From Kordia sp. (lineage in GTDB: Bacteria; Bacteroidota; Bacteroidia; Flavobacteriales; Flavobacteriaceae), in assembly GCA_002733415.1 (NCBI GenBank), contig NVVR01000004.1:1-64000 (forward strand): 64,000 nt of DNA, given 5' to 3'. Numbering within the stretch: position 1 is the stretch's first letter; each line of letters opens with the position of its first letter. Both the position numbers and the translations under genes were made by a program. Below, in pieces: positions 1 through 64,000 of the stretch. The notes beneath the pieces are model-generated. The model ran no database searches and was not told the DNA's origin. It worked only from the letters and a program-made list of their open reading frames with translations.

Positions 1-224
1 CTAGCACCAATCAATAGTCCTTCATCCGTTGCGTTTATTGAGTTTAATGCCTTTATATTTTTTATATCTACTAAAATTTTAGGATGTATAAGTCTCATAT
101 TTAACATAGTGACCAAGGATTGGCCTCCCGCTAATATTTTATTATTTTCACAATCCTGATCTAATAAAAAAGCAGCTTCATCTAATGTTTTAGGAGAAAC
201 GTAAGATAAATAAGGAGGTTTCAT
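1..224 (-). CDS. Molybdenum hydroxylase FAD-binding subunit (CoxM/XdhB-like), partial
   Basis: Only the first 74 codons are in the window; the gene runs off the left edge. The translation starts MKPPYLSYVSPKTLDEA and contains ILAGGQSLVTMLNMRL followed by LVDI. That is the FAD pyrophosphate-binding motif of the FAD subunit of xanthine dehydrogenase/CO dehydrogenase-type enzymes. The subunit passes electrons from the molybdopterin and iron-sulfur subunits to FAD. Its ATG overlaps the stop codon of the gene before it (TAATG arrangement), which suggests translational coupling with the large-subunit remnant upstream. The family assignment is firm; the substrate cannot be told. Confidence 0.85.
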   Translation of the reverse strand, partial: MKPPYLSYVSPKTLDEAAFLLDQDCENNKILAGGQSLVTMLNMRLIHPKILVDIKNIKALNSINATDEGLLIGA

Positions 225-1012
225 TACACGATATTCCTTAGTTTATTTTTTATATATTTCCAAAATTTTTTATTAGTATAATTTTGATATAGCTCTACAG
301 ATATTTTTTTCTTCTCATCAGTGATTTCTAAATTTAAATTCTTGGGTAAATCCTCTTTTTTTGATATTAGTCCCCATAACTTTGGGGGGGTCATGGGAAG
401 TGTAATTTTATCCTGTTCTATTGCATCAGATATGGCATTTGCAATACAGACCGGAGTACTCATACTATTCCCTTCACCTACACCCTTAGAACCCAGTGGA
501 GTAAAAGGAGATGGAGTGCTTATATGTAATATGCATGCCTCGGGTATTTCATTTACAGTTGGGACTAAATAATCTGCAAAGGTACCAGATAAGAATTCTC
601 CGTTATCTGCATACTTAAATTCCTCATACAGCGAAGCCCCTACCGCCTGAGCAAAAGCTCCTTGTATTTGTCCATTGACAATTTCAGGATGAAGCAAAGT
701 ACCCGCGTCATGAGTAGTTACATACTTATCAATAATAACTTTTCCGGTATTTTGATCAATTTCTACACCATCCAGGTTGCCAAGTTCCGGGACAATAATA
801 TGTCTACTTTTTGTTGAATCCTTCAAAGAAACCCAATACAAATCGCCTGCTGTCTTCGTTATCCACTGGGCACGCTCCTCCGGTCGGTCGGACATGACTC
901 CCCAACTGGCAATATAAAGTCTGTCTCCTTGGACTAGCAGTCCGTTGGGAGAAGACGGTAAGGTGGATATATAAGTGCTGTTTTCTCCAGTCGCTAAATC
1001 CACTCTGACCAC
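224..1012 (-). CDS. Chimeric ORF: beta-propeller fragment joined to molybdenum hydroxylase large-subunit C-terminus
   Basis: The 262-residue ORF has two unrelated parts. Residues 1-85 look like SMP-30/NHL-type beta-propeller blades (VVRVDLATGE, SPNGL, GDRLYIASWG, GNLDGVE). From about residue 86 it reads as the C-terminal region of a molybdopterin-binding aldehyde/xanthine dehydrogenase large subunit: VEID..TGKV, then GQIQGAFAQAVGASLYEE and GSKGVGEGN. A normal large subunit has over 700 residues, so most of it, including the N-terminal substrate domain, is missing. The join falls on GVEID, which fits both families. The propeller part is visibly richer in G+C than its surroundings. An active enzyme is very unlikely. 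It is either a deletion-fusion pseudogene or an assembly artefact. Confidence 0.7.
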   Translation of the reverse strand: MVRVDLATGENSTYISTLPSSPNGLLVQGDRLYIASWGVMSDRPEERAQWITKTAGDLYWVSLKDSTKSRHIIVPELGNLDGVEIDQNTGKVIIDKYVTTHDAGTLLHPEIVNGQIQGAFAQAVGASLYEEFKYADNGEFLSGTFADYLVPTVNEIPEACILHISTPSPFTPLGSKGVGEGNSMSTPVCIANAISDAIEQDKITLPMTPPKLWGLISKKEDLPKNLNLEITDEKKKISVELYQNYTNKKFWKYIKNKLRNIV

Positions 1013-1296
1013 TCTTCTTTTGTTATGTACAGCTTAACAAAACTTTCTCCATACCTCTTAATTACACCAACTAAGATGTCATCTGTTTTCCCTTTCTTAT
1101 GGCAAATATAACACTCAGAGTTAAACAAGACTTTACCTTCTTTAATTATAGGAGGTATAGTTTTAACACCACATACTCCGGTATACTCTTTTTCATAATC
1201 AAGTTCAGGTTGATTGATTAGGAAGTATATAAACCCTATAATTAATCCTAATAGGATTGAGGCAAGGACTATGATATGTTTAAGCTGCTTGAGCAT
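994..1296 (-). CDS. Small membrane-anchored c-type cytochrome, probably truncated at the C-terminus
   Basis: The 100-residue protein has an N-terminal membrane anchor (about residues 8-27, VLASILLGLIIGFIYFLI). A single haem c site, CYICH, lies near residue 62. In the family, a periplasm-facing mono-haem cytochrome of this kind receives electrons from neighbouring dehydrogenases, which fits the molybdenum-hydroxylase genes next to it. The sequence follows the family pattern through VKLYITKE. It then runs into EWSEWI and stops just where the beta-propeller reading frame begins, so the last turn of the cytochrome fold and the expected Met ligand are missing. The reading frame overlaps the downstream ORF by 19 nt. 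Function after truncation is doubtful. Confidence 0.7.
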   Translation of the reverse strand: MLKQLKHIIVLASILLGLIIGFIYFLINQPELDYEKEYTGVCGVKTIPPIIKEGKVLFNSECYICHKKGKTDDILVGVIKRYGESFVKLYITKEEWSEWI

Positions 1297-1312
1297 TATT
1301 CTTTGCTATATC

Positions 1313-1819
1313 TTACTTTTTAAGCTTATGTGGTATATCTTGCTTTCTCACAAGTTCTCTAAACTCAGTTATCTGGCTCTCTAAGTCTCTTTTAGGTATA
1401 ATATTAGCAACAGCTTTACTATGGTATAATAAGACCCACTCTTTTAACTCCTTTACCTTATATAGTTTGTCCCATTGCATCTCAGATTTAAAGCTTCCTC
1501 CTGTTATTTTGATTAAGTCATCTGTGAACTCATAGGTCATTTCCTCTTTTAGGTTCTGATGTGTGTTGAAGGTTTTCTTAGTCTCAAAGTACTGAATAAC
1601 TGGTAGGCCAACAACGATGAAAAACCCTAAAAATAAGGGGATATAAGGAGTGTCTTCAGAAATAGATTGCATAAAAGAACTCAAATAATAAGCTATTGAG
1701 GATAGAAGCATTATGAGACCTACTATTGTCAATAATATTCTACCTACTTTGGAGTATGCAAGCTTAAAAACATACCTTAAATAATCCTTCTCTGTTAACT
1801 GGGTTGTAATCTTTATCAT
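1313..1819 (-). CDS. YcxB-like family membrane protein
   Basis: 168 residues. It opens with IKITTQLTEKDYL, typical of YcxB-like proteins, followed by two membrane segments (about residues 27-50 and 58-75). The C-terminal part is soluble: EMTYEFTDDLIKITGGSFKSE, then MQWDKLYKV. In this family the C-terminal region folds as a small PH-like domain on the cytoplasmic side; no activity is known. It lies 3 nt downstream of a lipoprotein gene on the same strand, so the two are probably cotranscribed. The family call rests on motif memory only. Confidence 0.6.
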   Translation of the reverse strand: MIKITTQLTEKDYLRYVFKLAYSKVGRILLTIVGLIMLLSSIAYYLSSFMQSISEDTPYIPLFLGFFIVVGLPVIQYFETKKTFNTHQNLKEEMTYEFTDDLIKITGGSFKSEMQWDKLYKVKELKEWVLLYHSKAVANIIPKRDLESQITEFRELVRKQDIPHKLKK

Positions 1820-1822
1820 AAT

Positions 1823-2593
1823 CTAATATCTTGTTCCTTTGTACTTATGAAGTCTGTTGTTCTTGTAATTAAAGGAGTCTATAATCATTAACTTTCCCTT
1901 CCTAGTCTTCGTTATTTGCCTCTTCTTTAAGTTGTTTTTGTAGTAGGTGCTATCTACGGTAAAACCATCACGAGTCTTATTTACTTTAGCCAGTAAGTCA
2001 CCGTTAGGATAATATTGCTCTATAGTATAGCTTAAAGTTTCGTTGTCAAGGTTTTTGTTTGCCCTAATTAGCTTAGCAAGTTCTTTTTTGTATGAATACT
2101 TGAATGAGTTAATAATATTACCTTCTAAATCGGACACTTCTTTAGCAATTAACCTAGAGTCACTATCATAAGTATTATACTCTATTTTTCTTTTAGGGTG
2201 ATAGTCTGTGGCTTTTCTTGTAATGTTTCCTAAACTATCCTTTTCTTCTAAAATTAACCCGATTGTATCAGTTTGCTTTATATAGGTCGTTTGTGTTAAG
2301 TTACTTAAGTAATCTATAGATTTACGCATATATGGCTCAGGAGCTGAAAGTAAGTATTCTTCAGTTCTTATAAGTTCTCCTGCTTCATCATAAGTATGTT
2401 TACTTTCAAAGTAAGTTCTCTTTATGAACTCATCATCAATGTATAGCTCAAAATAAACATCTTCAGTTTTCACTTGACCCTTGTCATTAAGGACATAATC
2501 ATATGTCTCCATCTGAACATACTTAGGTTTTGGCAAAGAATCTGACTTACACGATAGAAGAAGCAATATAAGTAAGTATAGGGTGTATTTCAT
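1823..2593 (-). CDS. Lipoprotein with YD/MORN-like repeats
   Basis: 256 residues beginning with a lipoprotein signal peptide (MKYTLYLLILLLLSCKS, lipobox LLSC). The rest is made of short repeated strands of the 'Y.(D/E)..G.LI' kind (TYDEAGELI, TYDSDSRLI, YYPNGDLLA). These resemble the repeats in YwqK-type antitoxin-like proteins and RHS-type shells. It should sit in the outer or inner membrane facing the periplasm. It is first in a two-gene transcription unit with the YcxB-like gene. Proteins with this look often occur in toxin-immunity regions, but I see no toxin here and do not assign one. Confidence 0.55.
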   Translation of the reverse strand: MKYTLYLLILLLLSCKSDSLPKPKYVQMETYDYVLNDKGQVKTEDVYFELYIDDEFIKRTYFESKHTYDEAGELIRTEEYLLSAPEPYMRKSIDYLSNLTQTTYIKQTDTIGLILEEKDSLGNITRKATDYHPKRKIEYNTYDSDSRLIAKEVSDLEGNIINSFKYSYKKELAKLIRANKNLDNETLSYTIEQYYPNGDLLAKVNKTRDGFTVDSTYYKNNLKKRQITKTRKGKLMIIDSFNYKNNRLHKYKGTRY

Positions 2594-2794
2594 GTGTGCA
2601 AGATAAGTATATATAAAGAGTTTTTTTAATACTTTTACATCACATTCTTGAAAAACAATTTATGAAGAAAAGGGTGGTAAAATTTATTAGAAAATATAGC
2701 AATAGAACCAGTCTTTAAAACATAATTAATTTATTTCTTGTAATATTGTTTTAGTGATTTTTTTCTTTTTACTTTTGAGAACCAATCATTGAAT

Positions 2795-3895
2795 ATGAGA
2801 ATAGTTCACTTATCAGACATACACTTATCTTTCGATAATCATCATGAGTTTATCCATAGCCACAGGAAAGCACTCATCAAAGACTTAATAGAATACCACT
2901 CAACAAAAAATATTGATATAATTCTTATAACTGGTGACTTAGTTGATAAAGGAGGTCACTCTTTATTAGAAATAAAAAATTATAAAGAAGCAGGAATCAC
3001 TAATCCCTACGATATTTTTCAAACAATTTTTATAGAACCTATAATCAAAGAAGTAGGGATAAGTAAGAACCAATTTCTATTTATACCGGGAAATCATGAC
3101 ATAAATGAAAAGGAGATATCTTATTTCGAAGAGTGTGAAATGGTTAATAAAATAAACAAACGAAATATTAGTGAATATCTTGAAAGAAACAATATAGATT
3201 TTATTAATAATAAAAGAATAAAGCTCTATAAAGAATTTGAAAAAAAATTTCACGGAAATAATACCCTATATAAATTTTCTAATAATCAATCTACTTTCAT
3301 CTATAATTATAAAGAAAGCCATAAGGTCGGATTTATATTAACAAACGACTCATGGAGATGTAAAAGCAGAAAACTAAAGGATGAAAGCGAAAAGTTGTTT
3401 TTTGGGTTCCAGCAACTAGATTATAGTCTTGAAGAATTAGAAAATCATGATACTGATATTAATATTTGTTTACTTCATCATTCTTTAGATGACTACGAGG
3501 AAAAATATGAAGTAGAAAGAATTCTGAATACAAAGGACATTGAAATTTTTCTTTATGGACACTATCATAGCTCAAAATTTGAAGCAAAAAACAATCCCAC
3601 TGGTAACTCAATAGGTATTAGGGGAAGAGCAATATTAAATAAACCTGAGGAACCAATAGAGGAATATCAATCAGGTTATCAAATAATTGATTTAGACCTT
3701 ATTTCGTACAAAATTAATCGAATTTATTATCGAAAGTATATTCACAAAAGATCTGAATTTGATCTAGATAGCTCAGCAGCTCGCCGTGGAATAGCGGAAG
3801 ATAAAGATTATTTGAATTTGCATAGAAATGGACAACAAAAAAGTGATGGGAAGGTAAAAAAAGGGTTTGATTTAGATAAAAGTAAGTTTAAATAA
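2795..3895 (+). CDS. Calcineurin-like metallophosphoesterase
   Basis: About 366 residues. All metal-binding motifs of the calcineurin-like phosphoesterase superfamily are present and in order: DIH near the N-terminus (MRIVHLSDIHLSF), GDLVDKGG, GNHDIN, LLHHSL and GHYH. The enzyme should therefore be able to hydrolyse phosphodiesters or phosphomonoesters with a two-metal centre. I chose the ATG at 2795, two codons after a possible TTG, because it starts directly with the first strand. The stop is 2 nt from the start of the NACHT NTPase gene, so the pair is an operon. The C-terminal 60 residues are a charged extension outside the catalytic fold. I infer that it is the effector or regulator of the NTPase. 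Confidence 0.9.
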   Translation: MRIVHLSDIHLSFDNHHEFIHSHRKALIKDLIEYHSTKNIDIILITGDLVDKGGHSLLEIKNYKEAGITNPYDIFQTIFIEPIIKEVGISKNQFLFIPGNHDINEKEISYFEECEMVNKINKRNISEYLERNNIDFINNKRIKLYKEFEKKFHGNNTLYKFSNNQSTFIYNYKESHKVGFILTNDSWRCKSRKLKDESEKLFFGFQQLDYSLEELENHDTDINICLLHHSLDDYEEKYEVERILNTKDIEIFLYGHYHSSKFEAKNNPTGNSIGIRGRAILNKPEEPIEEYQSGYQIIDLDLISYKINRIYYRKYIHKRSEFDLDSSAARRGIAEDKDYLNLHRNGQQKSDGKVKKGFDLDKSKFK

Positions 3896-3897
3896 TC

Positions 3898-6800
3898 ATG
3901 AAAGAATATTACGAAACAAGATATATAAGCAAGACCAACGACAAATCTAATCGTTCGTTTTTTTTTGATTCAGATAACAGAATACTGCTAAAGGACGAAA
4001 TCCTAGTAAAAGATAAAATTGTTCTTTTAGGAAATCCGGGGATGGGAAAAACTACTGAATTAAACAACTTATTTGAATCACTTTGGCAAGTAAAAGATGA
4101 CACAGGTTTAATTCCTTTTCATATTGATTTAAAGTACTTTAGAAAAACAAATAAGTTTGAAGATTTGATAAAATATAATGATTGGAAAGAACTCCCAAGC
4201 ATCCTTTTTATCTTAGACGGATTAGATGAAATAGAAAGTCTTCAAGATTTTATTTCTGAATTTGAAATATTCACATCAACCCACAGTGATTTAAAAATTA
4301 AATATGTTGTAAGTTGTAGAACTAATATTTATGAAAAACACCTAATTACAATCTCAGGATTTGAAACCTACTTTTTAGACAGTCTAGGTTTCCATCAAGC
4401 AAAATCTGTATTATATGAAAAATATTCTATAAATATTGACAACCTAACGATCGATGAAAATAATTTGGAATTTATTCAATCACCATTTTTTTTAAAACTT
4501 TTCGTAGATTACTATAATGAAACAAATGAACTGCCGAATTCTAATGCTGAAATTTGGGATTTATATATTAATAAAACTATAGATGTTCAAAAACTAAAGT
4601 ACTCTAAAAAAGGACTCCTAATCAAGCCGTTATTAATCAAAAGGTTAAAAACAGTTGCTATGGTTAATGAACTTAGGCAGAGAAACTATATTAGTGAAAC
4701 AGACCTATTTGATATTTTTAATAGCGAATACGAAGAGTTTACAGAAAGTGCACCATTTTTAGTTTATAATTCATCCTTGGAAAACTGGAGTTTTGAACAT
4801 AGACAAATACAAGAGTTTTTCGTTGCCAAAACATTACAAAACAAACCTTTTAATGAAATTTTATACATTATAAAAATTGATGGAACTGAAGCTATTCATC
4901 CTTCATTATTTAATTCTATTTCATTTTTAATAAATATAATTGACAAAAAAAACCCAACCTATGATAAGTTGATTAGTTGGCTTACAACTAATCAAATAGA
5001 AATAGTATTTAAAGCAGATAATGATAGGATTGATGATGAATTACGGGCTGATGTTTTTCAAAAGTATTTTAAAAGAGAATGTATTAAAAAAACACTTTGG
5101 ATAAGCACTAAAAGAACTTTAAGTGTCAAAGAAATAGGTACTTTTGCGGATTCTACTTTGAATTTTGATTATTTATTAGTAATAATTTCTAAATACAAAA
5201 TTTACCACAACAGAGTCCTTCATTCGGCAATAGACCTTCTTAATTTTTTCTCTATAAATTCTTTCTCAAAAGTACAATTCAAAGAAGTTTTTACTAAAAC
5301 ACTTGTTGATAAGTCATTCCCCATATCAGCAAAATCTCAAGTAATACGACTACTTAATAAGCATAACTTTTTTAGAGATGATAGTAACTATTTAAACTTA
5401 ATTTTCGAGATTTTTGAAAATGAAAGTGACAAACAACTTAATAATAGCTTATTATCCATACTAGTAGAGTTAGAAGATGTAGACTTATTTTATGATTATA
5501 TACTAGAAGAGTTTAAAAGAGCTAATGATTTAGTAGAGAGAGAGGTAAAGGACGAAGTACATAGAGGAAATAAATACTTAGTCAATAAATTAGTTTTAAA
5601 ATTCAATAATAAAGATAATTTTTTAAGCATTATAAAGTACTATTTTAATGAAGAACTTAGTATATATTACGATAATGAACTGGTAATTAAAATTGTAGAT
5701 CGATGTAAGTATTTTGCAATGCATGACAAAAACTTTATAAATAACTTACTTTCAACAATCAAAATTGACTACCGTTTTCATTTACATGAGACTTTTTTGA
5801 AAAAAATAATTTACACCAGTAATAAAAAAGATGAAGCTCTGTTTTATTTAACTAAAAATCTAGAGTTAAACAACATAAGTTTTTTTATTTCCAACCTTGT
5901 AACTGAAACTAATTTAGATAGTTTTTCTGAAATTATAACCTCAAAGAAACCATCGAATCAAGAAATTGAAATTTTACGTAATGGTATAGGTAGTTCTACT
6001 ACTCGTGAGCTATCTGTAAGGTTTAATGATAAGATGATTAAAGATGGTGTTATTTTTAAAGAAAAAGTATTCACAAGTGAAGATGTTGTAATTCAAAAGA
6101 TTAAATATAAACAACATATTCAAGATAATTTTGATATTCTATTTGAAAAAGACAGGTTGATTAAAGAAATTGAATGTCTTATAAAAAATTATGGAACTGA
6201 AATTAATCGTACTCAAATGAGGAGTTTCAGGCATGAATGGTATAATAAAAATGGTCATGGAAACATTCTTGATACTTCAATTAGTTTACTTGATGGATTG
6301 TTTTTCTCAAAGAATAAAGATGTTATTCGTTTTGAAGAGATAAATGAATTGTTAAAAAATGATTTGATTATTTATAAAAATATAAAATCCCAAATAGAAC
6401 AATCAAAAAGCAGGAATACAGATTTTAATACTTCTAAAGAACAGGTTTCTGTTATTAAAAAATGGTGTTTTGACCAAACAATTTTTATTGACTTTGACAA
6501 AATTGCAAAAAGTTCAGGTGAAGGGTCTTTTTATCACTTAATCGGGTATAAAAAACTAGAACTTATCTTCTATTTTCAAAGGACTTTTTTATTTGAGTTA
6601 CCACAAGAGTTCTTATTAAACTCTATAGAATTTTTTGAATTAAACAAATCCGGAGAAGTAGATGATTATTTTAAGAATTTAAAAGTTCAAGTCAAAAATG
6701 ACTCTTTGTTTAATAATAAAATAATCTACAACCTTCTAAACAAAAGACTACTAGGTTTATCATTATCAAAGCATGTTTACTATGCATTATCTCATCAATT

Positions 6801-7482
6801 AGAAGAAACATACCCAACTATCAGAAAATACTTCATTGAAGAGTCAACATATATTGAAAGTAAAAAATTAGAAGAATATATTAAACTATCACAAGATTAT
6901 TCATTATTAAAAAGCCTCTGTATTGATGATAACTCATACAATTATTGGATTTCAATTAAAACAATGTTGATATTTGGAAAGTATAAAGATTTCTGCAAAC
7001 AAAAAGCGTTTGAATACCTAAAAAATGTAAACGGAAAACATAATACAGATGCATTAGCCATACTTTTTAACTTAAATGATCATAGAGCATTTGATTATCT
7101 TTTAGAGAATTTAAGAATAGATAATTTTATCTCAATTAACTTAGTAGGATTTTCAAATTACAATAATGTAAAAGACTTGAAAATTTTAGTAGAGTTTTAC
7201 CATCTAGCATATAGTGATAAAATTGACAGGTTTGATTCAAATTATTACAGAACATTTTTTGAAAACTTAATATCAAACCTTTCAGATAGTGAAGAGGGAT
7301 TTAATAAAATTGTAAGGATCCTAAAAAAAATAAAAAGTGATTTAAAAGAAATTAACTCTGACCTATTTTATATTAACTTGTTAATTGACAACTCAAAAAA
7401 TAGTTATGTCAACTCAAAATCAGTGCCATATAGCCTAGTAGATGCTAAAATAAAAACTAATAAAGTTCTATGTAGTATTTAA
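3898..7482 (+). CDS. Large NACHT/STAND-type NTPase
   Basis: 1194 residues. An NTPase domain starts almost at the N-terminus: Walker A GNPGMGKTT (about residues 43-51) and Walker B FILDGLDEI (about 105-113). VVSCRT gives the sensor-1 region, and WSFEHRQIQEFFVAKTL (about 299-315) marks the end of the STAND helical/winged region. The remaining 870 residues are helical and repeat-like, suited to a sensor. Bacterial NACHT and Avs proteins with this layout detect phage components and then trigger an effector. Those usually carry the effector at their own N-terminus; this one has only about 35 residues there. The effector is therefore probably the cotranscribed metallophosphoesterase. I do not recognise the pair as a named system. 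Confidence 0.85.
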   Translation: MKEYYETRYISKTNDKSNRSFFFDSDNRILLKDEILVKDKIVLLGNPGMGKTTELNNLFESLWQVKDDTGLIPFHIDLKYFRKTNKFEDLIKYNDWKELPSILFILDGLDEIESLQDFISEFEIFTSTHSDLKIKYVVSCRTNIYEKHLITISGFETYFLDSLGFHQAKSVLYEKYSINIDNLTIDENNLEFIQSPFFLKLFVDYYNETNELPNSNAEIWDLYINKTIDVQKLKYSKKGLLIKPLLIKRLKTVAMVNELRQRNYISETDLFDIFNSEYEEFTESAPFLVYNSSLENWSFEHRQIQEFFVAKTLQNKPFNEILYIIKIDGTEAIHPSLFNSISFLINIIDKKNPTYDKLISWLTTNQIEIVFKADNDRIDDELRADVFQKYFKRECIKKTLWISTKRTLSVKEIGTFADSTLNFDYLLVIISKYKIYHNRVLHSAIDLLNFFSINSFSKVQFKEVFTKTLVDKSFPISAKSQVIRLLNKHNFFRDDSNYLNLIFEIFENESDKQLNNSLLSILVELEDVDLFYDYILEEFKRANDLVEREVKDEVHRGNKYLVNKLVLKFNNKDNFLSIIKYYFNEELSIYYDNELVIKIVDRCKYFAMHDKNFINNLLSTIKIDYRFHLHETFLKKIIYTSNKKDEALFYLTKNLELNNISFFISNLVTETNLDSFSEIITSKKPSNQEIEILRNGIGSSTTRELSVRFNDKMIKDGVIFKEKVFTSEDVVIQKIKYKQHIQDNFDILFEKDRLIKEIECLIKNYGTEINRTQMRSFRHEWYNKNGHGNILDTSISLLDGLFFSKNKDVIRFEEINELLKNDLIIYKNIKSQIEQSKSRNTDFNTSKEQVSVIKKWCFDQTIFIDFDKIAKSSGEGSFYHLIGYKKLELIFYFQRTFLFELPQEFLLNSIEFFELNKSGEVDDYFKNLKVQVKNDSLFNNKIIYNLLNKRLLGLSLSKHVYYALSHQLEETYPTIRKYFIEESTYIESKKLEEYIKLSQDYSLLKSLCIDDNSYNYWISIKTMLIFGKYKDFCKQKAFEYLKNVNGKHNTDALAILFNLNDHRAFDYLLENLRIDNFISINLVGFSNYNNVKDLKILVEFYHLAYSDKIDRFDSNYYRTFFENLISNLSDSEEGFNKIVRILKKIKSDLKEINSDLFYINLLIDNSKNSYVNSKSVPYSLVDAKIKTNKVLCSI

Positions 7483-7567
7483 TCAAAAACAGGCTTAAAA
7501 AGCCTTGTACTTATTGATGGATTAGCTGATTATTTGGTGGAGTATTATTAATAAGATATAATTTAAT

Positions 7568-7711
7568 ATGACCATAGAAGAAAACGATAGTATATTTATT
7601 TGCGTACTTATCTCCAATGGATATGAAGAGGGGTTTGATTTGGTAGCCAATATTCTTGAAAAGAATATGAGTGTTAAGTTTAACGATAAATTTGATGGTA
7701 TTGATTCTTAA
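7568..7711 (+). CDS. Hypothetical 47-residue protein
   Basis: A short ORF (MTIEENDSIFICVLISNGYE...) that ends 9 nt before the next gene. It is acidic, with no signal peptide or membrane segment. No family is recognised. It may be a genuine small first gene of the following membrane-protein cluster, or the remnant of a longer one. Support comes only from its coding-like composition and its spacing. Confidence 0.35.
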   Translation: MTIEENDSIFICVLISNGYEEGFDLVANILEKNMSVKFNDKFDGIDS

Positions 7712-7720
7712 TGAGATTTC

Positions 7721-8179
7721 ATGAATAAATTAAACAAGCAGTTTTTTGAAACAAAAAAGAAGTATAAAGAAGGCTTAAAAAAAAGAAAGCTTACTTTCAA
7801 GAGAGCTGCAATAAATCTTATTATAACTTTTTCACTAATATGGGTTGTATCTATCCTACAAAAGAGTTGCGAACAAAGAATAGAAGAGAATAAACTTAAA
7901 GAGTTGCAAAAAGAATCAAATAAAAAGATAGATAAATCTTTATTAAATGGAGTGTGGGCGGAAAATATAGACGATAACGCTATGTTTTATATTGAAAATG
8001 ATTCTATTCATTACTTTGATAGTATTGACCAACCAGCATATCCTATTGATTTATCAGGTGATATTTTATCAATCTATTACGATGGTATTACTTTTAGATG
8101 GAAAGTTTTAAAACTATCAAATGATAGTTTGGTGTATGAAAGTGAAAAGAATAAAATAAAACTTTACAAAAGAAAATAA
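7721..8179 (+). CDS. Membrane-anchored protein with C-terminal lipocalin-like beta domain
   Basis: 152 residues. A basic N-terminus (KKRKLTFKRA) precedes one membrane helix (about residues 28-46, AINLIITFSLIWVVSIL), giving an N-in, C-out topology. After a short coiled linker, residues 75-152 alternate as short beta strands (LLNGVWAENID, MFYIENDSIHYF, KVLKLSNDSLVYES). This resembles the small lipocalin-like domains common in Bacteroidota. It is the first of several closely packed membrane-protein genes on this strand (3 nt before the next). Function unknown. Confidence 0.5.
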   Translation: MNKLNKQFFETKKKYKEGLKKRKLTFKRAAINLIITFSLIWVVSILQKSCEQRIEENKLKELQKESNKKIDKSLLNGVWAENIDDNAMFYIENDSIHYFDSIDQPAYPIDLSGDILSIYYDGITFRWKVLKLSNDSLVYESEKNKIKLYKRK

Positions 8180-8182
8180 CAA

Positions 8183-8635
8183 ATGTCAAAAAGGGAAAAA
8201 GTATTTATAATAATCTATTGCTTGATACCAATACTTTTCTTTTTAAGTAAATGGATATTTATTAATGGTTATGATTCATATGATGGTAAAATTACTCATA
8301 TGGCTGGAACACCTATAACCGTTATTTATGGCGATGGACATGGTTATAATACTAGTTCTGGCACAAATTATTACCCATATGTAGAATACTATGTAGATAA
8401 TGATACATTAAAGACAACTGAAAAAGCATGGAGTTCTGTATTTCTTGAAGAAGGTGAAGAAGTAACTATTCTAATAAATAGTAATGATGATTCCGATATA
8501 AAATTACTAACTCTATTTAATTACTGGATACCAGTTTATTCTTTAGTAATATTCTTAGTGTTTGGATTTATTGGGTACGGAATTGTAGTGTCAACTGACC
8601 AAAGGGAATTTCTAGAATCACAACAACCTGAGTAA
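8183..8635 (+). CDS. DUF3592-like membrane protein
   Basis: 150 residues with one membrane helix at each end (about 8-28 and 112-135) and a beta-rich middle facing outward. The pattern DGKITHMAGT, then YYPYVEYYVDND, then LEEGEEVTILIN matches DUF3592, in which a small beta domain sits between two membrane segments. Its neighbour downstream belongs to the same family, so the two may be divergent duplicates. No function is known for the family. The region around it is accessory. Confidence 0.6.
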   Translation: MSKREKVFIIIYCLIPILFFLSKWIFINGYDSYDGKITHMAGTPITVIYGDGHGYNTSSGTNYYPYVEYYVDNDTLKTTEKAWSSVFLEEGEEVTILINSNDDSDIKLLTLFNYWIPVYSLVIFLVFGFIGYGIVVSTDQREFLESQQPE

Positions 8636-8667
8636 TCTAAATTTGTATCTTGGTTGAAATTTTAAAC

Positions 8668-9075
8668 ATGATTAATTATTTATACGGAATTTTATTAATA
8701 GTAGCTCTTGTACTTATATGTTTTGCGATGGTACATTATAATAAAACTGCAAAATTGTTAGCAGATGGTATTAAAACCAAGGGCAAAGTAATTGAGTTAA
8801 TCGAAGTAAACGATGGTGATGGGTACACATATAAACCAGTCTTTGAATATTATGATAGAGATAATATTAGGCGTGAGTTTAAACCTAATTTTAGTTCCTC
8901 TCCATCTCCGTATGAAGTAAATGATATAGTAGAAGTAGTGTATAACCCTAAAGCTTTATTTGAGCATCAAATTGTTTCATATTGGGGACTTTATCGTATG
9001 GTAATTATACTTTTATCAATAGCTTCACCGTTATTAGTAATTAGTTGTGGTTTCTTCATATATAATTACAAATAA
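8668..9075 (+). CDS. DUF3592-like membrane protein
   Basis: 135 residues from the ATG at 8668; an in-frame TTG lies six codons earlier, but ATG is the better start. An N-terminal helix (LYGILLIVALVLICFAMV) and a C-terminal helix (MVIILLSIASPLLVI) flank the beta domain: TKGKVIELIEV, YKPVFEYYDRDN, VNDIVEVVYNP. This is the DUF3592 arrangement again. It is 32 nt from the preceding family member and probably cotranscribed with it. Function unknown. Confidence 0.6.
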   Translation: MINYLYGILLIVALVLICFAMVHYNKTAKLLADGIKTKGKVIELIEVNDGDGYTYKPVFEYYDRDNIRREFKPNFSSSPSPYEVNDIVEVVYNPKALFEHQIVSYWGLYRMVIILLSIASPLLVISCGFFIYNYK

Positions 9076-9090
9076 CTAATTTGATACTCG

Positions 9091-9891
9091 TTGAGAAAAG
9101 CTCTTAAAATATTACTTCATATTATCATATTTGGGTTACTAACTATTCTAACTCAGATTGGCGGTATTGTATATCTACTAAGTTTATACTTTAATAAATT
9201 ATTGAAACGTGATTTCAAGTTTAAATCATTACTAACCTTTCTCGGTTTATATTTAATATCAACGTTACTTATTGTTCCATTAATCGCCCCAATATTTGGT
9301 AGAGAAAAGGTTCAACACACCGAAAAGATAAGGCCGACTAATTACATGACGGTGCTACTTAATAGAAACTATGTTAGACCTCAGCTAAATAAATTATTAA
9401 AGGCTACTACAAGTGATTTAAAGGACTCAAATATTCAAATCAACTATTTGGACGCAAACTTTCCATTCATCAATAAATTCCCATTATTACCACATCTGAG
9501 TCACAATGATGGTAAGAAATTAGACATCAGTTTGGTTTATGAGAATGCTGATGGAGAAATTATTAATAAGCAAAAATCAGTTAGTGGATATGGGGTATTT
9601 GAAGACCCACGACCGAATGAGTATAATCAAATTGATAAGTGTTTAATCATGGGATATTTTCAATATGATTACCCAAAGTACGTTACGTTTGGTAGTATCA
9701 ATGATGAACTGAAGTTTTCAGCTAAAGGAAGTAAGAGATTGATTAGGTCAATTCTAAAGAATAAAAGTTTAGGTAAGTTATTCATAGAACCTCATCTTAA
9801 GCAACGACTAGGTTTAAGCAATAGTAAAATTAGATATCATGGATGTCGTGCTGTACGCCATGATGACCACATTCATATTCAGTTGAAATGA
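9091..9891 (+). CDS. Membrane protein with C-terminal LAS-type (M15/MepA-like) metallopeptidase motifs
   Basis: 266 residues starting at TTG; no usable ATG occurs before the membrane segments. Two membrane helices occupy about residues 5-30 and 43-68. The extracytoplasmic C-terminal domain contains HNDGKKLDI (H-x6-D) and, near the end, HDDHIHIQL (HxH). These are the zinc-ligand signatures of LAS enzymes such as D-Ala-D-Ala carboxypeptidases and penicillin-insensitive murein endopeptidases. It is therefore a candidate cell-wall peptidase acting in the periplasm. It overlaps the next gene by 4 nt (ATGA). The motif match is clear; the enzymatic activity is inferred. Confidence 0.55.
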   Translation: MRKALKILLHIIIFGLLTILTQIGGIVYLLSLYFNKLLKRDFKFKSLLTFLGLYLISTLLIVPLIAPIFGREKVQHTEKIRPTNYMTVLLNRNYVRPQLNKLLKATTSDLKDSNIQINYLDANFPFINKFPLLPHLSHNDGKKLDISLVYENADGEIINKQKSVSGYGVFEDPRPNEYNQIDKCLIMGYFQYDYPKYVTFGSINDELKFSAKGSKRLIRSILKNKSLGKLFIEPHLKQRLGLSNSKIRYHGCRAVRHDDHIHIQLK

Positions 9892-10259
9892 CAATAGTAT
9901 ATATATTATTCTTTGGAATGTTAAATTTTTTAATCTACTACTTTTTAGTGAAGAAGATTAGACTTGAAAGTAAAATACTGAATTTAATAATTGCGTGCTT
10001 AATGATTTTTATTCTAGCACAAAGTTTTTATCTTAATAATTACTTTTTAACTACTAAAGAGTTTTCCGACCTTATACTTTTGAGCCTATTTATTATAATG
10101 ATACATTATAGTATGAAATTTATGGTTATTAAAGGGAGAGACGATGACTTCGGAAACGAATCCTTTTCTGATAAATTATCAGATGATTTCTTTAATTTTT
10201 TCAGATTAAAAATGATGTACCTATTTGTTTATTTTGCTCAGATACTTTTCCTTTTATGA
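9888..10259 (+). CDS. Small polytopic membrane protein
   Basis: 123 residues, with three or four hydrophobic segments (about 3-21, 30-48, 58-75 and 106-122). It starts inside the stop codon of the peptidase-like gene (ATGA), so the two are translationally coupled. Its stop codon lies inside the first copy of the intergenic repeat described at 10252, so the repeat also supplies the end of the reading frame. No family recognised. Confidence 0.5.
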   Translation: MTIVYILFFGMLNFLIYYFLVKKIRLESKILNLIIACLMIFILAQSFYLNNYFLTTKEFSDLILLSLFIIMIHYSMKFMVIKGRDDDFGNESFSDKLSDDFFNFFRLKMMYLFVYFAQILFLL

Positions 10260-10322
10260 CACTTATCATCTGATGGATGGCATAGGCTTTAAGGATGGGG
10301 CTAAATGGGTTGTGTGGTGGTT
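10252..10322 (+). repeat. R1 intergenic repeat, copy 1
   Basis: A roughly 70-bp element: TTTTATGACACTTATCATCT, then GGCATAGGCTTTAAGG, then GGGGCTAAATGGGTTGTGTGG. Related copies occur at 12317, 13496, 14391, 15257 and 15655. The G-rich right half is the best conserved part, with the pattern GGCTGTTAGG..GGGGCTGA..GGGTTGTGTGGTGG. This copy overlaps the end of the membrane-protein gene. Function unknown; it may mark a cassette boundary or a shared 3' end. Confidence 0.7.
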
Positions 10323-10384
10323 ATCTTTATTAAATAAATCTCTTAACTTAGTGTCCAATCAAATATAGTAAGCCCAAGGAAAAT

Positions 10385-10837
10385 ATGAGTACACATAAAG
10401 AACAGAATAAGGATTACAGAAAGACAGTTTTAATATCTTCTAATAAAGAAGATGTATTTAAATCATTAACTGAAGAATTATCAAATTGGTGGGGTAATAT
10501 GGACAATATTGTCCAAAAAGAAGGAGATATATTCACTATTTCTTGGGGCAAACCTTGGTTTCAATTCAAGGTAATTGAATATAACGCTTTAAAGTCAATC
10601 ACTTGGGAATGTATTGATTGTAATCTAATCATTGATGATTTAAAAGGTATTGAGAAAGAATGGGTAGGCACTAAATTACAATGGAATATAATGCCTATAA
10701 ATAGTAATGAGGTTGAAGTTAGTTTAGTCCATCAAGGTCTTATTCCTGAAATTAAATGTTATAAAGTTTGTTCTTCGACTTGGGATAGTTTTATCGGTAA
10801 TAGTTTAAAAAAGTATTTAGAAGAAATGAATAATTAA
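10385..10837 (+). CDS. SRPBCC/AHSA1-type START-like domain protein
   Basis: 150 residues. The layout fits an SRPBCC (AHSA1-type) fold: KTVLISSNKEDVFKSLTE at the start, NWWGN, then ISWGKPWFQFKVIEYN, SITWECID, and the closing helix WDSFIGNSLKKYLEEM. Members bind hydrophobic ligands in a cavity or act as co-chaperones; nothing here tells the ligand. No signal peptide, so it should be cytoplasmic. It stands alone between an R1 repeat and a long palindrome, as a single-gene cassette would. Confidence 0.7.
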   Translation: MSTHKEQNKDYRKTVLISSNKEDVFKSLTEELSNWWGNMDNIVQKEGDIFTISWGKPWFQFKVIEYNALKSITWECIDCNLIIDDLKGIEKEWVGTKLQWNIMPINSNEVEVSLVHQGLIPEIKCYKVCSSTWDSFIGNSLKKYLEEMNN

Positions 10838-10863
10838 TCTGAAATATTCATAGTTTGTTAATT

Positions 10864-10997
10864 GGACATAACGGTCTGTATATGAAACGTAGCGGATTTT
10901 CATGCACTAATTTTCGATTTATAACTGACCTTTATTTTGTTAATTATCTTTTGTTTAAGTACTAAAATCGCTGTTTTTTATATACGTTGTTGTGAGC
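10864..10997. repeat. Long imperfect palindrome between convergent genes (attC-like)
   Basis: The left arm (10864-10898, GGACATAACGG, TATATGAAACG, AGCGGATTTT) pairs imperfectly with the right arm (10962-10997, AAAATCGCTG, TATATACGTTGTTG). The arms are separated by about 60 nt. The outer ends carry AAC and GTT, as in integron attC sites. The strict RYYYAAC/GTTRRRY core is not met, and no integron integrase is in the window. It could also act as a bidirectional terminator for the converging SRPBCC and SIR2 genes. Confidence 0.6.
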
Positions 10998-11003
10998 TGG
11001 CTT

Positions 11004-12179
11004 TTATTCAAAATCTTCTTTTACTAAATTGTCAGGTGTTTTTTCAATTAGTCTTGCATTGAATTTTTGAACAAACTCTTTAATCTGTTGAGATGGATAA
11101 GGGTCAACTACAAATATTGGATATTTTTTAAAATCAAAATTTTGTACTATAATATTATTAATTTCGCTATCTCCACATCCATAACCGATAAGTATCAATT
11201 TATTAGACTTCGATAAGTTTTTTTCAAAATTGTCAAACACTTTTTCGTAGTACCAAGGTTCTCTATATCTCAAAATTTTTGAAGTAGTTCCTGACAAGAA
11301 ATCAGGATGATAGTTAAGCCAATCGTTTATATACTTATGTCCTCCTTTACCATCTTCTACTTCTTTATACAATTCAGTGGTTCCTATACCTAATTTAATT
11401 TTCACATAAGTGTCAATTCCGGTTTCCTGTATATGAAATGGAAACTGGTCAAAACTACCGTGTAATTTGTAAAGTCTAAATTGCTCGGTGAAATTATTTG
11501 TAAAATAAGGCAGTCTAACTTTGTAATTACCTTTTAAGCTGCCATAAAATTTAGAGCCACTTTCTTCAAATCCATCTGATAACTTACCTTGTATCCAATC
11601 TGTACTTTTAAGGGTTTCAAAGAAAATATCGTGATTGAGAGTATGAATATGTGTAATCCCTTCATTTCCCCATGCTTCCATACAGTTCAAGAAACCCGTG
11701 TATCCATCATATGTTGGTTTGCAATAGTGAACTGAATCATAAAATCTTTTTCCTTCTGCATCAACTAAAAATAATGAGATTAGTTGATTAAATATTTTAT
11801 TAGTTTGGCTTAATAAATTAAGGTTATTTGTTTTAATATGATATTCCTTTCTAAACTCTTCACAGAATGCATTGAAATCAGCATCTTCTTTTTCACGATA
11901 GAATTCGTTGTAGAAATCATAAAACTCCTCGTAGTTGAAAGTTTCTTTTTTTTCAATATAATATTCTATGAGTTTAATCACAAAGTGCTTATGTTTTGAG
12001 TAATTTGAATACCAACAAGGGTCTTTTGCAGTTTTTTCTTTAAGAAATACAGTTCCGTCCGTATATACCCAAAAATCTTCTGGGTCAAGTTCTGTTAGTT
12101 TTTTATTCAGCTGGTTTGCTGTTGGATATCCTTTGTTAACCGAAAATCCTGCTCCAAGTAATATTGATGTTTCTGTCAT
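11004..12179 (-). CDS. SIR2-like domain protein (SIR2_2 type)
   Basis: 391 residues. The N-terminal SILLGAGFSVNKGYPTANQL is the glycine-rich NAD-binding loop (GAGxS). HTLNHDIFFET matches the (T/L)NHD/NYD motif, and LILIGYGCGDSEINNII is the hG.GxSD-like motif near the C-terminus. Together they define a SIR2-like fold that binds NAD. Stand-alone or fused SIR2 domains in bacteria often act as NADases in anti-phage systems, so defence is plausible but unproven. The gene is bounded by inverted TTGTTGTGAGC sequences: GTTGTTGTGAGC at 10986 and GCTCACAACAA at 12199. It thus looks like a self-contained cassette. Confidence 0.75.
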   Translation of the reverse strand: MTETSILLGAGFSVNKGYPTANQLNKKLTELDPEDFWVYTDGTVFLKEKTAKDPCWYSNYSKHKHFVIKLIEYYIEKKETFNYEEFYDFYNEFYREKEDADFNAFCEEFRKEYHIKTNNLNLLSQTNKIFNQLISLFLVDAEGKRFYDSVHYCKPTYDGYTGFLNCMEAWGNEGITHIHTLNHDIFFETLKSTDWIQGKLSDGFEESGSKFYGSLKGNYKVRLPYFTNNFTEQFRLYKLHGSFDQFPFHIQETGIDTYVKIKLGIGTTELYKEVEDGKGGHKYINDWLNYHPDFLSGTTSKILRYREPWYYEKVFDNFEKNLSKSNKLILIGYGCGDSEINNIIVQNFDFKKYPIFVVDPYPSQQIKEFVQKFNARLIEKTPDNLVKEDFE

Positions 12180-12201
12180 TTAGTTCGGTTTTCAGCTTGC
12201 T

Positions 12202-12356
12202 CACAACAATCGGATATGTAGCACTAATGAAACATATCCAACTTATATTCACTCAAAAATAACATATATGCACGACTTTAGATAAGATTACTTGAATATA
12301 TAATTACAGATGAAATAAAGGCAATTAGGATGGGGCTGAATGGGTTGTGTGGTGGT
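12202..12356. repeat. R2 intergenic repeat (copy B) running into R1
   Basis: This stretch shares its order and much of its sequence with 15145-15284: ACAACAA, then GTAGCACTAATGAAAC, ACTTATATTCACTCAAAAAT, CACGACTTT, TATAATTACAGATGAAATA. Both end in the G-rich half of repeat R1 (GGGGCTGA); the R1 part here is 12317-12356. The element lies upstream of the SIR2 gene and downstream of the zinc-ribbon gene cluster. It probably carries the SIR2 promoter, but no clear -7 box is seen. Confidence 0.7.
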
Positions 12357-12382
12357 GTTTTGTTGTGTGGTAGATGTAAGTA

Positions 12383-12715
12383 TTAGTTTAGAATTAAGTA
12401 AAAGATGATTGCTAAGAGTACCACAATCGTAATACATCCATAACCACTAATACTCTCTTCTCTATTTATCCTACTCTCATAAGATATTGCTTTCTCTCTT
12501 GGTAAGAAGTAACCTCTCCAAGCATTATCTGGAACAGAAAGAGTCCACAGCTCATAACAAGTTTTACAAATGTAGTTGCCATCCCAATCTTTCTCTTCAT
12601 CTAAAAATTCAACTTCTCCCTTATTAACCTTGGAATCTAGTAGTTTTTCAAACTCCTCAAAATCTGTGTAAGATTCAAACTTGTTGATATCGTTTTCAAA
12701 ACAGTTAGGGCACAT
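12383..12715 (-). CDS. Zinc-ribbon protein with C-terminal membrane anchor
   Basis: 110 residues. The first pair of cysteines is at the very start (MCPNCFEND) and the second at ICKTCYELW, giving a CxxC...CxxC zinc ribbon across about residues 2-55. One membrane helix closes the protein (about 92-109, GCITIVVLLAIIFYLIL). The ribbon is probably cytoplasmic. It is the last gene of a three-gene unit; the two genes upstream end 1 and 4 nt before the next start. Function unknown. Confidence 0.5.
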   Translation of the reverse strand: MCPNCFENDINKFESYTDFEEFEKLLDSKVNKGEVEFLDEEKDWDGNYICKTCYELWTLSVPDNAWRGYFLPREKAISYESRINREESISGYGCITIVVLLAIIFYLILN

Positions 12716-12716
12716 A

Positions 12717-12914
12717 TTACTTTTTAACTTGTTCTCTAATAATGTATAATAAGAAGACTACTTGAGCTAGGCCAAATATTATTTTAATCACATACTTAGA
12801 AGTTAACTCTGGATTTAAGTTCTTGTTTAAATCAGCAATGCTATTAAATACTATAGGTATAGATACACCTATCAAAACTATTGCTGCTACTATTATTATG
12901 ATTAGTTTCTTCAC
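12717..12914 (-). CDS. Small two-helix membrane protein
   Basis: 65 residues with two membrane helices (about 3-23, LIIIIVAAIVLIGVSIPIVF, and 43-59). It lies 4 nt downstream of the B-box-like gene and 1 nt upstream of the zinc-ribbon gene. Tight packing is the main evidence that it is real. No family recognised. Confidence 0.45.
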   Translation of the reverse strand: MKKLIIIIVAAIVLIGVSIPIVFNSIADLNKNLNPELTSKYVIKIIFGLAQVVFLLYIIREQVKK

Positions 12915-12918
12915 TGAT

Positions 12919-13401
12919 TTAGTCTTCTTTTTTAATGAACTGATATACTAAATAAAAGAAATAAATAATAGGTATCCCTATTATAGAACTTCCTATCACT
13001 ATATATTTCATTATTGTAAATCCAATTAAAGGTATTTCTTGAAATTCATCAAAAGTATCAGTTTTTCTAACAAAATAAATAGCACTGGCGATTGAAATTC
13101 CAAAAGCAAAGAATATTGCACTATTAGTAATTAAAGTCTCCCTTGAAATGGTTTCAGAATTATCAGTTAAGGTATTCATTAGTATACAGATTAAACTCAT
13201 TACAACACCACTAATAAGAATATTTCTTATCTCATGTTGAGAATGCTTTCTTTCAACCTTTAAGACATCTGTCCCTCTACATTTTGGGCAAAAACTAGAA
13301 GCGCTAATAGAACATCGAGAACAAATACCTCTTGAACATTTAGAGCATCTATATATGGAAATATTGTTCTTATGGATGTCACAAGAATATGAATTATTCA
13401 T
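12919..13401 (-). CDS. B-box-like zinc-finger membrane protein
   Basis: About 160 residues from the ATG at 13401; an in-frame ATG at 13452 would add 17 residues. The N-terminus holds a B-box-like zinc finger: C.IH near residue 7, YRCSKC, ICSRCS and FCPKC. Three or four membrane segments follow (about 55-75, 88-107 and 120-150). Bacteroidota carry many proteins of this plan, often next to rhomboid-like or stress genes; the role is unknown. It is first in a three-gene operon. Confidence 0.5.
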   Translation of the reverse strand: MNNSYSCDIHKNNISIYRCSKCSRGICSRCSISASSFCPKCRGTDVLKVERKHSQHEIRNILISGVVMSLICILMNTLTDNSETISRETLITNSAIFFAFGISIASAIYFVRKTDTFDEFQEIPLIGFTIMKYIVIGSSIIGIPIIYFFYLVYQFIKKED

Positions 13402-13495
13402 AGTTAGTTTTTTACGCATCGAAGATAATACATTCAGAGCATAAATCGACATTGAGTCAGGCTCTGAGGTTATGAGTCACTATAGTTGCTTTTTT

Positions 13496-13566
13496 ATTTA
13501 TGACAACTATGCTCTGAAGTCTGGACGAGGCTGTCTAAACGGGGCTGAGTGTGTTGTGTTGTGTTT
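13496..13566 (+). repeat. R1 intergenic repeat, copy 3
   Basis: TTTATGACAACTATGCTCTG, then AAGTCTGGACGAGGCTGTC, then GGGGCTGAGTGTGTTGTG. Its first 40 bases are almost identical to the copy at 14391. The bases just before it (CACTATAGTTGC) pair with its ACAACTAT, so transcription through it could form a hairpin. It separates two genes on the minus strand. Confidence 0.7.
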
Positions 13567-13576
13567 GGATACGTTA

Positions 13577-14227
13577 TCAAAGAGTTTTTACATTCTTAGT
13601 ATCTATATACAATTTATAATCAACCTCTTTTTTATCTATAAAGTTTATTGTGTAGTTAGGTTCTTTCTTATTTTTTTTATACCAAGTTATTTTTTTGATA
13701 ACACCTGTAGGGTAATCACCATCAAACTTTATATTCCACGAAAAATTAATTAAGAATTTAAAATTATCTCCTTTTATTGTTTCATCTATTTCTATGTATG
13801 ATTTAGAAAATATTTTCTTCTTACTACTATTAGTGTATTGAATCAATACATAATTTAATGAATCAATTTTATTTAACTCCCAAATAGACTTAGACCTAAG
13901 AGGGTCTCCGAACCTTTCGGTATAGGCTTGATGAATAAATTTACTATTACTTTTAATGTCATTAGTTTTATTCCCAATGAAAGGAACATATATCTTTTTA
14001 TTAAAATCCGTAAATTCAAATACTGTGTAGTTCTTTTTGATATAAAATTTTTCACGTAAAAAGAAATCCGAATTATTACTATTACAATATAGTTTTAATG
14101 TTTCTCCGTGAAAATTATCAAATTCAGTAATATATTTATATGTATATTGATTGTTGAATTGATAAACTTCTTGACAGAAAGAAGAATAACTTAAAAAAAG
14201 TAACATTAATAGACTGTAAAGCTTCAT
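13577..14227 (-). CDS. Secreted hypothetical protein
   Basis: 216 residues with a Sec signal peptide (MKLYSLLMLLFLSYSSFCQ, cleavage near residue 18). The mature part is beta-rich with aromatic strands (YQFNNQYTYKYITEF, YTVFEFTDFNKKIYVPF, YIEIDETIKG). It resembles many uncharacterised periplasmic proteins of flavobacteria. It has no T9SS sorting domain, so it probably stays in the periplasm. R1 copies lie on both sides. No function assigned. Confidence 0.5.
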   Translation of the reverse strand: MKLYSLLMLLFLSYSSFCQEVYQFNNQYTYKYITEFDNFHGETLKLYCNSNNSDFFLREKFYIKKNYTVFEFTDFNKKIYVPFIGNKTNDIKSNSKFIHQAYTERFGDPLRSKSIWELNKIDSLNYVLIQYTNSSKKKIFSKSYIEIDETIKGDNFKFLINFSWNIKFDGDYPTGVIKKITWYKKNKKEPNYTINFIDKKEVDYKLYIDTKNVKTL

Positions 14228-14360
14228 AAATAATTATCGATTAGATTACTAAGAATATATTGTGACTTATCAATTTTACAAATATAACTATTTGAGGTGT
14301 TCCTTTACCGGTAATGGGTCAGAATAGTTGACGGCTCAATACTTTAAACATACAAAACCA

Positions 14361-14387
14361 AAAGGCAGCTCATATCGGGCTGCTTTT
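14361..14387 (+). terminator. Rho-independent terminator-like hairpin
   Basis: AAAGGCAGC pairs with GCTGCTTTT across a loop of about 9 nt, with one G-T wobble, and runs into ACTTTTT. It lies immediately before R1 copy 4. The terminator at 15627 stands in the same position relative to its own R1 copy, so a terminator followed by R1 is a recurring arrangement. Confidence 0.6.
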
Positions 14388-14390
14388 ACT

Positions 14391-14459
14391 TTTTATGACA
14401 ACTATGCTCTGAAGTCTGGACGAGGCTGTTAGGGAGGGGCTGAAGATGTTGTGTTGTGG
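14391..14459 (+). repeat. R1 intergenic repeat, copy 4
   Basis: TTTTATGACAACTATGCTCT, GAAGTCTGGACGAGGCTGTT, AGGGAGGGGCTGAAGATG, TTGTGTTGTGGG. It is nearly identical to copy 3 over its first half. Between it and the next gene, at about 14490-14511, lies AGATGTTGTTGCACACCG. This resembles the TTGTTGTGAGC ends that bound the SIR2 gene. Confidence 0.7.
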
Positions 14460-14516
14460 GAATTCTATAAACTGAAACCCGTATTGTTTTATAGATGTTG
14501 TTGCACACCGTTTTTA

Positions 14517-15119
14517 CTAACCAATACAAATTTGCGTATAGTGATTTGGAATCGGATTTTGGAATAACCTACTAATATATGGAAATTCAAAACTCCAAAC
14601 TTTTAAGCTTTTTTGGTTCTTAAACTTAATTTTGTAGATCCCTCCATCTGGAATATCAAGTACCATTATTTTCTTAGCCTTTTGTCCAAATTTATATGAC
14701 TGAATCCTCCATTTAGTAACTTTTGGTAAAGTTACTTTTCCATTTTTTATGTTTGTCAACGTGAAGTCAAAATCACCGATTTGAACATCCCAACCACCAA
14801 GAACTGTTACGCTATATATTCCAACAGGTACTTCTATATCCTTACCAGAATCATAAATATTAATAGGTAATCTAATTTCTAAATACCTTAAATCAGTATT
14901 TATTATTTCGATTTCTTTAGGAACTTTACTTCTCTGAAGAAAACCCAAAATCTTTTTATCAGGAGTTAGTTGGTCATAACTACTCTTGATGTAAGGTCTT
15001 GCTCCATCAGTTGGCTCAAATTCAGTTTCTAGATATTCGATTTCATCTTTATCTAATTCACGCACTGTTCCGTCATTCTCAACATAAACAAATTCAAATT
15101 CTTTCTTTTCTAACTTCAA
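14517..15119 (-). CDS. Hypothetical cytoplasmic protein
   Basis: 200 residues, acidic at the N-terminus (KLEKKEFEFVYVENDGTVREL), then beta-rich (YLEIRLPINIYDSG, EVPVGIYSVTVLGGWDVQ, WRIQSYKFGQKAKKIMVLDI). There is no signal peptide or membrane segment. I do not recognise the family. It is a lone gene bounded by attC-like ends (GTGTGCAACAAC downstream, TTGTTGTATAAC upstream), like the SIR2 gene. Confidence 0.45.
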   Translation of the reverse strand: MKLEKKEFEFVYVENDGTVRELDKDEIEYLETEFEPTDGARPYIKSSYDQLTPDKKILGFLQRSKVPKEIEIINTDLRYLEIRLPINIYDSGKDIEVPVGIYSVTVLGGWDVQIGDFDFTLTNIKNGKVTLPKVTKWRIQSYKFGQKAKKIMVLDIPDGGIYKIKFKNQKSLKVWSFEFPYISRLFQNPIPNHYTQICIG

Positions 15120-15144
15120 TTTTGAGTGATGTGTTAAATGTTAT

Positions 15145-15284
15145 ACAACAAGCGAGTATGTTGCACTAGTGAAACGTCGCTAACTTATATTCACTCAAAA
15201 ATAGCACATACACTCGACTTTTAATAAGCTTTTATGAAATATAATTACAGATAAAATATAGGCTGTTAGGAAGGGGCTGAAAGT
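15145..15284. repeat. R2 intergenic repeat (copy C) running into R1
   Basis: ACAACAAGCGAGTATG, GCACTAGTGAAAC, ACTTATATTCACTCAAAAAT, ACTCGACTTTTAATAAG, TATAATTACAGATAAAATA. It is co-linear with 12202-12356 and likewise ends in the G-rich half of R1 (GGCTGTTAGGAAGGGGCTGA at 15260). The element separates a minus-strand gene from the plus-strand membrane-protein gene at 15313, so it probably holds promoters for both. Confidence 0.7.
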
Positions 15285-15312
15285 GTTTAAGAAAGAATTG
15301 TATATTCGGAGG

Positions 15313-15624
15313 ATGAAGAAGAAACCCACTAATAAATATTTAGCACTTATCTTTTTGGTTATAAATGCTTTTTCCTTTTCATTGAGTGGAATGAACTTAA
15401 CAAATAATTATGTAAGTTTTAATAATCTGATTTCTTTAATTTTTGCTAACGTATTAAATTTAAAAAGCTACAGCCTTTCATCTGTTATATTTATTCCAAT
15501 CATAACTATAGCCTTTTATGGGTTGTTGTTTTTGTTAAACATCAGTAATAGGATAACATTTTACATCCTAATCATTCTAGGATTATTGACTTCTTTACCT
15601 CTTTTAAATGCTAATGGGATGTAA
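15313..15624 (+). CDS. Small polytopic membrane protein
   Basis: 103 residues from the ATG at 15313, which follows a GGAGGATG context; an ATG-less extension upstream is unlikely. Three hydrophobic segments (about residues 8-25, 50-68 and 75-95: FIPIITIAFYGLLFLLN, FYILIILGLLTSLPLL). It sits between the R2/R1 element at 15145 and a terminator plus R1 copy at 15627-15725, the clearest single-gene unit framed by these repeats. Function unknown. Confidence 0.5.
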   Translation: MKKKPTNKYLALIFLVINAFSFSLSGMNLTNNYVSFNNLISLIFANVLNLKSYSLSSVIFIPIITIAFYGLLFLLNISNRITFYILIILGLLTSLPLLNANGM

Positions 15625-15626
15625 AT

Positions 15627-15652
15627 AAAGACAATCTTCACGGGCTGTCTTT
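15627..15652 (+). terminator. Rho-independent terminator-like hairpin
   Basis: AAAGACA pairs with TGTCTTT across a short loop and runs into TCTTTTT. It follows the small membrane-protein gene at once and precedes R1 copy 6. Confidence 0.6.
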
Positions 15653-15654
15653 TC

Positions 15655-15725
15655 TTTTTATGACAGTTATCATCTGATGAGAGTTGTAGGCTGTTAGGTC
15701 GGGACTGAGTGGGTTGTGTGGTGGT
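15655..15725 (+). repeat. R1 intergenic repeat, copy 6
   Basis: TTTTTATGACAGTTATCATC, TGATGAGAGTTGTAGGCTG, TTAGGTCGGGACTGAGTGG, GTTGTGTGGTGG. Its left half matches copy 1 and its right half matches copies 1, 2 and 3. It is the most complete version of the element and lies between converging genes. Confidence 0.7.
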
Positions 15726-15726
15726 T

Positions 15727-16449
15727 TTATTTAGATGAAGGTAATTCATTCCATATATCGAGCATTGTTGCATAATGACTTGCAGTATTTGTTGTTTCAT
15801 AATCCGTTCCTAAATGTCCAACTTCCAAATCTCCAAACATTTCAATTATTTGTTCGATTTCGCTTCCTTTTAAATCAACTTTATAATAATTGGTCTCCTT
15901 TTTATTCGGCTTATTATGAAGGTTAGGTTTAAACATTTTATTTTCGTTTAAAATACGCTCAATTTCAGATGATAATTCTACTTTTTCAATTTTATCAAGC
16001 TCTTCCTTTGTTATTTTTAGAGTTGTATAATCGAGTAAATTTTCTGTTGTTAATTCCACTTTTTCACAGTTTATTCTAATTATTTTGCCATTTTCAAAAA
16101 GAAAAATCAAATCATCCTTTTCACTTGGTTTACTTTTATCTATTATTCCGTCATTAATTTCACGTGTTGAACTTGGGAAAAATGTAATTGAACTTAAAGT
16201 GTTTTCATCTTCTGGGAATTCATCATTATTCCCATTTTCAATATATTTATAAGAAATGTTTTTACATATAAAAGTCAAATATTCCAGTTCATTTTCTCGA
16301 ACCCAATTTCCATTCGACTTTATAAACTCAATTTGAAATTGGTTGTCATTTTCTGTAATACTTTTAAACTCAAAATTATTATGTAAATCTAAATGAATTC
16401 CATTCAGTTGAACTGCATAATTTTCTTCTATTTTGAAATTCGTTTTCAT
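15727..16449 (-). CDS. Hypothetical cytoplasmic protein
   Basis: 240 residues, acidic and without signal peptide or membrane helix. Visible features are beta strands at the N-terminus (YAVQLNGIHLDLHNNFEFKSI) and a charged helix near 150-170 (ITKEELDKIEKVELSSEIERIL). Residues 190-240 form a tail that could be a small domain (YYKVDLKGSEIEQIIEMFGDL). No family recognised. It is separated from its neighbours by R1 copy 6 and by a 116-bp spacer with TTAAGT/ACTTAA-type symmetry. Confidence 0.45.
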   Translation of the reverse strand: MKTNFKIEENYAVQLNGIHLDLHNNFEFKSITENDNQFQIEFIKSNGNWVRENELEYLTFICKNISYKYIENGNNDEFPEDENTLSSITFFPSSTREINDGIIDKSKPSEKDDLIFLFENGKIIRINCEKVELTTENLLDYTTLKITKEELDKIEKVELSSEIERILNENKMFKPNLHNKPNKKETNYYKVDLKGSEIEQIIEMFGDLEVGHLGTDYETTNTASHYATMLDIWNELPSSK

Positions 16450-16565
16450 TGATTTTTTTGACGTACAATGTTAAGTTATGAATAGTAGAGGTATTAAAAG
16501 CATTAAACTTAATTTTAAGTACTAATCCCTGAATTAATTATAGCTTTTGTTGGGCATAGTATTCT

Positions 16566-17669
16566 TTAATTATCGGATATAGAATCTTCAATCTTTTCAA
16601 TAGTTTTAACTTTGGTTGGGTCACTTACTAAAATCGTTTCTTCTTTTATTTCATATTCTGGCTGAATAATCAAAGTCAAGTCCCCTTCAGTTTTATAATT
16701 CAAGGAAACAAGTTTCCAATGAATTTGGATTTTCTTTTCCGCTTTTAAAGGTTTTATGCAAATAGTATCAAAACCTATAGAGTCATCCTGTACAAGTATG
16801 TTTTTAAGAGGCACAATCTTTCCATGCTTATCTTCATTCCAAATGAATGTGTCATATTCGGCTTTTAAATCAGGCATTAAATAGTGGCCTTTAGAACAAG
16901 TCTTAATGGACTCGAATTCACCGTTAAATTCTAAAAAAATTTTAAATTCTTTTAATGGTTGCGAACCTGTATTATGTAATCTAAAATAAAACCTACAATA
17001 ACTTTTATTAAATGAAGACATTGAAAAGGGAGTGATTTTAGGTAGCCCTAATTGACTAAATAATAAATTTGAGTTACCAATATAACCGTCATTAGCTGGA
17101 ACTATTTTTTGCTTATAATGAGTTATAGTTCTCTGAAACGGCACTTTCACAGTCATCTCAGATTCATCATTTTCAAAAACAAATTTTACCTCGTGTTCAG
17201 TTTTGAAATTTAAGCTTTTAACAAAGTAATCGTAAGTTTGTTTATTTTCATCGATTAAGTCAACTATATCTTCCCAAGAAAATAAATGAACTTCAAAAAG
17301 CCCATTTTTCATGTTCTCTAAGTTCTTTTTTCTAATATAGGTCTCAATTTTAGCATCTTTACTTGCTGTAGTAGCGAAATAGAATTTTTTTAAAGGAGGT
17401 TCAAATTCTATTGCTAATTTGATTTCTCTATCGACTTCTTTTTCTGTTAATTCGGATTTAGAATATTCATCCTTTCCTTTACATTGAATCCCATAATATT
17501 CAATTTCCCCAAAAGGATTTCCATAAACATCAACACCTTGTTGAGATTGACCTGAGCGTCCATTTTTTTTAATTTCTGGACATTTCCAAATTTCACCCCA
17601 TAGTTTTTTGCATAGATTTTCAAAATCTTGCCAATTTTCTGGTTTTCTGAGTTGTTTTTTCGCTTTCAT
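16566..17669 (-). CDS. PD-(D/E)XK endonuclease-like domain protein
   Basis: 367 residues. The N-terminal 150 residues look like a restriction-endonuclease (Mrr-like) fold. WQDFENLCKKLWGE gives the leading helix, GRSGQSQQGVDVYG holds the catalytic Asp, and YGIQCKGK carries the Q-x-K pair. The remaining 220 residues are beta-rich and unrecognised (VKVPFQRTITHYKQ, FRLHNTGSQPLKEF). They may recognise a target. It should be able to cut DNA, but the specificity is unknown. Such proteins act in restriction or anti-phage defence; no methyltransferase partner is near. The gene is framed by attC-like spacers. Confidence 0.65.
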   Translation of the reverse strand: MKAKKQLRKPENWQDFENLCKKLWGEIWKCPEIKKNGRSGQSQQGVDVYGNPFGEIEYYGIQCKGKDEYSKSELTEKEVDREIKLAIEFEPPLKKFYFATTASKDAKIETYIRKKNLENMKNGLFEVHLFSWEDIVDLIDENKQTYDYFVKSLNFKTEHEVKFVFENDESEMTVKVPFQRTITHYKQKIVPANDGYIGNSNLLFSQLGLPKITPFSMSSFNKSYCRFYFRLHNTGSQPLKEFKIFLEFNGEFESIKTCSKGHYLMPDLKAEYDTFIWNEDKHGKIVPLKNILVQDDSIGFDTICIKPLKAEKKIQIHWKLVSLNYKTEGDLTLIIQPEYEIKEETILVSDPTKVKTIEKIEDSISDN

Positions 17670-17722
17670 CTATATTATGTACAATGTGTTGTGTAAGGAT
17701 AGTTGCGTGTTTTTAGCACTAT

Positions 17723-17783
17723 AGTTCTAGCAAATTAACACAGATAGAAAGCCCTTAAGGACTTTCTCAAATAGGCTAGAACT
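17723..17783. repeat. Nested palindrome in spacer (attC-like)
   Basis: The outer arms AGTTCTAGC (17723-17731) and GCTAGAACT (17775-17783) are perfect inverted repeats. Inside them GAAAG.CCTTAAGG.CTTTC (17747-17766) is a second palindrome. The outer flanks read TGTTGTGTAAGG on one side and CTGTGTTAGCAAAAG on the other, and TTGCTAAC recurs upstream of the next gene at 18556. The structure resembles a folded attC site or a strong bidirectional terminator. Confidence 0.6.
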
Positions 17784-17814
17784 GGCAATAAATTATATAC
17801 TGTGTTAGCAAAAG

Positions 17815-18534
17815 TTATTTTTCATCTACTACATTTAGTAATTTTCTAAATTTTGTTTCTAGTTCTTTTATTTTTTCGGGTAATTTATCTCTTACTTCGA
17901 TTGATATTTCTTTCATTTCTTCAGTATATGTGTCATAATATTCTTGTGTTACTTGTCCACTAGCAATTCTTGATTTTTTGTACTTAAAATCCCAGCTTTT
18001 CTCCCAATAACTTTTGAATAATTCATCTATAAATTCACAGAATTCAGATGTGAAAAATAACTTGTTATTAGTGTAATAATTGCCAAAGTCTTGGATTGCA
18101 TTATTTACCCTTATCGCTCTTTCCTCATCTTCTTTTTCTGCATCAATTATTACTCTTTGTAATCTGGCAGTCCAACTTATCATTGACGAATGTAATTCCT
18201 GCAGTTTTTTATAAAGTTCTAGGGTTACTTTTCCTCTTTCTTGGTGTAGATAACTAAATTGAATTTGATGAGTAATATTATTTTTTGACAGTTCAGATTT
18301 TAACGGTTCAATTTTTAATGAAAGTTCTTCGTTTAATTTACTTTTATAAGACTCTAACTGCTCATTAAAGTTCTTTTTTACATCCTCTTCCAGTTTTGTT
18401 AGTTGCTCTCTCGTTGTTAATTTAGCCATTTCATTTCCAAGAGACTTCAACCATGATTTGTAAAATATAAAATATGAAATTATACAAAATGTAATAATGT
18501 TTATTAATAATTCTATCCAATCTTTTGAAGTCAT
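17815..18534 (-). CDS. Membrane-anchored coiled-coil protein
   Basis: 239 residues. One N-terminal membrane helix (about 8-27, WIELLINIITFCIISYFIFY) is followed by a long charged coiled coil (about 38-90, REQLTKLEEDVKKNFNEQL). A helical C-terminal domain follows (about 95-235) with SYLHQERGKVTLELYKKLQEL and FTSEFCEFIDELFKSYW. No family recognised. Membrane anchor plus coiled coil is common among small abortive-infection proteins, but nothing here proves it. TTGCTAAC sequences bound it on both sides. Confidence 0.5.
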   Translation of the reverse strand: MTSKDWIELLINIITFCIISYFIFYKSWLKSLGNEMAKLTTREQLTKLEEDVKKNFNEQLESYKSKLNEELSLKIEPLKSELSKNNITHQIQFSYLHQERGKVTLELYKKLQELHSSMISWTARLQRVIIDAEKEDEERAIRVNNAIQDFGNYYTNNKLFFTSEFCEFIDELFKSYWEKSWDFKYKKSRIASGQVTQEYYDTYTEEMKEISIEVRDKLPEKIKELETKFRKLLNVVDEK

Positions 18535-18686
18535 AGAGAAGTTTTTTTGTTTTTGCTAACAATTATATAAACGCAATTACATTTAAATCTATTATATAGT
18601 GAAATTAGTGTTTTTATTTCTTTTATCAATAGATCCCCATGATTGTTGATCTAAAAGACTTAGTAATACTAGTAGTCACTTGTAGT

Positions 18687-18700
18687 CGTATAATTATACG
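18687..18700. promoter_or_regulatory. Perfect 14-bp palindrome downstream of the XRE gene
   Basis: CGTATAATTATACG is a perfect palindrome, followed by a partial repeat GTATAATATTA. It lies 30 nt beyond the stop codon of the XRE regulator gene. It could be an operator for that regulator or part of a terminator. No direct evidence favours either. Confidence 0.3.
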
Positions 18701-18729
18701 TATAATATTATTCTAGACGTAAAGAGCTT

Positions 18730-18957
18730 TTATTGGTCAAATCCTTTTCTGAAAAATTCTTCAAGTGTTACCCCCAAATAGGTGCTAATTTTTTTTATTG
18801 TAGTAAATGAAGCGTCTCTTTTCCCTTGTTCAATTCTTCCAAAGTGAATACCTGTATCATTATACGCTTCTTCTTGAGTCACTCCTTTAGCAGATCTAAG
18901 CTCTTTGATTCTAGTTGCTAATGAAATTAATGAATTTTCCTCTTCCTTTTTTACCAT
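18730..18957 (-). CDS. XRE-family HTH transcriptional regulator
   Basis: 75 residues, essentially one helix-turn-helix domain: IKELRSAKGVTQEEAYNDTG, then IHFGRIEQGKRDASFTTIKKI, then YLGVTLEEFF. It is a Cro/CI-type DNA-binding domain with no sensor, typical of mobile-element regulators. It is divergently transcribed from the two small genes that begin the mobile-element core. The space between them contains a short inverted repeat (ACCGTTCGGT) that may be its operator. Confidence 0.85.
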   Translation of the reverse strand: MVKKEEENSLISLATRIKELRSAKGVTQEEAYNDTGIHFGRIEQGKRDASFTTIKKISTYLGVTLEEFFRKGFDQ

Positions 18958-18994
18958 GACACTAAGGTCATTTATTGAATTATCCTATGTAATT

Positions 18995-19024
18995 ACCGTT
19001 CGGTCATTAATTTTATTATATTTG
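18995..19024 (+). promoter_or_regulatory. Promoter with overlapping inverted repeat upstream of 19040
   Basis: TATATTTG at 19017-19024 matches the Bacteroidota -7 box (TAnnTTTG). The inverted repeat ACCGTTCGGT at 18995-19004 lies between the -33 and -7 regions, where a repressor such as the divergent XRE protein could bind. The expected transcription start, about seven bases after the box, falls past the ATG at 19025. That favours the ATG at 19040 as the translation start. Confidence 0.5.
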
Positions 19025-19039
19025 ATGAAAATCAAAATT

Positions 19040-19327
19040 ATGTTCGGACTATTTAAGACTAAACCTAGATACAATTCCCCAGAAGAAAGATTGAAATCTG
19101 AAATGAAAAGTAAAATAGAAGCAATGGCTTTCCATATGTATAACAGTAGCCCTATGAAAGATACTCCGCTTGGAGGTACTGTTCTTATAAAGGGGATAAA
19201 TGAAGCTAAAGATATTTACTTAGCTCGTTCGATTGCAGTTTCAGAAGATTATGGTGTTTCCAGAGCTACTGCCATTGAAATTATTGAAGACTGTGCTCGT
19301 TTAGTCTACAAAGAAAATATAGATTAG
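19040..19327 (+). CDS. Hypothetical mobile-element protein
   Basis: 95 residues from the ATG at 19040 (MFGLFKTKPRYNSPEERL). The earlier ATG at 19025 would lie before the likely transcription start. The protein is mostly helical, with no signal peptide. VSEDYGVSRATAIEIIEDCARLV near the C-terminus could be a helix-turn-helix, but this is weak. It is followed after 1 nt by a second small gene, and the two are driven from the divergent promoter shared with the XRE regulator. Confidence 0.5.
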   Translation: MFGLFKTKPRYNSPEERLKSEMKSKIEAMAFHMYNSSPMKDTPLGGTVLIKGINEAKDIYLARSIAVSEDYGVSRATAIEIIEDCARLVYKENID

Positions 19328-19328
19328 T

Positions 19329-19718
19329 ATGGTGTTTTGGGTATTATTTATTGGCGGAGTCTTGATTTACTTGTTCATTTCTACTAAAAAAGATGAGATT
19401 AATAAAGTAAACTCCGAAGGTGGCTTAGAAGTTAAATATAGGGTATTGCTTAAGTACTTTATGGAGATTCCCAATGTGCAGATAGAAAGAAAAAGTAGTA
19501 CTTCAATTATTCTAGCTATTAAGGACACACATGTTGTAACTCGTTATACAATTAGTCATGGTTTTGGGAATATTAATGTGTACTGGGATCATAATAGTGC
19601 TATGTTTGGTAAACATTCTTTAAAGTGGTGCTTTCCAGAAGATTATTCTCAATATTTGATGTTGTCTACAATCGAACATGAGTACGAAGAATATCAAAAA
19701 AAACTATTCAAAAAGTAA
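19329..19718 (+). CDS. Membrane-anchored hypothetical protein
   Basis: 129 residues. An N-terminal membrane helix (about 1-18, VFWVLFIGGVLIYLFI) is followed by a soluble domain that starts with helices and ends in strands (IILAIKDTHVVTRYTISHG, INVYWDHNSAMFG, LKWCFPEDYSQYLML). No family recognised. It is cotranscribed with the gene before it (1-nt gap) and belongs to the mobile-element core. Confidence 0.5.
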   Translation: MVFWVLFIGGVLIYLFISTKKDEINKVNSEGGLEVKYRVLLKYFMEIPNVQIERKSSTSIILAIKDTHVVTRYTISHGFGNINVYWDHNSAMFGKHSLKWCFPEDYSQYLMLSTIEHEYEEYQKKLFKK

Positions 19719-19740
19719 AATTTATCGTGTATGTAGGTCT

Positions 19741-19915
19741 GAAGTACCCCCATAGCAAAACGATATTGTCCTTTAGTGTTTTTCGGAAGTACGCCCCCGT
19801 CAAATTTTGAAGTCTTCAGTTTTTTAATACATGTAAGTACTTGATTTGTTTTATTTACCGAGTTGCACCCATATAGAAAGCCTGTGAGACACTGTGTAAA
19901 GTGCTTCTACAGGCT
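19741..19915 (+). promoter_or_regulatory. Replication/expression control region upstream of the primase-like gene
   Basis: The 386-bp gap before 20105 holds two features. First, a direct repeat: GAAGTACCCCCATAGCAAA (19741) and GAAGTACGCCCCCGTCAAA (19786), spaced 45 bp apart. Second, a strong stem-loop (AGCCTGTGAGACACT at 19879 with AGTGCTTCTACAGGCT at 19900) followed by ATTTTATT, which looks like a terminator or attenuator. Repeats plus a hairpin directly before a replication-type gene could be an origin or copy-number control. That is inference. Confidence 0.35.
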
Positions 19916-20104
19916 ATTTTATTCTATATTTGGATACTGTCTGCGTTATATATAGACGTAAATGTAATTTTGTTTTTATGTAGTTTATTATCAGTCAATT
20001 ATACTACTATTCTGTATGAGTTTTTGGCAAGGTTGTTGATACTTATTTATGAACTTCTTGTTTCCAACCCACAACATTTTAAAAACCAAAACACAACACA
20101 ATTT

Positions 20105-21463
20105 ATGAATTGCGAGATAAACTTATATGACAATGTTAAAAACCCAGATGTAAAGGATAAAATTTATATAGAAGATATACTAGATAAGATTAAAAACCCT
20201 GATGAAAATACTAAAGATGAAATCAAGTCAGCAAGATTTATTTTAAAAAAATTAGGTAAAGAACAATATGATAAGGTAAAAAAGACATTACCTTGTTGTA
20301 CTTTCAATTTCTTGTTTAATAAAAGAAAAACTAACAAAAATCTAAAAGAAGCAACTGGCTTAATCTATTTAGACCTCGATTATAATACTGAGATAGATAT
20401 TAATAACGATTATATTTACGCAAGCTGGTTATCACTTTCTAAAACTGGTAGGGGAATACTAGTAAAAGTTGATGGATTAACTTTAGATAATTTTAAAGAT
20501 ACTTATAATTTTATTGCTGGTTTACTTAATGTAGATGCAGATGATAATGCAAGAAAAGCTACTCAATTTACCATATTAAGTTATGATCCGGATATACATA
20601 TTAACAATGATTCTACAATAGTTAGTGCAGTAGAAGATATTATACTTGAAAAAAAAGTGCACAATACATACACAATAAGAAAAGAAAAAGAATATGTTGT
20701 TGATGAAATGTGCAATAATTTTAATGATATAAAGTATAATAACTTTAATGATATAGATTTTAAAGGAAAAGATTATATCATATTTGAAGATGAGAAAGTA
20801 TTGTTTTCTGAATTATACATTCCAAAAAAAATAGATATTGGCGAAAGAAATACTAAATTAACTTCAATAGCTCATCAACTAAAAGCTTTAAATCCTAGCA
20901 TAACTAAAGAGGCGTTTAAAAAGTTTGTTTTTGGAGTTAATAGTAGTAGGTGTGCAGTTCCTTTATCAAAAGAAGAAATAGAGCGAATAGTAGAAAATAA
21001 ATATAATATCGAAAACATTGAACTAATATCTAACAAACCTAGAAGAGTAGTTTTTAACCAAGATTCAGGAATATCAACTTCAGATAAAAGAAAAGTAACT
21101 GCTAGATGTAGTGGAGACATAAAAATTAAAAATTCTAATACAAAAATTGAAAAGGCACTTAATATTTGGAATTTAAAAAAACATGGAAAAGCAACAAAGA
21201 TTTCTATTTCTAAATTATCAGGTGTATCTAGAAACATAGTAGGTAAACGTATAGAGCAGTTCAAAAAGCAAGTTAACTATTTAAAAATTCAATATTTATT
21301 CTTAGAAATAGAAAGAAAAATAGTATTAGATTTATATAGAGAGAACTATAATCTAACTCGAGCTAAAAAACCATTTTTTTTATCGGCGTACAAAAATAAA
21401 AAGTTAGAGGATTTATTATTAATAGAAATGATTGAAAACAATTTTTTTAAAGAAGCTTCTTAA
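20105..21463 (+). CDS. BT4734-type/primase C-terminal domain protein of a mobile element
   Basis: 452 residues from the ATG at 20105. An in-frame extension to 19901 would add a hydrophobic stretch that does not belong to the family and would overlap the hairpin. Residues 1-190 match the BT4734/BF3469 (VirE N-terminal-like) domain: INLYDNVKNPD, SARFILKKLGKEQYDKVKKTLP, TGLIYLDLDYNTEI, WLSLSKTGRGILVKV. Around 250-320, RNTKLTSIAHQLKALNPS with CAVPLSKEEIERIV fits a primase C-terminal (PriCT-1) domain. A helix-turn-helix (ISISKLSGVSRNIVGKRIEQF) follows. Such proteins accompany primase/helicase functions in Bacteroidota integrative elements. It probably acts in replication or mobilisation of this element. 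Confidence 0.75.
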   Translation: MNCEINLYDNVKNPDVKDKIYIEDILDKIKNPDENTKDEIKSARFILKKLGKEQYDKVKKTLPCCTFNFLFNKRKTNKNLKEATGLIYLDLDYNTEIDINNDYIYASWLSLSKTGRGILVKVDGLTLDNFKDTYNFIAGLLNVDADDNARKATQFTILSYDPDIHINNDSTIVSAVEDIILEKKVHNTYTIRKEKEYVVDEMCNNFNDIKYNNFNDIDFKGKDYIIFEDEKVLFSELYIPKKIDIGERNTKLTSIAHQLKALNPSITKEAFKKFVFGVNSSRCAVPLSKEEIERIVENKYNIENIELISNKPRRVVFNQDSGISTSDKRKVTARCSGDIKIKNSNTKIEKALNIWNLKKHGKATKISISKLSGVSRNIVGKRIEQFKKQVNYLKIQYLFLEIERKIVLDLYRENYNLTRAKKPFFLSAYKNKKLEDLLLIEMIENNFFKEAS

Positions 21464-21644
21464 TTTTCTGAACCGTCCCTGTACTCACACTACAAAGTTT
21501 TGCAACCCTACGGATACTCTCCCCTTTATTAAGCTCATTTAAGACATTCTTATGTTTTTCAAGAAACTTATTATCAGTTAGTAGAGTACCATGTTGACGA
21601 CCACTGTAAACACCCTTTAATTTAGCTATATCTTCTGCCTGTCT
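21447..21644 (-). pseudogene. Serine recombinase (resolvase/invertase) C-terminal remnant
   Basis: Read on the minus strand, 66 codons give the C-terminal part of a resolvase: AEDIAKLKGVYSGRQ, then the HTH_7 region GESIRRVAKLCSVSTGTVQKI, ending KKLL and a stop. An in-frame TAA lies just before the first residue and the catalytic serine domain is absent, so it is a fragment. Its last 17 nt overlap the end of the primase-like gene on the other strand. Confidence 0.8.
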
Positions 21645-21747
21645 TTACATTACGTATATCATTTGCTGATACACCTCCTTTTAATGATTATATCCCTGTT
21701 CTTATAGTTTAATTAGTTGAGTTTCCTACGCAATGATTTATTATTTC

Positions 21748-22812
21748 TTATAAAATAGTAGGCATATCTTCTTCTGTTAATTCAGCAATTTCTAATCCTC
21801 GTAAATAAGTCAAACTTACGTTTATAGAAGAATGCCCCATCGCCTTCTGTAACTTGGTTAATGAGCCAGTTCTCTTAAAGATTTCTATTGCTCCAGAGTG
21901 CCTGAATGAGTATAATGTTTGTCCTTTTTCAATTATTTTAGATTGCCTCTTAAAGCGACTCCAAAGGGTCTTAAAATAATCTTGATTTAAAGATTGAGGT
22001 TTGCCAGAAAAGATATTGTCTTTAGGATTTCCTTTTATAAGGATATCTCTCACATAAGAAGGAACAGGTACAATTCTATTTCTCCCTGACTTGTTTCTAT
22101 GTCCTGATAAATGGATATAACTGAAATCATCAGAAAAGTCTCCCCAAGTGAGCTCTCTAATTTCCCTATGAGGTCTTAAAAGACACCCATAAGTCATTAA
22201 ACAACATATGTGTAAATTAGAGTTGTAGGCTTTAATTTCTTCAAAGATTGACTTTAGATTGCTGTAGCATTTATGCATTTGTGCATTAGTTTTTTTTGAC
22301 TTTATACCTTGCATTGGGTTGGACGACATTCCTAATTTTTTTGCTTCGTTGATGAGTGAACACAATCTCAATCTATAGGTGTTGTATGAGGTTTCTGAAG
22401 TGTATTTGTTTAATACTATCTCAATGTGTACAGGTTGTATATGAGAGTCGTTCAACTCGTCTATTAATTTATTAAAAATGAACTGTAACATATATTTATA
22501 CTTCTTTGTATATTTTTGTTTCAGCTTGTTTTCTAAAGCTACTGTTAAGTAGTCTTTGTCTGTCATACTAGGTTTTATAAGCTTAGACACTTTAAGTTCC
22601 TCTAAGGTTAAACCACTAATTAAAAATTGATACACTTCAGCAGCTAAAAGGTTTCCAATTTCAATTCGTTTAGAAGTAGGGTAGGAATTGGGGTATATTT
22701 TAGAATTAATTTTAGAGCCATTGGACAACCTATAGCGTTTATTGTTTTGATAAAAGGTTATGAAAACTCTATTTTTTGAATCAACCTTTACTTTTGGATA
22801 CATTACTTTCAT
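21748..22812 (-). CDS. Tyrosine recombinase/integrase
   Basis: 354 residues. The N-terminus is an arm/core-binding region. The catalytic domain has Arg I in LLRPHREIRELTW, the H-x-x-R-type box SFRHSGAIEIF, GHSSINVSLTYL with the second His, and the nucleophile Tyr in TYLRGLE. All active-site residues seem present. It is transcribed towards the element and away from the tRNA-Arg fragment, which begins about 60 bp upstream of its start codon. This is the usual position for an integrase beside its attachment site. It should catalyse site-specific integration and excision of the element to its left. Confidence 0.9.
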   Translation of the reverse strand: MKVMYPKVKVDSKNRVFITFYQNNKRYRLSNGSKINSKIYPNSYPTSKRIEIGNLLAAEVYQFLISGLTLEELKVSKLIKPSMTDKDYLTVALENKLKQKYTKKYKYMLQFIFNKLIDELNDSHIQPVHIEIVLNKYTSETSYNTYRLRLCSLINEAKKLGMSSNPMQGIKSKKTNAQMHKCYSNLKSIFEEIKAYNSNLHICCLMTYGCLLRPHREIRELTWGDFSDDFSYIHLSGHRNKSGRNRIVPVPSYVRDILIKGNPKDNIFSGKPQSLNQDYFKTLWSRFKRQSKIIEKGQTLYSFRHSGAIEIFKRTGSLTKLQKAMGHSSINVSLTYLRGLEIAELTEEDMPTIL

Positions 22813-22874
22813 TTGACAGATATTTGACAGATTAATTTAAAGTCGACTCCTAAGTCATTGATATCTAGTTGATA

Positions 22875-22935
22875 AGCTGGATAGAGCACCTCCCTTCTAA
22901 GGAGGCGGTCGCAGGTTCGAATCCTGCAGGGCTCA
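22875..22935 (+). other. 3' fragment of a tRNA-Arg(TCT) gene: probable right attachment site (attR)
   Basis: The fragment starts in the D-loop (AGCTGGATAGAGCA). It continues with a complete anticodon arm (CCTCC-CTTCTAA-GGAGG, anticodon TCT), T-arm (GCAGG-TTCGAAT-CCTGC) and the 3' acceptor strand AGGGCTC plus discriminator A; CCA is not encoded. The 5' acceptor strand (GAGCCCT expected) and the 5' half of the D-stem are missing, so it cannot fold as a tRNA. A 3' tRNA piece beside an integrase is the hallmark of integration into a tRNA gene. The intact copy should lie at the other end of the element, left of the window. Confidence 0.75.
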
Positions 22936-22938
22936 CTT

Positions 22939-22969
22939 AAAGACTTACTGGAAACAGTAGGTCTTTTTT
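22939..22969 (+). terminator. Rho-independent terminator of the former tRNA-Arg gene
   Basis: AAAGACTTACTG pairs with CAGTAGGTCTTT (one wobble) around a GAAA tetraloop and runs into TTTTTG. It follows the tRNA fragment by 3 nt. It is probably the original chromosomal terminator left behind when the tRNA was split. Confidence 0.85.
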
Positions 22970-23011
22970 GTTTTTATTCCATTTGTAGTACTTCACAAGT
23001 CTTTTAGGGTT

Positions 23012-24380
23012 TTGCATGGGGCAATTAATAAACTTGGGAAGAATTTGCAAAATAGGTGTTTTTGGAAATCTAAAAATTGCGTTTTGAATATAGATTTTCC
23101 AAGTGTTTTTTTACCCGAAGGAATATTAGAATATTTTGAGATTGTAAGTGATAAAATTCAAAATGAACGGATATATTTTTATTTAGAAGAGAAAAACATA
23201 CTCCCTCAAGAATACCAATCTGTAATAGCACGTTCTAAAGGTTTCTCCTCCGAAATAATGGTTGAGGATTTTTCTTTAAGGGGTAATCGGTATTACTTCA
23301 TATAAAACGTAGATGTTGGACTTTTATTGATATGGGAAAGATCATAAAAAGAGATTGGGAATTAGTAGTAATAGGCACTCGTATAACTAGCGAGTTTCCC
23401 TCTTTTTTTAAAGACATCACTTGATACCCATGCTCTGAGTGCTAAACGATTTGGAGATTATTAAAAAATCAACGGTAATGCCCTTTAATATCTCAACAAA
23501 AATCATCTTAGTTATTTTAAAGATTGGAGGTAGAAAGAGCATGTGGCAGATTGGTTGCTCTATTCAAATAATATTTAAAATACTTAAGCTTAGGCGAAAT
23601 CTCTTTATCTAATGGAGAGTTATATTCTATACTAACAATATAAAAGCAAAAGGTAAAACAGGTAGTGTGGTGGCTGTTTTAAAAGGAACTAAAGCAATTA
23701 ATGTATTTCATATTACCTCTATAGAAAGAGGAAATACTGTAAAGGAAGTTATTGTAGACACGGTAGGTGGCATGAATTTAATTGCTAAAAAATGTTTTCC
23801 TAAAACTGAAATAGTTACCGTTAGATTTCATGTCCAAAAACTAGCTTCAAAAGCGGTGCAAGAAGAACGTATTCGATTGCGATGGGAAAATCATAGAACT
23901 AGTAAATATAGCAATGCAGGAAGCTCGGAAAAATGGAAATATACACAAGCCTGAAATTCTCAGCAACGGAGATACATACTAACGACTACTTGCTAGAAGC
24001 AGATATCTATTATTCTAAGTCAAGACCAAATGGACAGTGGGGTAAATTCAAAGATCCTAAATAATTTCTAATTATATCCAACTATTGAAAAAGCATATAC
24101 TTTAGCACAAGGATTGAGTTATACCTTTGAAAATAACACAGATAAAGATATCGCTAGATTAAAATTAGCACATTAGTATGATAAGGTGGAGAAGTCACAA
24201 TTTAAATCATTCAACATCATTGCTAGGTCTATATAAATGCACTACATATCCATATAGAACTATTTTAACAATAGAAGCACAAACGCTTCGGCAGAATCTT
24301 TTAATGCTTAAATTAAAGAATTTAGAGCTCAATTTAGAGGAGTAAGAGATGTCAAATTATGCCTATATAGATTAACCTAA
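23012..24380 (+). pseudogene. Degenerate ISAon1-type insertion sequence (two transposase reading frames)
   Basis: The first part (23012-23305) translates to an ISAon1-family transposase N-terminal region (VFLPEGILEYFEI, IYFYLEEKNILPQEY, FSLRGNRYYFI), followed by RDWELVVIGTRITSEFPSF. The DDE transposase then continues in several frames: VAVLKGTKAINV and CFPKTEIVTVRFHVQKLA (23667-23954), LYPTIEKAYTLAQGLSYTFEN, SAESFNAKIKEFRAQFRGVRDVK near 24350. Many stops and frameshifts break it, so it is inactive. No clear terminal inverted repeats were found by eye. It lies just outside the mobile element, next to attR. Confidence 0.8.
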
Positions 24381-24465
24381 TTATTTGCTTAATTCTAACC
24401 ACTCCTCCTCTAAAATATTGCTTGATCCTTCATTTCTGAATAGCTTTTTAGTTGTCTAGAAAAAA

Positions 24466-25509
24466 TTAATTTCCGTCTCTATCTACTTTAATACGTTCAT
24501 CACTATTAGCTAATTCCCATGCGGTGTGAAAAATTAGTTTTGTACGAATAGTCATTAAAGGGTAATCAATTTTGTCTGGAGTATCTGTAGGTTGGTGATA
24601 ATCTTCATGAATACCACTAAAGAAAAACACTGCAGGAACTCCTTTTTTAGCAAAGTTATAATGATCAGAACGGTAATAAATACGTTCAGGATCATTTCTA
24701 TCATTGTATTTGTAATCTAATTTAAAGTCGATTAAGTTTTTATTTGCTTTAGTAACCGCAGCGTCTAAACCAGTACTTAATCTATCCGCACCAATAACAT
24801 ATACATAGTTAGGAGCGTCTTTATGTTCAGGATCAACACGACCAATCATATCTACATTAATATTAGCAATAGTATTAGCCAATGGAAACACAGGGTTTTC
24901 TGCATAAAATCGTGAGCCAAATAATCCTTTTTCTTCACCAGTAACATGTAAAATTAAGATAGAACGTTTTGGGCCATGACCAGCAATTTTTGCTTTATGA
25001 AAAGCTTCAGCAATTTCTAATAAAGCTACAGTTCCTGATCCATCATCATCGGCGCCGCTATAAATTTTCCCATCATGATGTCCTATATGATCTAAATGAG
25101 CTGATAGCACTAGTAGTTCATCAGGTTTTTCAGAACCTTCAATATATGCTAGTACGTTTTCAGAATCATTTTTAGCTTTCCCTTCAAAGTATGCTACAGG
25201 AATATTCTGAAAATAATTATCCGTTCCATATGCTGAAGGGATCCCCATTTTTTGATATTCTTTCTTTAAAAACTCAACTGCTTTCTTTTGCCCAGGTTCA
25301 CCAGTGTCTCTTCCTTCAAATTCATCAGAAGCATATATGTATAAATCAGTTTTCATTTCAGCTGCCGTTATGGTATTTGCATATGTAGTAGCAATTGATT
25401 TGACAATAGTTTTTGTTGTTTCTTCCTTTATAGGATTCGTTACTGTTTCTTTTTGTGAGCTACATGCGATAATGCAAACAGCAGGTATAGCTAATAATAA
25501 ATTTCTCAT
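24466..25509 (-). CDS. M28 family metallopeptidase lipoprotein
   Basis: 347 residues. The lipoprotein signal peptide ends at IIACSS, so the protein is anchored in a membrane facing the periplasm or cell surface. Zinc ligands of the M28 family are in place: SAHLDHIG, SGADDDGSG, HVTGEEKGLFGS, NVDMIGR and HEDYHQPTDT. M28 peptidases release N-terminal amino acids or cleave dipeptides from extracellular peptides. Length and motifs are normal. It is separated from ferritin by a divergent intergenic region. Confidence 0.9.
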   Translation of the reverse strand: MRNLLLAIPAVCIIACSSQKETVTNPIKEETTKTIVKSIATTYANTITAAEMKTDLYIYASDEFEGRDTGEPGQKKAVEFLKKEYQKMGIPSAYGTDNYFQNIPVAYFEGKAKNDSENVLAYIEGSEKPDELLVLSAHLDHIGHHDGKIYSGADDDGSGTVALLEIAEAFHKAKIAGHGPKRSILILHVTGEEKGLFGSRFYAENPVFPLANTIANINVDMIGRVDPEHKDAPNYVYVIGADRLSTGLDAAVTKANKNLIDFKLDYKYNDRNDPERIYYRSDHYNFAKKGVPAVFFFSGIHEDYHQPTDTPDKIDYPLMTIRTKLIFHTAWELANSDERIKVDRDGN

Positions 25510-25634
25510 AGGTTGTAATTATTTAAAGCGTGAATTTACTAAATTTTATCGTGCTTCATTATAAAAAAATATTATTATCATTTTAGCAAAAGAAATTTTT
25601 TTAAGTGTAACTTTACTTTTTAAAATTTAAGATA

Positions 25635-26141
25635 ATGATAAAAGAGATTGAAAACTTACTGAATGATCAGGTTAGATACGAAGCAAATGCATCAATGCAC
25701 TATTTAGCAATGGCTTCTTGGGCAGATGTTAATGGTTATAATGGAGTTTCAGAATTTTTTTATGCGAATTCTGAAGAAGAACGTGTACACATGACTAAGT
25801 TGGTAAAGTTTATCAATGAAAGAGGAGGGAAGGCAATAGTACCCTCTTTAGCAGCTCCAAAAGCAGATTTTAATAGCTTAAATGAGTTGTTTGAAGAATT
25901 TTTATCAAGTGAAGTGTATGTTACTCAAAAGATAAATGAAGTGATTTTTGAGTGCTTGAATCATAAAGATTATAATACGCATAACTTCATGCAATGGTAT
26001 GTGTCTGAGCAACTTGAAGAAGAAGCTCAAGCAAGAACGATGCTTGATAAATTGAATATTATCGGAGACGATAAAACAGGGCATTATATGTTTGATAGAG
26101 ATATAATGACTTTTGGTCAAGCCAAAGAAGATCAGGTTTAA
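25635..26141 (+). CDS. ftnA: Ferritin
   Basis: 168 residues, the usual length for bacterial non-haem ferritin. Ferroxidase-centre residues are visible in the four-helix bundle: Glu in NDQVRYEANASMHYLAM, the pair in FFYANSEEERVHM, and Glu/Gln in WYVSEQLEEEAQARTM. It oxidises Fe(II) and stores Fe(III) in a 24-subunit cytoplasmic cage. A strong terminator follows at 26162. The gene stands alone. Confidence 0.93.
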   Translation: MIKEIENLLNDQVRYEANASMHYLAMASWADVNGYNGVSEFFYANSEEERVHMTKLVKFINERGGKAIVPSLAAPKADFNSLNELFEEFLSSEVYVTQKINEVIFECLNHKDYNTHNFMQWYVSEQLEEEAQARTMLDKLNIIGDDKTGHYMFDRDIMTFGQAKEDQV

Positions 26142-26161
26142 ATTTATAGAATTATATAAAA

Positions 26162-26205
26162 AATGAGTTGTTGATGTGTTTTGACAACTCATTTTTTTAT
26201 ATATT
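26162..26205 (+). terminator. Ferritin terminator overlapping the promoter of the next gene
   Basis: AATGAGTTGT pairs with ACAACTCATT (26162-26192) and is followed by TTTTTTT, a strong terminator. The T-run merges into TATATTTG (26198-26205), a -7 box of the TAnnTTTG type, which would drive the small Cys-rich gene at 26243. Terminator and promoter therefore share bases. Confidence 0.8.
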
Positions 26206-26242
26206 TGCGCTTTATTTATAATTAGTTTAAATAAAGATAACT

Positions 26243-26386
26243 ATGTTGTACACCCCAATGATCATTTCTAGCACTTGTAATATAATAGTAAGTGATTGCA
26301 ATTCTTGTATGGATAAGAAAAACAAATGCTGTAAAAAATATAAGAAAAAAGGAAAGAGTAATTGCAAACGTTGTCCGAAGCTATAA
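26243..26386 (+). CDS. Cys-rich basic mini-protein
   Basis: 47 residues (MLYTPMIISSTCNII...). The C-terminal half has seven cysteines among lysines: SDCNSCMDKKNKCCKKYKK, then NCKRCPKL. The Cys pairs suggest metal binding. I recall similar short CCKKYKKKGK..C..CPK proteins in flavobacteria, but no function. It has its own -7 box (26198) and follows ferritin, so a link to iron or metal handling is possible but only inferred from position. Confidence 0.6.
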   Translation: MLYTPMIISSTCNIIVSDCNSCMDKKNKCCKKYKKKGKSNCKRCPKL

Positions 26387-26432
26387 ATGTTTTTTACCCC
26401 ATCAGTGGGTTTAATTCCTCATATTGATAGCT

Positions 26433-26448
26433 ATCGGGACACCCCGAT
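26433..26448. terminator. GC-rich hairpin downstream of the Cys-rich gene
   Basis: ATCGGG-ACAC-CCCGAT forms a perfect 6-bp stem with a 4-nt loop, unusual in this AT-rich DNA. The 3' run of T is weak (ATATTTTTT, 13 nt later), so it may be a terminator or an intergenic repeat. The rest of the 26387-26670 gap shows no gene. Confidence 0.45.
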
Positions 26449-26673
26449 CGAATAATAATATTTTTTCTTATCTAGTGTACTTGCTATTAAGGGTATTTAT
26501 TTAAGTTATGGCTACAGGTATCTCAAATATATAATATTATATTATGTAGTTTTTGAAAAAACTGCCATAATGAAGGAGTTTATTTTTAATCAGTCTTTAA
26601 TTTTTTGTTCTAAACGCGTAGTGGTCTTTACTCTTAATTTAGGATAGTGGCAATTAATCACATAAAAAATGAC

Positions 26674-26681
26674 TATATTTG
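26674..26681 (+). promoter_or_regulatory. -7 box of the guaB promoter
   Basis: TATATTTG, matching TAnnTTTG. It places the transcription start near 26687, so the longer reading frame beginning at 26679 cannot be used and the ATG at 26706 is the start of guaB. Confidence 0.65.
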
Positions 26682-26705
26682 CATGCAATTATTACGAATT
26701 GCACT

Positions 26706-28178
26706 ATGACAACACACAACACAAAAATTGTAGGAGAAGGGCTAACCTATGATGACGTACTATTAGTTCCTGCTTACTCTGAAATACTACCAAGAGAAGT
26801 AAGTATAAAAACAAAATTCACAAAAAATATTACCATAAATATTCCTATTATTTCTGCAGCAATGGATACTGTTACAGAATCTGATATGGCAATTGCTATA
26901 GCTAGAGAAGGAGGAATAGGTGTGTTACATAAAAACATGACTATTGAAGCGCAAGCTAATGAAGTTCGTAAAGTAAAGCGTTCAGAATCAGGAATGATTA
27001 TTGATCCAATCACACTTCCAAAAGATGCTACTGTAGCTGATGCTAAGCAAAACATGAAGGAGCATAAAATTGGAGGGATACCAATTGTTGACGATAATGG
27101 ATTGTTAATTGGTATTGTTACTAATAGAGATTTACGTTTCGAGAAAAATAATACAAGAAAAATATCTGAAGTGATGACTTCAGAAAATTTAGTAACTACT
27201 GCAGTTGGAACTTCATTAAAAGAAGCAGAAGGGATTTTACAAGAAAATAAAATTGAAAAATTACCAGTAGTAAATAAAGATAATAAACTAGTTGGTTTAA
27301 TTACTTTTAGAGATATTACTAAAGTAACTTTAAAGCCTAATGCTAATAAAGATCAATTTGGACGTTTACGAGTTGCTGCTGCTTTAGGGGTTACTGCTGA
27401 TGTTGTAGAACGTACAGAAGCTCTAGTTAATGCAGGTGTAGATGCGGTAATTATTGATACTGCTCATGGGCATACCAAAGGTGTGGTGAATGTATTACAA
27501 AGTGTAAAGGCTAAGTTTCCTAAATTAGATGTTATTGTAGGAAATATAGCAACTGCTGAAGCTGCTAAATATTTGGTTGAAGCTGGAGCAGATGGGATAA
27601 AAGTAGGAATTGGTCCAGGATCAATTTGTACTACTCGAGTAGTAGCTGGTGTTGGTTACCCACAATTTTCTGCAGTATTAGAAGTTGCTGCGGCAATTAA
27701 AGGATCAGGAGTACCTGTTATCGCTGATGGAGGGATACGTTTTACAGGGGATATACCAAAAGCTATCGCTGCTGGAGCTGACAGTGTAATGTTAGGTTCT
27801 TTATTAGCAGGAACACAAGAGTCTCCAGGAGAAACTATTTTATTACAAGGAAGAAAATTCAAGTCATATAGAGGGATGGGATCTGTAGAAGCGATGAAAA
27901 AAGGTTCAAAAGACAGGTATTTCCAAGATGTTGAAGATGATATTAAAAAATTAGTACCAGAAGGTATTGTTGGTCGTGTACCTTATAAGGGAGAATTACA
28001 TGAAAGTATTCATCAATTTGTTGGTGGACTAAGAGCAGGAATGGGGTACTGTGGATCAAAGGATATTCAAACACTAAAGGATACTGGTAGATTTGTGAAA
28101 ATAACAGCATCTGGAATAAATGAAAGTCATCCACACGATGTTACTATCACAAAAGAGTCACCTAATTATTCTCGTTAA
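26706..28178 (+). CDS. guaB: Inosine-5'-monophosphate dehydrogenase
   Basis: 490 residues from the ATG at 26706. The enzyme oxidises IMP to XMP with NAD+, the committed step of guanine nucleotide synthesis, in the cytoplasm. The (beta/alpha)8 barrel begins at [15 protein letters not shown], and two CBS domains lie at about residues 90-210. The catalytic Cys loop [13 protein letters not shown], the IMP-binding [11 protein letters not shown] and the mobile flap ([22 protein letters not shown]) are all intact. Length is standard. Confidence 0.97.
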
Positions 28179-28279
28179 TTAGTAAATTTGGGAAAAGCGA
28201 AAAGGCAAGAGTGATAATGTCTTTTTGGAGTTACAACAATAGCTTATTGCGTAGAGCATGAAGCATAAAGCATAATGAA

Positions 28280-29458
28280 ATGAGTTCAGAAATTTCAAAA
28301 AGATATAGTCAGCGTGGTGTTTCAGCTTCAAAAGAAGATGTACATAACGCAATAAAAAATGTTGATAAAGGAGTTTTTCCTAAAGCATTTTGTAAAATAG
28401 TACCTGATCATTTAACTGGTGATGATGACTATTGCTTAATCATGCATGCTGATGGTGCAGGAACTAAGTCTTCATTAGCATATATGTACTGGAAAGAAAC
28501 GGGTGACGTTTCTGTTTGGAAAGGAATTGCTCAAGATGCCTTAATCATGAATATTGATGATTTACTGTGTGTTGGTGCTACCGATAATATCATGCTTTCT
28601 TCTACTATTGGAAGAAATAAAAATTTGATTACTGGAGAAGTATTGTCTGCAATAATCAATGGTACTGAAGAGCTTATTGCTGAGTTAAAAGGTTTTGGAG
28701 TGACAATTCATTCTACAGGTGGTGAAACCGCTGATGTAGGAGATTTGGTGCGTACAATTATTGTAGATTCAACAGTTACAGCTCGTATGAAGCGTTCAGA
28801 TGTAATTGATAACGCAAATATTACTCCTGGTGATGTAATTGTAGGTTTAGAGTCATTTGGTCAAGCTACTTATGAAAAAGAGTACAACGGAGGAATGGGA
28901 TCTAACGGATTAACTTCTGCCCGTCATGATGTATTTCATAAGTATTTAGCAACTAAATATCCAGAGAGTTTTGATGCAGCTGTACCAGAAGATTTAGTGT
29001 ATTCTGGAAATACAAAATTAACAGATGCTGTTGCGGATTCACCACTAGATGCTGGTAAACTAGTGTTGTCACCAACACGTACCTATGCACCAATAATTAA
29101 AGCAATCTTATCGAAATATAAAAGTGATAGTTTGCATGGAATGATTCATTGCTCTGGTGGAGCTCAAACTAAAATATTACACTTTGTAGATAACTTACAT
29201 ATTGTAAAAGACAATATGTTTCCAATCCCACCATTATTTAAGTTGATACAAGAGCAATCAAAAACAGATTGGAAAGAAATGTATCAAGTATTTAATTGTG
29301 GTCATAGAATGGAATTATATGTGAAGCCAGAAGTAGCTTCCGATATTATAGCAATTTCAAAATCATTTAATGTTGATGCTAAAATAATTGGAAGGGTAGA
29401 AGCTTCAGAAGCTAAAAAACTTACTATTACGAGTGAGTATGGTACTTTTGAGTATTAA
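28280..29458 (+). CDS. purM: Phosphoribosylformylglycinamidine cyclo-ligase (AIR synthase)
   Basis: 392 residues. The PurM fold is clear: RYSQRGVSASKEDV at the N-terminus, HADGAGTKSSLAY (ATP/substrate loop), ALIMNIDDLLCVGA, HSTGGETADVGD, and the C-terminal half with GMIHCSGGAQTK and FNCGHRMELY. It closes the imidazole ring in de novo purine synthesis, forming aminoimidazole ribotide from FGAM with ATP. It belongs to the longer Bacteroidota version of about 390 residues. It lies 100 bp after guaB, so both neighbours serve purine synthesis, with a terminator at 29482. Confidence 0.93.
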   Translation: MSSEISKRYSQRGVSASKEDVHNAIKNVDKGVFPKAFCKIVPDHLTGDDDYCLIMHADGAGTKSSLAYMYWKETGDVSVWKGIAQDALIMNIDDLLCVGATDNIMLSSTIGRNKNLITGEVLSAIINGTEELIAELKGFGVTIHSTGGETADVGDLVRTIIVDSTVTARMKRSDVIDNANITPGDVIVGLESFGQATYEKEYNGGMGSNGLTSARHDVFHKYLATKYPESFDAAVPEDLVYSGNTKLTDAVADSPLDAGKLVLSPTRTYAPIIKAILSKYKSDSLHGMIHCSGGAQTKILHFVDNLHIVKDNMFPIPPLFKLIQEQSKTDWKEMYQVFNCGHRMELYVKPEVASDIIAISKSFNVDAKIIGRVEASEAKKLTITSEYGTFEY

Positions 29459-29481
29459 ACTTTGATTATAATTATATTAGG

Positions 29482-29511
29482 AAGCCTTGCTATATTTAGT
29501 TAGGCTTTTTT
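29482..29511 (+). terminator. purM terminator
   Basis: AAGCCT and AGGCTT form the stem around TGCTATATTTAGTT, followed by a run of T. Confidence 0.75.
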
Positions 29512-29646
29512 TATTATGATTTGTTATATTTTATAAATTATATAGAAAATTAACTTTGAAAGAAGGACCTTGTTTTTAGACTTTTTTTTATATAGTAATT
29601 TGTTGCTAACTAAAACACTTACCTCATAAACTTTCTTAATAGTAAA

Positions 29647-31503
29647 ATGCGTTATTTAAAATTTATTCTTTTTGTTTTTTTATTCTGTTTACATTCAGTT
29701 GTTTCGCAATCTAAAATAGATTCTTTACACCAGAAATTTGATCAAACTAATAATAAAGAAAGAAGGTTACAAGTATTAGACACACTCACTAAAGAGATGG
29801 TTAAAACCAACCATAAGGATCAAATTAAATACTTAAGAAAAGTAATTCAATTAGCTATTGAACTTGAAAATTATGATTTAGCAGCTTCTAAATCTCGTTT
29901 TATAGTTTATCAATTAGATCAACAACAACGACATCAAGAATCTTTTGCTTTGATAGATTCTATGATGTCTTTTAAAAAATCTTTTAAAAATTCTAGTTCT
30001 GAAGGGTACTTATTGCTAAAAAGAGGGGGAGTGTATTTTGCTTTGACAAATTTTGAAAAAGCATATGAAAATTATCAAGCTTCTATACCTTTATTTTATA
30101 AATCAGGAGATTCTATCTATGCGGCAGATGCGCATTATTTTTCAGGAGAAGCTTTATCAAACACAGGTGATTTTACTACATCAGTTAAAAATTTAGAGAA
30201 AGCAAAAGAACTATATGAAATTTTAGGTGATAAAGATTATGCTGCTATTGTAGAGTTAGAAATTATTAATGTTTTAGCATCAAATGGAATAAAGGAAGTA
30301 GCTTATAATAAAAGAAAAAAAATATTAGAGAGATCAATAAAAGAAAATGATCATTGTAAGTCGGGCTATATTTACTTGAATCTTATTCCATATGAATTGA
30401 AGAAAATGAATAGATCGGTTTTAGCTGAATATTTTAATAAAGCTACAATTGAGATCAATAATTGTGAAGATACAGACAGGAAAAAACGATTTTTATTTTA
30501 TTTAAATATATATAAACTTTTATTTGAGTTAAAAGAAGATAATTCCGAAGGTTATCATAAGTTTTTTAATGAGTTACTATCAAATGAATTAGATGATAGT
30601 AATAATTATGAAATGAAATATTCAACTTTGGCAAAGGCATCATATTACAAAAAGATAAATGAAGTTAACAAAGCTATTTTGATATTGAATAATTATTTTG
30701 CTAAAACTAAGGGGGTGAAAATCAATAAAATGAGTATTGATATAGAAAAATTAGCTTCTGAGGTATTTTTGAAAAATAAAAACTATCAAAAGGCTCAATT
30801 TCATTTAAATAATTATGTAAGCTATAGAGACTCTGTGCAAACTAATGCTGCTATTAATTCATATACTTATTATCAAACAAAGTTTGAAACTGAAGAAAAA
30901 GAAAAAGAAATTATAAAAAAAGAAGCGAAAATAAAAGAGTTAGACCTCGAAAAAGAACTTGCTAAAAATAAAAGTAAGATGCTTTGGGGAGGTTTAATTG
31001 TATTAATTTTGATTGCTTCAGGAATTGTATTTTATATTATCGAAAGAGCAAAAAGAAAACAAAAAAGGATAGAGACTAAATTAAAACAAAGCAAGAAAGA
31101 TTTAGAGGAGTTTACAAAACAGTTATTGATTAAAGGAAATGATCATGAAATTCTTAAAAAAGAATATGAAGCTTTGCAACATCGATATGGTGATAATGAT
31201 GAGTTAAAAAATATTCATGAACTTTCAGAATCTAAAATATTAACAAATATGGATTGGAGTAGTTTTAAAGAAAAATTTAAAAATGTTTACCCTCAATTTT
31301 TCACAATATTAAAAACTAAAGATGTTAAATTTACTAATGCAGAAGAAAGGTTATTAGCTTTAGAAAAATTAGAAATTAAAACGAATGAAATTGCAAATAT
31401 TTTAGGTATTTCTTATAAAAGTGTTGTTACTACTCGGTATAGACTTCGTAAAAAATTAGATGCTCCAAACAATGTTGATATAATTGAATATTTAAAAATA
31501 TAG
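29647..31503 (+). CDS. Membrane-anchored TPR protein with C-terminal HTH (one-component regulator), copy 1
   Basis: 618 residues. A signal peptide (MRYLKFILFVFLFCLHSVVSQ) is followed by TPR-type helical repeats (about 30-400). One membrane helix (about 445-464, MLWGGLIVLILIASGIVFYI) comes next, then a cytoplasmic coiled coil and a C-terminal HTH of LuxR/Spo0A-like form (NAEERLLALEKLEIK, NEIANILGISYKSVVTTRYRL). The design suggests that periplasmic TPRs sense a signal and the HTH acts on DNA at the membrane. A close relative lies at 42517. Both stand directly upstream of a 'VGINTTSP' surface-protein gene, which is the obvious target. Confidence 0.8.
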   Translation: MRYLKFILFVFLFCLHSVVSQSKIDSLHQKFDQTNNKERRLQVLDTLTKEMVKTNHKDQIKYLRKVIQLAIELENYDLAASKSRFIVYQLDQQQRHQESFALIDSMMSFKKSFKNSSSEGYLLLKRGGVYFALTNFEKAYENYQASIPLFYKSGDSIYAADAHYFSGEALSNTGDFTTSVKNLEKAKELYEILGDKDYAAIVELEIINVLASNGIKEVAYNKRKKILERSIKENDHCKSGYIYLNLIPYELKKMNRSVLAEYFNKATIEINNCEDTDRKKRFLFYLNIYKLLFELKEDNSEGYHKFFNELLSNELDDSNNYEMKYSTLAKASYYKKINEVNKAILILNNYFAKTKGVKINKMSIDIEKLASEVFLKNKNYQKAQFHLNNYVSYRDSVQTNAAINSYTYYQTKFETEEKEKEIIKKEAKIKELDLEKELAKNKSKMLWGGLIVLILIASGIVFYIIERAKRKQKRIETKLKQSKKDLEEFTKQLLIKGNDHEILKKEYEALQHRYGDNDELKNIHELSESKILTNMDWSSFKEKFKNVYPQFFTILKTKDVKFTNAEERLLALEKLEIKTNEIANILGISYKSVVTTRYRLRKKLDAPNNVDIIEYLKI

Positions 31504-31559
31504 TATACTAAACAACATAAATACTACTCTATTAGGCTTTTGTATTGTTTTGTATACAA

Positions 31560-31570
31560 TTTTGTCTACC
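31560..31570 (+). promoter_or_regulatory. TTTTGTCTAYC motif, copy 1
   Basis: TTTTGTCTACC, preceded by TTTTGTATACAA, in the 150-bp gap before the surface-protein gene at 31654. The same double motif occurs before 34091, and related ones before 44493 and 45525. I infer an operator or promoter element for the TPR/HTH regulators. Confidence 0.5.
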
Positions 31571-31653
31571 TATAATTTACAAGGAAATATAGATTTCAAA
31601 CATATTTTTGTAAAAAATGTTTGAACCCCATTAATGATCTCTGAAATAAAATT

Positions 31654-33906
31654 ATGAAAAATAAAATTTTACTATTGTTAGTATTATGCTCTATGCTGCT
31701 TAATGCTCAAGTAGGGATTAATACAACTTCTCCAGATGCAAGTTCTGTATTGGACGTAGTTTCAACTGATAAAGGAATTTTAATACCACGAATGGTGACT
31801 TCTCAACGTATAGGTATAAATACCCCCGCAAAAGGCTTATTGGTTTTTGATAATACTACGAATAGTTTTTGGTATTATAATGGAATAAATTGGGTTGAAC
31901 TATCTAATAGTGTAAGTAATCTACACGATGTAGATGTCGATACAAAAATTCAGGTTGAAGAGAATACGGATGAAGATAAAATTCGTTTTGATACCAATGG
32001 TGCTCAACGTATGATTATTGACAATGTAGGTAATGTAGGAATTGGTACTGGTTCTCCAAATTCTACTGCAAAAATTCACATTAATGCAACAGGAAATGCG
32101 AGTGGTATTTTGGTAACTGGGAGTTATCCGTCAAGTTCTGGGTCAGTACCAAATTTAGGAAGTGGTTCAAGAATGATGTTCTATCCAACAAAATCGGCTT
32201 TTAGAGCTGGATATGCTTACGGATCTGGATGGGATAATTCCAAAGTAGGCCGTTATTCTGTTGCAATGGGCTGGGGGCCAGAGGCTACTGAATATGGTAC
32301 AGTTGCATTAGGAAACTGGGCTAAAGCTAATGGATATAAATCTACGGCTATTGGTGACATAGCTGTTTCTGAAGGCGATTATTCTTTGGCAATGGGTAGG
32401 CATAATACAGCATTTTCTTTTTCTGAGTGTGTGGTAGGTGTAAGGTCCGATTACTATACCCCAAACGATAAAACAGCTTGGCATGCTGATGATAGAATTT
32501 TTACCATAGGTAATGGAGATTCTTCCGTTGGAAGTGGACGTTCTAATGCAATGGTTGTTTTGAAAAAGGGATATGTTGGTTTAGGTACTTCAATTCCAGT
32601 TAATGTTTTAGACGTTGAAGGAGGTGTTGCCATAGGATCTTCTTATTCCGGAAGTGCTACTGCGCCTACTAATGGTTTAATTGTAGAAGGAAATATAGGT
32701 ATAGGAACTTCTTCTACGATAAATAAATTAGATGTAGCAGGTGGTATAGCCATTGGTGCTACTTATTCAGGAAGTGCTACTGCGCCTACTAATGGTGCTA
32801 TCATTGAAGGTAAGTTAGGTATAGGAACAACATCTCCTAGTAATCAATTACATATAGGGATAACTGGAGGGATTCAGTTAACCAATTCTGAAACATCAAA
32901 TGTTACAGTTACCAATGGAACTATCTTTTATGATAATAATTATTATAGTGCTGATGAAGGTGGAAACGGGCATTTTGTTAATGATGGCGGGGGGCTAGCC
33001 TTATACAACTCAGATCATTCGGCATGGGGAGCGTTAGTAGATACGAATAACATGCCCTATTTAAATATGGATGTAAATAGTTTACACGTTGGTGGTACAT
33101 CAAATCCGGGAAATAACAATTTAGTGGTAGACGGTAATGTAGGAATAGGAGATACGAGTCCTACTGAAGCTAAATTAGTAGTTAGAGGCTATCAAACCTG
33201 GAATAATTTTTGGGCTCGTTATTATAATTCTTCAGGTAATAATGGTTCGTATTCTGGAAATAGAACTTTATCGGCTTATTTTTCAGATCATATAGCAACC
33301 TCCGAACTTCAGGTATTTTCAGATAAGCGAATTAAAAGTATAATAGGGAAAAGTGATTCAAGTAATGATTTAAATATATTAATGGAAATTGATATTACAA
33401 ATTATACTATGATTGATAGTATAAAGGATGATAAGAAATATAAAAAAGTAATTGCTCAGCAAGTAGCAAATGTATATCCACAAGCAGTTTCTAAAAACCT
33501 TACAGATGTTGTGCCGGATATATATACAATGGCTTCAATAGATAATAAAGGTTGGATACACATAGCTACCAATTTGAAAAAAGGAGAACGTGTAAGAATT
33601 ATATCAAAAGATGATACTAAAATTTATAAGGTATTACAAGTTAAAAAAGGTCAATTTTTAATTGATTTAAAGAATACAGAAACCAAACAAGTATTTGTAT
33701 ACGGAAGAGAAGTAAATGATTTTCATACGGTAGATTATGAAGCAATTTCAATGTTAAATGTATCAGCAACTCAGGAGCAACAAAAAATTATTGTAGCGCT
33801 TCAAAAGCAAAATAAAGCCTTGAAAGAAACTGTTGAAGAACAGACAAAACTATCTCAAATAATCATAAAACAATTAAACGATATAAAGGCTACATTGAAC
33901 GAATAA
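31654..33906 (+). CDS. Fibre-like surface protein with C-terminal S74 chaperone domain
   Basis: 750 residues. Signal peptide to about residue 18 (LLNAQ), then the VGINTTSPDASSVLDV start typical of flavobacterial fibre proteins. YadA-head-like repeats follow (SVAMGWGPEATEYGTVALGN, STAIGDIA) and a duplicated segment at about 325-400 (ATAPTNG twice, about 120 bp apart). At about 555, SDKRIKSIIG starts an intramolecular chaperone of endosialidase type (peptidase S74) that ends in a coiled coil. S74 domains help trimeric fibres to fold and cleave themselves off. No T9SS domain is seen. It lies downstream of the TPR/HTH regulator and a TTTTGTCTACC motif. Confidence 0.8.
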   Translation: MKNKILLLLVLCSMLLNAQVGINTTSPDASSVLDVVSTDKGILIPRMVTSQRIGINTPAKGLLVFDNTTNSFWYYNGINWVELSNSVSNLHDVDVDTKIQVEENTDEDKIRFDTNGAQRMIIDNVGNVGIGTGSPNSTAKIHINATGNASGILVTGSYPSSSGSVPNLGSGSRMMFYPTKSAFRAGYAYGSGWDNSKVGRYSVAMGWGPEATEYGTVALGNWAKANGYKSTAIGDIAVSEGDYSLAMGRHNTAFSFSECVVGVRSDYYTPNDKTAWHADDRIFTIGNGDSSVGSGRSNAMVVLKKGYVGLGTSIPVNVLDVEGGVAIGSSYSGSATAPTNGLIVEGNIGIGTSSTINKLDVAGGIAIGATYSGSATAPTNGAIIEGKLGIGTTSPSNQLHIGITGGIQLTNSETSNVTVTNGTIFYDNNYYSADEGGNGHFVNDGGGLALYNSDHSAWGALVDTNNMPYLNMDVNSLHVGGTSNPGNNNLVVDGNVGIGDTSPTEAKLVVRGYQTWNNFWARYYNSSGNNGSYSGNRTLSAYFSDHIATSELQVFSDKRIKSIIGKSDSSNDLNILMEIDITNYTMIDSIKDDKKYKKVIAQQVANVYPQAVSKNLTDVVPDIYTMASIDNKGWIHIATNLKKGERVRIISKDDTKIYKVLQVKKGQFLIDLKNTETKQVFVYGREVNDFHTVDYEAISMLNVSATQEQQKIIVALQKQNKALKETVEEQTKLSQIIIKQLNDIKATLNE

Positions 33907-33975
33907 TACGTTTTATGATTATGAGGACTTAGTATATTAATAAGAGAAAAATATTTGTTAGGAGCATAAATGTTT

Positions 33976-34010
33976 GCTAAAACCGCTGTTTAAACTGGTT
34001 TTAGCTTTTG
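33976..34010 (+). terminator. Terminator of the S74 fibre-protein gene
   Basis: GCTAAAACC and GGTTTTAGC form a perfect 9-bp stem around a 12-nt loop, followed by TTTTG. Confidence 0.75.
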
Positions 34011-34016
34011 TATACA

Positions 34017-34028
34017 TTTTTGTCTACC
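34017..34028 (+). promoter_or_regulatory. TTTTGTCTAYC motif, copy 2
   Basis: TTTTTGTCTACC, preceded by TTTTGTATACA, the same arrangement as at 31560. It lies 63 bp before the start of the gene at 34091. Confidence 0.5.
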
Positions 34029-34090
34029 AACAAAATCAGTACTTAGAAGTCATTTAAGCTACTTTTGAACTTGAAACCAATTATGAATTT

Positions 34091-36379
34091 ATGAAAGTAA
34101 AAACAATCAAGATGCTAGTTCTTTTTGTTCTAGTAACTATAGCATCATTTGCTCAAACTCCTCAAGGGTTTAATTATCAATCTGTCGTAAGAGATGCTTC
34201 ATCTAATGTATTAAGTAATCAAAATGTAGGACTACAAATTAAAATTATTCAGGGATCTTCTTCGGGTACTTTGGTTTATACTGAAACACATGCTGTAACA
34301 ACTACAAATTTAGGACATATAAGTTTGGTAATTGGAACTGGAACTACTTCAGATACTTTCTCTGATATAGACTGGTCTAATGCTCCTTATTTTTTAGAAG
34401 TATGGTTAGACGAAACTGGAGGTACAACATATGCAGTAATTGGATCCTCAGAATTTTGGAGCACACCATATAGTTTATATGCTAAAACAGCTGAAAAAAC
34501 CAAGCTACTTGAAGATGCAGATAATGACACTAAAATAGAAGTAGAGCAAACTGCAGATGAAGATGTGATACATTTTAGTTTAGCAGGAACAGAATGTTGG
34601 AAAATGACTAGCAACAGAATAGAACCTGTTAATTCTAATGGAGGAGTACTTATAGGAGTTGATGCAGGTAAAGCAATTACTACAGGGGTAAATAATATTG
34701 CTATTGGAGATGGAGCTTTAGCTAAAGTAACTGGTGATGGACATGATAATGTCGCTATAGGGAAAAATGCTTTGGCTAAGGTATATTATAACGGAGCTTC
34801 AGAATGGGATTCATATATTACAGCTATTGGTTCTTACGCTGGAGAAAACGCAACCGATGGAGGGTATAATACGTTTATTGGTTATGGGGCTGGTCAAAAT
34901 TCAGATGACTTATATGAATCGGTTTTAGTAGGTTATTTATCTGGTTCCAATAACACAGGAGGGCGAAATACCTTTATAGGACATGAAGCAGGTGAGAATT
35001 CTATTGGAGGGTATAATAATACATATATTGGATATCAAGCAGGACAAGATGCTATTGGTCATAATAATGTGAGTATCGGGTATTATGCTGGTCAAGATAA
35101 TATTGGAGGTTATAATACTTTTGTTGGGTATGGAGCGGGGCGTTATCGAACTGGCACTTATAATGTAATGATAGGTAGATATGCTGGTGGTAATTATTCG
35201 AGTAATACTACAGGAAATAAAAATATTTTTATTGGCTATTTGTCTGGTACAAATGAAACAGGAAATGATAAATTATACATAGATAATACTAATACTTCAT
35301 CACCATTAATATACGGTGATTTCTCTACCAATGAATTAGTTATTAATGGCTCACTAGGAATTAGTGGTAATTATGTATTGCCTACTATAGACGGTACAGA
35401 TGGACAAGTATTGACTACAGATGGACTTGGTAGTGTAACATGGGAGGTAATATCAGGTTCCGATAATTTAGGAAATCATACTGCCACTCAAAATATTTTA
35501 TTAGGAGGAAACTATTTAAGTAGCGATGGTGGTAATGAAGGAATTGCTATTGATGCATCTGGTAAAGTAGGGATTAACTCTAATACCCCCACTGATTTAT
35601 TACACTTAGGAACAACAGGAGGGATTCAATTTACAAATTCGGAATACACGAATACTTCAGATGTGTCAGGGGTTTTATTTTTTGATGAAAATTACTTCAG
35701 TTTAGGCGAACCAGGTGGTGGTCATTTAAATGGAGACGGAGGTGGTTTGTCCATAAAAAATGAAGACGGTTGGGGCGCTGTTGTATCTACAGCTAATATG
35801 GAATTTTTAGAAATGGATTTGAGTAGTCTTCATATAGGTGCAACCTCAGATCCTGGAGATAATAATCTAGAAGTAGATGGCATGGTTAAGATAGCAGGAG
35901 GAAACCCCGGTACTGGTAAGGTACTGACCTCCGATGCAAGTGGAAATGCGACATGGGAAAATGCACCATCATTATCAGACACTTTTTTATACGCTAAAAC
36001 AAGTGCTGCTCAAAGTTTTACTAATAATGATAATTGGCAAGCAGTAACTGGATGGACTTCAGCGATATCAAATCTTGATGGGGGAGCCATGTTTAAATTA
36101 GAAGGGAGCATTACAGCAAGGTTAACTACAGGTAATGGAACAGATGATTTTGAAATAAAAGTAGAGATAGATACAGGAAGTACTTATTATTCTGAAACTT
36201 TTGGATATACTCCAGATGAAGCTGCAGCTGAACATAATAATTTTACAATTTCGTCATACTTAGATTATCTTAGTTCACCAGCAATTGGGGGGAATATACG
36301 TTTTCGTTTACTTGTAAGAAATACAGGAGATGATACATGGCAGGTACAGGATTGTGTTCTTTTTATTACTAAATTTTAA
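34091..36379 (+). CDS. Repeat-rich surface protein ('FNYQSVVRD' type)
   Basis: 762 residues. Signal peptide (LVLFVLVTIASFAQ), then an N-terminal domain of about 120 residues with PQGFNYQSVVRDASSNVL and GTLVYTETHAVTT, shared with the protein at 45525. Residues 190-430 are short glycine-rich repeats (NTFIGYGAGQNS, NTFIGHEAGENS, NTYIGYQAGQD), a likely beta-helix. The C-terminal domain (about 630-762) is beta-rich and may be a C1q- or carbohydrate-binding-like head. It is exported; there is no T9SS domain. It is the third gene of the duplicated unit. Confidence 0.7.
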   Translation: MKVKTIKMLVLFVLVTIASFAQTPQGFNYQSVVRDASSNVLSNQNVGLQIKIIQGSSSGTLVYTETHAVTTTNLGHISLVIGTGTTSDTFSDIDWSNAPYFLEVWLDETGGTTYAVIGSSEFWSTPYSLYAKTAEKTKLLEDADNDTKIEVEQTADEDVIHFSLAGTECWKMTSNRIEPVNSNGGVLIGVDAGKAITTGVNNIAIGDGALAKVTGDGHDNVAIGKNALAKVYYNGASEWDSYITAIGSYAGENATDGGYNTFIGYGAGQNSDDLYESVLVGYLSGSNNTGGRNTFIGHEAGENSIGGYNNTYIGYQAGQDAIGHNNVSIGYYAGQDNIGGYNTFVGYGAGRYRTGTYNVMIGRYAGGNYSSNTTGNKNIFIGYLSGTNETGNDKLYIDNTNTSSPLIYGDFSTNELVINGSLGISGNYVLPTIDGTDGQVLTTDGLGSVTWEVISGSDNLGNHTATQNILLGGNYLSSDGGNEGIAIDASGKVGINSNTPTDLLHLGTTGGIQFTNSEYTNTSDVSGVLFFDENYFSLGEPGGGHLNGDGGGLSIKNEDGWGAVVSTANMEFLEMDLSSLHIGATSDPGDNNLEVDGMVKIAGGNPGTGKVLTSDASGNATWENAPSLSDTFLYAKTSAAQSFTNNDNWQAVTGWTSAISNLDGGAMFKLEGSITARLTTGNGTDDFEIKVEIDTGSTYYSETFGYTPDEAAAEHNNFTISSYLDYLSSPAIGGNIRFRLLVRNTGDDTWQVQDCVLFITKF

Positions 36380-36407
36380 AACTATATAATTCTAATAATA
36401 AGAAAAT

Positions 36408-36482
36408 AAAGGCCATTGGTTATTATAAAGTAAATTTTATAATTGGTTTCAAAAATTTAAAATTTCACCAATTGGCCTCTTT
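36408..36482 (+). terminator. Long-stem hairpin after the 34091 gene
   Basis: AAAGGCCATTGGT pairs with ACCAATTGGCCTCTTT across about 46 nt, followed by ATAAAAAA. It is probably the terminator of the upstream gene. Confidence 0.6.
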
Positions 36483-36491
36483 ATAAAAAAT

Positions 36492-36563
36492 AAAAGCCCT
36501 GTGTTGATTCCCCCAAGGAAACTATTTAATACAATATAAATATTGTCAACCGGGGCTTTTTTT
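36492..36563 (+). terminator. Terminator-like hairpin 20 nt before the start of the 36583 gene
   Basis: AAAAGCCC...GTTGA pairs with TCAAC..GGGGCTTTTTTT. The T-run ends at 36563 and the ATG is at 36583. A terminator in the leader suggests either attenuation of the downstream gene or loss of the ECF promoter seen at the paralogues. No AATAGGGT/CTGTC pair is present here. Confidence 0.6.
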
Positions 36564-36582
36564 AAAACAATTAATATAGAGA

Positions 36583-37575
36583 ATGATGAAAAAAATTATT
36601 GTATGTATTATAATTATAATTGGTACTTGTGTCCAAGCGCAAACTATAGAATATCAAGTAATTGGTTCTTCAGGAACCACCTTGTCTAATGCAAGTGCTA
36701 GTATTAACTTTACGGTAGGGGAATTAGTGGTAACAACTATCACTGATGGAACTACAACCTTAACTCAAGGGTTTCATCAAGGAGAGATACAGTTGTCAAT
36801 TAATTTAAGTGCAGTAGCTTATTTACAAGGAGCTGCTTTAAATCCAAATACAGGTGAAGAAACATTAATGCGTGATGATTTAAGAGTAGCTGATTACATA
36901 CCAACAACAAGCCCTTATTCAGATAATGCTACATGTAATGCTGCAGTTTTTACTACCACTGGAGTAAACGCCATTGTAGATTGGATATGGGTAGAATTAA
37001 GAGATGAAACAACCAATACTATAGTTTTACATAGTCAATCTGCTTTATTACAACGTGATGGTGATGTTGTAGCTATAGATGGGACATCAACATTAAGCAT
37101 TAATGCAGGGGCTGGTAATTATTATGTAGCAATTAATCATCGTAATCATTTAGGAATGATGTCTGCTAATACAATTACTTTGTCAGCAACAGCTACAATA
37201 GTAAACTTTACAGATAATACTAATCAGATAACTTATGGTACCAATGCTCAGAGTACTTATGGTATGCCATCAGGAAAAGTAGGGATGTGGACAGGAAATG
37301 TTGGAGGAGATGCTTCAGTAAGGTATCAAGGATCAGGAAATGATACTAACAATATTAAAGATAATGTATTAGCTGATGCAGGAAACACAACAAGTAGTAA
37401 CTTACATACATTTACTGGTTATGATGTGGCTGATGTAAATTTAGATGGATCTATCCGTTATCAGGGTTCTGGGAATGATACAAATAGTATTAAAGATGCA
37501 GTTTTAGCACATCCAGATAACCAAAGTTCACCATCAAATTTATTTATTATCTTAGAGCAATTACCAGAAAATTAA
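36583..37575 (+). CDS. Secreted adhesin-like protein with C-terminal EF-hand/dockerin-like module, copy 1
   Basis: 330 residues. Signal peptide (IIIIIGTCVQAQ), then a short N-terminal domain (EYQVIGSSGTTLSNASA, TQGFHQGE). A module of about 245 residues fills the rest: YLQGAALNPNTGEETLMRDDLR, LLQRDGDVVAIDGT, KVGMWTGNVGGDASVRYQGS, and DVNLDGSIRYQGSGNDTNSI, ending LPEN. The same module closes the proteins at 47905 and 57885. Its two DxNxDG-like loops resemble the calcium loops of dockerins. It has no T9SS domain. It is much shorter than its paralogues, so most adhesin domains are absent. Confidence 0.7.
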   Translation: MMKKIIVCIIIIIGTCVQAQTIEYQVIGSSGTTLSNASASINFTVGELVVTTITDGTTTLTQGFHQGEIQLSINLSAVAYLQGAALNPNTGEETLMRDDLRVADYIPTTSPYSDNATCNAAVFTTTGVNAIVDWIWVELRDETTNTIVLHSQSALLQRDGDVVAIDGTSTLSINAGAGNYYVAINHRNHLGMMSANTITLSATATIVNFTDNTNQITYGTNAQSTYGMPSGKVGMWTGNVGGDASVRYQGSGNDTNNIKDNVLADAGNTTSSNLHTFTGYDVADVNLDGSIRYQGSGNDTNSIKDAVLAHPDNQSSPSNLFIILEQLPEN

Positions 37576-37593
37576 AACTATAAAACAGAAACG

Positions 37594-38153
37594 ATGAAAA
37601 ATATAGATATCACCCCTAGTTCTTGTAGCGTTGATTTTTGGTCTTAGTGCACAAAATATAAATTATAATCTAAGTCATATGGGAAGTAATGCAAACGGAA
37701 ATTTATAAATGGCTTTAGTAGCGATTTCAGATTTTACAGAATTAAAAGGAAACTCTGACGATATTGTTTTAGTATAAAATAGTGATTTACTAATAATGAG
37801 GGGGGCTAACGAAAACTATTTAAATATAAATTAAGCAACCGTAACTGGAGGAAGTACGGGAGATGTAATTGGAGGAGTAGATACAATACCAATTTTATTT
37901 TCAGTATTAAGTACGTCTTAAGCTGAACTAAAAGGAGTATTGGTCTATCCAAGTCCAACAAGAGGACATGTTTCAATAAAAGGAATAGATTTAGAAAAGA
38001 ATATTGAGTTAATAAGTATTACTGGCCAAACGTGTACAGTAGATCGAAAAAATTACTGAAAATGTAGATATCAGCAACTTACAAGTAGGTATATACTTTA
38101 TGAAAATAACAACAGCCAACGGATTTATAATTAAGAAGATTGTAAAGGAGTAA
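37594..38153 (+). pseudogene. Decayed T9SS-sorted partner protein, copy 1
   Basis: The remnants align with the partner gene at 52826: FGLSAQNINYNLSHMGSNANG, MALVAISDFTELKGNS, NENYLNIN, VTGGSTGDVIGGVDTI. They then pass into a T9SS type A sorting domain (LKGVLVYPSPTRGHVSIKG, VGIYFMKITT, IIKKIVKE). Several stops and frameshifts break it. It follows the adhesin gene by 18 nt, as in the other copies. Confidence 0.8.
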
Positions 38154-38293
38154 AATTACCCTCAATATAAGTCTAATGGCATGATATCTGTAATTCTGTA
38201 AAAATACTATCGTATTCACCACTTACTCATATTAGATTTAACTAAATAAATTAAACCTTTTATAAAAGAAGGAGTCCTAAATAAAACCATATC

Positions 38294-40807
38294 ATGAATC
38301 TAAATTTTAATTTGAAGCTTTTTTATTTTTTATTTTTTTTCATTAATAGTTATGCTCAGCAAACAGTGGGCGTATTTACTAATACAACAGATTCCTTTGA
38401 AGGGTATACTCTATTTGGGCCTCAAGATAGTAGGGAAACTTATTTAATTAATAACTGTGGAGAAAAAGTACACAGTTGGACTAGTACTTATTTACCAGGC
38501 TTATCTTCCTATTTATTACAAGACGGGACACTATTACGAACGGGAAGAATTACTGGCATGGGTGGAGGAAGTGGTATTGTAGAAATGTTAGATTGGGACA
38601 GTAACGTCATTTGGAGTCATTCCGTAAGTGCTACGCATGGAAGGCAACATCATGATATAGAATTATTGCCAAATGGAAATATTCTACTTATAGTTTGGGA
38701 TGAAAGAACACAGGCTGAAGTTATTCAAGCAGGAAGTTCTACAACTCAATTATCTATTAACTCTGAACAAATCATTGAAATCCAGCCAGATATAGTTAAT
38801 GGTACAGCAACAGTAGTTTGGCAGTGGAAAGCATGGGATCATTTAATACAAGAAACAGATAATACTTTAGATGATTTTGGTATTGTTGCAGCTCACCCTG
38901 AAAAAATAGATATTAATTTTTTAAATCATAATTCTTCCGATTGGTTGCATATTAATGGTATAGATTACAATGCTGAATTTGACCAAATTATTATTAGTGT
39001 ACATAATTTTAGTGAGTTTTGGATTATTGATCACTCCACAACTACAGCCCAAGCAACATCAAATATTGGAGGGACTTACGGTAAAGGAGGTAATTTATTA
39101 TATCGTTGGGGAAACCCACAGGCATATGATCAAGGTACTATTACAGATCAAAAGCTATTCTTGCAACATCATACGCATTGGATTGAAGACGGATTAACTG
39201 ATGCTGGAAAAATATTGATGTTTAATAATCAAGCAGGAACACCTAACAATCAAAACTATTCTACGGTTAATGAAATGAGCCCTCCAGTAGATGCAAATGG
39301 CTTTTATTCATATAATGGAGGTGCTTATGGACCAACAGATTTTGATTGGACATATCAAGCTACTAATCCAACTGACTTTTTTTCAAATATTATCTCAGGA
39401 GCTCAACGATTGCCGAACGGAAATACGTTGGTTTGTGAAGGAGTTGGTGGTAGATTTTTTGAAGTTGATACTAACGGAACTACTGTTTGGGAATATATTA
39501 ATCCTGTAAATGGTACTGGACCAATGACTCAAGGTGATTTAATATCTGGTAACAATGTATTTAGATGCTTCAGATATTCCACTGATTACGCAGGGCTTAG
39601 TGGTCAAACACTAACACCACAAGGTTATATAGAAATAGGATCAAGTTTTACTTGTGATACTACCTCGCCAACAAATTGTGATGTAACAACAATTTTCGCT
39701 AATGAAATTACAAATGCGGTTTGTTTTGATATTGTTGATCATGTTAGAAAATGTTTCACAAACAACATACCCGCTCATCAATATGGACCATTTGCAGGTG
39801 CAAATACAATTGGAGGACAAGATTTTGAATATTCCATGTGTTTATATCCAGAATTAACAACTTCAGTTACAGAAATTATAGAAGACCCATCTTCTCAAGG
39901 ATGCGGTGGTGGATTTATTTTTGGTGTTTCTGATCAAGGAGTTAATTACTCACCTTTTGCTCGTTTATATTGGGTAAATCCAAATACTCAACAAGAAAAT
40001 TTAAATTGGCATATTGAGGCAGATTTCACATTAAATATGGATTTAAATGGGGGGCATGTAAACAATGTTAGTCGTTATCATTATCATAATATCCCAAACG
40101 ATTATTTTAACAATGATTTGAATATAGATGGTACATCACATTCGCCACTTTTAGGGTATGCAGCCGATGGTTTTCCTATTTATTATAAACATTTGTATTC
40201 TAACCCTAATGATCCTACTGTTGGTGTTTCATCCTTTAATAGTAGTTTTCAATTAAAAATGGGTAATAGACCAGGGGATGGAATAACTGCTCCAAATGGA
40301 ACCTATGATGGTAATTATGTTGAAGATTACCAATATATAGATGCCTTATCTGAATTAGATGAATGTGGTGGACGTTTTGGTGTAACACCTGAATATCCTG
40401 ATGGCACTTATTATTATGTACTTACTGATAATTGGCCATATATACCAAGATGTTTTAAAGGGGAGTATGCTGACAATTCCTTTAGAATAGGACCAAATTG
40501 TCCTAGTTCTACAGCCGCTACAGATTGTAGTACTATTGTTTTATCTGTTGAAGACTTTAATACTTCAGAAGTTGTTATAAACCTTTATCCAAACCCTACG
40601 AACAACTATTTTAATATTAAATTAAGTAATGGTTTTGATCAAACACGAATAAGCGGAATTAGGATATTTAGTGCTAATGCTAAAATGATTTATTCTTCAA
40701 ATATATATGAAGCAAGAATACAAGTAGATAGTTTTAGTAAAGGGATATATTTTATTCAAATTAATTATGATGATAATCAGATTACAAAAAAAATGATCAT
40801 AAACTAA
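38294..40807 (+). CDS. Arylsulfotransferase (ASST)-like protein with YHYH domain and T9SS sorting signal
   Basis: 837 residues. Signal peptide (FFINSYAQ). Residues 20-450 form an arylsulfotransferase-type beta-propeller (LQDGTLLRTGR, HGRQHHDIELLPNGNIL, HHTHWIEDG, RLPNGNTLVCEG). Around 460-730 lies a YHYH domain (RYHYHNIP, HSPLLGYAADGFPIYY, GTYYYVLTDNWPYIPRCF). The last 80 residues are a T9SS type A sorting domain (VVINLYPNPTNNYFNIKL, GIYFIQINYDDNQITKKMI). It should be secreted and attached to the cell surface. ASST enzymes move sulfate between phenols; here the activity is inferred. It has no counterpart in copy 2 of the locus. Confidence 0.8.
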   Translation: MNLNFNLKLFYFLFFFINSYAQQTVGVFTNTTDSFEGYTLFGPQDSRETYLINNCGEKVHSWTSTYLPGLSSYLLQDGTLLRTGRITGMGGGSGIVEMLDWDSNVIWSHSVSATHGRQHHDIELLPNGNILLIVWDERTQAEVIQAGSSTTQLSINSEQIIEIQPDIVNGTATVVWQWKAWDHLIQETDNTLDDFGIVAAHPEKIDINFLNHNSSDWLHINGIDYNAEFDQIIISVHNFSEFWIIDHSTTTAQATSNIGGTYGKGGNLLYRWGNPQAYDQGTITDQKLFLQHHTHWIEDGLTDAGKILMFNNQAGTPNNQNYSTVNEMSPPVDANGFYSYNGGAYGPTDFDWTYQATNPTDFFSNIISGAQRLPNGNTLVCEGVGGRFFEVDTNGTTVWEYINPVNGTGPMTQGDLISGNNVFRCFRYSTDYAGLSGQTLTPQGYIEIGSSFTCDTTSPTNCDVTTIFANEITNAVCFDIVDHVRKCFTNNIPAHQYGPFAGANTIGGQDFEYSMCLYPELTTSVTEIIEDPSSQGCGGGFIFGVSDQGVNYSPFARLYWVNPNTQQENLNWHIEADFTLNMDLNGGHVNNVSRYHYHNIPNDYFNNDLNIDGTSHSPLLGYAADGFPIYYKHLYSNPNDPTVGVSSFNSSFQLKMGNRPGDGITAPNGTYDGNYVEDYQYIDALSELDECGGRFGVTPEYPDGTYYYVLTDNWPYIPRCFKGEYADNSFRIGPNCPSSTAATDCSTIVLSVEDFNTSEVVINLYPNPTNNYFNIKLSNGFDQTRISGIRIFSANAKMIYSSNIYEARIQVDSFSKGIYFIQINYDDNQITKKMIIN

Positions 40808-40815
40808 TTAAGACT

Positions 40816-41268
40816 ATGAAAGTAATATCTATCTTTTTATACATACTGATACTTCCATTTTTTCATGCTGAACATATTGCTGAATATAACTATCAATTAA
40901 AAGATGATTTTTTAAGCTTAAAATTTACCATTGAAAAATCCGAATTTGATCATTTTAATTTTAATTCAGATTGTGATATAAAACAAATGACAGCCCTATG
41001 TTTGGCTAAATATATAAATGAAAAATCACACATAAAAATTAACGGTAAGAGTGTTGAATTAAAATTAAGCAATTCCTACACAGAAAAAGATCATTTGGTT
41101 ATAAACTTAAGTGCAAAAGTAACTTCAGGTTTCGTAGAAGAATTGATTATATCTAATAATTGTTTTTATGAATTTGTTGCAAAATTTAAAAATAGAGTAA
41201 TACTTGATATAGGATCATTTCAAAAATCCTACCTTTTAACAAAAGAAAATAACATTATTCATTTATAA
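40816..41268 (+). CDS. DUF6702-like periplasmic protein
   Basis: 150 residues with an N-terminal signal sequence (ISIFLYILILPFFHAEH). The body resembles DUF6702 of flavobacteria: EYNYQLKDDFLSLKFTI, LCLAKYINEKSHIKINGK, then LIISNNCFYEF. The family has no known function and is often near metallopeptidase or TonB genes. It starts 8 nt after the ASST gene, so the two are cotranscribed. Confidence 0.55.
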   Translation: MKVISIFLYILILPFFHAEHIAEYNYQLKDDFLSLKFTIEKSEFDHFNFNSDCDIKQMTALCLAKYINEKSHIKINGKSVELKLSNSYTEKDHLVINLSAKVTSGFVEELIISNNCFYEFVAKFKNRVILDIGSFQKSYLLTKENNIIHL

Positions 41269-41317
41269 ATTTATATTTCAAAAAACTGACTCATAGGTTT
41301 TTGGATAAAACATTGAA

Positions 41318-41533
41318 GGTTTTGAATTTAGTAAGCATACACCGTTTTGGGTTATTTCTTATGCACTAATAGATCTTTCTTTGGATATGATTAGAGGTAT
41401 ATCTGTGGTTGTACCTGACTTTAATATCTCTAATTATATAACCTCTGCAGAAGGACTTGCACATTTTAAAATAGTATTGGTTAACACTATTTTGGTTGAT
41501 TATATCTATTCAAATTCTATAAAGAAATACTAA
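41318..41533 (+). pseudogene. Unassigned coding remnant
   Basis: A 71-codon open stretch with coding-like composition but no start codon: SKHTPFWVISYALIDLSLDM, IRGISVVVPDFNISNY, AHFKIVLVNTILVDYI. It ends in TAA. I do not recognise it. It lies just before the decayed TonB receptor and may be what is left of a gene lost from copy 1 of the locus. Confidence 0.35.
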
Positions 41534-41575
41534 TCTGTTAATGCAAAAAAATAGGAACGCTTCTATGTAGAACTA

Positions 41576-42280
41576 TTTATGGTAGATAAACCAATTTGTG
41601 CTTTTGTCTAACCAAACTCAAAATTATAAGTAGTAGAAATATCTAAACTATGATTGGTGTTAATCCTTTCACTTTTAGTGTTTTAAATGTTAAAATGATA
41701 AGTTCTCTTGAGTAAAGTTGTAATAGGTATATATGGGACTCCTGCTCTGTATTGTCAACCTAAATAAAAATTGAAGTCATTTATTTTAATGAACTCGAAC
41801 TATTAAAATTATGTGCTATGTCATTACATTACTAATTAAAATTCAAAATCACTATATTAAATCGTTTCTTTTCAATTTACTTATGTGTGCCTTGAAATTT
41901 AATTGGTTTTACCAGGGAATGATTCACTTTGAATGTCTGGTAATTTAAAATCGATGTTGTTACAGGTAGCTCCTAACCATATACGGTAGTTGTTTATGTG
42001 TTTTTTGAATAAGTTGCCTTCAATTTTTATAGTGCTCTTTCCAGATGATAATTCCAATTATGGTATGTAAAATACACATATAGTAGTGGTTGCCAATAAT
42101 ATTTTTGAGATAAGAATTTGTATATATAGTCCATCCGTTTTATTAAATAATGATCCTACAGATACTTGGTTGCTTCTCATTAAAGAAAATTGCAAAGATT
42201 ATTTTCTAATTGAAACTCTGTATGTAAAAGTATTTTTAATTGTTCAATGCAAAGGAATTAGTTTACTCAAAATGATCACT
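41576..42280 (-). pseudogene. Decayed TonB-dependent receptor (copy of the one at 53694)
   Basis: The DNA aligns base by base with 53840-54360, the 3' end of the intact receptor gene. Shared stretches include GATAAACCAATTTGTGCTTT, ATACGGTAGTTGTTTATG, TTATAGTGCTCTTTCCAGA and ATAGTCCATCCGTTTTATT. Indels and stops are frequent. Only about a quarter of the receptor remains; the sequence upstream to 42516 shows nothing recognisable and no FecR or sigma gene. Confidence 0.8.
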
Positions 42281-42516
42281 TAATATAAAAATTTAAGTCA
42301 ATTATTCTGTATGGAATACCCAAATAATAAAAGTATATAAAAGGGTTTTATATAAACGATTATACATATTGCATATCCCATTCAGATTATTTTAAACAGG
42401 AAAGTGTCCACCAAAACTTCACTAATTTTTAATATGCTTTTTTATGTGAATTAATCTTATGTTGTTTAATAATGGCTTAGATTCATTAATTTTACGTCAT
42501 CCTTTTAAACTTTAAA

Positions 42517-44352
42517 ATGAAGAACTATCCTTTTTGTATTCTACTAATTTTTTTCATAAATTCTTATGGTCAGGACGATAATAATATCAATGATTTATTA
42601 GAAAAAATTGACCTAACTACCGATGAAACTCAAAAATTAATTTTATTAGATAGTGTATCAACAATAATGTTTGATAACTATGATAATCGTACCGAACAGA
42701 CATTATATGATGCATTTGATTTGGCTACAAGGTTGAATGCAACGGAATTAAAACTAAAGAAAATTGAGGATATAGTAATGTATCATGAATATGGAGGAGA
42801 GGGACATATAGGGCCAGGGATAAGGCGAGCTGAGGCTTTTTTAGAAAAGGAAAAGAAATTAGGAAATGTAAAATCTGTTGCGGATTTATATTTTTATTTA
42901 GCGAGGTATTATTTTATAAATAATGAAGCTAATAGTAAAGTAGTTGAGAATTATGACAAAGCTATTAATGGGTATATAAATGATTCGATACTTCGTTATC
43001 ATCGTGATTTGGGAAGAATATACTATATGGCTGCAAGTACAATATTTCATATGAGTAATGACATTAAAGCATTACACTATGTAGAAGAATCACTGAAGAG
43101 ATATAAACAATTAAAACATGAAAGAGGGATAAATAATGCCAGATCAGTACAAACTGAGTTGTTAAGTAAAAACGGGTTATATAAAGAAGCTAAACATATT
43201 AGAGATATTATCATAAAATGTGCGCTTAAAAATGATAATACGTATTTAATTTCTAGGTTATATGTAGATGAAGCTAAGGATTATCAAATGCAGAAGCTAT
43301 ATCAAAAAGCTAAAGAATCTTATTTGAAAACTCTTCCCTATGCAAAAAAAATGATTCATAATTTACCACATTTAGAATATTATATTTATTCAAATTTATC
43401 TCAAATTTATCTTGTTGAAAATAAAAAGCAAAAGGCCCATGAATTTATTCGAAAATTAGAAAAAGTAGACACTGTTTGGAGAGGAAGTGCTGAATATTAT
43501 TTGGCAAAAGCAAAATATCTATTCAAGGAGAATAAAACGGATAGTGCGTTGTTTTATGCTAAAAAACAATATGGATTTGAAAAAATAGGAGAGGCTAATT
43601 ATTTATTACTGAAATCTCAAAAGTTATTAGTAGCTATTTATGAAGGAAAAGGGGATATAGATAATGCATTAAAAATGAATAAATCATATCTAAAGCTTAA
43701 AGATTCTATAGATGGTGTGATTAAAAATAATGTGTACTACTATTATCAAACACGTTATGAAACAAAGAAAAAGGAGGCAACGATTAAAGTTTTAGAGCAT
43801 GATAAACAAATTGAAAAGCAGAAACGAACGCAGCAAATGATCGTATTATCATCTTTAGTGTTATTTATTCTTTTTATAGGATTTTTTATGCGCTATAGAA
43901 TGATTTTAAAGAATAAACTATTGACTCAAGAAATAGAAAATAATAAACAAGAGCTAAACCGTTATACGGAGCAATTAATAAAGAATAATCAAAAAACGGA
44001 ATCTTTATATGAAGAATTAGAGAAAATGAAAGTGTCTTCTAATACTTCAGATTTTAAAAATCTGGAAATTTTATTAAACACAAAATTACTTACTAATGAG
44101 CAATGGGAGTTTTTTAAGGAACGATTTACAAGTGTTTATCCGAACTTCTTTTACGAATTAAGAAATAAAGGATACGAGTTTTCAAATGCAGAAGAACGAC
44201 TTTTGGTTTTAGAAAAATTGAACCTAAAGGCTAAAGAAATGGCTTCGATTTTAGGTATTGCAAGTACTAGTGTGGCAAGATCAAAACATAGATTAAAGTC
44301 TAAATTAGGAATTGATAAAACCATAGATTTAATAGATCATCTTAATTTATAA
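42517..44352 (+). CDS. Membrane-anchored TPR protein with C-terminal HTH, copy 2
   Basis: 611 residues with the same plan as the protein at 29647. Signal peptide (FCILLIFFINSYGQ), TPR region (about 30-420, with AKESYLKTLPYAKKM, AHEFIRKLEKVD) and a membrane helix (about 446-463, IVLSSLVLFILFIGFFM). Then a coiled coil and a C-terminal HTH (NAEERLLVLEKLNLK, KEMASILGIASTSVARSKHRL). The sequence of the sensor part differs more than the HTH part, so the two may sense different things but bind similar DNA. The gene downstream again starts with VGINTTSP. Confidence 0.8.
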   Translation: MKNYPFCILLIFFINSYGQDDNNINDLLEKIDLTTDETQKLILLDSVSTIMFDNYDNRTEQTLYDAFDLATRLNATELKLKKIEDIVMYHEYGGEGHIGPGIRRAEAFLEKEKKLGNVKSVADLYFYLARYYFINNEANSKVVENYDKAINGYINDSILRYHRDLGRIYYMAASTIFHMSNDIKALHYVEESLKRYKQLKHERGINNARSVQTELLSKNGLYKEAKHIRDIIIKCALKNDNTYLISRLYVDEAKDYQMQKLYQKAKESYLKTLPYAKKMIHNLPHLEYYIYSNLSQIYLVENKKQKAHEFIRKLEKVDTVWRGSAEYYLAKAKYLFKENKTDSALFYAKKQYGFEKIGEANYLLLKSQKLLVAIYEGKGDIDNALKMNKSYLKLKDSIDGVIKNNVYYYYQTRYETKKKEATIKVLEHDKQIEKQKRTQQMIVLSSLVLFILFIGFFMRYRMILKNKLLTQEIENNKQELNRYTEQLIKNNQKTESLYEELEKMKVSSNTSDFKNLEILLNTKLLTNEQWEFFKERFTSVYPNFFYELRNKGYEFSNAEERLLVLEKLNLKAKEMASILGIASTSVARSKHRLKSKLGIDKTIDLIDHLNL

Positions 44353-44386
44353 TCCTCATTAATAAGAGCTTAAAACCTTGTCTGTT

Positions 44387-44400
44387 TTTTGTCTATTGTC
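44387..44400 (+). promoter_or_regulatory. TTTTGTCTAYC motif, copy 3
   Basis: CTTGTCTGTTTTTTGTCTATTGTC, with the core at 44387-44397. It lies about 95 bp before the gene at 44493. Copy 4 shares the upstream CTTGTCYG half. Confidence 0.45.
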
Positions 44401-44492
44401 TTTTTGATATATTTTTTAATCACTCATGTAGTTTTGTGTTGAAATTTAACAACCAAAGTAGGTAAGTATTACCTATTATAAAACTATATGAA

Positions 44493-45320
44493 ATGAAAAA
44501 AAGACTTTTTTTATTATTAGAAATAACTATAAATTCTCATTCACTTTTCGCACAAGTTGGAATTAATACCACTAGTCCAAAATCGAGATTAGATATTGTG
44601 GCTTCAAACCAAGCAAGTCCTTCCAATAAAGACGGTATATTAATACCAAGGATAGATAGCTTTCCTGTCATTAACCCAACAGTAGATCAAAATGCGATGT
44701 TAGTATTTCTTAATACAGTCTCTGGAGGTAAACAACCAGGGTATTATTATTGGAATCACGATATTATAGATTGGATTGGTATTGCTGAAAAAGATACTAC
44801 TAAACATTATATAGGTGAGTTATGGGGAGGTGGCATAGTGTTTTATGTGTATGACAACGGGCAGCATGGTTTAATAGCTAGTTTAGATGATGTAGACGGA
44901 GGGAATGGAGTGAATTTTAGTGGAGACACTATTAATTTAATAGGACCAACAGCTCAAAGTGTTCACAATGGGGCTTCAAATACAGTAGCAATAACTAATC
45001 AAGATGCTACCTTAAACAAAGCAGCTACCCTATGTGATACATATGTAGGTGGAGGGTTTACAGATTGGTATTTACCAGCCAGGTGGGAATTAAGAGAAAT
45101 GTATAATGCTGGGTATGTAATTTCAAAAAAAATGGATGAAGATGGTGATTTCACAACTAATCCATTCCATTTAGAAAACATACCGCCAACATATAGTGGA
45201 TATTGGAGCTCTATGGAATACTCAAATGATTATGTATTTTATATTCGTTTTAATTCTGGTAGGGTCTATAAACAAAATAAAATGTATGCCTTAAGTGTTC
45301 GTGCTGTAAGATCTTTTTAA
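44493..45320 (+). CDS. Exported 'VGINTTSP' protein with DUF1566-type domain
   Basis: 275 residues. Signal peptide (LFLLLEITINSHSLFAQ), then VGINTTSPKSRLDIV as in the 31654 protein. Residues 105-275 match a DUF1566 (Lcl-like) domain: GELWGGGIVFYVYDNGQHG, GFTDWYLPARWELREMYN, GYWSSMEYSNDYVFYIRF, LSVRAVRSF. The domain is found in surface proteins and resembles C-type-lectin-like folds. It is the positional counterpart of the S74 protein in copy 1, with the C-terminal half replaced. Confidence 0.75.
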   Translation: MKKRLFLLLEITINSHSLFAQVGINTTSPKSRLDIVASNQASPSNKDGILIPRIDSFPVINPTVDQNAMLVFLNTVSGGKQPGYYYWNHDIIDWIGIAEKDTTKHYIGELWGGGIVFYVYDNGQHGLIASLDDVDGGNGVNFSGDTINLIGPTAQSVHNGASNTVAITNQDATLNKAATLCDTYVGGGFTDWYLPARWELREMYNAGYVISKKMDEDGDFTTNPFHLENIPPTYSGYWSSMEYSNDYVFYIRFNSGRVYKQNKMYALSVRAVRSF

Positions 45321-45370
45321 AAATAAAGATTTAACACGACTGTATTACAGGTAGTTATAATCTTGTCCGA

Positions 45371-45382
45371 TTTTTGTCTATC
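45371..45382 (+). promoter_or_regulatory. TTTTGTCTAYC motif, copy 4
   Basis: TTTTTGTCTATC, preceded by CTTGTCCGA. It lies 89 bp upstream of the ECF-type promoter at 45471, so the gene at 45525 seems to have both kinds of element. Confidence 0.45.
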
Positions 45383-45470
45383 CTCAAACCTACGATTTTT
45401 AGCGATCTAAATATAGATTTGCATCAAAATTTTGCAACCACAATATTGGATGTTAGTCTTGTTTAAAAAA

Positions 45471-45497
45471 AATAGGGTGGTTTGTTTTTTTGCTGTC
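45471..45497 (+). promoter_or_regulatory. ECF-type promoter AATAGGGTR-N13-CTGTC, copy 1
   Basis: AATAGGGTG (45471-45479), 13 bp, CTGTC (45493-45497). The same two boxes with the same 13-bp spacing occur at 47826, 57819 and 61640. The ATG of the downstream gene is 28 nt away. I infer recognition by the ECF sigma factor encoded at 57245-57766. Confidence 0.7.
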
Positions 45498-45524
45498 TAT
45501 AGAATAGAAAACAAAAGTAAACAC

Positions 45525-47753
45525 ATGAAAAAAACGTTAATCGTATTGGTACTTGTGATATCTCAGATATTAATAACTCAAGTGCAAGCACAATCTTTCA
45601 ATTATCAAGCAGTAGTTAGAGATATCTCTAATGCTCTAGTTGTAAACCAATCCATAGGAGTTCAGTTAAAAATAATAGAAGGCAGTCCTACAGGTACAAT
45701 TGTATATACCGAAAGACATTCCTTTATTTCTAATGCATATGGAGTTATTAGTCTGTCAATAGGTACAGGTACTACGACAGATAATTTTTCTACTATTGAT
45801 TGGTCTACACAAAATTATTGGTTAAATATAGGTGTGGATATTACAGGAGGAACAACCTATGTCATTATGGGAACATCAAAATTACAACAAGTTCCTTATG
45901 CTATGTATGCACATAGTAGTGGGGATAAAGCTTTTTCGACAATAGCTAGTGTAACGAGTAACGCACCAGGAACTATTGCAATAGATGATTTTGTATTTGG
46001 AAGTACGCAATTGGCTAATGATAACGGAACTTCCGACGATGACTTCAGGATGTTTTTTGATAAAAGTAAAGGGGCATTTAGAGCAGGAATTTCACCACAA
46101 AACACTTGGGATGATGTTAATGTAGGAATAAATTCTGCAGCATTTGGTAATCAAACTATTGCAAGTAATTTTCAATCTTTTGCCGCAGGAGCATTCAATA
46201 CTGCTTCTGGTTCTACTTCAACCGTTTTTGGGAATCAAAATATAGTTTCAGGGGATTCAGGATTTGCAACTGGAGAACATTTGACTTCTGAAGCTCGAAA
46301 TCAAGTTTCATTAGGATATTATAATACACCTGTAGCTGGTACTGCTACAGGTGTAGTTGCTACAGATAGATTATTAGTAGTTGGTAATGGAACATTTTCA
46401 AATAGAAGTGATGCTTTTGTTATGTTAAAAAACGGAAATACAACTTTAAACGGTTCTTTAACAATAGATTCTGATAATCAAGGAGTAGGAAAAGCGTATA
46501 CCTTACCAGCGCAAGACGGTGCTGCAAATCAAGTAATGACTACCAATGGTTCTGGGGCGGTGAGTTGGACTGATACTGCTGCACTGTCAGGAGCTTTTTC
46601 TACAACAAATAATGTAACGAGTAATGCTCCAGGAACAATGGCTACGGATGATTTTGTTTTTGGTAGTACACAGCTAGACAGGGACACTGCTACTCCTGAT
46701 AATCATAGCAGATTTTTCTTTAATAAATCCAAAAGTGCTTTTAGAGCAGGATATGGAAATACAACTAATTGGGATGATGTGAATATTGGAGATGGTTCTA
46801 CAGCTTTTGGTTGGAATTCTATAGCAAGTGGTAATGGTTCTTTTTCAACAGGATCATTTAACGAGTCATCTGGACGTTACGCTACATCGTTTGGACAGTC
46901 TAATATTGCTGGTGGTGTAAATTCTTTTGCATCTGGAGCTATCGTGACTGCTGAAAGTTTTGCACAAACTTCGATAGGAATGTATAGTACAGTAGAAACA
47001 GGTAATGCGAATACCTATGTAACTACTGATCGTTTATTTGTCATTGGTAATGGTACAGGAAATGCTGCTAGAAGTAATGCCTTAACTGTTTTAAAAAATG
47101 GAAACACAACCTTAAATGGTCAATTAACTATAGATGGAGATAATCAAGGGGCAGGAACACCATATACTTTACCTGCTCAAGGAGGAACAAATGGTCAATT
47201 ATTAGGGGTTTCAGCTTTGGGGGTACAGTGGTTAGATGCTGATGAAGTAGTGCCAGATATTACAAACCTAAATAATACGAGTATCACAACAACAGCTTTA
47301 ACAGTAACAAACTTACCAACATTCTCTGCCAATATTATTACAGGAATGGCTGTTAGCAGCGCAGGTTGGACAAAAGCCAGTGAGACATGGCGAACAAGTG
47401 GAACGTCTGGCTTGCATAATAATGGAAGCTATTTTAATATTGGAACAGGTGATTTTACGGCTCCAGTAGATGGTTTTTACATGTTCTCTGCCCAGGTTAG
47501 AATTGACGGAATGAATACGGGGTATGTGCGATTACTAATTGCAATTAATAATAATACAGATGTTAATAATGGTTTGCATGCCATAAGAAATTCGGAGACT
47601 GCATCTGCTTCTTTTGATACGATGAGTGTAAGCGGAGTTGTTCAGTTATCTGCAGGAGATACCGTTTCAATTTATATTCAGAGTAGCTCTGATACATCAT
47701 TTACAATTCAAGGAGAATCTGGGTTTAATGGGTATTTAGTGAGTAGATTATAA
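45525..47753 (+). CDS. Repeat-rich surface protein ('FNYQAVVRD' type) with C1q-like head
   Basis: 742 residues from the ATG at 45525; an upstream in-frame ATG lies before the promoter and cannot be used. Signal peptide to QVQAQ, then the same N-terminal domain as the 34091 protein (FNYQAVVRDISNALV, GTIVYTERHSF). Two long repeats of about 220 residues follow (VTSNAPGTIAIDDFVFGSTQ at 142 and its copy at 363), each with YadA-head-like STAFG/SFATG motifs. The last 140 residues look like a C1q/TNF-like trimer domain (FTAPVDGFYMFSAQVRI, LSAGDTVSIYIQSS). A fibre-forming surface protein is likely. Confidence 0.75.
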   Translation: MKKTLIVLVLVISQILITQVQAQSFNYQAVVRDISNALVVNQSIGVQLKIIEGSPTGTIVYTERHSFISNAYGVISLSIGTGTTTDNFSTIDWSTQNYWLNIGVDITGGTTYVIMGTSKLQQVPYAMYAHSSGDKAFSTIASVTSNAPGTIAIDDFVFGSTQLANDNGTSDDDFRMFFDKSKGAFRAGISPQNTWDDVNVGINSAAFGNQTIASNFQSFAAGAFNTASGSTSTVFGNQNIVSGDSGFATGEHLTSEARNQVSLGYYNTPVAGTATGVVATDRLLVVGNGTFSNRSDAFVMLKNGNTTLNGSLTIDSDNQGVGKAYTLPAQDGAANQVMTTNGSGAVSWTDTAALSGAFSTTNNVTSNAPGTMATDDFVFGSTQLDRDTATPDNHSRFFFNKSKSAFRAGYGNTTNWDDVNIGDGSTAFGWNSIASGNGSFSTGSFNESSGRYATSFGQSNIAGGVNSFASGAIVTAESFAQTSIGMYSTVETGNANTYVTTDRLFVIGNGTGNAARSNALTVLKNGNTTLNGQLTIDGDNQGAGTPYTLPAQGGTNGQLLGVSALGVQWLDADEVVPDITNLNNTSITTTALTVTNLPTFSANIITGMAVSSAGWTKASETWRTSGTSGLHNNGSYFNIGTGDFTAPVDGFYMFSAQVRIDGMNTGYVRLLIAINNNTDVNNGLHAIRNSETASASFDTMSVSGVVQLSAGDTVSIYIQSSSDTSFTIQGESGFNGYLVSRL

Positions 47754-47760
47754 AAACGAT

Positions 47761-47825
47761 AAAGAAGGCTAAAAAATAGGGATTTTTTGATTTGCTTATT
47801 AAAGCGTTACAAGCCTTCTTTTTTT
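47761..47825 (+). terminator. Terminator of the 45525 gene
   Basis: AAGAAGGCT pairs with AGCCTTCTT across about 40 nt and runs into TTTTTTT. It ends one base before the ECF-type promoter of the next gene. Confidence 0.8.
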
Positions 47826-47852
47826 AATAGGGTAGATGGCAGATTGACTGTC
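47826..47852 (+). promoter_or_regulatory. ECF-type promoter AATAGGGTR-N13-CTGTC, copy 2
   Basis: AATAGGGTA (47826-47834), 13 bp (here not a T-run but GATGGCAGATTGA), CTGTC (47848-47852). The unrelated spacer shows that the two boxes themselves are conserved. The gene's ATG is 52 nt downstream. Confidence 0.7.
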
Positions 47853-47904
47853 TTATGTTAAGAATAGCATTATAAAAACAAAAATTAATTTGATAAGATT
47901 TATT

Positions 47905-50900
47905 ATGATAGAAAATTACAATTTTTCAAAAAAGGCAAACAGATACTTGAAGAATGTATGTATGTGTTTATTTTTTATGCAAGGGATGTTTGCTGTAGCA
48001 AACAATACACCAGCTACGGCATATCCTTTGTATCAAGACCAAACGATTAGTAGAACAAGTACTAGTAATATGGAGAATGATTATTATAAAATAGCAAAGG
48101 ACTTTAATATCACTTCTTTTAATTTAAATTACTCAGTAGGTGTAGCAATTCCTGTTTTAGAAAAAAGAGAAGGGAGTTACAGTGGTACTTTGATATCTAG
48201 TGTGGGGATTGCGAATGGGAATACGGATTTTAATTTAGATTATTCAGGGGGTAATTATTTCTATTTATTACGAGTTTATGAAGATGGCATAGGAGGCTAT
48301 ACCTATGCTATTACAGGGTTTAATCCTACTAGTTGTCCAACACCAACTGTTTTATCAGGAGTTAACGCTAGTTCTACTAATAATAGTGTCACGTTATCTG
48401 GCTTGTCAGGCTCCAATGCTACCAATCATTTGGTGGTAATAAGTGATACCAATAGTTTTACGGCTTATGGTGTTGAAGAAAATGCACCTGTATCTGTAGG
48501 AACTGTTTATGGTGGTTCTGGAGAGCAAATTGTATATGCAGGAGCCGCAGCAGGTGCTGGTGTTACCATTACTAATCTATCACCTTCTACAACTTATTAT
48601 ATACGTGTTTATGGTTATGATGTATGTACTGGTTTTTATGTTTATAATGGTGGAAATACCTTGCCTGAAACAACTTGTGTTATAGACCCAACAACCGCAA
48701 CAGCGATGTCTTTAGCCCCATCAGGATTAGGAAGTATACTTATTAATAGTATCTCAGGGGTTAATTTTAGTCATGGTGAAGAGAATGGGTATATTGTTAA
48801 AGCAAGTAGTACTACTAATAGTTTTTCAGTGCCAACAAACGGAGCTAGTTTACCAACAGCTACTACTGCATTTTTAGCAGACGATCAGGTAGTGTATGTA
48901 GGAACCTCTGATACTCCTGCTATAACAGTTTCAAATTTAACGGAGAATACAGAATATTTTTTTAAGGTATATAGTTATAGTTTGTGTGACGGAACGTATT
49001 ATATAGAAAATACGGGTTTTGAAACTTCTACTACTACTTGTGGTTTTCCATCAGATAATACTATTACTTATTTTCAACATCATGCGAATGATACTAATAG
49101 TGCAGAAATAGTTTCTTTTCATAATACAACCACTACTGATGGGTTATTGGTATATATAAACGATAGTAATAGTTTTACACACTCTTCAACCATGACAACT
49201 CTGCCAACGGTTGATACTAGTTGGAATGAAGCAGGGCAACAACTTATAGGGAATGCTACACTTTCTGGAGTAAACTATTTTCCAACTAATTTAAACCTAA
49301 ACACACAATATTATGTTAGAGCATATACCTATCAATTGTGTGACGGGGTATACCGTGTAAATACAACTACTACAGGAAATGTTAATTTTACAACCTGTAA
49401 TTTTTCAGAATCCTTAGCTTCTGCTCCTGTATTTGGAGTTTTGACAGATACTTCTATGGAGTTGAGTTCTTTTTCTCATTTAACTCCAACAGCTCCTGAA
49501 GTTTTACCAACGGGGTATATTGTAAAAATGAATACAGTAAACTCATTTACACCAAATGTAAATAAAACGGCTTTACCAACAGCAAACACAGTGTACGGTG
49601 GAGGTGAGCAAGTAATATATGCAGGTACAAGTATAAACCCTAATATAACTATTACAGGTTTATCTGCTAATACAGAATACTTTTTTACAATCTATGCTTA
49701 TTTTGATGGTTGTACAGGAATATTATACCAACAAACAGGCTATGAATTTTCAAAGTCTAACGATACTTCTTTAATAGATCCTACCATTACATTTACTGAT
49801 ATTGTAAAAAATTCAGGAGATCCTGATTTTAATTTAGCAGTAACGTCTAATTCTGCAGGAACGATATCTTATACTATTTTAAGTCAAACAGGATCAGGTA
49901 GCAGTTTAAGCGGTACCAATAATGAAACGGTCACTTTGGGAACTGCAGGAACGGTTAGTATCGAAGCTTCGCAAGTAGCAAATGGTATTTATAATTCTGG
50001 TAGTAAAACAATTACTTTAACCATTAATAAGATTGCACCAACAATAACATTTGATGAGTTTCTTGATATCGCTAGTATTCAAACTTATGATTTAACAAAT
50101 TATACTTCTAGTAATTCTTCAGGGGCCTTTTCTTATGAAATTATTGGTGATGCTTTAGGGTATAGTTTATCAGGAGCAAACAATGCTTCACTGAATTCGA
50201 TAGCTACTGCAGGTTCTTTTATTGTACGAGTTACTCAAGCTGAATCGGATAGTTATTTAGCGGGCCAAAAAGAGGCTATTTATGCATTTATTAATGATGG
50301 TTTAAATCCTAAAACTGATATAGCTATAGCTAATTTTGAGGATTTTTCTACAGACCCTTTGGTAGTTACCAATTTAGCAGCCTTTACAAGTACATATGCA
50401 AACCCTATCACATATTCTATAGAAGGGGCTAATCCTACCGGGTCTATTGTAGTTGGTAGTGCATTTACAGCAGGAACGCCAGGAACGCTAACGGTAAGAG
50501 CAACAACATCTGCCTCGAGTCCCTTATTTAATCAAACTATTAAAGATATTACAGTAACTATTCTTGGTACACCACAAACAATTACATTTAATGCCTTAGC
50601 AGATGTTAATGAGGGAGGTCCGAATTTTAATTTAACTGCTACAGCAAGTTCAGGATTAACAGTTACTTATGTAAGTTTAGATACCAATGTAGCCACAGTT
50701 TCAGGAAATACCGTTACTATTGTAGGGCAAGGAACTACAAATATTACTGCAAGCCAAGATGGTAATGCTACGTATGGTGCAGCTCCAGATGTGGTACAAC
50801 CTTTAACGGTAAACCCATTGGTTATTACTGATCAAACGGTTTCGGTGAGTCCTACTTCTGGATTGTGTAGTGTTGATGCTGTAGTTTCTTTAGATTCTTC

Positions 50901-52797
50901 TCAATCAGGAGCAGATTATTACTTAAGAGACGATGCAGATAATAATATCATTGAGGGGCCAATATCAGGCACTGGTAGTGGATTTAGTTTTGGAACGGAT
51001 GCTATTACAGCTAATAAAACGTATAATACCTACGCTGTAGTATCGGGTAAAGAAATGAATGCATTTCAGTTTGACGGAGTAGACGGTTATTTATCGGTAC
51101 CGAATTTGAGTCCTCAAATTACAGGAAATGCCATTACGGTAGAAGCAAGGGTGTATATCCCCTCTTCTGATGATGCGGACCAACTAACCTCATTAATTAC
51201 ACAAGAATACAATGGCGTAGGTGATGGTGCTAAAATAAAGTACCAGTTGTCTATTGCTAATGGATTGTTAATTGCAGGATTTCACAGTCCGGGTTGGACA
51301 TGGACTTCTGGTATTGCTTATCCAAAAGACCAATGGATCCATGTGGCTTCTACTTACGACCAAAATACCATTAGAGTATATATTAATGGGGTTGAGGTAC
51401 AATCCCTAGCATCTACAGCAGTTTTACCTACGGGTAATACCTTAGGTTGGCGTATTGGTAGAAGGTGGGATTTTACACAAACAAGTCCTCATATTTTTGG
51501 TGGAGTAATGACAGATATGCGTGTTTGGAATACAACACGTTCGGCTGCTGAAATTTTAGCAAATAAGAATGTAACAATAGCATCGGCAACAGATTTAATA
51601 GCGAGTTATACCTTTAACGATGGAACTGGAATGACTGTTAAAGACTATTCTGGAAATAACCTAGATGCGACTTTAGTTGATTTAGTTGGAGATACTACTA
51701 ATTGGATACCCAATAATGGATTGGAAATGAGTAATACTCCAGCAGTTACGGTTACACCTATTGCAGATCAAGTTGTTTCATTAGTTCAGCCAGACACACA
51801 ATCAGCAACCATTTCTATTGATAATTCGCAAGTTGGGGTAAATTATACGTTGAGAGATCATGCAGACAATAGTGTAATTGAAGGGCCAATAGCAGGAACA
51901 GGTAGTGGAATTGTATTTGCAACAGAAGCAATTACAGCTGATAAAACCTATAATGTGTATGCTGAAGTTAGTACTTGTAATTTACAATTGACAAATACAC
52001 CTATAGCTATTTTTGATAAAGTAGTAGTTAGCCCAATAGTTTATTTGCAAGGAGCGACATTAAACCCTAATACAGGAGAAGAAACATTAATGCGAGATGA
52101 TTTACGAGTTGCTGGAGTAATTCCTACAACAAGTCCTTATGCAGATGCTTTAGTATGTAACGCTAGTGTGTTTATTCCTACTGGAGCTAATGCTATAGTT
52201 GACTGGGTATTTGTAGAACTAAGGGACGAAACAACTAACACAACTATAATAGCATCAAAATCGGCATTATTACAACGTGATGGAGATGTAGTAGCTACAG
52301 ATGGTACGTCCCCTTTAAATTTTGCAAGAGCTGGCGGGAATTATTATGTAGTTATTAAGCACCGTGGGCATTTAGGTATTATGTCATCTAGTGCCTTTAC
52401 TTTATCAAGTACCACTACTTCAGTAGATTTTACTGATAGTACTAGTCAAATTACGTATGGTAGTAATGCTCAAACGAGCTTCGGAATGTTTAGTGGAAAA
52501 GTAGGAATGTGGGCTGGAAATGTTGGAGGAGACATTTCTGTAAGGTATTTAGGTTCAGGAAATGATACCAATAGCCTTAAAGATACTGTATTAGCTGATG
52601 TAGGGAATACTACTAGTAGTAATTTATATTCCTTTATAGGTTATAGTGTAGGAGATGTTAATTTAGATGGAACCGTACGTTATCAAGGGTCAGGAAATGA
52701 TACTAATACGATTAAAGATATCATGTTAGCACATCCTGATAATCAAGGTTCGCCATCAAACTTGTTTATTATACAGGAACAATTACCAGAAAACTAA
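47905..52797 (+). CDS. Giant secreted adhesin: fibronectin-like repeats, LamG domain, C-terminal dockerin-like module, copy 2
   Basis: About 1630 residues from the ATG at 47905; a TTG five codons earlier is possible. After a signal peptide (MCLFFMQGMFAVAN) comes a pre-domain with YLLRVYEDGIGGYTYAI. Four fibronectin-type-III-like repeats follow, each ending like LSPSTTYYIRVYGY (about 150-610). Then come cadherin/Ig-like repeats with ITFDEFLDI and ITFNALADVNEGGPNFNL (about 620-960). A LamG-type concanavalin domain (about 1055-1245) shows FQFDGVDGYLSVPNL, WIHVASTYDQNTIRVYINGV and MTDMRVWNTTRSAAE. The last 245 residues are the shared EF-hand-like module (DDLRVAGVIPTTSP, GDVNLDGTVRYQGSGNDTN, ending LPEN). 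A substrate- or cell-binding role is inferred. No T9SS domain. Confidence 0.8.
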   Translation: MIENYNFSKKANRYLKNVCMCLFFMQGMFAVANNTPATAYPLYQDQTISRTSTSNMENDYYKIAKDFNITSFNLNYSVGVAIPVLEKREGSYSGTLISSVGIANGNTDFNLDYSGGNYFYLLRVYEDGIGGYTYAITGFNPTSCPTPTVLSGVNASSTNNSVTLSGLSGSNATNHLVVISDTNSFTAYGVEENAPVSVGTVYGGSGEQIVYAGAAAGAGVTITNLSPSTTYYIRVYGYDVCTGFYVYNGGNTLPETTCVIDPTTATAMSLAPSGLGSILINSISGVNFSHGEENGYIVKASSTTNSFSVPTNGASLPTATTAFLADDQVVYVGTSDTPAITVSNLTENTEYFFKVYSYSLCDGTYYIENTGFETSTTTCGFPSDNTITYFQHHANDTNSAEIVSFHNTTTTDGLLVYINDSNSFTHSSTMTTLPTVDTSWNEAGQQLIGNATLSGVNYFPTNLNLNTQYYVRAYTYQLCDGVYRVNTTTTGNVNFTTCNFSESLASAPVFGVLTDTSMELSSFSHLTPTAPEVLPTGYIVKMNTVNSFTPNVNKTALPTANTVYGGGEQVIYAGTSINPNITITGLSANTEYFFTIYAYFDGCTGILYQQTGYEFSKSNDTSLIDPTITFTDIVKNSGDPDFNLAVTSNSAGTISYTILSQTGSGSSLSGTNNETVTLGTAGTVSIEASQVANGIYNSGSKTITLTINKIAPTITFDEFLDIASIQTYDLTNYTSSNSSGAFSYEIIGDALGYSLSGANNASLNSIATAGSFIVRVTQAESDSYLAGQKEAIYAFINDGLNPKTDIAIANFEDFSTDPLVVTNLAAFTSTYANPITYSIEGANPTGSIVVGSAFTAGTPGTLTVRATTSASSPLFNQTIKDITVTILGTPQTITFNALADVNEGGPNFNLTATASSGLTVTYVSLDTNVATVSGNTVTIVGQGTTNITASQDGNATYGAAPDVVQPLTVNPLVITDQTVSVSPTSGLCSVDAVVSLDSSQSGADYYLRDDADNNIIEGPISGTGSGFSFGTDAITANKTYNTYAVVSGKEMNAFQFDGVDGYLSVPNLSPQITGNAITVEARVYIPSSDDADQLTSLITQEYNGVGDGAKIKYQLSIANGLLIAGFHSPGWTWTSGIAYPKDQWIHVASTYDQNTIRVYINGVEVQSLASTAVLPTGNTLGWRIGRRWDFTQTSPHIFGGVMTDMRVWNTTRSAAEILANKNVTIASATDLIASYTFNDGTGMTVKDYSGNNLDATLVDLVGDTTNWIPNNGLEMSNTPAVTVTPIADQVVSLVQPDTQSATISIDNSQVGVNYTLRDHADNSVIEGPIAGTGSGIVFATEAITADKTYNVYAEVSTCNLQLTNTPIAIFDKVVVSPIVYLQGATLNPNTGEETLMRDDLRVAGVIPTTSPYADALVCNASVFIPTGANAIVDWVFVELRDETTNTTIIASKSALLQRDGDVVATDGTSPLNFARAGGNYYVVIKHRGHLGIMSSSAFTLSSTTTSVDFTDSTSQITYGSNAQTSFGMFSGKVGMWAGNVGGDISVRYLGSGNDTNSLKDTVLADVGNTTSSNLYSFIGYSVGDVNLDGTVRYQGSGNDTNTIKDIMLAHPDNQGSPSNLFIIQEQLPEN

Positions 52798-52825
52798 ATC
52801 AAACACTTAATTTAAAACAAAAAAG

Positions 52826-53618
52826 ATAAAAAAATATTATATAATATTATTCCTTTTAGGACTAACATTTGGATTTAGTGCACAAAAAATGAATTATAGC
52901 TTGAGTCATATTGGGACTAATTCAGGAACAGGGAATTTAGAAATAGCTTTAGTAGCTACCCCAGATTTTACAGAAACATATGGAAACTCTGCTGATATGG
53001 GAGCAATAGTTTCCATTTCAGGAGGAGGATATTTATTACCAACTAATACTGGTTTTGTTAACGATTGTGTTTTTACTCCTCCAGCAACTAATGTTTGTGA
53101 TTATGCAATTCCTGCAACAGAATGGGATGCTACGTATTTAGCAGGTCCATCAGTAGTAAGTGGAGGACGATTTGTGTATCAGTTATTAAGAACTCCTGGT
53201 GTTACTAATGTACTTTTTGATGCTGTTAGTGGTACTCCAATAATTATGGCAGTTTTCCAAGTAACCGGGAACCTTACTTCTGGATACATTGTTTTGTTAG
53301 AAAATACTGACCCAAATGAAAATTATTTAAATATTAATTATGCTATAGCAACAGGAGGAAGTACTGCAGATGTAATTGGAGTAGTAGATACAACACTGAG
53401 ATTATTTTCAGTATTAAATACTCCGGAGTTTGAGTTAAAAGGAGTAAAGGTATTTTCTAATCCAACAAAAGATGTTGTTTAGTATCGCTGATCAACGAGT
53501 ACAGTATATTGAAAATGCAACTGAACTTGTAGATATAAGCGTTTTACAAGCTGGAGTTTGCTTCATGAGAATAACTACGAAAAATGGATTTGCAATTAAG
53601 AAAATTGTAAAACAATAA
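52826..53618 (+). pseudogene. Broken T9SS-sorted partner protein, copy 2
   Basis: The best preserved of three copies. Read from 52826 the frame gives a signal peptide (ILFLLGLTFGFSAQK) after an ATA where ATG is expected. A domain of about 180 residues follows (MNYSLSHIGTNSGTGNLEIA, GGRFVYQLLRTPG, GTPIIMAVFQVTGN, GSTADVIGVVDTT). FELKGVKVFSNPTKDVV begins the T9SS domain, but a TAG stop and frameshift at about 53482 separate it from YIENATELVDISVLQAG and FAIKKIVKQ. Start-codon loss and frameshift together make it inactive, unless ATA or the internal ATG at 52889 is used. In shape the domain recalls a cohesin. Confidence 0.75.
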
Positions 53619-53645
53619 TATCTCTTCTCCTAAATTTACTTATTT

Positions 53646-53676
53646 AAAGGCTCAATTGTAATGATTGGGTCTTTTT
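53646..53676. terminator. Bidirectional terminator between converging genes
   Basis: AAAGGCTCAAT and ATTGGGTCTTT form an imperfect stem, with T on one strand and A on the other. A decayed relative (AAAGGCTCAATTTTATG) remains at 61550, after the third partner copy. Confidence 0.6.
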
Positions 53677-53693
53677 GTTGTGTAAGGTATTAA

Positions 53694-56255
53694 CTAAAAA
53701 AACAATCTAAAAGAAGCATTAGGAGTAAAACCTAATGAATAGCGCTGAATGACTTGTTTTAACTCTAAACTAAAATCCTCTTGGTCTGTTCTGTAGGTAA
53801 TAGAGATAGGTGTTCTTCTATTATAAATATTTAAAGCAGACAAACCAATTTGTGCTTTTGTTTTTCCTAATTCAAAACTATAAGTAGCTGAGGCATCTAG
53901 TCTATGATACGCCTTAAGTCTTTCACTGTTAATATTTCCAAAGGTAACCGCTAAATTAGTTGAATCTAAAGTAGTGATAGGAGTAAAAGGTTCTCCTGTT
54001 CTGTATTGCCACCCTAAAGAAAGTTTAAAATCATTCAGTTTTAAAGAGTTTGAGATTCTAAAGCTATGGGTAATGTCATTATTGCCAGAAAATGATTCGC
54101 TTTGAATAGCAGGGAATTTAAAATCAATGTCGTTATAAGTATATCCCATCCAAATACGGTAGTTATTTATGCGTTTTTTGAATAAGATGTCTATACCTTT
54201 TATAGTACTCTTTCCAGAAGATAATTCTAGTTGTGGCGTACTAAATCCGTTCGTAAAAGTTGTTAGTCCAGAAAGTTTTTTTAGATAGGCATCCGTGTCT
54301 ATAGTCCAACCATTTTTGTTAAATAAGAGTCCTACAGACACTTGATTACTTTTTAATAATGGGTAGTCATTGTTGTCAGATAATCGCCAAAGATTATTTT
54401 CTAATCTTAATTCTGTTTGGTTAAATTCTACCAACTGAGATATGGGTTGGTGTCTTCTTTCAGCACTAGTTTTTAGTAATAATTGCTTTTTAACTAAAGA
54501 AAATTCAGCACTTAATCTAGGCTCAAAATATAAATTTTCTAAACTTGAATAGTGTACAAACCTACTTCCGAAGCTAAAATATTTCAATAATTCACCACTG
54601 AATTGATATTCTCCCCATAAAACATTTTTCAAGTTTTTGCTGTCTAGAGGAAGGTTTTCGTTTTCTTCTGGTTCTAAAGGTTTTATTTTAGAGATTCCTA
54701 CTTCTAAATTGGTGTGAGAGACTTGGTAACCAAATGCATAAGAGTGTTTTTTATTGAGCTTTTTTCTAGAAGATATATCTAAACCAAATTCATTGATTTT
54801 ATTGGTTCTAGTGCTAATTTCTTCTAATGCCCCATTTTCAATTTCATCGTTAGTATAAAACGAATTGTAGCCGGAATAATACCCTTTAATTTCTTTTGTA
54901 CTGCTAGTACTACTTTTGTGTTTCCAATTAAAACTTAGTCCGTTATTCTGTGTGTATAAATCATCTATTTTAGTTTCACCTTCACTGGTAAATGAAAAAT
55001 CAAGTGTATTTTTAGTAAATAAGCTACTTACTATAAATTTGTTCTTTTCTGATGGCTCAAAAATAACTTTCGCATTAATATCATGAAATGAAAAATCGTT
55101 GGAGCTGGAGTTAACTGTAAATTCATCATCAGTTTCAATAGTCAAAAGATTACCGTGTATGTCTTTTACAATCCCTCCATTTCTGAATATTTTTTCAGCA
55201 TAGCTATTATAGGTAGGGCTCTTATAAACATCGGTATAAGAACGTCTGGCAAAAAAATAAACAGCTAATTTTTTAGAAACCGGTGTTTTTATATAACCAT
55301 CTATACTTAACCCGTCAAAACCAAAACCTGATTGGAATTTATTAGGAATTTCTTCTCCTGTAGAAATATCAATAATACCAGATATTCTATCACCATAAGC
55401 AGCACTAGTACCCGATTTGAATACACTAGCTTTTTGGGTAGCATACGGGTTGAATGCAGAAAACATTCCATAAAAATAACCTGAGCTGTACAGTTTTATA
55501 TCATCAAATAATATCAAGTTCTGGTCGGGAGACCCACCTCTAATTTGAATACCCGTAGCCGATTCGTCTAAGCTACTAATACCCGGAATTAACTGAATAC
55601 TTTGCATAATATCAGGACTTACTAATCCTGGTAGAATACCTAATGAATTACTAGTTACATCTATAGAACCATCTTTATTCCTGTCAATCCCTGTAGTTAT
55701 GTATCCAAAAAGTATAACTTGTTCTAGGGCCTTAGAGCTTTGTTGGGCATAAATAGGTGAACAGCTAGTATTTGCTGTAAATGCTATATTTTCATAACCG
55801 GATTGTTGTAAAACAAACTCGTTTGTAGTTGTTTTTTCTACTGAAAAATATCCTTTGGAATTGGTAGTAAATTGTTTCCCATTACTGTTGGTAAACAGAG
55901 CATACAATAATGGCTGTTTACTTATAGTATCTAATAGATAACCACATACGGTATTTTCTGGAGTATCTTTTCTTTTGGCAATAATGATTTGCTTTTCTGA
56001 TATTACTTTAAAAAATAATCCGGTTTGCGCCTCTAATGTATTTAAAAGTTCGGTGTACTCAACTTGTAAAAGTTCTAGTGTAATAAACTTACCTTCAATT
56101 ACATCTTTCGCATAAGAAAAAGATACCTTGTTTCTATATTGAATATCTTCAATTACCTCTAGTAATGGTGTTTCTAGATAAGTGTAATCTAAATTCTCCT
56201 GAGCATTCAGTTTAAAAGCGAATAATAAAATAATACAAAACAATACAAACCGCAT
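53694..56255 (-). CDS. TonB-dependent receptor with STN signalling domain (FecA-like transducer)
   Basis: 853 residues. Signal peptide (ILLFAFKLNAQ). Residues 22-95 form an STN-like domain (LLEVIEDIQYRNKVSFSYAK, QTGLFFKVISEKQIII), the part that touches the anti-sigma factor in FecA-type receptors. Residues 102-165 are a carboxypeptidase-regulatory-like beta domain. The plug follows (ILPGLVSPDIMQSIQLIPG, ATGIQIRGGSPDQNLILFDD) and then a 22-strand-type barrel ending SLGFTPNASFRLFF. It is the last gene of sigma-FecR-receptor. No SusD-like gene is near, so this is not a polysaccharide utilisation pair. The ligand is unknown. Confidence 0.88.
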   Translation of the reverse strand: MRFVLFCIILLFAFKLNAQENLDYTYLETPLLEVIEDIQYRNKVSFSYAKDVIEGKFITLELLQVEYTELLNTLEAQTGLFFKVISEKQIIIAKRKDTPENTVCGYLLDTISKQPLLYALFTNSNGKQFTTNSKGYFSVEKTTTNEFVLQQSGYENIAFTANTSCSPIYAQQSSKALEQVILFGYITTGIDRNKDGSIDVTSNSLGILPGLVSPDIMQSIQLIPGISSLDESATGIQIRGGSPDQNLILFDDIKLYSSGYFYGMFSAFNPYATQKASVFKSGTSAAYGDRISGIIDISTGEEIPNKFQSGFGFDGLSIDGYIKTPVSKKLAVYFFARRSYTDVYKSPTYNSYAEKIFRNGGIVKDIHGNLLTIETDDEFTVNSSSNDFSFHDINAKVIFEPSEKNKFIVSSLFTKNTLDFSFTSEGETKIDDLYTQNNGLSFNWKHKSSTSSTKEIKGYYSGYNSFYTNDEIENGALEEISTRTNKINEFGLDISSRKKLNKKHSYAFGYQVSHTNLEVGISKIKPLEPEENENLPLDSKNLKNVLWGEYQFSGELLKYFSFGSRFVHYSSLENLYFEPRLSAEFSLVKKQLLLKTSAERRHQPISQLVEFNQTELRLENNLWRLSDNNDYPLLKSNQVSVGLLFNKNGWTIDTDAYLKKLSGLTTFTNGFSTPQLELSSGKSTIKGIDILFKKRINNYRIWMGYTYNDIDFKFPAIQSESFSGNNDITHSFRISNSLKLNDFKLSLGWQYRTGEPFTPITTLDSTNLAVTFGNINSERLKAYHRLDASATYSFELGKTKAQIGLSALNIYNRRTPISITYRTDQEDFSLELKQVIQRYSLGFTPNASFRLFF

Positions 56256-56288
56256 ATACTCTTGGAATAAGATTAGCGCAAATGTACG

Positions 56289-57194
56289 TTATTCCGATAA
56301 AATTATGGTTTCATTGTTATTAGATATTTGGTATTGTACACCCATTGGCACTAAAGTAGCTTGTAAAGCTGTTTTTAGATTATCATGAGTAAAACGACCA
56401 CTAAACAGTCTGTTGGTGTTAATGTTTTCACTTTCAAATTCTATTGGGTAGTAGTTCATTAATTCATCTAATACAATGGATAATGATTGATTTTTAAAAA
56501 CAGAAACACCATTTTTCCAATCAGGGATTTGTTCAGAAAACACGCTTTCTTGCACAATATTTTCATCAATATTTACTTGCATACTTTTGGTTAACCGATA
56601 TCGTTTTTTACGACTATCAGCTACCGTTAATTGTACTTCTCCTTCGAAGCATTTTAAACTAAAGGTACTTTGATCTTTAATATTAAATTGAGTGCCTAAA
56701 ACCTGAACTATTCCTATGGAGGTTTGTACTGTAAAACCATTTCCTTTTGTAATGGTAAAATAAGCTTCTCCATTTAAAGTGACTCCTTTGTTAGTATCCC
56801 AGAAAAAACGTTTGTGTGATACACTAGAATTGGCATTTAGATTAATGATTGAACCATCTGCTAAAGTAACAGTTTGTGTTTCACCAATAGCTGTAGTATA
56901 GGTTTTAGAAGAATTTAAAAATAAGCCTAAACTAATAACAATAATTGCTGCAGAAGCCATACGCATTATTTGTTTCAAACGAATAACTTTTGGCTTTGTA
57001 TATAATTGTTGCTTAATTTTTAGTAATGCAGCTTCAGTGTCTATAGTAGGGCCTTCTAGTAATTGTGCTTCGGAATTAATAATAGTAAATTGCTTGAACT
57101 CCTTGGTTTTTTCAAATGCTATCCGCTCTTCCTTAGAGAGTTCTCCGGAAATCCATCTTCCTAAAAAAGTGTCATCTGTTTCGTAATTATTCAT
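56289..57194 (-). CDS. FecR-family anti-sigma factor
   Basis: 301 residues. The cytoplasmic N-terminus (FLGRWISGELSKEERIAFEK) should hold the sigma factor. A membrane helix lies at about 86-103 (MASAAIIVISLGLFLN). The periplasmic FecR domain (TVTLADGSIINLNANSSV, GEAYFTITKGNGFTVQ, VLGTQFNI) is followed by the C-terminal DUF4974-type secretin-like domain (IVLDELMNYYPIEFE, LFSGRFTHDNLKTAL), which meets the receptor's STN domain. It lies between the sigma and receptor genes and closes the relay. Confidence 0.92.
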   Translation of the reverse strand: MNNYETDDTFLGRWISGELSKEERIAFEKTKEFKQFTIINSEAQLLEGPTIDTEAALLKIKQQLYTKPKVIRLKQIMRMASAAIIVISLGLFLNSSKTYTTAIGETQTVTLADGSIINLNANSSVSHKRFFWDTNKGVTLNGEAYFTITKGNGFTVQTSIGIVQVLGTQFNIKDQSTFSLKCFEGEVQLTVADSRKKRYRLTKSMQVNIDENIVQESVFSEQIPDWKNGVSVFKNQSLSIVLDELMNYYPIEFESENINTNRLFSGRFTHDNLKTALQATLVPMGVQYQISNNNETIILSE

Positions 57195-57244
57195 AATAAT
57201 ATAGTCTCTTATTAATAAGACATTTAAAAATTAAATCACCCTAT

Positions 57245-57766
57245 TTATATTTTTATATGTTTCCCTAATAGCTCTTTTATGGCTTTTAAGGCAATGCTCA
57301 TTCTTCGTTCGATGGCTTTAACTGTAAGGCCAGTAATCTCAGCTATTTCCTTATAGGTCTTTTTTTCTATTCTACTTAGTAAAAAAACTTCACGTTCTTT
57401 AACTGATAAGCTATTAATAGCATTTTTTAGTTGTACTCTAAATTCGTCGACTTCAATTAAAAAATCGGGACTTTCATAATCTGTATGTTCTAAAACAGAT
57501 TGCTGGTGCTTTAAAACTACTTTTTGATGAGCTACCTCATTTAAGAATAAATTATTACATGCAGTATAGATGTATGATTTTGCTTTAGAAAAAGTAACAG
57601 TAGCGCATAACTTCCAAAGTTTTATAAAAACATTTTGAACTATATCTTCTGCTTGTTGTAGGCTACCACATTTGTAATAAATATATTTTGTAACAGGTTC
57701 ATATAAGTTACGAAACAATTGATTGTAGTTTTCTTCCTCACATATGGAAGGTTCTTTTTTTATCAT
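57245..57766 (-). CDS. ECF RNA polymerase sigma factor (FecI-like)
   Basis: 173 residues. Region 2 is YEPVTKYIYYKCGSLQQAED followed by IVQNVFIKLWK. Region 4 is INSLSVKEREVFLLSRIEKK with TYKEIAEITGLTVKAIERRM. These regions bind the -10 and -35 boxes respectively. It is first in the sigma-FecR-TonB receptor operon and is divergent from the adhesin-protease gene at 57885. The shared 118-bp gap carries the AATAGGGT/CTGTC promoter facing the adhesin. In the sigma direction TATTTTCG resembles a housekeeping -7 box, so the operon may be expressed constitutively. Confidence 0.93.
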   Translation of the reverse strand: MIKKEPSICEEENYNQLFRNLYEPVTKYIYYKCGSLQQAEDIVQNVFIKLWKLCATVTFSKAKSYIYTACNNLFLNEVAHQKVVLKHQQSVLEHTDYESPDFLIEVDEFRVQLKNAINSLSVKEREVFLLSRIEKKTYKEIAEITGLTVKAIERRMSIALKAIKELLGKHIKI

Positions 57767-57818
57767 CTTAAAAAAGGTAAGTCACGAAAATAGGCAAACT
57801 AAAAAAGAATTAAAAAAA

Positions 57819-57845
57819 AATAGGGTGTTTTATCTTTTTACTGTC
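57819..57845 (+). promoter_or_regulatory. ECF-type promoter AATAGGGTR-N13-CTGTC, copy 3
   Basis: AATAGGGTG (57819-57827), 13 bp, CTGTC (57841-57845); the ATG is 39 nt downstream. It lies between the sigma gene and the adhesin-protease gene, pointing at the latter. Confidence 0.7.
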
Positions 57846-57884
57846 TTAACTATAATTGACGGAATATAACAAGCAACCAAAATC

Positions 57885-60800
57885 ATGAAAAAAACTATTT
57901 TTTATTTTTTATCACTTTTTTCAATTTACTCTTTTTCTCAAATAACTGAGGTTAGTTTTGGAAATCGTGTTTCACAATCACAAGTTATTATTGAAGGTAA
58001 AATACTTAATCAAAGATCATTTTGGGATAACAACAAGCACAATATCTATACAGCTAGTGAAATAGAAATATATAAAGTCTTTAAAGGTCGTGTTAATACC
58101 CAAACACTTGAGATAATTACACCAGGTGGAACAGTTGGATTAAAAAAAGAAATTGTTCAACCTAGCTTAGCCCTTTCAATGAATGATGTTGGAGTTTTTA
58201 TGCTTAAAACTAATCCTATAGCAATTGCTAATCCTAAAAAATTATCTCAATTTAAGCCTTGTGCAAGTTTGCAAGGTTTTATTAAGTACAATTTAGCTCA
58301 AGATAAAGCTACAGGTCCATTCGATACATTTAATTCTATAGAAAAACAATTGTATAAATCGATTACAAGGCTAACAAAAAAATCAATTATCGAGTTGAGA
58401 CAATTTTCTTTAGATTTTCAAAAAAAAACAAGCAACAATAACTCATTAATGGCGCCAACAATTAGTAGTTTTAGCCCAACAACTATTTCTGCTGGAACTA
58501 ATAGTCAACTAACTATTAATGGTACTGGTTTTGAAGCTACAATTGGAACAGTAGGTTTCTCAAACACAAATGACGGTGGTGCTTCCTTTGTAACTACATT
58601 GCCCACTGAAATTATTTCTTGGTCAGATACTACTATCGTTGTTGAAGTTCCTGATAATGCAGGAACAGGTACTATTGAAGTTACTACTGCTGGATTAAGC
58701 TCGAACATTAGCACTCAAACATTGAATGTATCCTATGCTCAACTCAATGTTGATTGGGATACTGGTTCGGGCATTTATTATTCATACCAAACACAGCACG
58801 TTAACGATAATGCTACAGGTGGATACACTTGGGAAATGAATACTGAGTTTGCATCAAATGCAAATGCAGTCGATGCTTTTAATAGAGGATTTAATAATTG
58901 GATTTGTGAAACAAATATTAACTGGGAAGTTTCTGCAACAACTACAGCCGTAGATCTTATTACCGATGATGGTATAAATATTATTAGATTTGATAATGGA
59001 GCTGAACTTCCTGGTGGGGTTTTAGGTAGAAGTCACTCTCGTTATAGTGGCTGTATTGTTTCTGGGGTTGATATTGATTGGTATGTATATGAAATAGATA
59101 TTAACTTTGATGATGCTACGAATTGGAACTTCAGTAATTCTCTTCCTGGTTTTACTGAATATGATTTTGAAACAATAGTACTTCATGAACTAGGTCACGG
59201 TCATCAAGAAGGGCATGTTATAGACACGAATGAATTGATGCATTATTCTATTTCAAATGGAGAGAGTAATAGAATCATAGGTGTAAATGATATCATTAAT
59301 GGAAATGATATTATGCTTCGAAATACTACTACTCCTATTTGTTCACAAGCTGCAATGATTCGTTTTCCTGGTCCAGAAATTGATATACAAGGAAATGGTG
59401 TTTCTATTCTGAGTGGCGATACTACACCTGATATAGCTGATGAGACCGATTTTGGTGATGTAAATGTTTCGGAAAACAATGCACATATCTTTACCATAGA
59501 CAATACTACAGGAACAGTAGATTTAACCATTAGTTCTATTGTTTCTAGCGGAACAAACTTTGGTGATTTTGTAGTAAGTAATGTACCTGCTATTGTAACT
59601 GCAGGTGGAACAAATACCTTTACAGTAACTTTTACTCCTAGTACTACTGGCACTAGAACTGCAACCATAACGATAAACAATGATGATTGTAACGAAGGTA
59701 TTTATGATTTTGCAGTACAAGGATATGGAAGTGAGTCAATCTGTAATAGATATGGTCAAGTTACAGGAGACGTTGCAGGAAGTTCTTCAGAAGATTTCTT
59801 AATGGGTCAAAAACACACAGCCAATACATCTAATTATGTTACTTCTTTAGGGATAAATTCTCTAGCTACAGGAGTTCAGGTTATAATAGCTCTTTATAAC
59901 GATAATGCTGGAGCTCCTGGCACGTTAATTACACAAAGTGCAAGTACAGCTCTTATCATTGGGGATAATATTATTGATGTCCCAAATGTATTTATTAACT
60001 CAGGAGATTATTGGATTATGAAAGTTCTAGATACTAGTTCCACTCCTTTTTCGGAATCGAGCACAGGAGGAGGGGCAACCACATACTATACAGCGCTAAC
60101 TTTTGGATCTGCTTTGCCTACTAACTTTACTGGAAGTAATTATGGTTCTGCAGGGATTTTCACAACATGGATGGAACTTTGTTCAGTTCCAGAAATAGAT
60201 GTTATTGGTAATGCTATTTCAATTGCAGATAGTGATACAACACCAGATGTAGCAGACGACACCGATTTTGGTAATATAGATATAGAGTCAAATGATGTAC
60301 ATACTTTTACTATAGACAATACAGCAGGTACATTAGATTTAACCATTACTTCTATTGTTTCTAGCGGAACAAACTCTAGTGATTTTGTAATAGGTAATGT
60401 TCCTGCTACAGTAACAGCTGGTGGAACAGATACCTTTACAGTAACGTTTACTCCTAGTGCTGCAGGAACAAGAACAGCAACCATAACCATAAATAATGAT
60501 GATGCAGACGAAGGTATTTATGATTTTGCTATACAAGGAAATGGTCTGGCTTCTATTTTATTAAGCCCTATTGTATATTTACAAGGTGCTTTTATAAACC
60601 CAAATGCTGGTGAAGAAACGTTAATGCGTGATGATTTACGGACAGCAGGATTCATATCAACAATAAGCCCTTATATAGATGGAGCAACTTGTTATTCATC
60701 TGTATTTACAACAACAGGGAATAATGCAATTGTAGATTGGATTTGGGTAGAATTACGTGATGCGAGTACTAATACAACAATTCTACATAGTCAATCTGCT

Positions 60801-61331
60801 TTATTGCAACGCGATGGGGATGTGGTAGCTATAGATGGTACTGGAACTTTAAATTTTAATGCAGCAGCAGGTAATTATTATGTAGCTATAAAGCATCGTA
60901 ATCATTTAGGAATGATGTCTGCTAATACAGTTGCATTGTCGGATGCTATAACTATTTTAAACTTTACAGATGCTGCTAGTCAAATAACATACGGAACCAA
61001 CGCTCAAACAGTATATGGAATGCCAACAGGTAAAGTGGGTATGTGGGCAGGAAATGCAGATGGAAATTCTCAGATTAGATATCAAGGTTCAGGAAATGAT
61101 ACTAATACCATTAAAGATAAAGTGCTAGCTGATGCAGGAAACTCATCAAATAGTAACTTATATTCCTTTACGGCTTATAATACTGCTGATGTTAATTTAA
61201 ATGGAACAACACGTTATCAAGGTTCAGGAAATGATTCTAATACGATTAAGGATATCATATTAGGACATCCCAATAATCAAAGTTCACCATCAAATTTATT
61301 TATTATATTAGAGCAATTACCAGAAAATTAA
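57885..61331 (+). CDS. Secreted zinc metalloprotease-adhesin with C-terminal dockerin-like module, copy 3
   Basis: 1148 residues. Signal peptide (FLSLFSIYSFSQ). An N-terminal domain (about 20-130, IYKVFKGRVNTQTLEII) is followed by an IPT/TIG domain (about 190-280, PTISSFSPTTISAG, VVEVPDNAGTGTIEVTT). The catalytic domain (about 285-500) has HELGHGHQEGH at about 433-443, the HExxHxxxxxH zinc site of metzincin-type proteases, and a Met-turn-like NELMHYS. Two repeats of about 105 residues, separated by a jelly-roll-like stretch, carry HIFTIDNTTGTVDLTISSI and TFTVTFTPSTTGTRTATITI (choice-of-anchor-D type). The shared 245-residue EF-hand-like module ends the protein (LPEN). It should cleave extracellular protein at the cell surface. 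Confidence 0.82.
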   Translation: MKKTIFYFLSLFSIYSFSQITEVSFGNRVSQSQVIIEGKILNQRSFWDNNKHNIYTASEIEIYKVFKGRVNTQTLEIITPGGTVGLKKEIVQPSLALSMNDVGVFMLKTNPIAIANPKKLSQFKPCASLQGFIKYNLAQDKATGPFDTFNSIEKQLYKSITRLTKKSIIELRQFSLDFQKKTSNNNSLMAPTISSFSPTTISAGTNSQLTINGTGFEATIGTVGFSNTNDGGASFVTTLPTEIISWSDTTIVVEVPDNAGTGTIEVTTAGLSSNISTQTLNVSYAQLNVDWDTGSGIYYSYQTQHVNDNATGGYTWEMNTEFASNANAVDAFNRGFNNWICETNINWEVSATTTAVDLITDDGINIIRFDNGAELPGGVLGRSHSRYSGCIVSGVDIDWYVYEIDINFDDATNWNFSNSLPGFTEYDFETIVLHELGHGHQEGHVIDTNELMHYSISNGESNRIIGVNDIINGNDIMLRNTTTPICSQAAMIRFPGPEIDIQGNGVSILSGDTTPDIADETDFGDVNVSENNAHIFTIDNTTGTVDLTISSIVSSGTNFGDFVVSNVPAIVTAGGTNTFTVTFTPSTTGTRTATITINNDDCNEGIYDFAVQGYGSESICNRYGQVTGDVAGSSSEDFLMGQKHTANTSNYVTSLGINSLATGVQVIIALYNDNAGAPGTLITQSASTALIIGDNIIDVPNVFINSGDYWIMKVLDTSSTPFSESSTGGGATTYYTALTFGSALPTNFTGSNYGSAGIFTTWMELCSVPEIDVIGNAISIADSDTTPDVADDTDFGNIDIESNDVHTFTIDNTAGTLDLTITSIVSSGTNSSDFVIGNVPATVTAGGTDTFTVTFTPSAAGTRTATITINNDDADEGIYDFAIQGNGLASILLSPIVYLQGAFINPNAGEETLMRDDLRTAGFISTISPYIDGATCYSSVFTTTGNNAIVDWIWVELRDASTNTTILHSQSALLQRDGDVVAIDGTGTLNFNAAAGNYYVAIKHRNHLGMMSANTVALSDAITILNFTDAASQITYGTNAQTVYGMPTGKVGMWAGNADGNSQIRYQGSGNDTNTIKDKVLADAGNSSNSNLYSFTAYNTADVNLNGTTRYQGSGNDSNTIKDIILGHPNNQSSPSNLFIILEQLPEN

Positions 61332-61352
61332 ATCAATAATTAAAAGAAAAAA

Positions 61353-61532
61353 ATGAATTATATCTTAAATCATATTGGAACTAATTCAGGAACAGGAAAC
61401 CTAGAAATTGGCTTAGTAGCTACTCCTGATTTTACAGAAACCAATGGAAACTCTGTTGATATGGGAACGGTAATTTCTATATTTGGTGGAGGATATTTTT
61501 TGAATGATAAAAGAGTAACGAACTATTATTAA
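61353..61532 (+). pseudogene. Truncated partner protein, copy 3
   Basis: 59 codons (MNYILNHIGTNSGTGNLEIG, TPDFTETNGNSVDMG) match the start of the mature domain of the partner at 52889. The frame then leaves the homology at GGGYFLNDKR and stops. Signal peptide, the rest of the domain and the T9SS signal are gone. What follows to 61640 is only a remnant of the terminator region. Confidence 0.75.
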
Positions 61533-61639
61533 TAATAAGCAACTTATAAAGGCTCAATTTTATGTTTTGTTGACCCAACCTTTTTTATTAAAAGGAAATA
61601 AGTAATATATGGGTATGAAACTCATTTTTAAAAATATTA

Positions 61640-61666
61640 AATAGGGTGTTTCTTTTTTTTACTGTC
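61640..61666 (+). promoter_or_regulatory. ECF-type promoter AATAGGGTR-N13-CTGTC, copy 4
   Basis: AATAGGGTG (61640-61648), 13 bp, CTGTC (61662-61666). The nearest gene start is 61803, 136 nt downstream, longer than at the other copies, so a small gene or leader could have been lost between. The gap 61667-61802 shows no ORF. Confidence 0.6.
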
Positions 61667-61802
61667 ATTAATATAGATGATGTAGTTTTTAAGTTGTCTA
61701 TATAGTAGAATAAAATAGGGTTATTTCATTGTTAGCTTGGTTTTAAAGAAGAAGTACTATAATAGTATAGAAGAAAGAAGAGTATTAATATAAAAATTAA
61801 AT

Positions 61803-62249
61803 ATGATAAATAAAGTTATAATCTGTACACTTTTGATGCTAGTTACCAGTTTTTGTTTTTCACAAGATTGGATTAAAAATATAAACGAAGCAAAAGAATT
61901 AGCTATGAAGAATGATAAGCCAATTCTTTTGGTTTTCTCAGGGTCAGATTGGTGTGCACCATGTATGAAGTTAGAGAAACAAGTTTTCAGTACAGAGGAA
62001 TTTAGACAATACGCTACAGAAAATTATGTCCTTCTAAAAGCTGACTTTCCACAACGTAAAAAGAATAAATTACCTGAAGCGCAACAAACACACAATAATC
62101 AACTTGCTGAGGAATATAATAAAAACGGATTTTTCCCCTTAGTAGTAGTATTAAATAGCAAAGGAAAATCGTTAGGTAGTATAGGCTATGAAAAGGTGTC
62201 AGCTAATAACTATATTGAAAAAATTAACAAATTTGTGAAGCAGATATGA
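61803..62249 (+). CDS. Periplasmic thioredoxin-like protein
   Basis: 148 residues with a signal peptide (LLMLVTSFCFSQ). The thioredoxin active site is WCAPC (about residues 52-56) in KPILLVFSGSDWCAPCMKLE, followed by the cis-Pro region FFPLVVVLNSKGK. It acts as a disulfide reductase or isomerase in the periplasm. It overlaps the ApbE gene by 4 nt (ATGA) and heads a thioredoxin-ApbE-DUF4266-DUF3570 operon. Confidence 0.85.
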   Translation: MINKVIICTLLMLVTSFCFSQDWIKNINEAKELAMKNDKPILLVFSGSDWCAPCMKLEKQVFSTEEFRQYATENYVLLKADFPQRKKNKLPEAQQTHNNQLAEEYNKNGFFPLVVVLNSKGKSLGSIGYEKVSANNYIEKINKFVKQI

Positions 62250-63226
62250 AACGAATCATCATTTTTAGTTTTTTACTATATAACCTGAATAGTTATTCTC
62301 AGGAGACATATAAAAAATCTTTGATTTTAATGGGCTGTGATTTTACCATCACTGTAAATGCTAACTCTAAAGAAGTAGGAGGTATTTATATTCAAGAAGC
62401 TATTAATGAAATTACTCGAATAGAAAAATTAATTTCCTCTTGGGATTACAATTCACAAACAACTTTAATTAATCAGAATGCAGGAATACAGCCAGTAAAA
62501 GTAGATGATGAATTGATAGCGCTGATTGAACGCTGTAATGCTATAGCTAAGCTGACTGATGGTGATTTTGATATTTCGTTTGCTTCAATGGATAAAATTT
62601 GGAAGTTTGATGGGAGCGTAATAGAAATGCCTTCCGAAGAAAAAATAAAGACATCTGTAGCCAAAGTTGGATATAAAAATATAATTTTAAACAAACAAAA
62701 CAGTACAGTTTTCCTGAAAAATAAAGGTATGAAAATTGGTTTTGGAGGAATAGGGAAAGGATATGCAGCGGATAAAGCCAAAGCCTTATTAATGAATAAA
62801 GGAGTTAAAGGAGGAATAATTAATGCTTCGGGTGATTTAACGACTTGGGGAAAACAACCCAATGATGATGCTTGGAAAGTCGGAATTAAAAACCCTTTAA
62901 ATAAATATAAAATTTTTGCTTGGTTTCCAGTTGAAAATAGAGCAGTGGTGACATCGGGTAATTATGAAAAATTTGTAATGATTAATGGCAAGCGTTACAC
63001 CCATATTATAAACCCAAAAACTGGATATCCCTCACAAGGAGTTATAAGTGTTTCAGTATTTGCTCCAAAAGCAGAATTAGCAGATGCTTTGGCAACATCT
63101 ATTTTTGTAATGGGTAAAGAAAAAGGATTACATTTTGTAAATCAAATAGGAACTGTAGATTGTATCATTGTTACTGATAATGGAAAAATACACTACTCAA
63201 ATAATATAAAAAATGAAGTTAAATAA
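62246..63226 (+). CDS. apbE: FAD:protein FMN transferase (ApbE)
   Basis: 326 residues with an N-terminal signal sequence (IIIFSFLLYNLNSYSQ). Typical ApbE motifs are MGCDFTITV, EKLISSWDYNSQTTLIN, DGDFDISFASMDKIW, IGFGGIGKGYAADKA, GGIINASGDLTTWG and YTHIINPKTGYPSQGV, with the Mg-binding DALATSIFVMG. The enzyme attaches FMN covalently to Thr/Ser of periplasmic redox proteins. Its target is not obvious here; the neighbouring DUF4266 or DUF3570 protein could be involved. It overlaps the next gene by 14 nt. Confidence 0.93.
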   Translation: MKRIIIFSFLLYNLNSYSQETYKKSLILMGCDFTITVNANSKEVGGIYIQEAINEITRIEKLISSWDYNSQTTLINQNAGIQPVKVDDELIALIERCNAIAKLTDGDFDISFASMDKIWKFDGSVIEMPSEEKIKTSVAKVGYKNIILNKQNSTVFLKNKGMKIGFGGIGKGYAADKAKALLMNKGVKGGIINASGDLTTWGKQPNDDAWKVGIKNPLNKYKIFAWFPVENRAVVTSGNYEKFVMINGKRYTHIINPKTGYPSQGVISVSVFAPKAELADALATSIFVMGKEKGLHFVNQIGTVDCIIVTDNGKIHYSNNIKNEVK

Positions 63227-63440
63227 AATTAGAACTAACTTTTTACTAGCAATGATTCTTGTATTTGTAATGAGCTCATGTGTTGTAGTGAAGGAATATG
63301 AAAAAGTATATGTAAATGATGCTGACATGAAATTAACAGCCAATAAAATTAATAAATTCGAAACTAATTTTCAAGTATACCGCGAAGCTGCATCTGGGGC
63401 AAACGGAGGGAAAGCTGGTGGAGGTTGTGGTTGTAATTAA
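63213..63440 (+). CDS. DUF4266 lipoprotein
   Basis: 75 residues. Lipoprotein signal (LLAMILVFVMSSC, lipobox SSC), then VVVKEYEKVYVNDADMKL, and the C-terminal Gly/Cys tail GGKAGGGCGCN that marks DUF4266. It occurs with DUF3570 and ApbE in many Bacteroidota and Proteobacteria. The function is unknown; the Cys-rich end may bind metal or lipid. It overlaps ApbE at the 5' end. Confidence 0.85.
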   Translation: MKLNKIRTNFLLAMILVFVMSSCVVVKEYEKVYVNDADMKLTANKINKFETNFQVYREAASGANGGKAGGGCGCN

Positions 63441-63497
63441 GCCACTAGTGGCATTATTTTAAAAGTTAATATATTAAAGAAAGCTTATAGAGAACTT

Positions 63498-64000
63498 ATG
63501 AAAAAATTAATTGTAGTATTGTTGTTTTTTACATCGTTATTCTTTGCGCAAGAAAAGCAAATGGATACAATTTTTAAGAAAAGAGTATTAGAAAAAACTG
63601 AAGTAGATTTTTTAATGAGTTATTATACTCAAGATGGGAGTCATGCTGCAGTTACTGGTGGTATAGGTACTGAAAAGCTTACTGATATTACTCCAACGTT
63701 TATTGTGGCTTTACCATTAAATGATGATGATGTATTGACTGCAGAAGTTGGTATTTCGGCATACTCATCTGCTTCATCAAGTAATATAAATCCATTTGAC
63801 GGAAATCAACCCGCAAGCCCATGGATTGAATCATCTGGAGCATCTGCAAAAGATACTTGGGTAAATGGTAGTTTTGACTATAGCCATTCATCGGACGATA
63901 GAAATACAGTATGGGGAGCAAACCTAAGTGTGGCATCTGAATATGATTATTTCTCAATTGGTTTTGGAGGGCATTTAGCAAAATTATTTAATCAGAAAAA
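63498..64000 (+). CDS. DUF3570 outer-membrane protein, partial
   Basis: The first 167 codons are in the window; the gene runs off the right edge. Signal peptide (LIVVLLFFTSLFFAQ), then VDFLMSYYTQDGSHAAVTGG, the DUF3570 start, and PTFIVALPLNDDDVLTAEVG, AYSSASSSNINPFDG with alternating strands as in a beta-barrel. It is the fourth gene of the thioredoxin-ApbE-DUF4266 operon and is probably the outer-membrane component that the other three serve. Confidence 0.85.
   Translation, partial: MKKLIVVLLFFTSLFFAQEKQMDTIFKKRVLEKTEVDFLMSYYTQDGSHAAVTGGIGTEKLTDITPTFIVALPLNDDDVLTAEVGISAYSSASSSNINPFDGNQPASPWIESSGASAKDTWVNGSFDYSHSSDDRNTVWGANLSVASEYDYFSIGFGGHLAKLFNQK

Follow-up and report, generated by a model that had tools for sequence, protein, structure and literature searches.

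What reads the bipartite element that recurs in front of surface-protein genes and a redox operon in this part of a Kordia genome? The window, meaning the whole stretch of 64,000 nucleotides that was analysed, contains a short motif that a sequence-only reading had written as AATAGGGTR-N13-CTGTC, located at four sites and attributed to a sigma factor encoded among them. In its layout (GGGT, about 16 bp, GTC) the motif resembles ECF promoters in general. Comparison of sequences across the family points with high confidence to five copies that serve as promoters of the sigma factor encoded at 57245-57766, within a cell-surface-signalling circuit with feedback and joint expression of its targets.

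The ECF sigma factor (57245..57766, minus strand; 173 aa) shows matches to Sigma70_r2 (8.5e-9) and Sigma70_r4_2 (7.8e-15), that is, to regions 2 and 4 only, as in ECF (group IV) sigma factors; its match to TIGR02985 (1.3e-33, 116.5 bits) is under the cut-off of 126.4. Its gene is adjoined by that of a FecR-type membrane anti-sigma factor (56289..57194, minus strand; Pfam FecR 2.4e-17, FecR_C 4.8e-7), and a TonB-dependent receptor/transducer is encoded at 53694..56255 on the same strand (Pfam Plug). Pfam did not reveal an STN domain in the receptor encoded in the window even at E 1; of the 20 receptors scanned, 13 gave one at E up to 1 (best 4.9e-8). In the AlphaFold model of the window receptor, residues 22-94 adopt an STN-type fold with pLDDT of about 82-90. 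The orthologues and this modest-confidence model together suggest that the receptor bears an N-terminal signalling domain. Foldseek matches of the model are TonB-dependent transporters, headed by a Bacteroides B12 transporter and including FpvA and FoxA within the first ten. With a mean pLDDT of 64.8 and top TM-scores of 0.36-0.43 by query length, the model points to no ligand.

The presumed target genes all lie on the plus strand. An adhesin (45525..47753) combines a C-terminal C1q domain (Pfam C1q 1.4e-9) with a weak YadA-head match (YadA_head 0.0045, under the Pfam cut-off) and a weak match to the N-domain of the mosaic adhesive trimers (NCBIfam Bdello_MAT_N, NF053851; 2.2e-7, 30.8 bits, under the cut-off of 60), so that membership of that family is not claimed. 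Two giant proteins, both probably secreted, share a C-terminal module: a 1630-aa protein with fn3 and Laminin_G_3 matches (47905..52797), and an 1148-aa protein (57885..61331) with a TIG domain, two choice-of-anchor D domains and a metzincin-like zinc site, HELGHGHQEGH, the match of which to Peptidase_M10 (2.9e-4) is under the cut-off. An exported thioredoxin-like protein (61803..62249; Thioredoxin_7 5.7e-16), an ApbE flavin transferase (62246..63226; ApbE 1.1e-84), a DUF4266 small CXC protein (63213..63440; DUF4266 7.4e-19) and the start of a DUF3570 protein (63498..64000, continuing to contig position 64760; PF12094 2.8e-36, full gene L107:498-1760) follow one another. All four genes of the ApbE-DUF3570-DUF4266-thioredoxin flavinylation cluster are thus present together.

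The four copies at 45471, 47826, 57819 and 61640 proved exact, their boxes separated by 13 bp in the original notation, and the remark that one spacer differs in sequence was borne out, the site at 47826 matching exactly with a spacer that is not T-rich. These predicted ECF-type promoter sites, all on the plus strand, precede the trimeric-fibre-like adhesin (45471..45497; 54 bp from box start to the ATG at 45525), the 1630-aa surface protein (47826..47852; 79 bp to the ATG at 47905), the 1148-aa protein, divergently from the sigma gene (57819..57845; 66 bp to the ATG at 57885), and the Trx-ApbE-DUF4266-DUF3570 operon (61640..61666; 163 bp to the ATG at 61803). This last distance is longer in the Kordia window than in relatives. 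A fifth predicted site had been overlooked, namely that at 57219..57245 on the minus strand, between the sigma gene and fecR and facing the fecR-receptor unit. It starts on the sigma stop codon, and its box start and its end lie 51 bp and 24 bp from the fecR ATG at 57194, respectively. Having ATGTC for CTGTC, it differs from the original pattern by one mismatch, and the boxes are better given as AATAGGGT and TGTC with 15 bp between them. Exact AATAGGGT-N15-TGTC occurs five times in the window versus 0.01 times expected from dinucleotide shuffles (at least five in 0 of 100). When three mismatches were allowed, the motif was at chance level in the window (6 found versus 6.93 expected), so only near-exact copies are informative. 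Since the motif had been picked from this very sequence, within-window statistics alone are circular, and the comparative tests constitute the independent evidence.

The source genome comprises 3.72 Mb in 97 contigs and is 90% complete. It contains one exact copy outside the window, at C75:33303, inside a long frame on the opposite strand. Searches with one mismatch to the shorter core gave counts at control level in all four genomes, and loose matching gave no excess (198+163 versus 187+169 for the control). At C1:187347, a loose TGTA candidate overlaps the final part of a small frame, and no gene in its direction lies nearby. Extension of the scan to 22 genomes, 19 with a sigma factor of the TGTC clade defined below and three of Tenacibaculum, yielded 65 exact sites versus 7 for the reversed control pattern; the exact site was absent from four of the 22, the genome of locus L125 and the three of Tenacibaculum. 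Hand classification, in favour of the sequence-only reading, placed 53 of the 65 before regulon-type genes, with 6 in frames of at least 200 codons and 6 without a clear target. The classified sites precede fecR (17), the trx operon (13, including one truncated copy), adhesins resembling that of the window (9), relatives of its two giant proteins (5), further surface or secreted proteins that are 355-1122 aa long and in part bear T9SS sorting domains (6), and small HTH-like linked proteins related to that encoded at 42517-44352 in the window (3). Unlinked sites lie 49-75 bp 5' of genes for proteins homologous to the adhesin and surface proteins of the window at L171, L172, L174, L175 and L177, as does the nearer of two at L173.

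The C-terminal module shared by the two giant proteins had been expected to mark the genes behind the motif, and here the expectation failed. Only 2 of its 8 copies in the source genome stand behind a site. Of the others, five were covered: no site precedes the window copy at 36.8 kb, and four copies lack even TAGGG-N16-TGT in the 1.2-1.4 kb at their presumed starts. The module occurs in 16 of 26 genomes, more widely than the regulon, and was rejected as a regulon mark.

Does the motif follow the sigma gene? A search of 298 family genomes revealed three close sigma orthologues (75-82% identical), each with both sites beside the sigma gene. Scanning of genome contigs gave 25 sigma loci, these three included, from Lacinutrix, Flavivirga, Kordia, Winogradskyella, Psychroserpens, Bizionia, Aureisphaera and other genera; three of the 25 are Tenacibaculum loci, with sigma factors 58-60% identical. 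The 23 loci of close sigma orthologues, window included, are referred to here as the TGTC clade. As anticipated for a motif belonging to this sigma factor, the same two places, before fecR and divergent from the sigma gene, were found to be occupied. A near-identical site precedes fecR in 23 of 23 loci, one with AATAGGGG (L110) and one with TGTA, and a divergent site is present in 22 of 23, three with TGTA; among these 23 loci the divergent site is absent only from L124. The four orthologous sites with TGTA in place of TGTC are those of L119 and L121 and both of L125. In addition, sites precede adhesin homologues at L109, L115, L117, L122, L173 and L174, matching the place of 45471..45497.

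Counting of dyads in the intergenic DNAs, which presupposed no motif, ranked registers of a single motif, TAGGG-N16-TGTC, above all other dyads shared between the two places (17 of the 23 divergent regions, 22 of 23 before fecR). When the divergent set is taken by itself, A-rich dyads reach scores of up to 18. The 49 distinct target sites are informative in the spacer alone, since the search pattern dictated the letters of the boxes; in 12 of the 15 spacer positions the information is below 0.9 bit, and in three it is 1.0-1.3. The first C of the originally proposed CTGTC is less general than the rest of the box: C precedes TGT at 30 of 49 target sites versus 2 of 23 fecR sites, 18 of which have A (Fisher 2.6e-5). 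The differing base at the fecR sites may correspond to a different promoter strength.

The Trx-ApbE-DUF4266-DUF3570 operon is also found apart from the sigma gene and thus provided a control. All 18 loci that carry the operon beside an orthologous sigma gene have the operon site, 16 with TGTC and 2 with TGTA. DUF4266 is present in 56 of 149 family genomes, and 55 of 57 listed DUF4266 places were fetched, the other two being already in the locus set. One of the 55 was dropped for having no ApbE match (L274), and two had a linked sigma gene (37% and 46% identity), one of these operons having a site 288 bp off and the other no site. The remaining 52 were reduced to 51 testable operons by one that ends at trx (L238); "no linked sigma" here means none within the fetched 6-14 kb, and for the three in which trx was not found the stretch before ApbE was used. 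TAGGG-N16-TGT within 300 bp of trx was detected in 1 of these 51. The difference between 18 of 18 and 1 of 51 (Fisher 1e-15, a value that ignores kinship) shows that the motif goes with the sigma factor, and the motif as a property of the operon itself was rejected. Together with the conservation beside the sigma gene, this rarity supports the proposal that the sigma factor encoded at 57245-57766 drives the site-bearing genes.

Could another sigma factor read the sites instead? Paralogous sigma factors, 44-57% identical and three of them in the source genome (C49, C61, C66), are accompanied by a related site in the same positions, mostly GTAGGGT. TAGGG-N16-TGT is common to all or nearly all of these sites, and such close paralogues could cross-talk, so that one of the three might read the window's sites alone or jointly with the sigma factor at 57245-57766. 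The sites nevertheless part at the fourth -10 base: beside 26 paralogous sigma genes it is T in 47 of 47 sites (TGTT), and in the TGTC clade it is C in 41 and A in 4 of 45 and never T. This comparison excludes three paralogous sigma genes without a site (L052, L055, L057), and its counting pattern leaves out the fecR site of L034 (CGTT) and three Tenacibaculum fecR sites (GGTA). The base before TAGGG differs as well, being G in 44 of 47 paralogue sites versus A in 45 of 45 sites of the TGTC clade. Reading by a paralogue is therefore considered very unlikely.

The same base bears on whether the motif is instead the operator of a DNA-binding repressor or activator and no sigma promoter at all. 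Short bipartite sites 5' of genes would suit such a protein, and candidates exist: several loci have a linked protein related to that encoded at 42517-44352 in the window, a LuxR-type HTH was detected in the short relative at L110, and three of the short relatives are themselves preceded by a site. The sites are, on the other hand, non-palindromic, face the next gene, have constant spacing at all sites counted and accompany the sigma gene at 23 of 23 loci, and a base that changes with the sigma class is not expected of an operator; we hold this explanation to be extremely improbable. Carriage of the sites by recent gene duplication, without regulatory meaning, has next to no chance of being right. 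Duplicates that are 76-84% identical do exist in the window, at 52.26-53.03 kb and 60.79-61.50 kb, but they exclude the sites; moreover, the copies of the motif differ in spacers and flanks with conserved boxes, and the same sites precede unrelated genes in other genera. Recognition by the sigma factor at 57245-57766 stands as the preferred reading.

The differences between sigma classes raise the possibility of a specificity code. In Tenacibaculum, whose sigma factors group with the TGTC clade in the tree (100/99), the fourth base is A, with TGTA at the divergent site and GGTA before fecR. Of 173 sigma positions, only 53 and 56 separate all three classes: position 53 is L, N or H, and K, and position 56 is T or S, K or N, and E, in the C, T and A classes, respectively. 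Twenty columns distinguish the C class from the T class, each with one exception at most, and R or K at position 154 tracks A or G before TAGGG. Placed by alignment, positions 53 and 56 would lie at or beside the specificity loop of region 2. In Mycobacterium sigma-H, a promoter base is flipped into this loop, according to the part of that study considered (PMC6411747), and by homology the fourth -10 base is probably the flipped one. We tentatively propose, inclining slightly more to doubt than to belief, that residues 53 and 56 set the fourth base of TGT[C/T/A] (L with T or S for C, N with K for T, K with E for A) and that residue 154, in a region-4 helix, sets the base before TAGGG (R for A, K for G), so that paralogues stay separate on one -35 core, TAGGGT. 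This code rests on three lineages, the Tenacibaculum class being three close relatives and hence one lineage. L125, with TGTA at both sites and C-class loop residues, is an exception and was kept apart.

How would the sigma factor itself be made? The motif was not seen in the sigma gene's own direction before that gene. A housekeeping-type -7 element, TATTTTCG, is present there (57785..57792, minus strand) with one mismatch to TAnnTTTG, which is described as the housekeeping -7 element of the phylum in the portions of PMC9723704 and PMC7366714 relied on here. By eye, exact TAnnTTTG was found near that place in 18 of 21 rows listed, the window being among the other three and L124 and L125 lying outside the alignment used. 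With TAnnTTTG but no motif before its gene, the sigma factor is probably made independently of the motif, and it probably drives its own anti-sigma factor and receptor. Produced from the housekeeping promoter, it would be held by the FecR anti-sigma factor until the transducer (53694-56255) binds a ligand, whereupon FecR would free it or be degraded. The model for this action is Pseudomonas FoxA, in which the signalling domain shields the anti-sigma factor from proteolysis as long as the signal is absent (PMC11637429, from the part consulted). RNA polymerase with the freed sigma factor would read the -35 box AATAGGGT and the -10 box TGTC at their fixed spacing and start five transcription units. 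The fecR-receptor unit would form a feedback loop that supplies more brake and sensor and no extra sigma factor; the others would yield the trimeric-fibre-like adhesin, the pair of giant surface proteins, of which one has a zinc site like that of a protease, and the products of the redox operon Trx-ApbE-DUF4266-DUF3570.

The proposed circuit resembles FecI-FecR-FecA of E. coli and the Fpv and Fox surface-signalling systems of Pseudomonas in that an ECF sigma factor, a FecR-type anti-sigma factor and a TonB-dependent transducer are encoded together; FpvA and FoxA are among the structures to which the receptor model aligns, its top match being the Bacteroides B12 transporter. Unlike those systems, the circuit would act on surface proteins and a redox operon and not on uptake of the ligand. 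The relevant part of PMC9249621 describes fecIR as not autoregulated, as is probably also true of the sigma factor here, and E. coli fecI-fecR as sharing one mRNA, whereas a sigma-type promoter site lies between the sigma gene and fecR in the window. In the haem-signalling HasI-HasS-HasR system, as treated in the same part of that source, HasI directs transcription of the gene for HasS, its cognate anti-sigma factor, and hasI is not autoregulated. This is the feedback layout proposed here, but the ligand class and targets differ, neither a redox operon nor adhesins being mentioned there for Has.

The redox operon has the same four genes as the thioredoxin-ApbE-DUF4266-DUF3570 flavinylation cluster described in eLife in 2021 (PMC8238504), in the part of which considered here a Chlorobium DUF3570 protein is shown to be an ApbE substrate. 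Unlike in that description, the main text of which does not contain the word "sigma", an ECF promoter site is linked to the operon beside the sigma gene and rarely elsewhere. In Bacteroides thetaiotaomicron, non-canonical -30/-10 promoters have been linked to the ECF sigma factors SigW-1 and SigH-1 (PMC12596196). According to the sections of that report used here, SigW-1 promoters have TGTT near -10, like the paralogous class here, although the motif search there was not significant, and TGTC or TGTA with AATAGGGT is not mentioned in them for either sigma factor. The adhesins recall the mosaic adhesive trimer fibres of Bdellovibrio, as presented in part of PMC10769870: their N ends match the MAT model weakly in 5 of 5 tested, and unlike the Bdellovibrio fibres all five remain under its cut-off of 60 (best 38 bits). 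A regulon with such a motif was not found, by title and the start of the abstract, in the literature on DUF4266/DUF3570, on Bacteroidetes/Flavobacterium ECF promoters or on FecR and adhesins in Bacteroidota; a predicted motif for the ECF group may exist. Each component, namely surface signalling, promoters of ECF type and the flavinylation cluster, is already known, and the proposed regulon is a variant of cell-surface signalling.

What does this variant mean for the family? The paralogous classes constitute a natural experiment in how ECF sigma factors alter promoter choice without cross-talk. If the proposed code were true, orthogonal promoters would have evolved through few paired changes, and a residue swap should swap promoter choice. 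An ECF system of the Flavobacteriaceae, a family for which the literature consulted describes few alternative-sigma promoters, gains a precise and testable promoter. Overall, a single outside signal would link an uncharacterised flavinylated redox operon with adhesive surface proteins, and this offers a lead to the function of both.

The C-terminal module shared by the 1630-aa (47905..52797, +) and 1148-aa (57885..61331, +) proteins lies within a duplication, in which 52259-53034 and 60793-61498 are two copies of one stretch with 76-84% identity, each spanning the module and the start of a small gene downstream. The second copy apparently retains no more than part of this small gene. The small gene downstream of the 1630-aa protein (52889-53620) has a reading frame that stops at an end resembling a sorting tail and then seems to continue in a different frame, so the gene may be disrupted or a sequencing error may be present. 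The module (263 aa) has further carriers at 36583-37575 in the window and on contigs C16, C45, C49 and C82 of the same genome. It frequently ends in EQLPEN or EQLPEGAN, and no match was obtained against NCBIfam; within a single Kordia genome, 33 matches to it were observed.

Before the thioredoxin-like gene (61803..62249, +), an additional AATAGGGT occurs at 61714-61721, closer to the gene start than the exact site (61640..61666, +) and without TGTC at the correct distance; this is perhaps a decayed promoter. In an uncultured Bizionia, tandem exact sites separated by 157 bp (L173:1001 and L173:1158, coordinates local to the locus) stand upstream of one adhesin gene.

At the paralogous sigma loci of the window's own genome (L311, L312 and L313), the receptor position downstream of the paralogous sigma is taken by frames of 796-855 codons, and TGTT sites lie close by. 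The TPR-like protein encoded at 42517-44352 has relatives that repeatedly adjoin orthologous sigma loci, and these come in two sizes, 500-620 aa or a short 108-152 aa. Three short relatives lie downstream of a site (at loci L110, L111 and L129), and the one tested, that of L110, contains a LuxR-type HTH.
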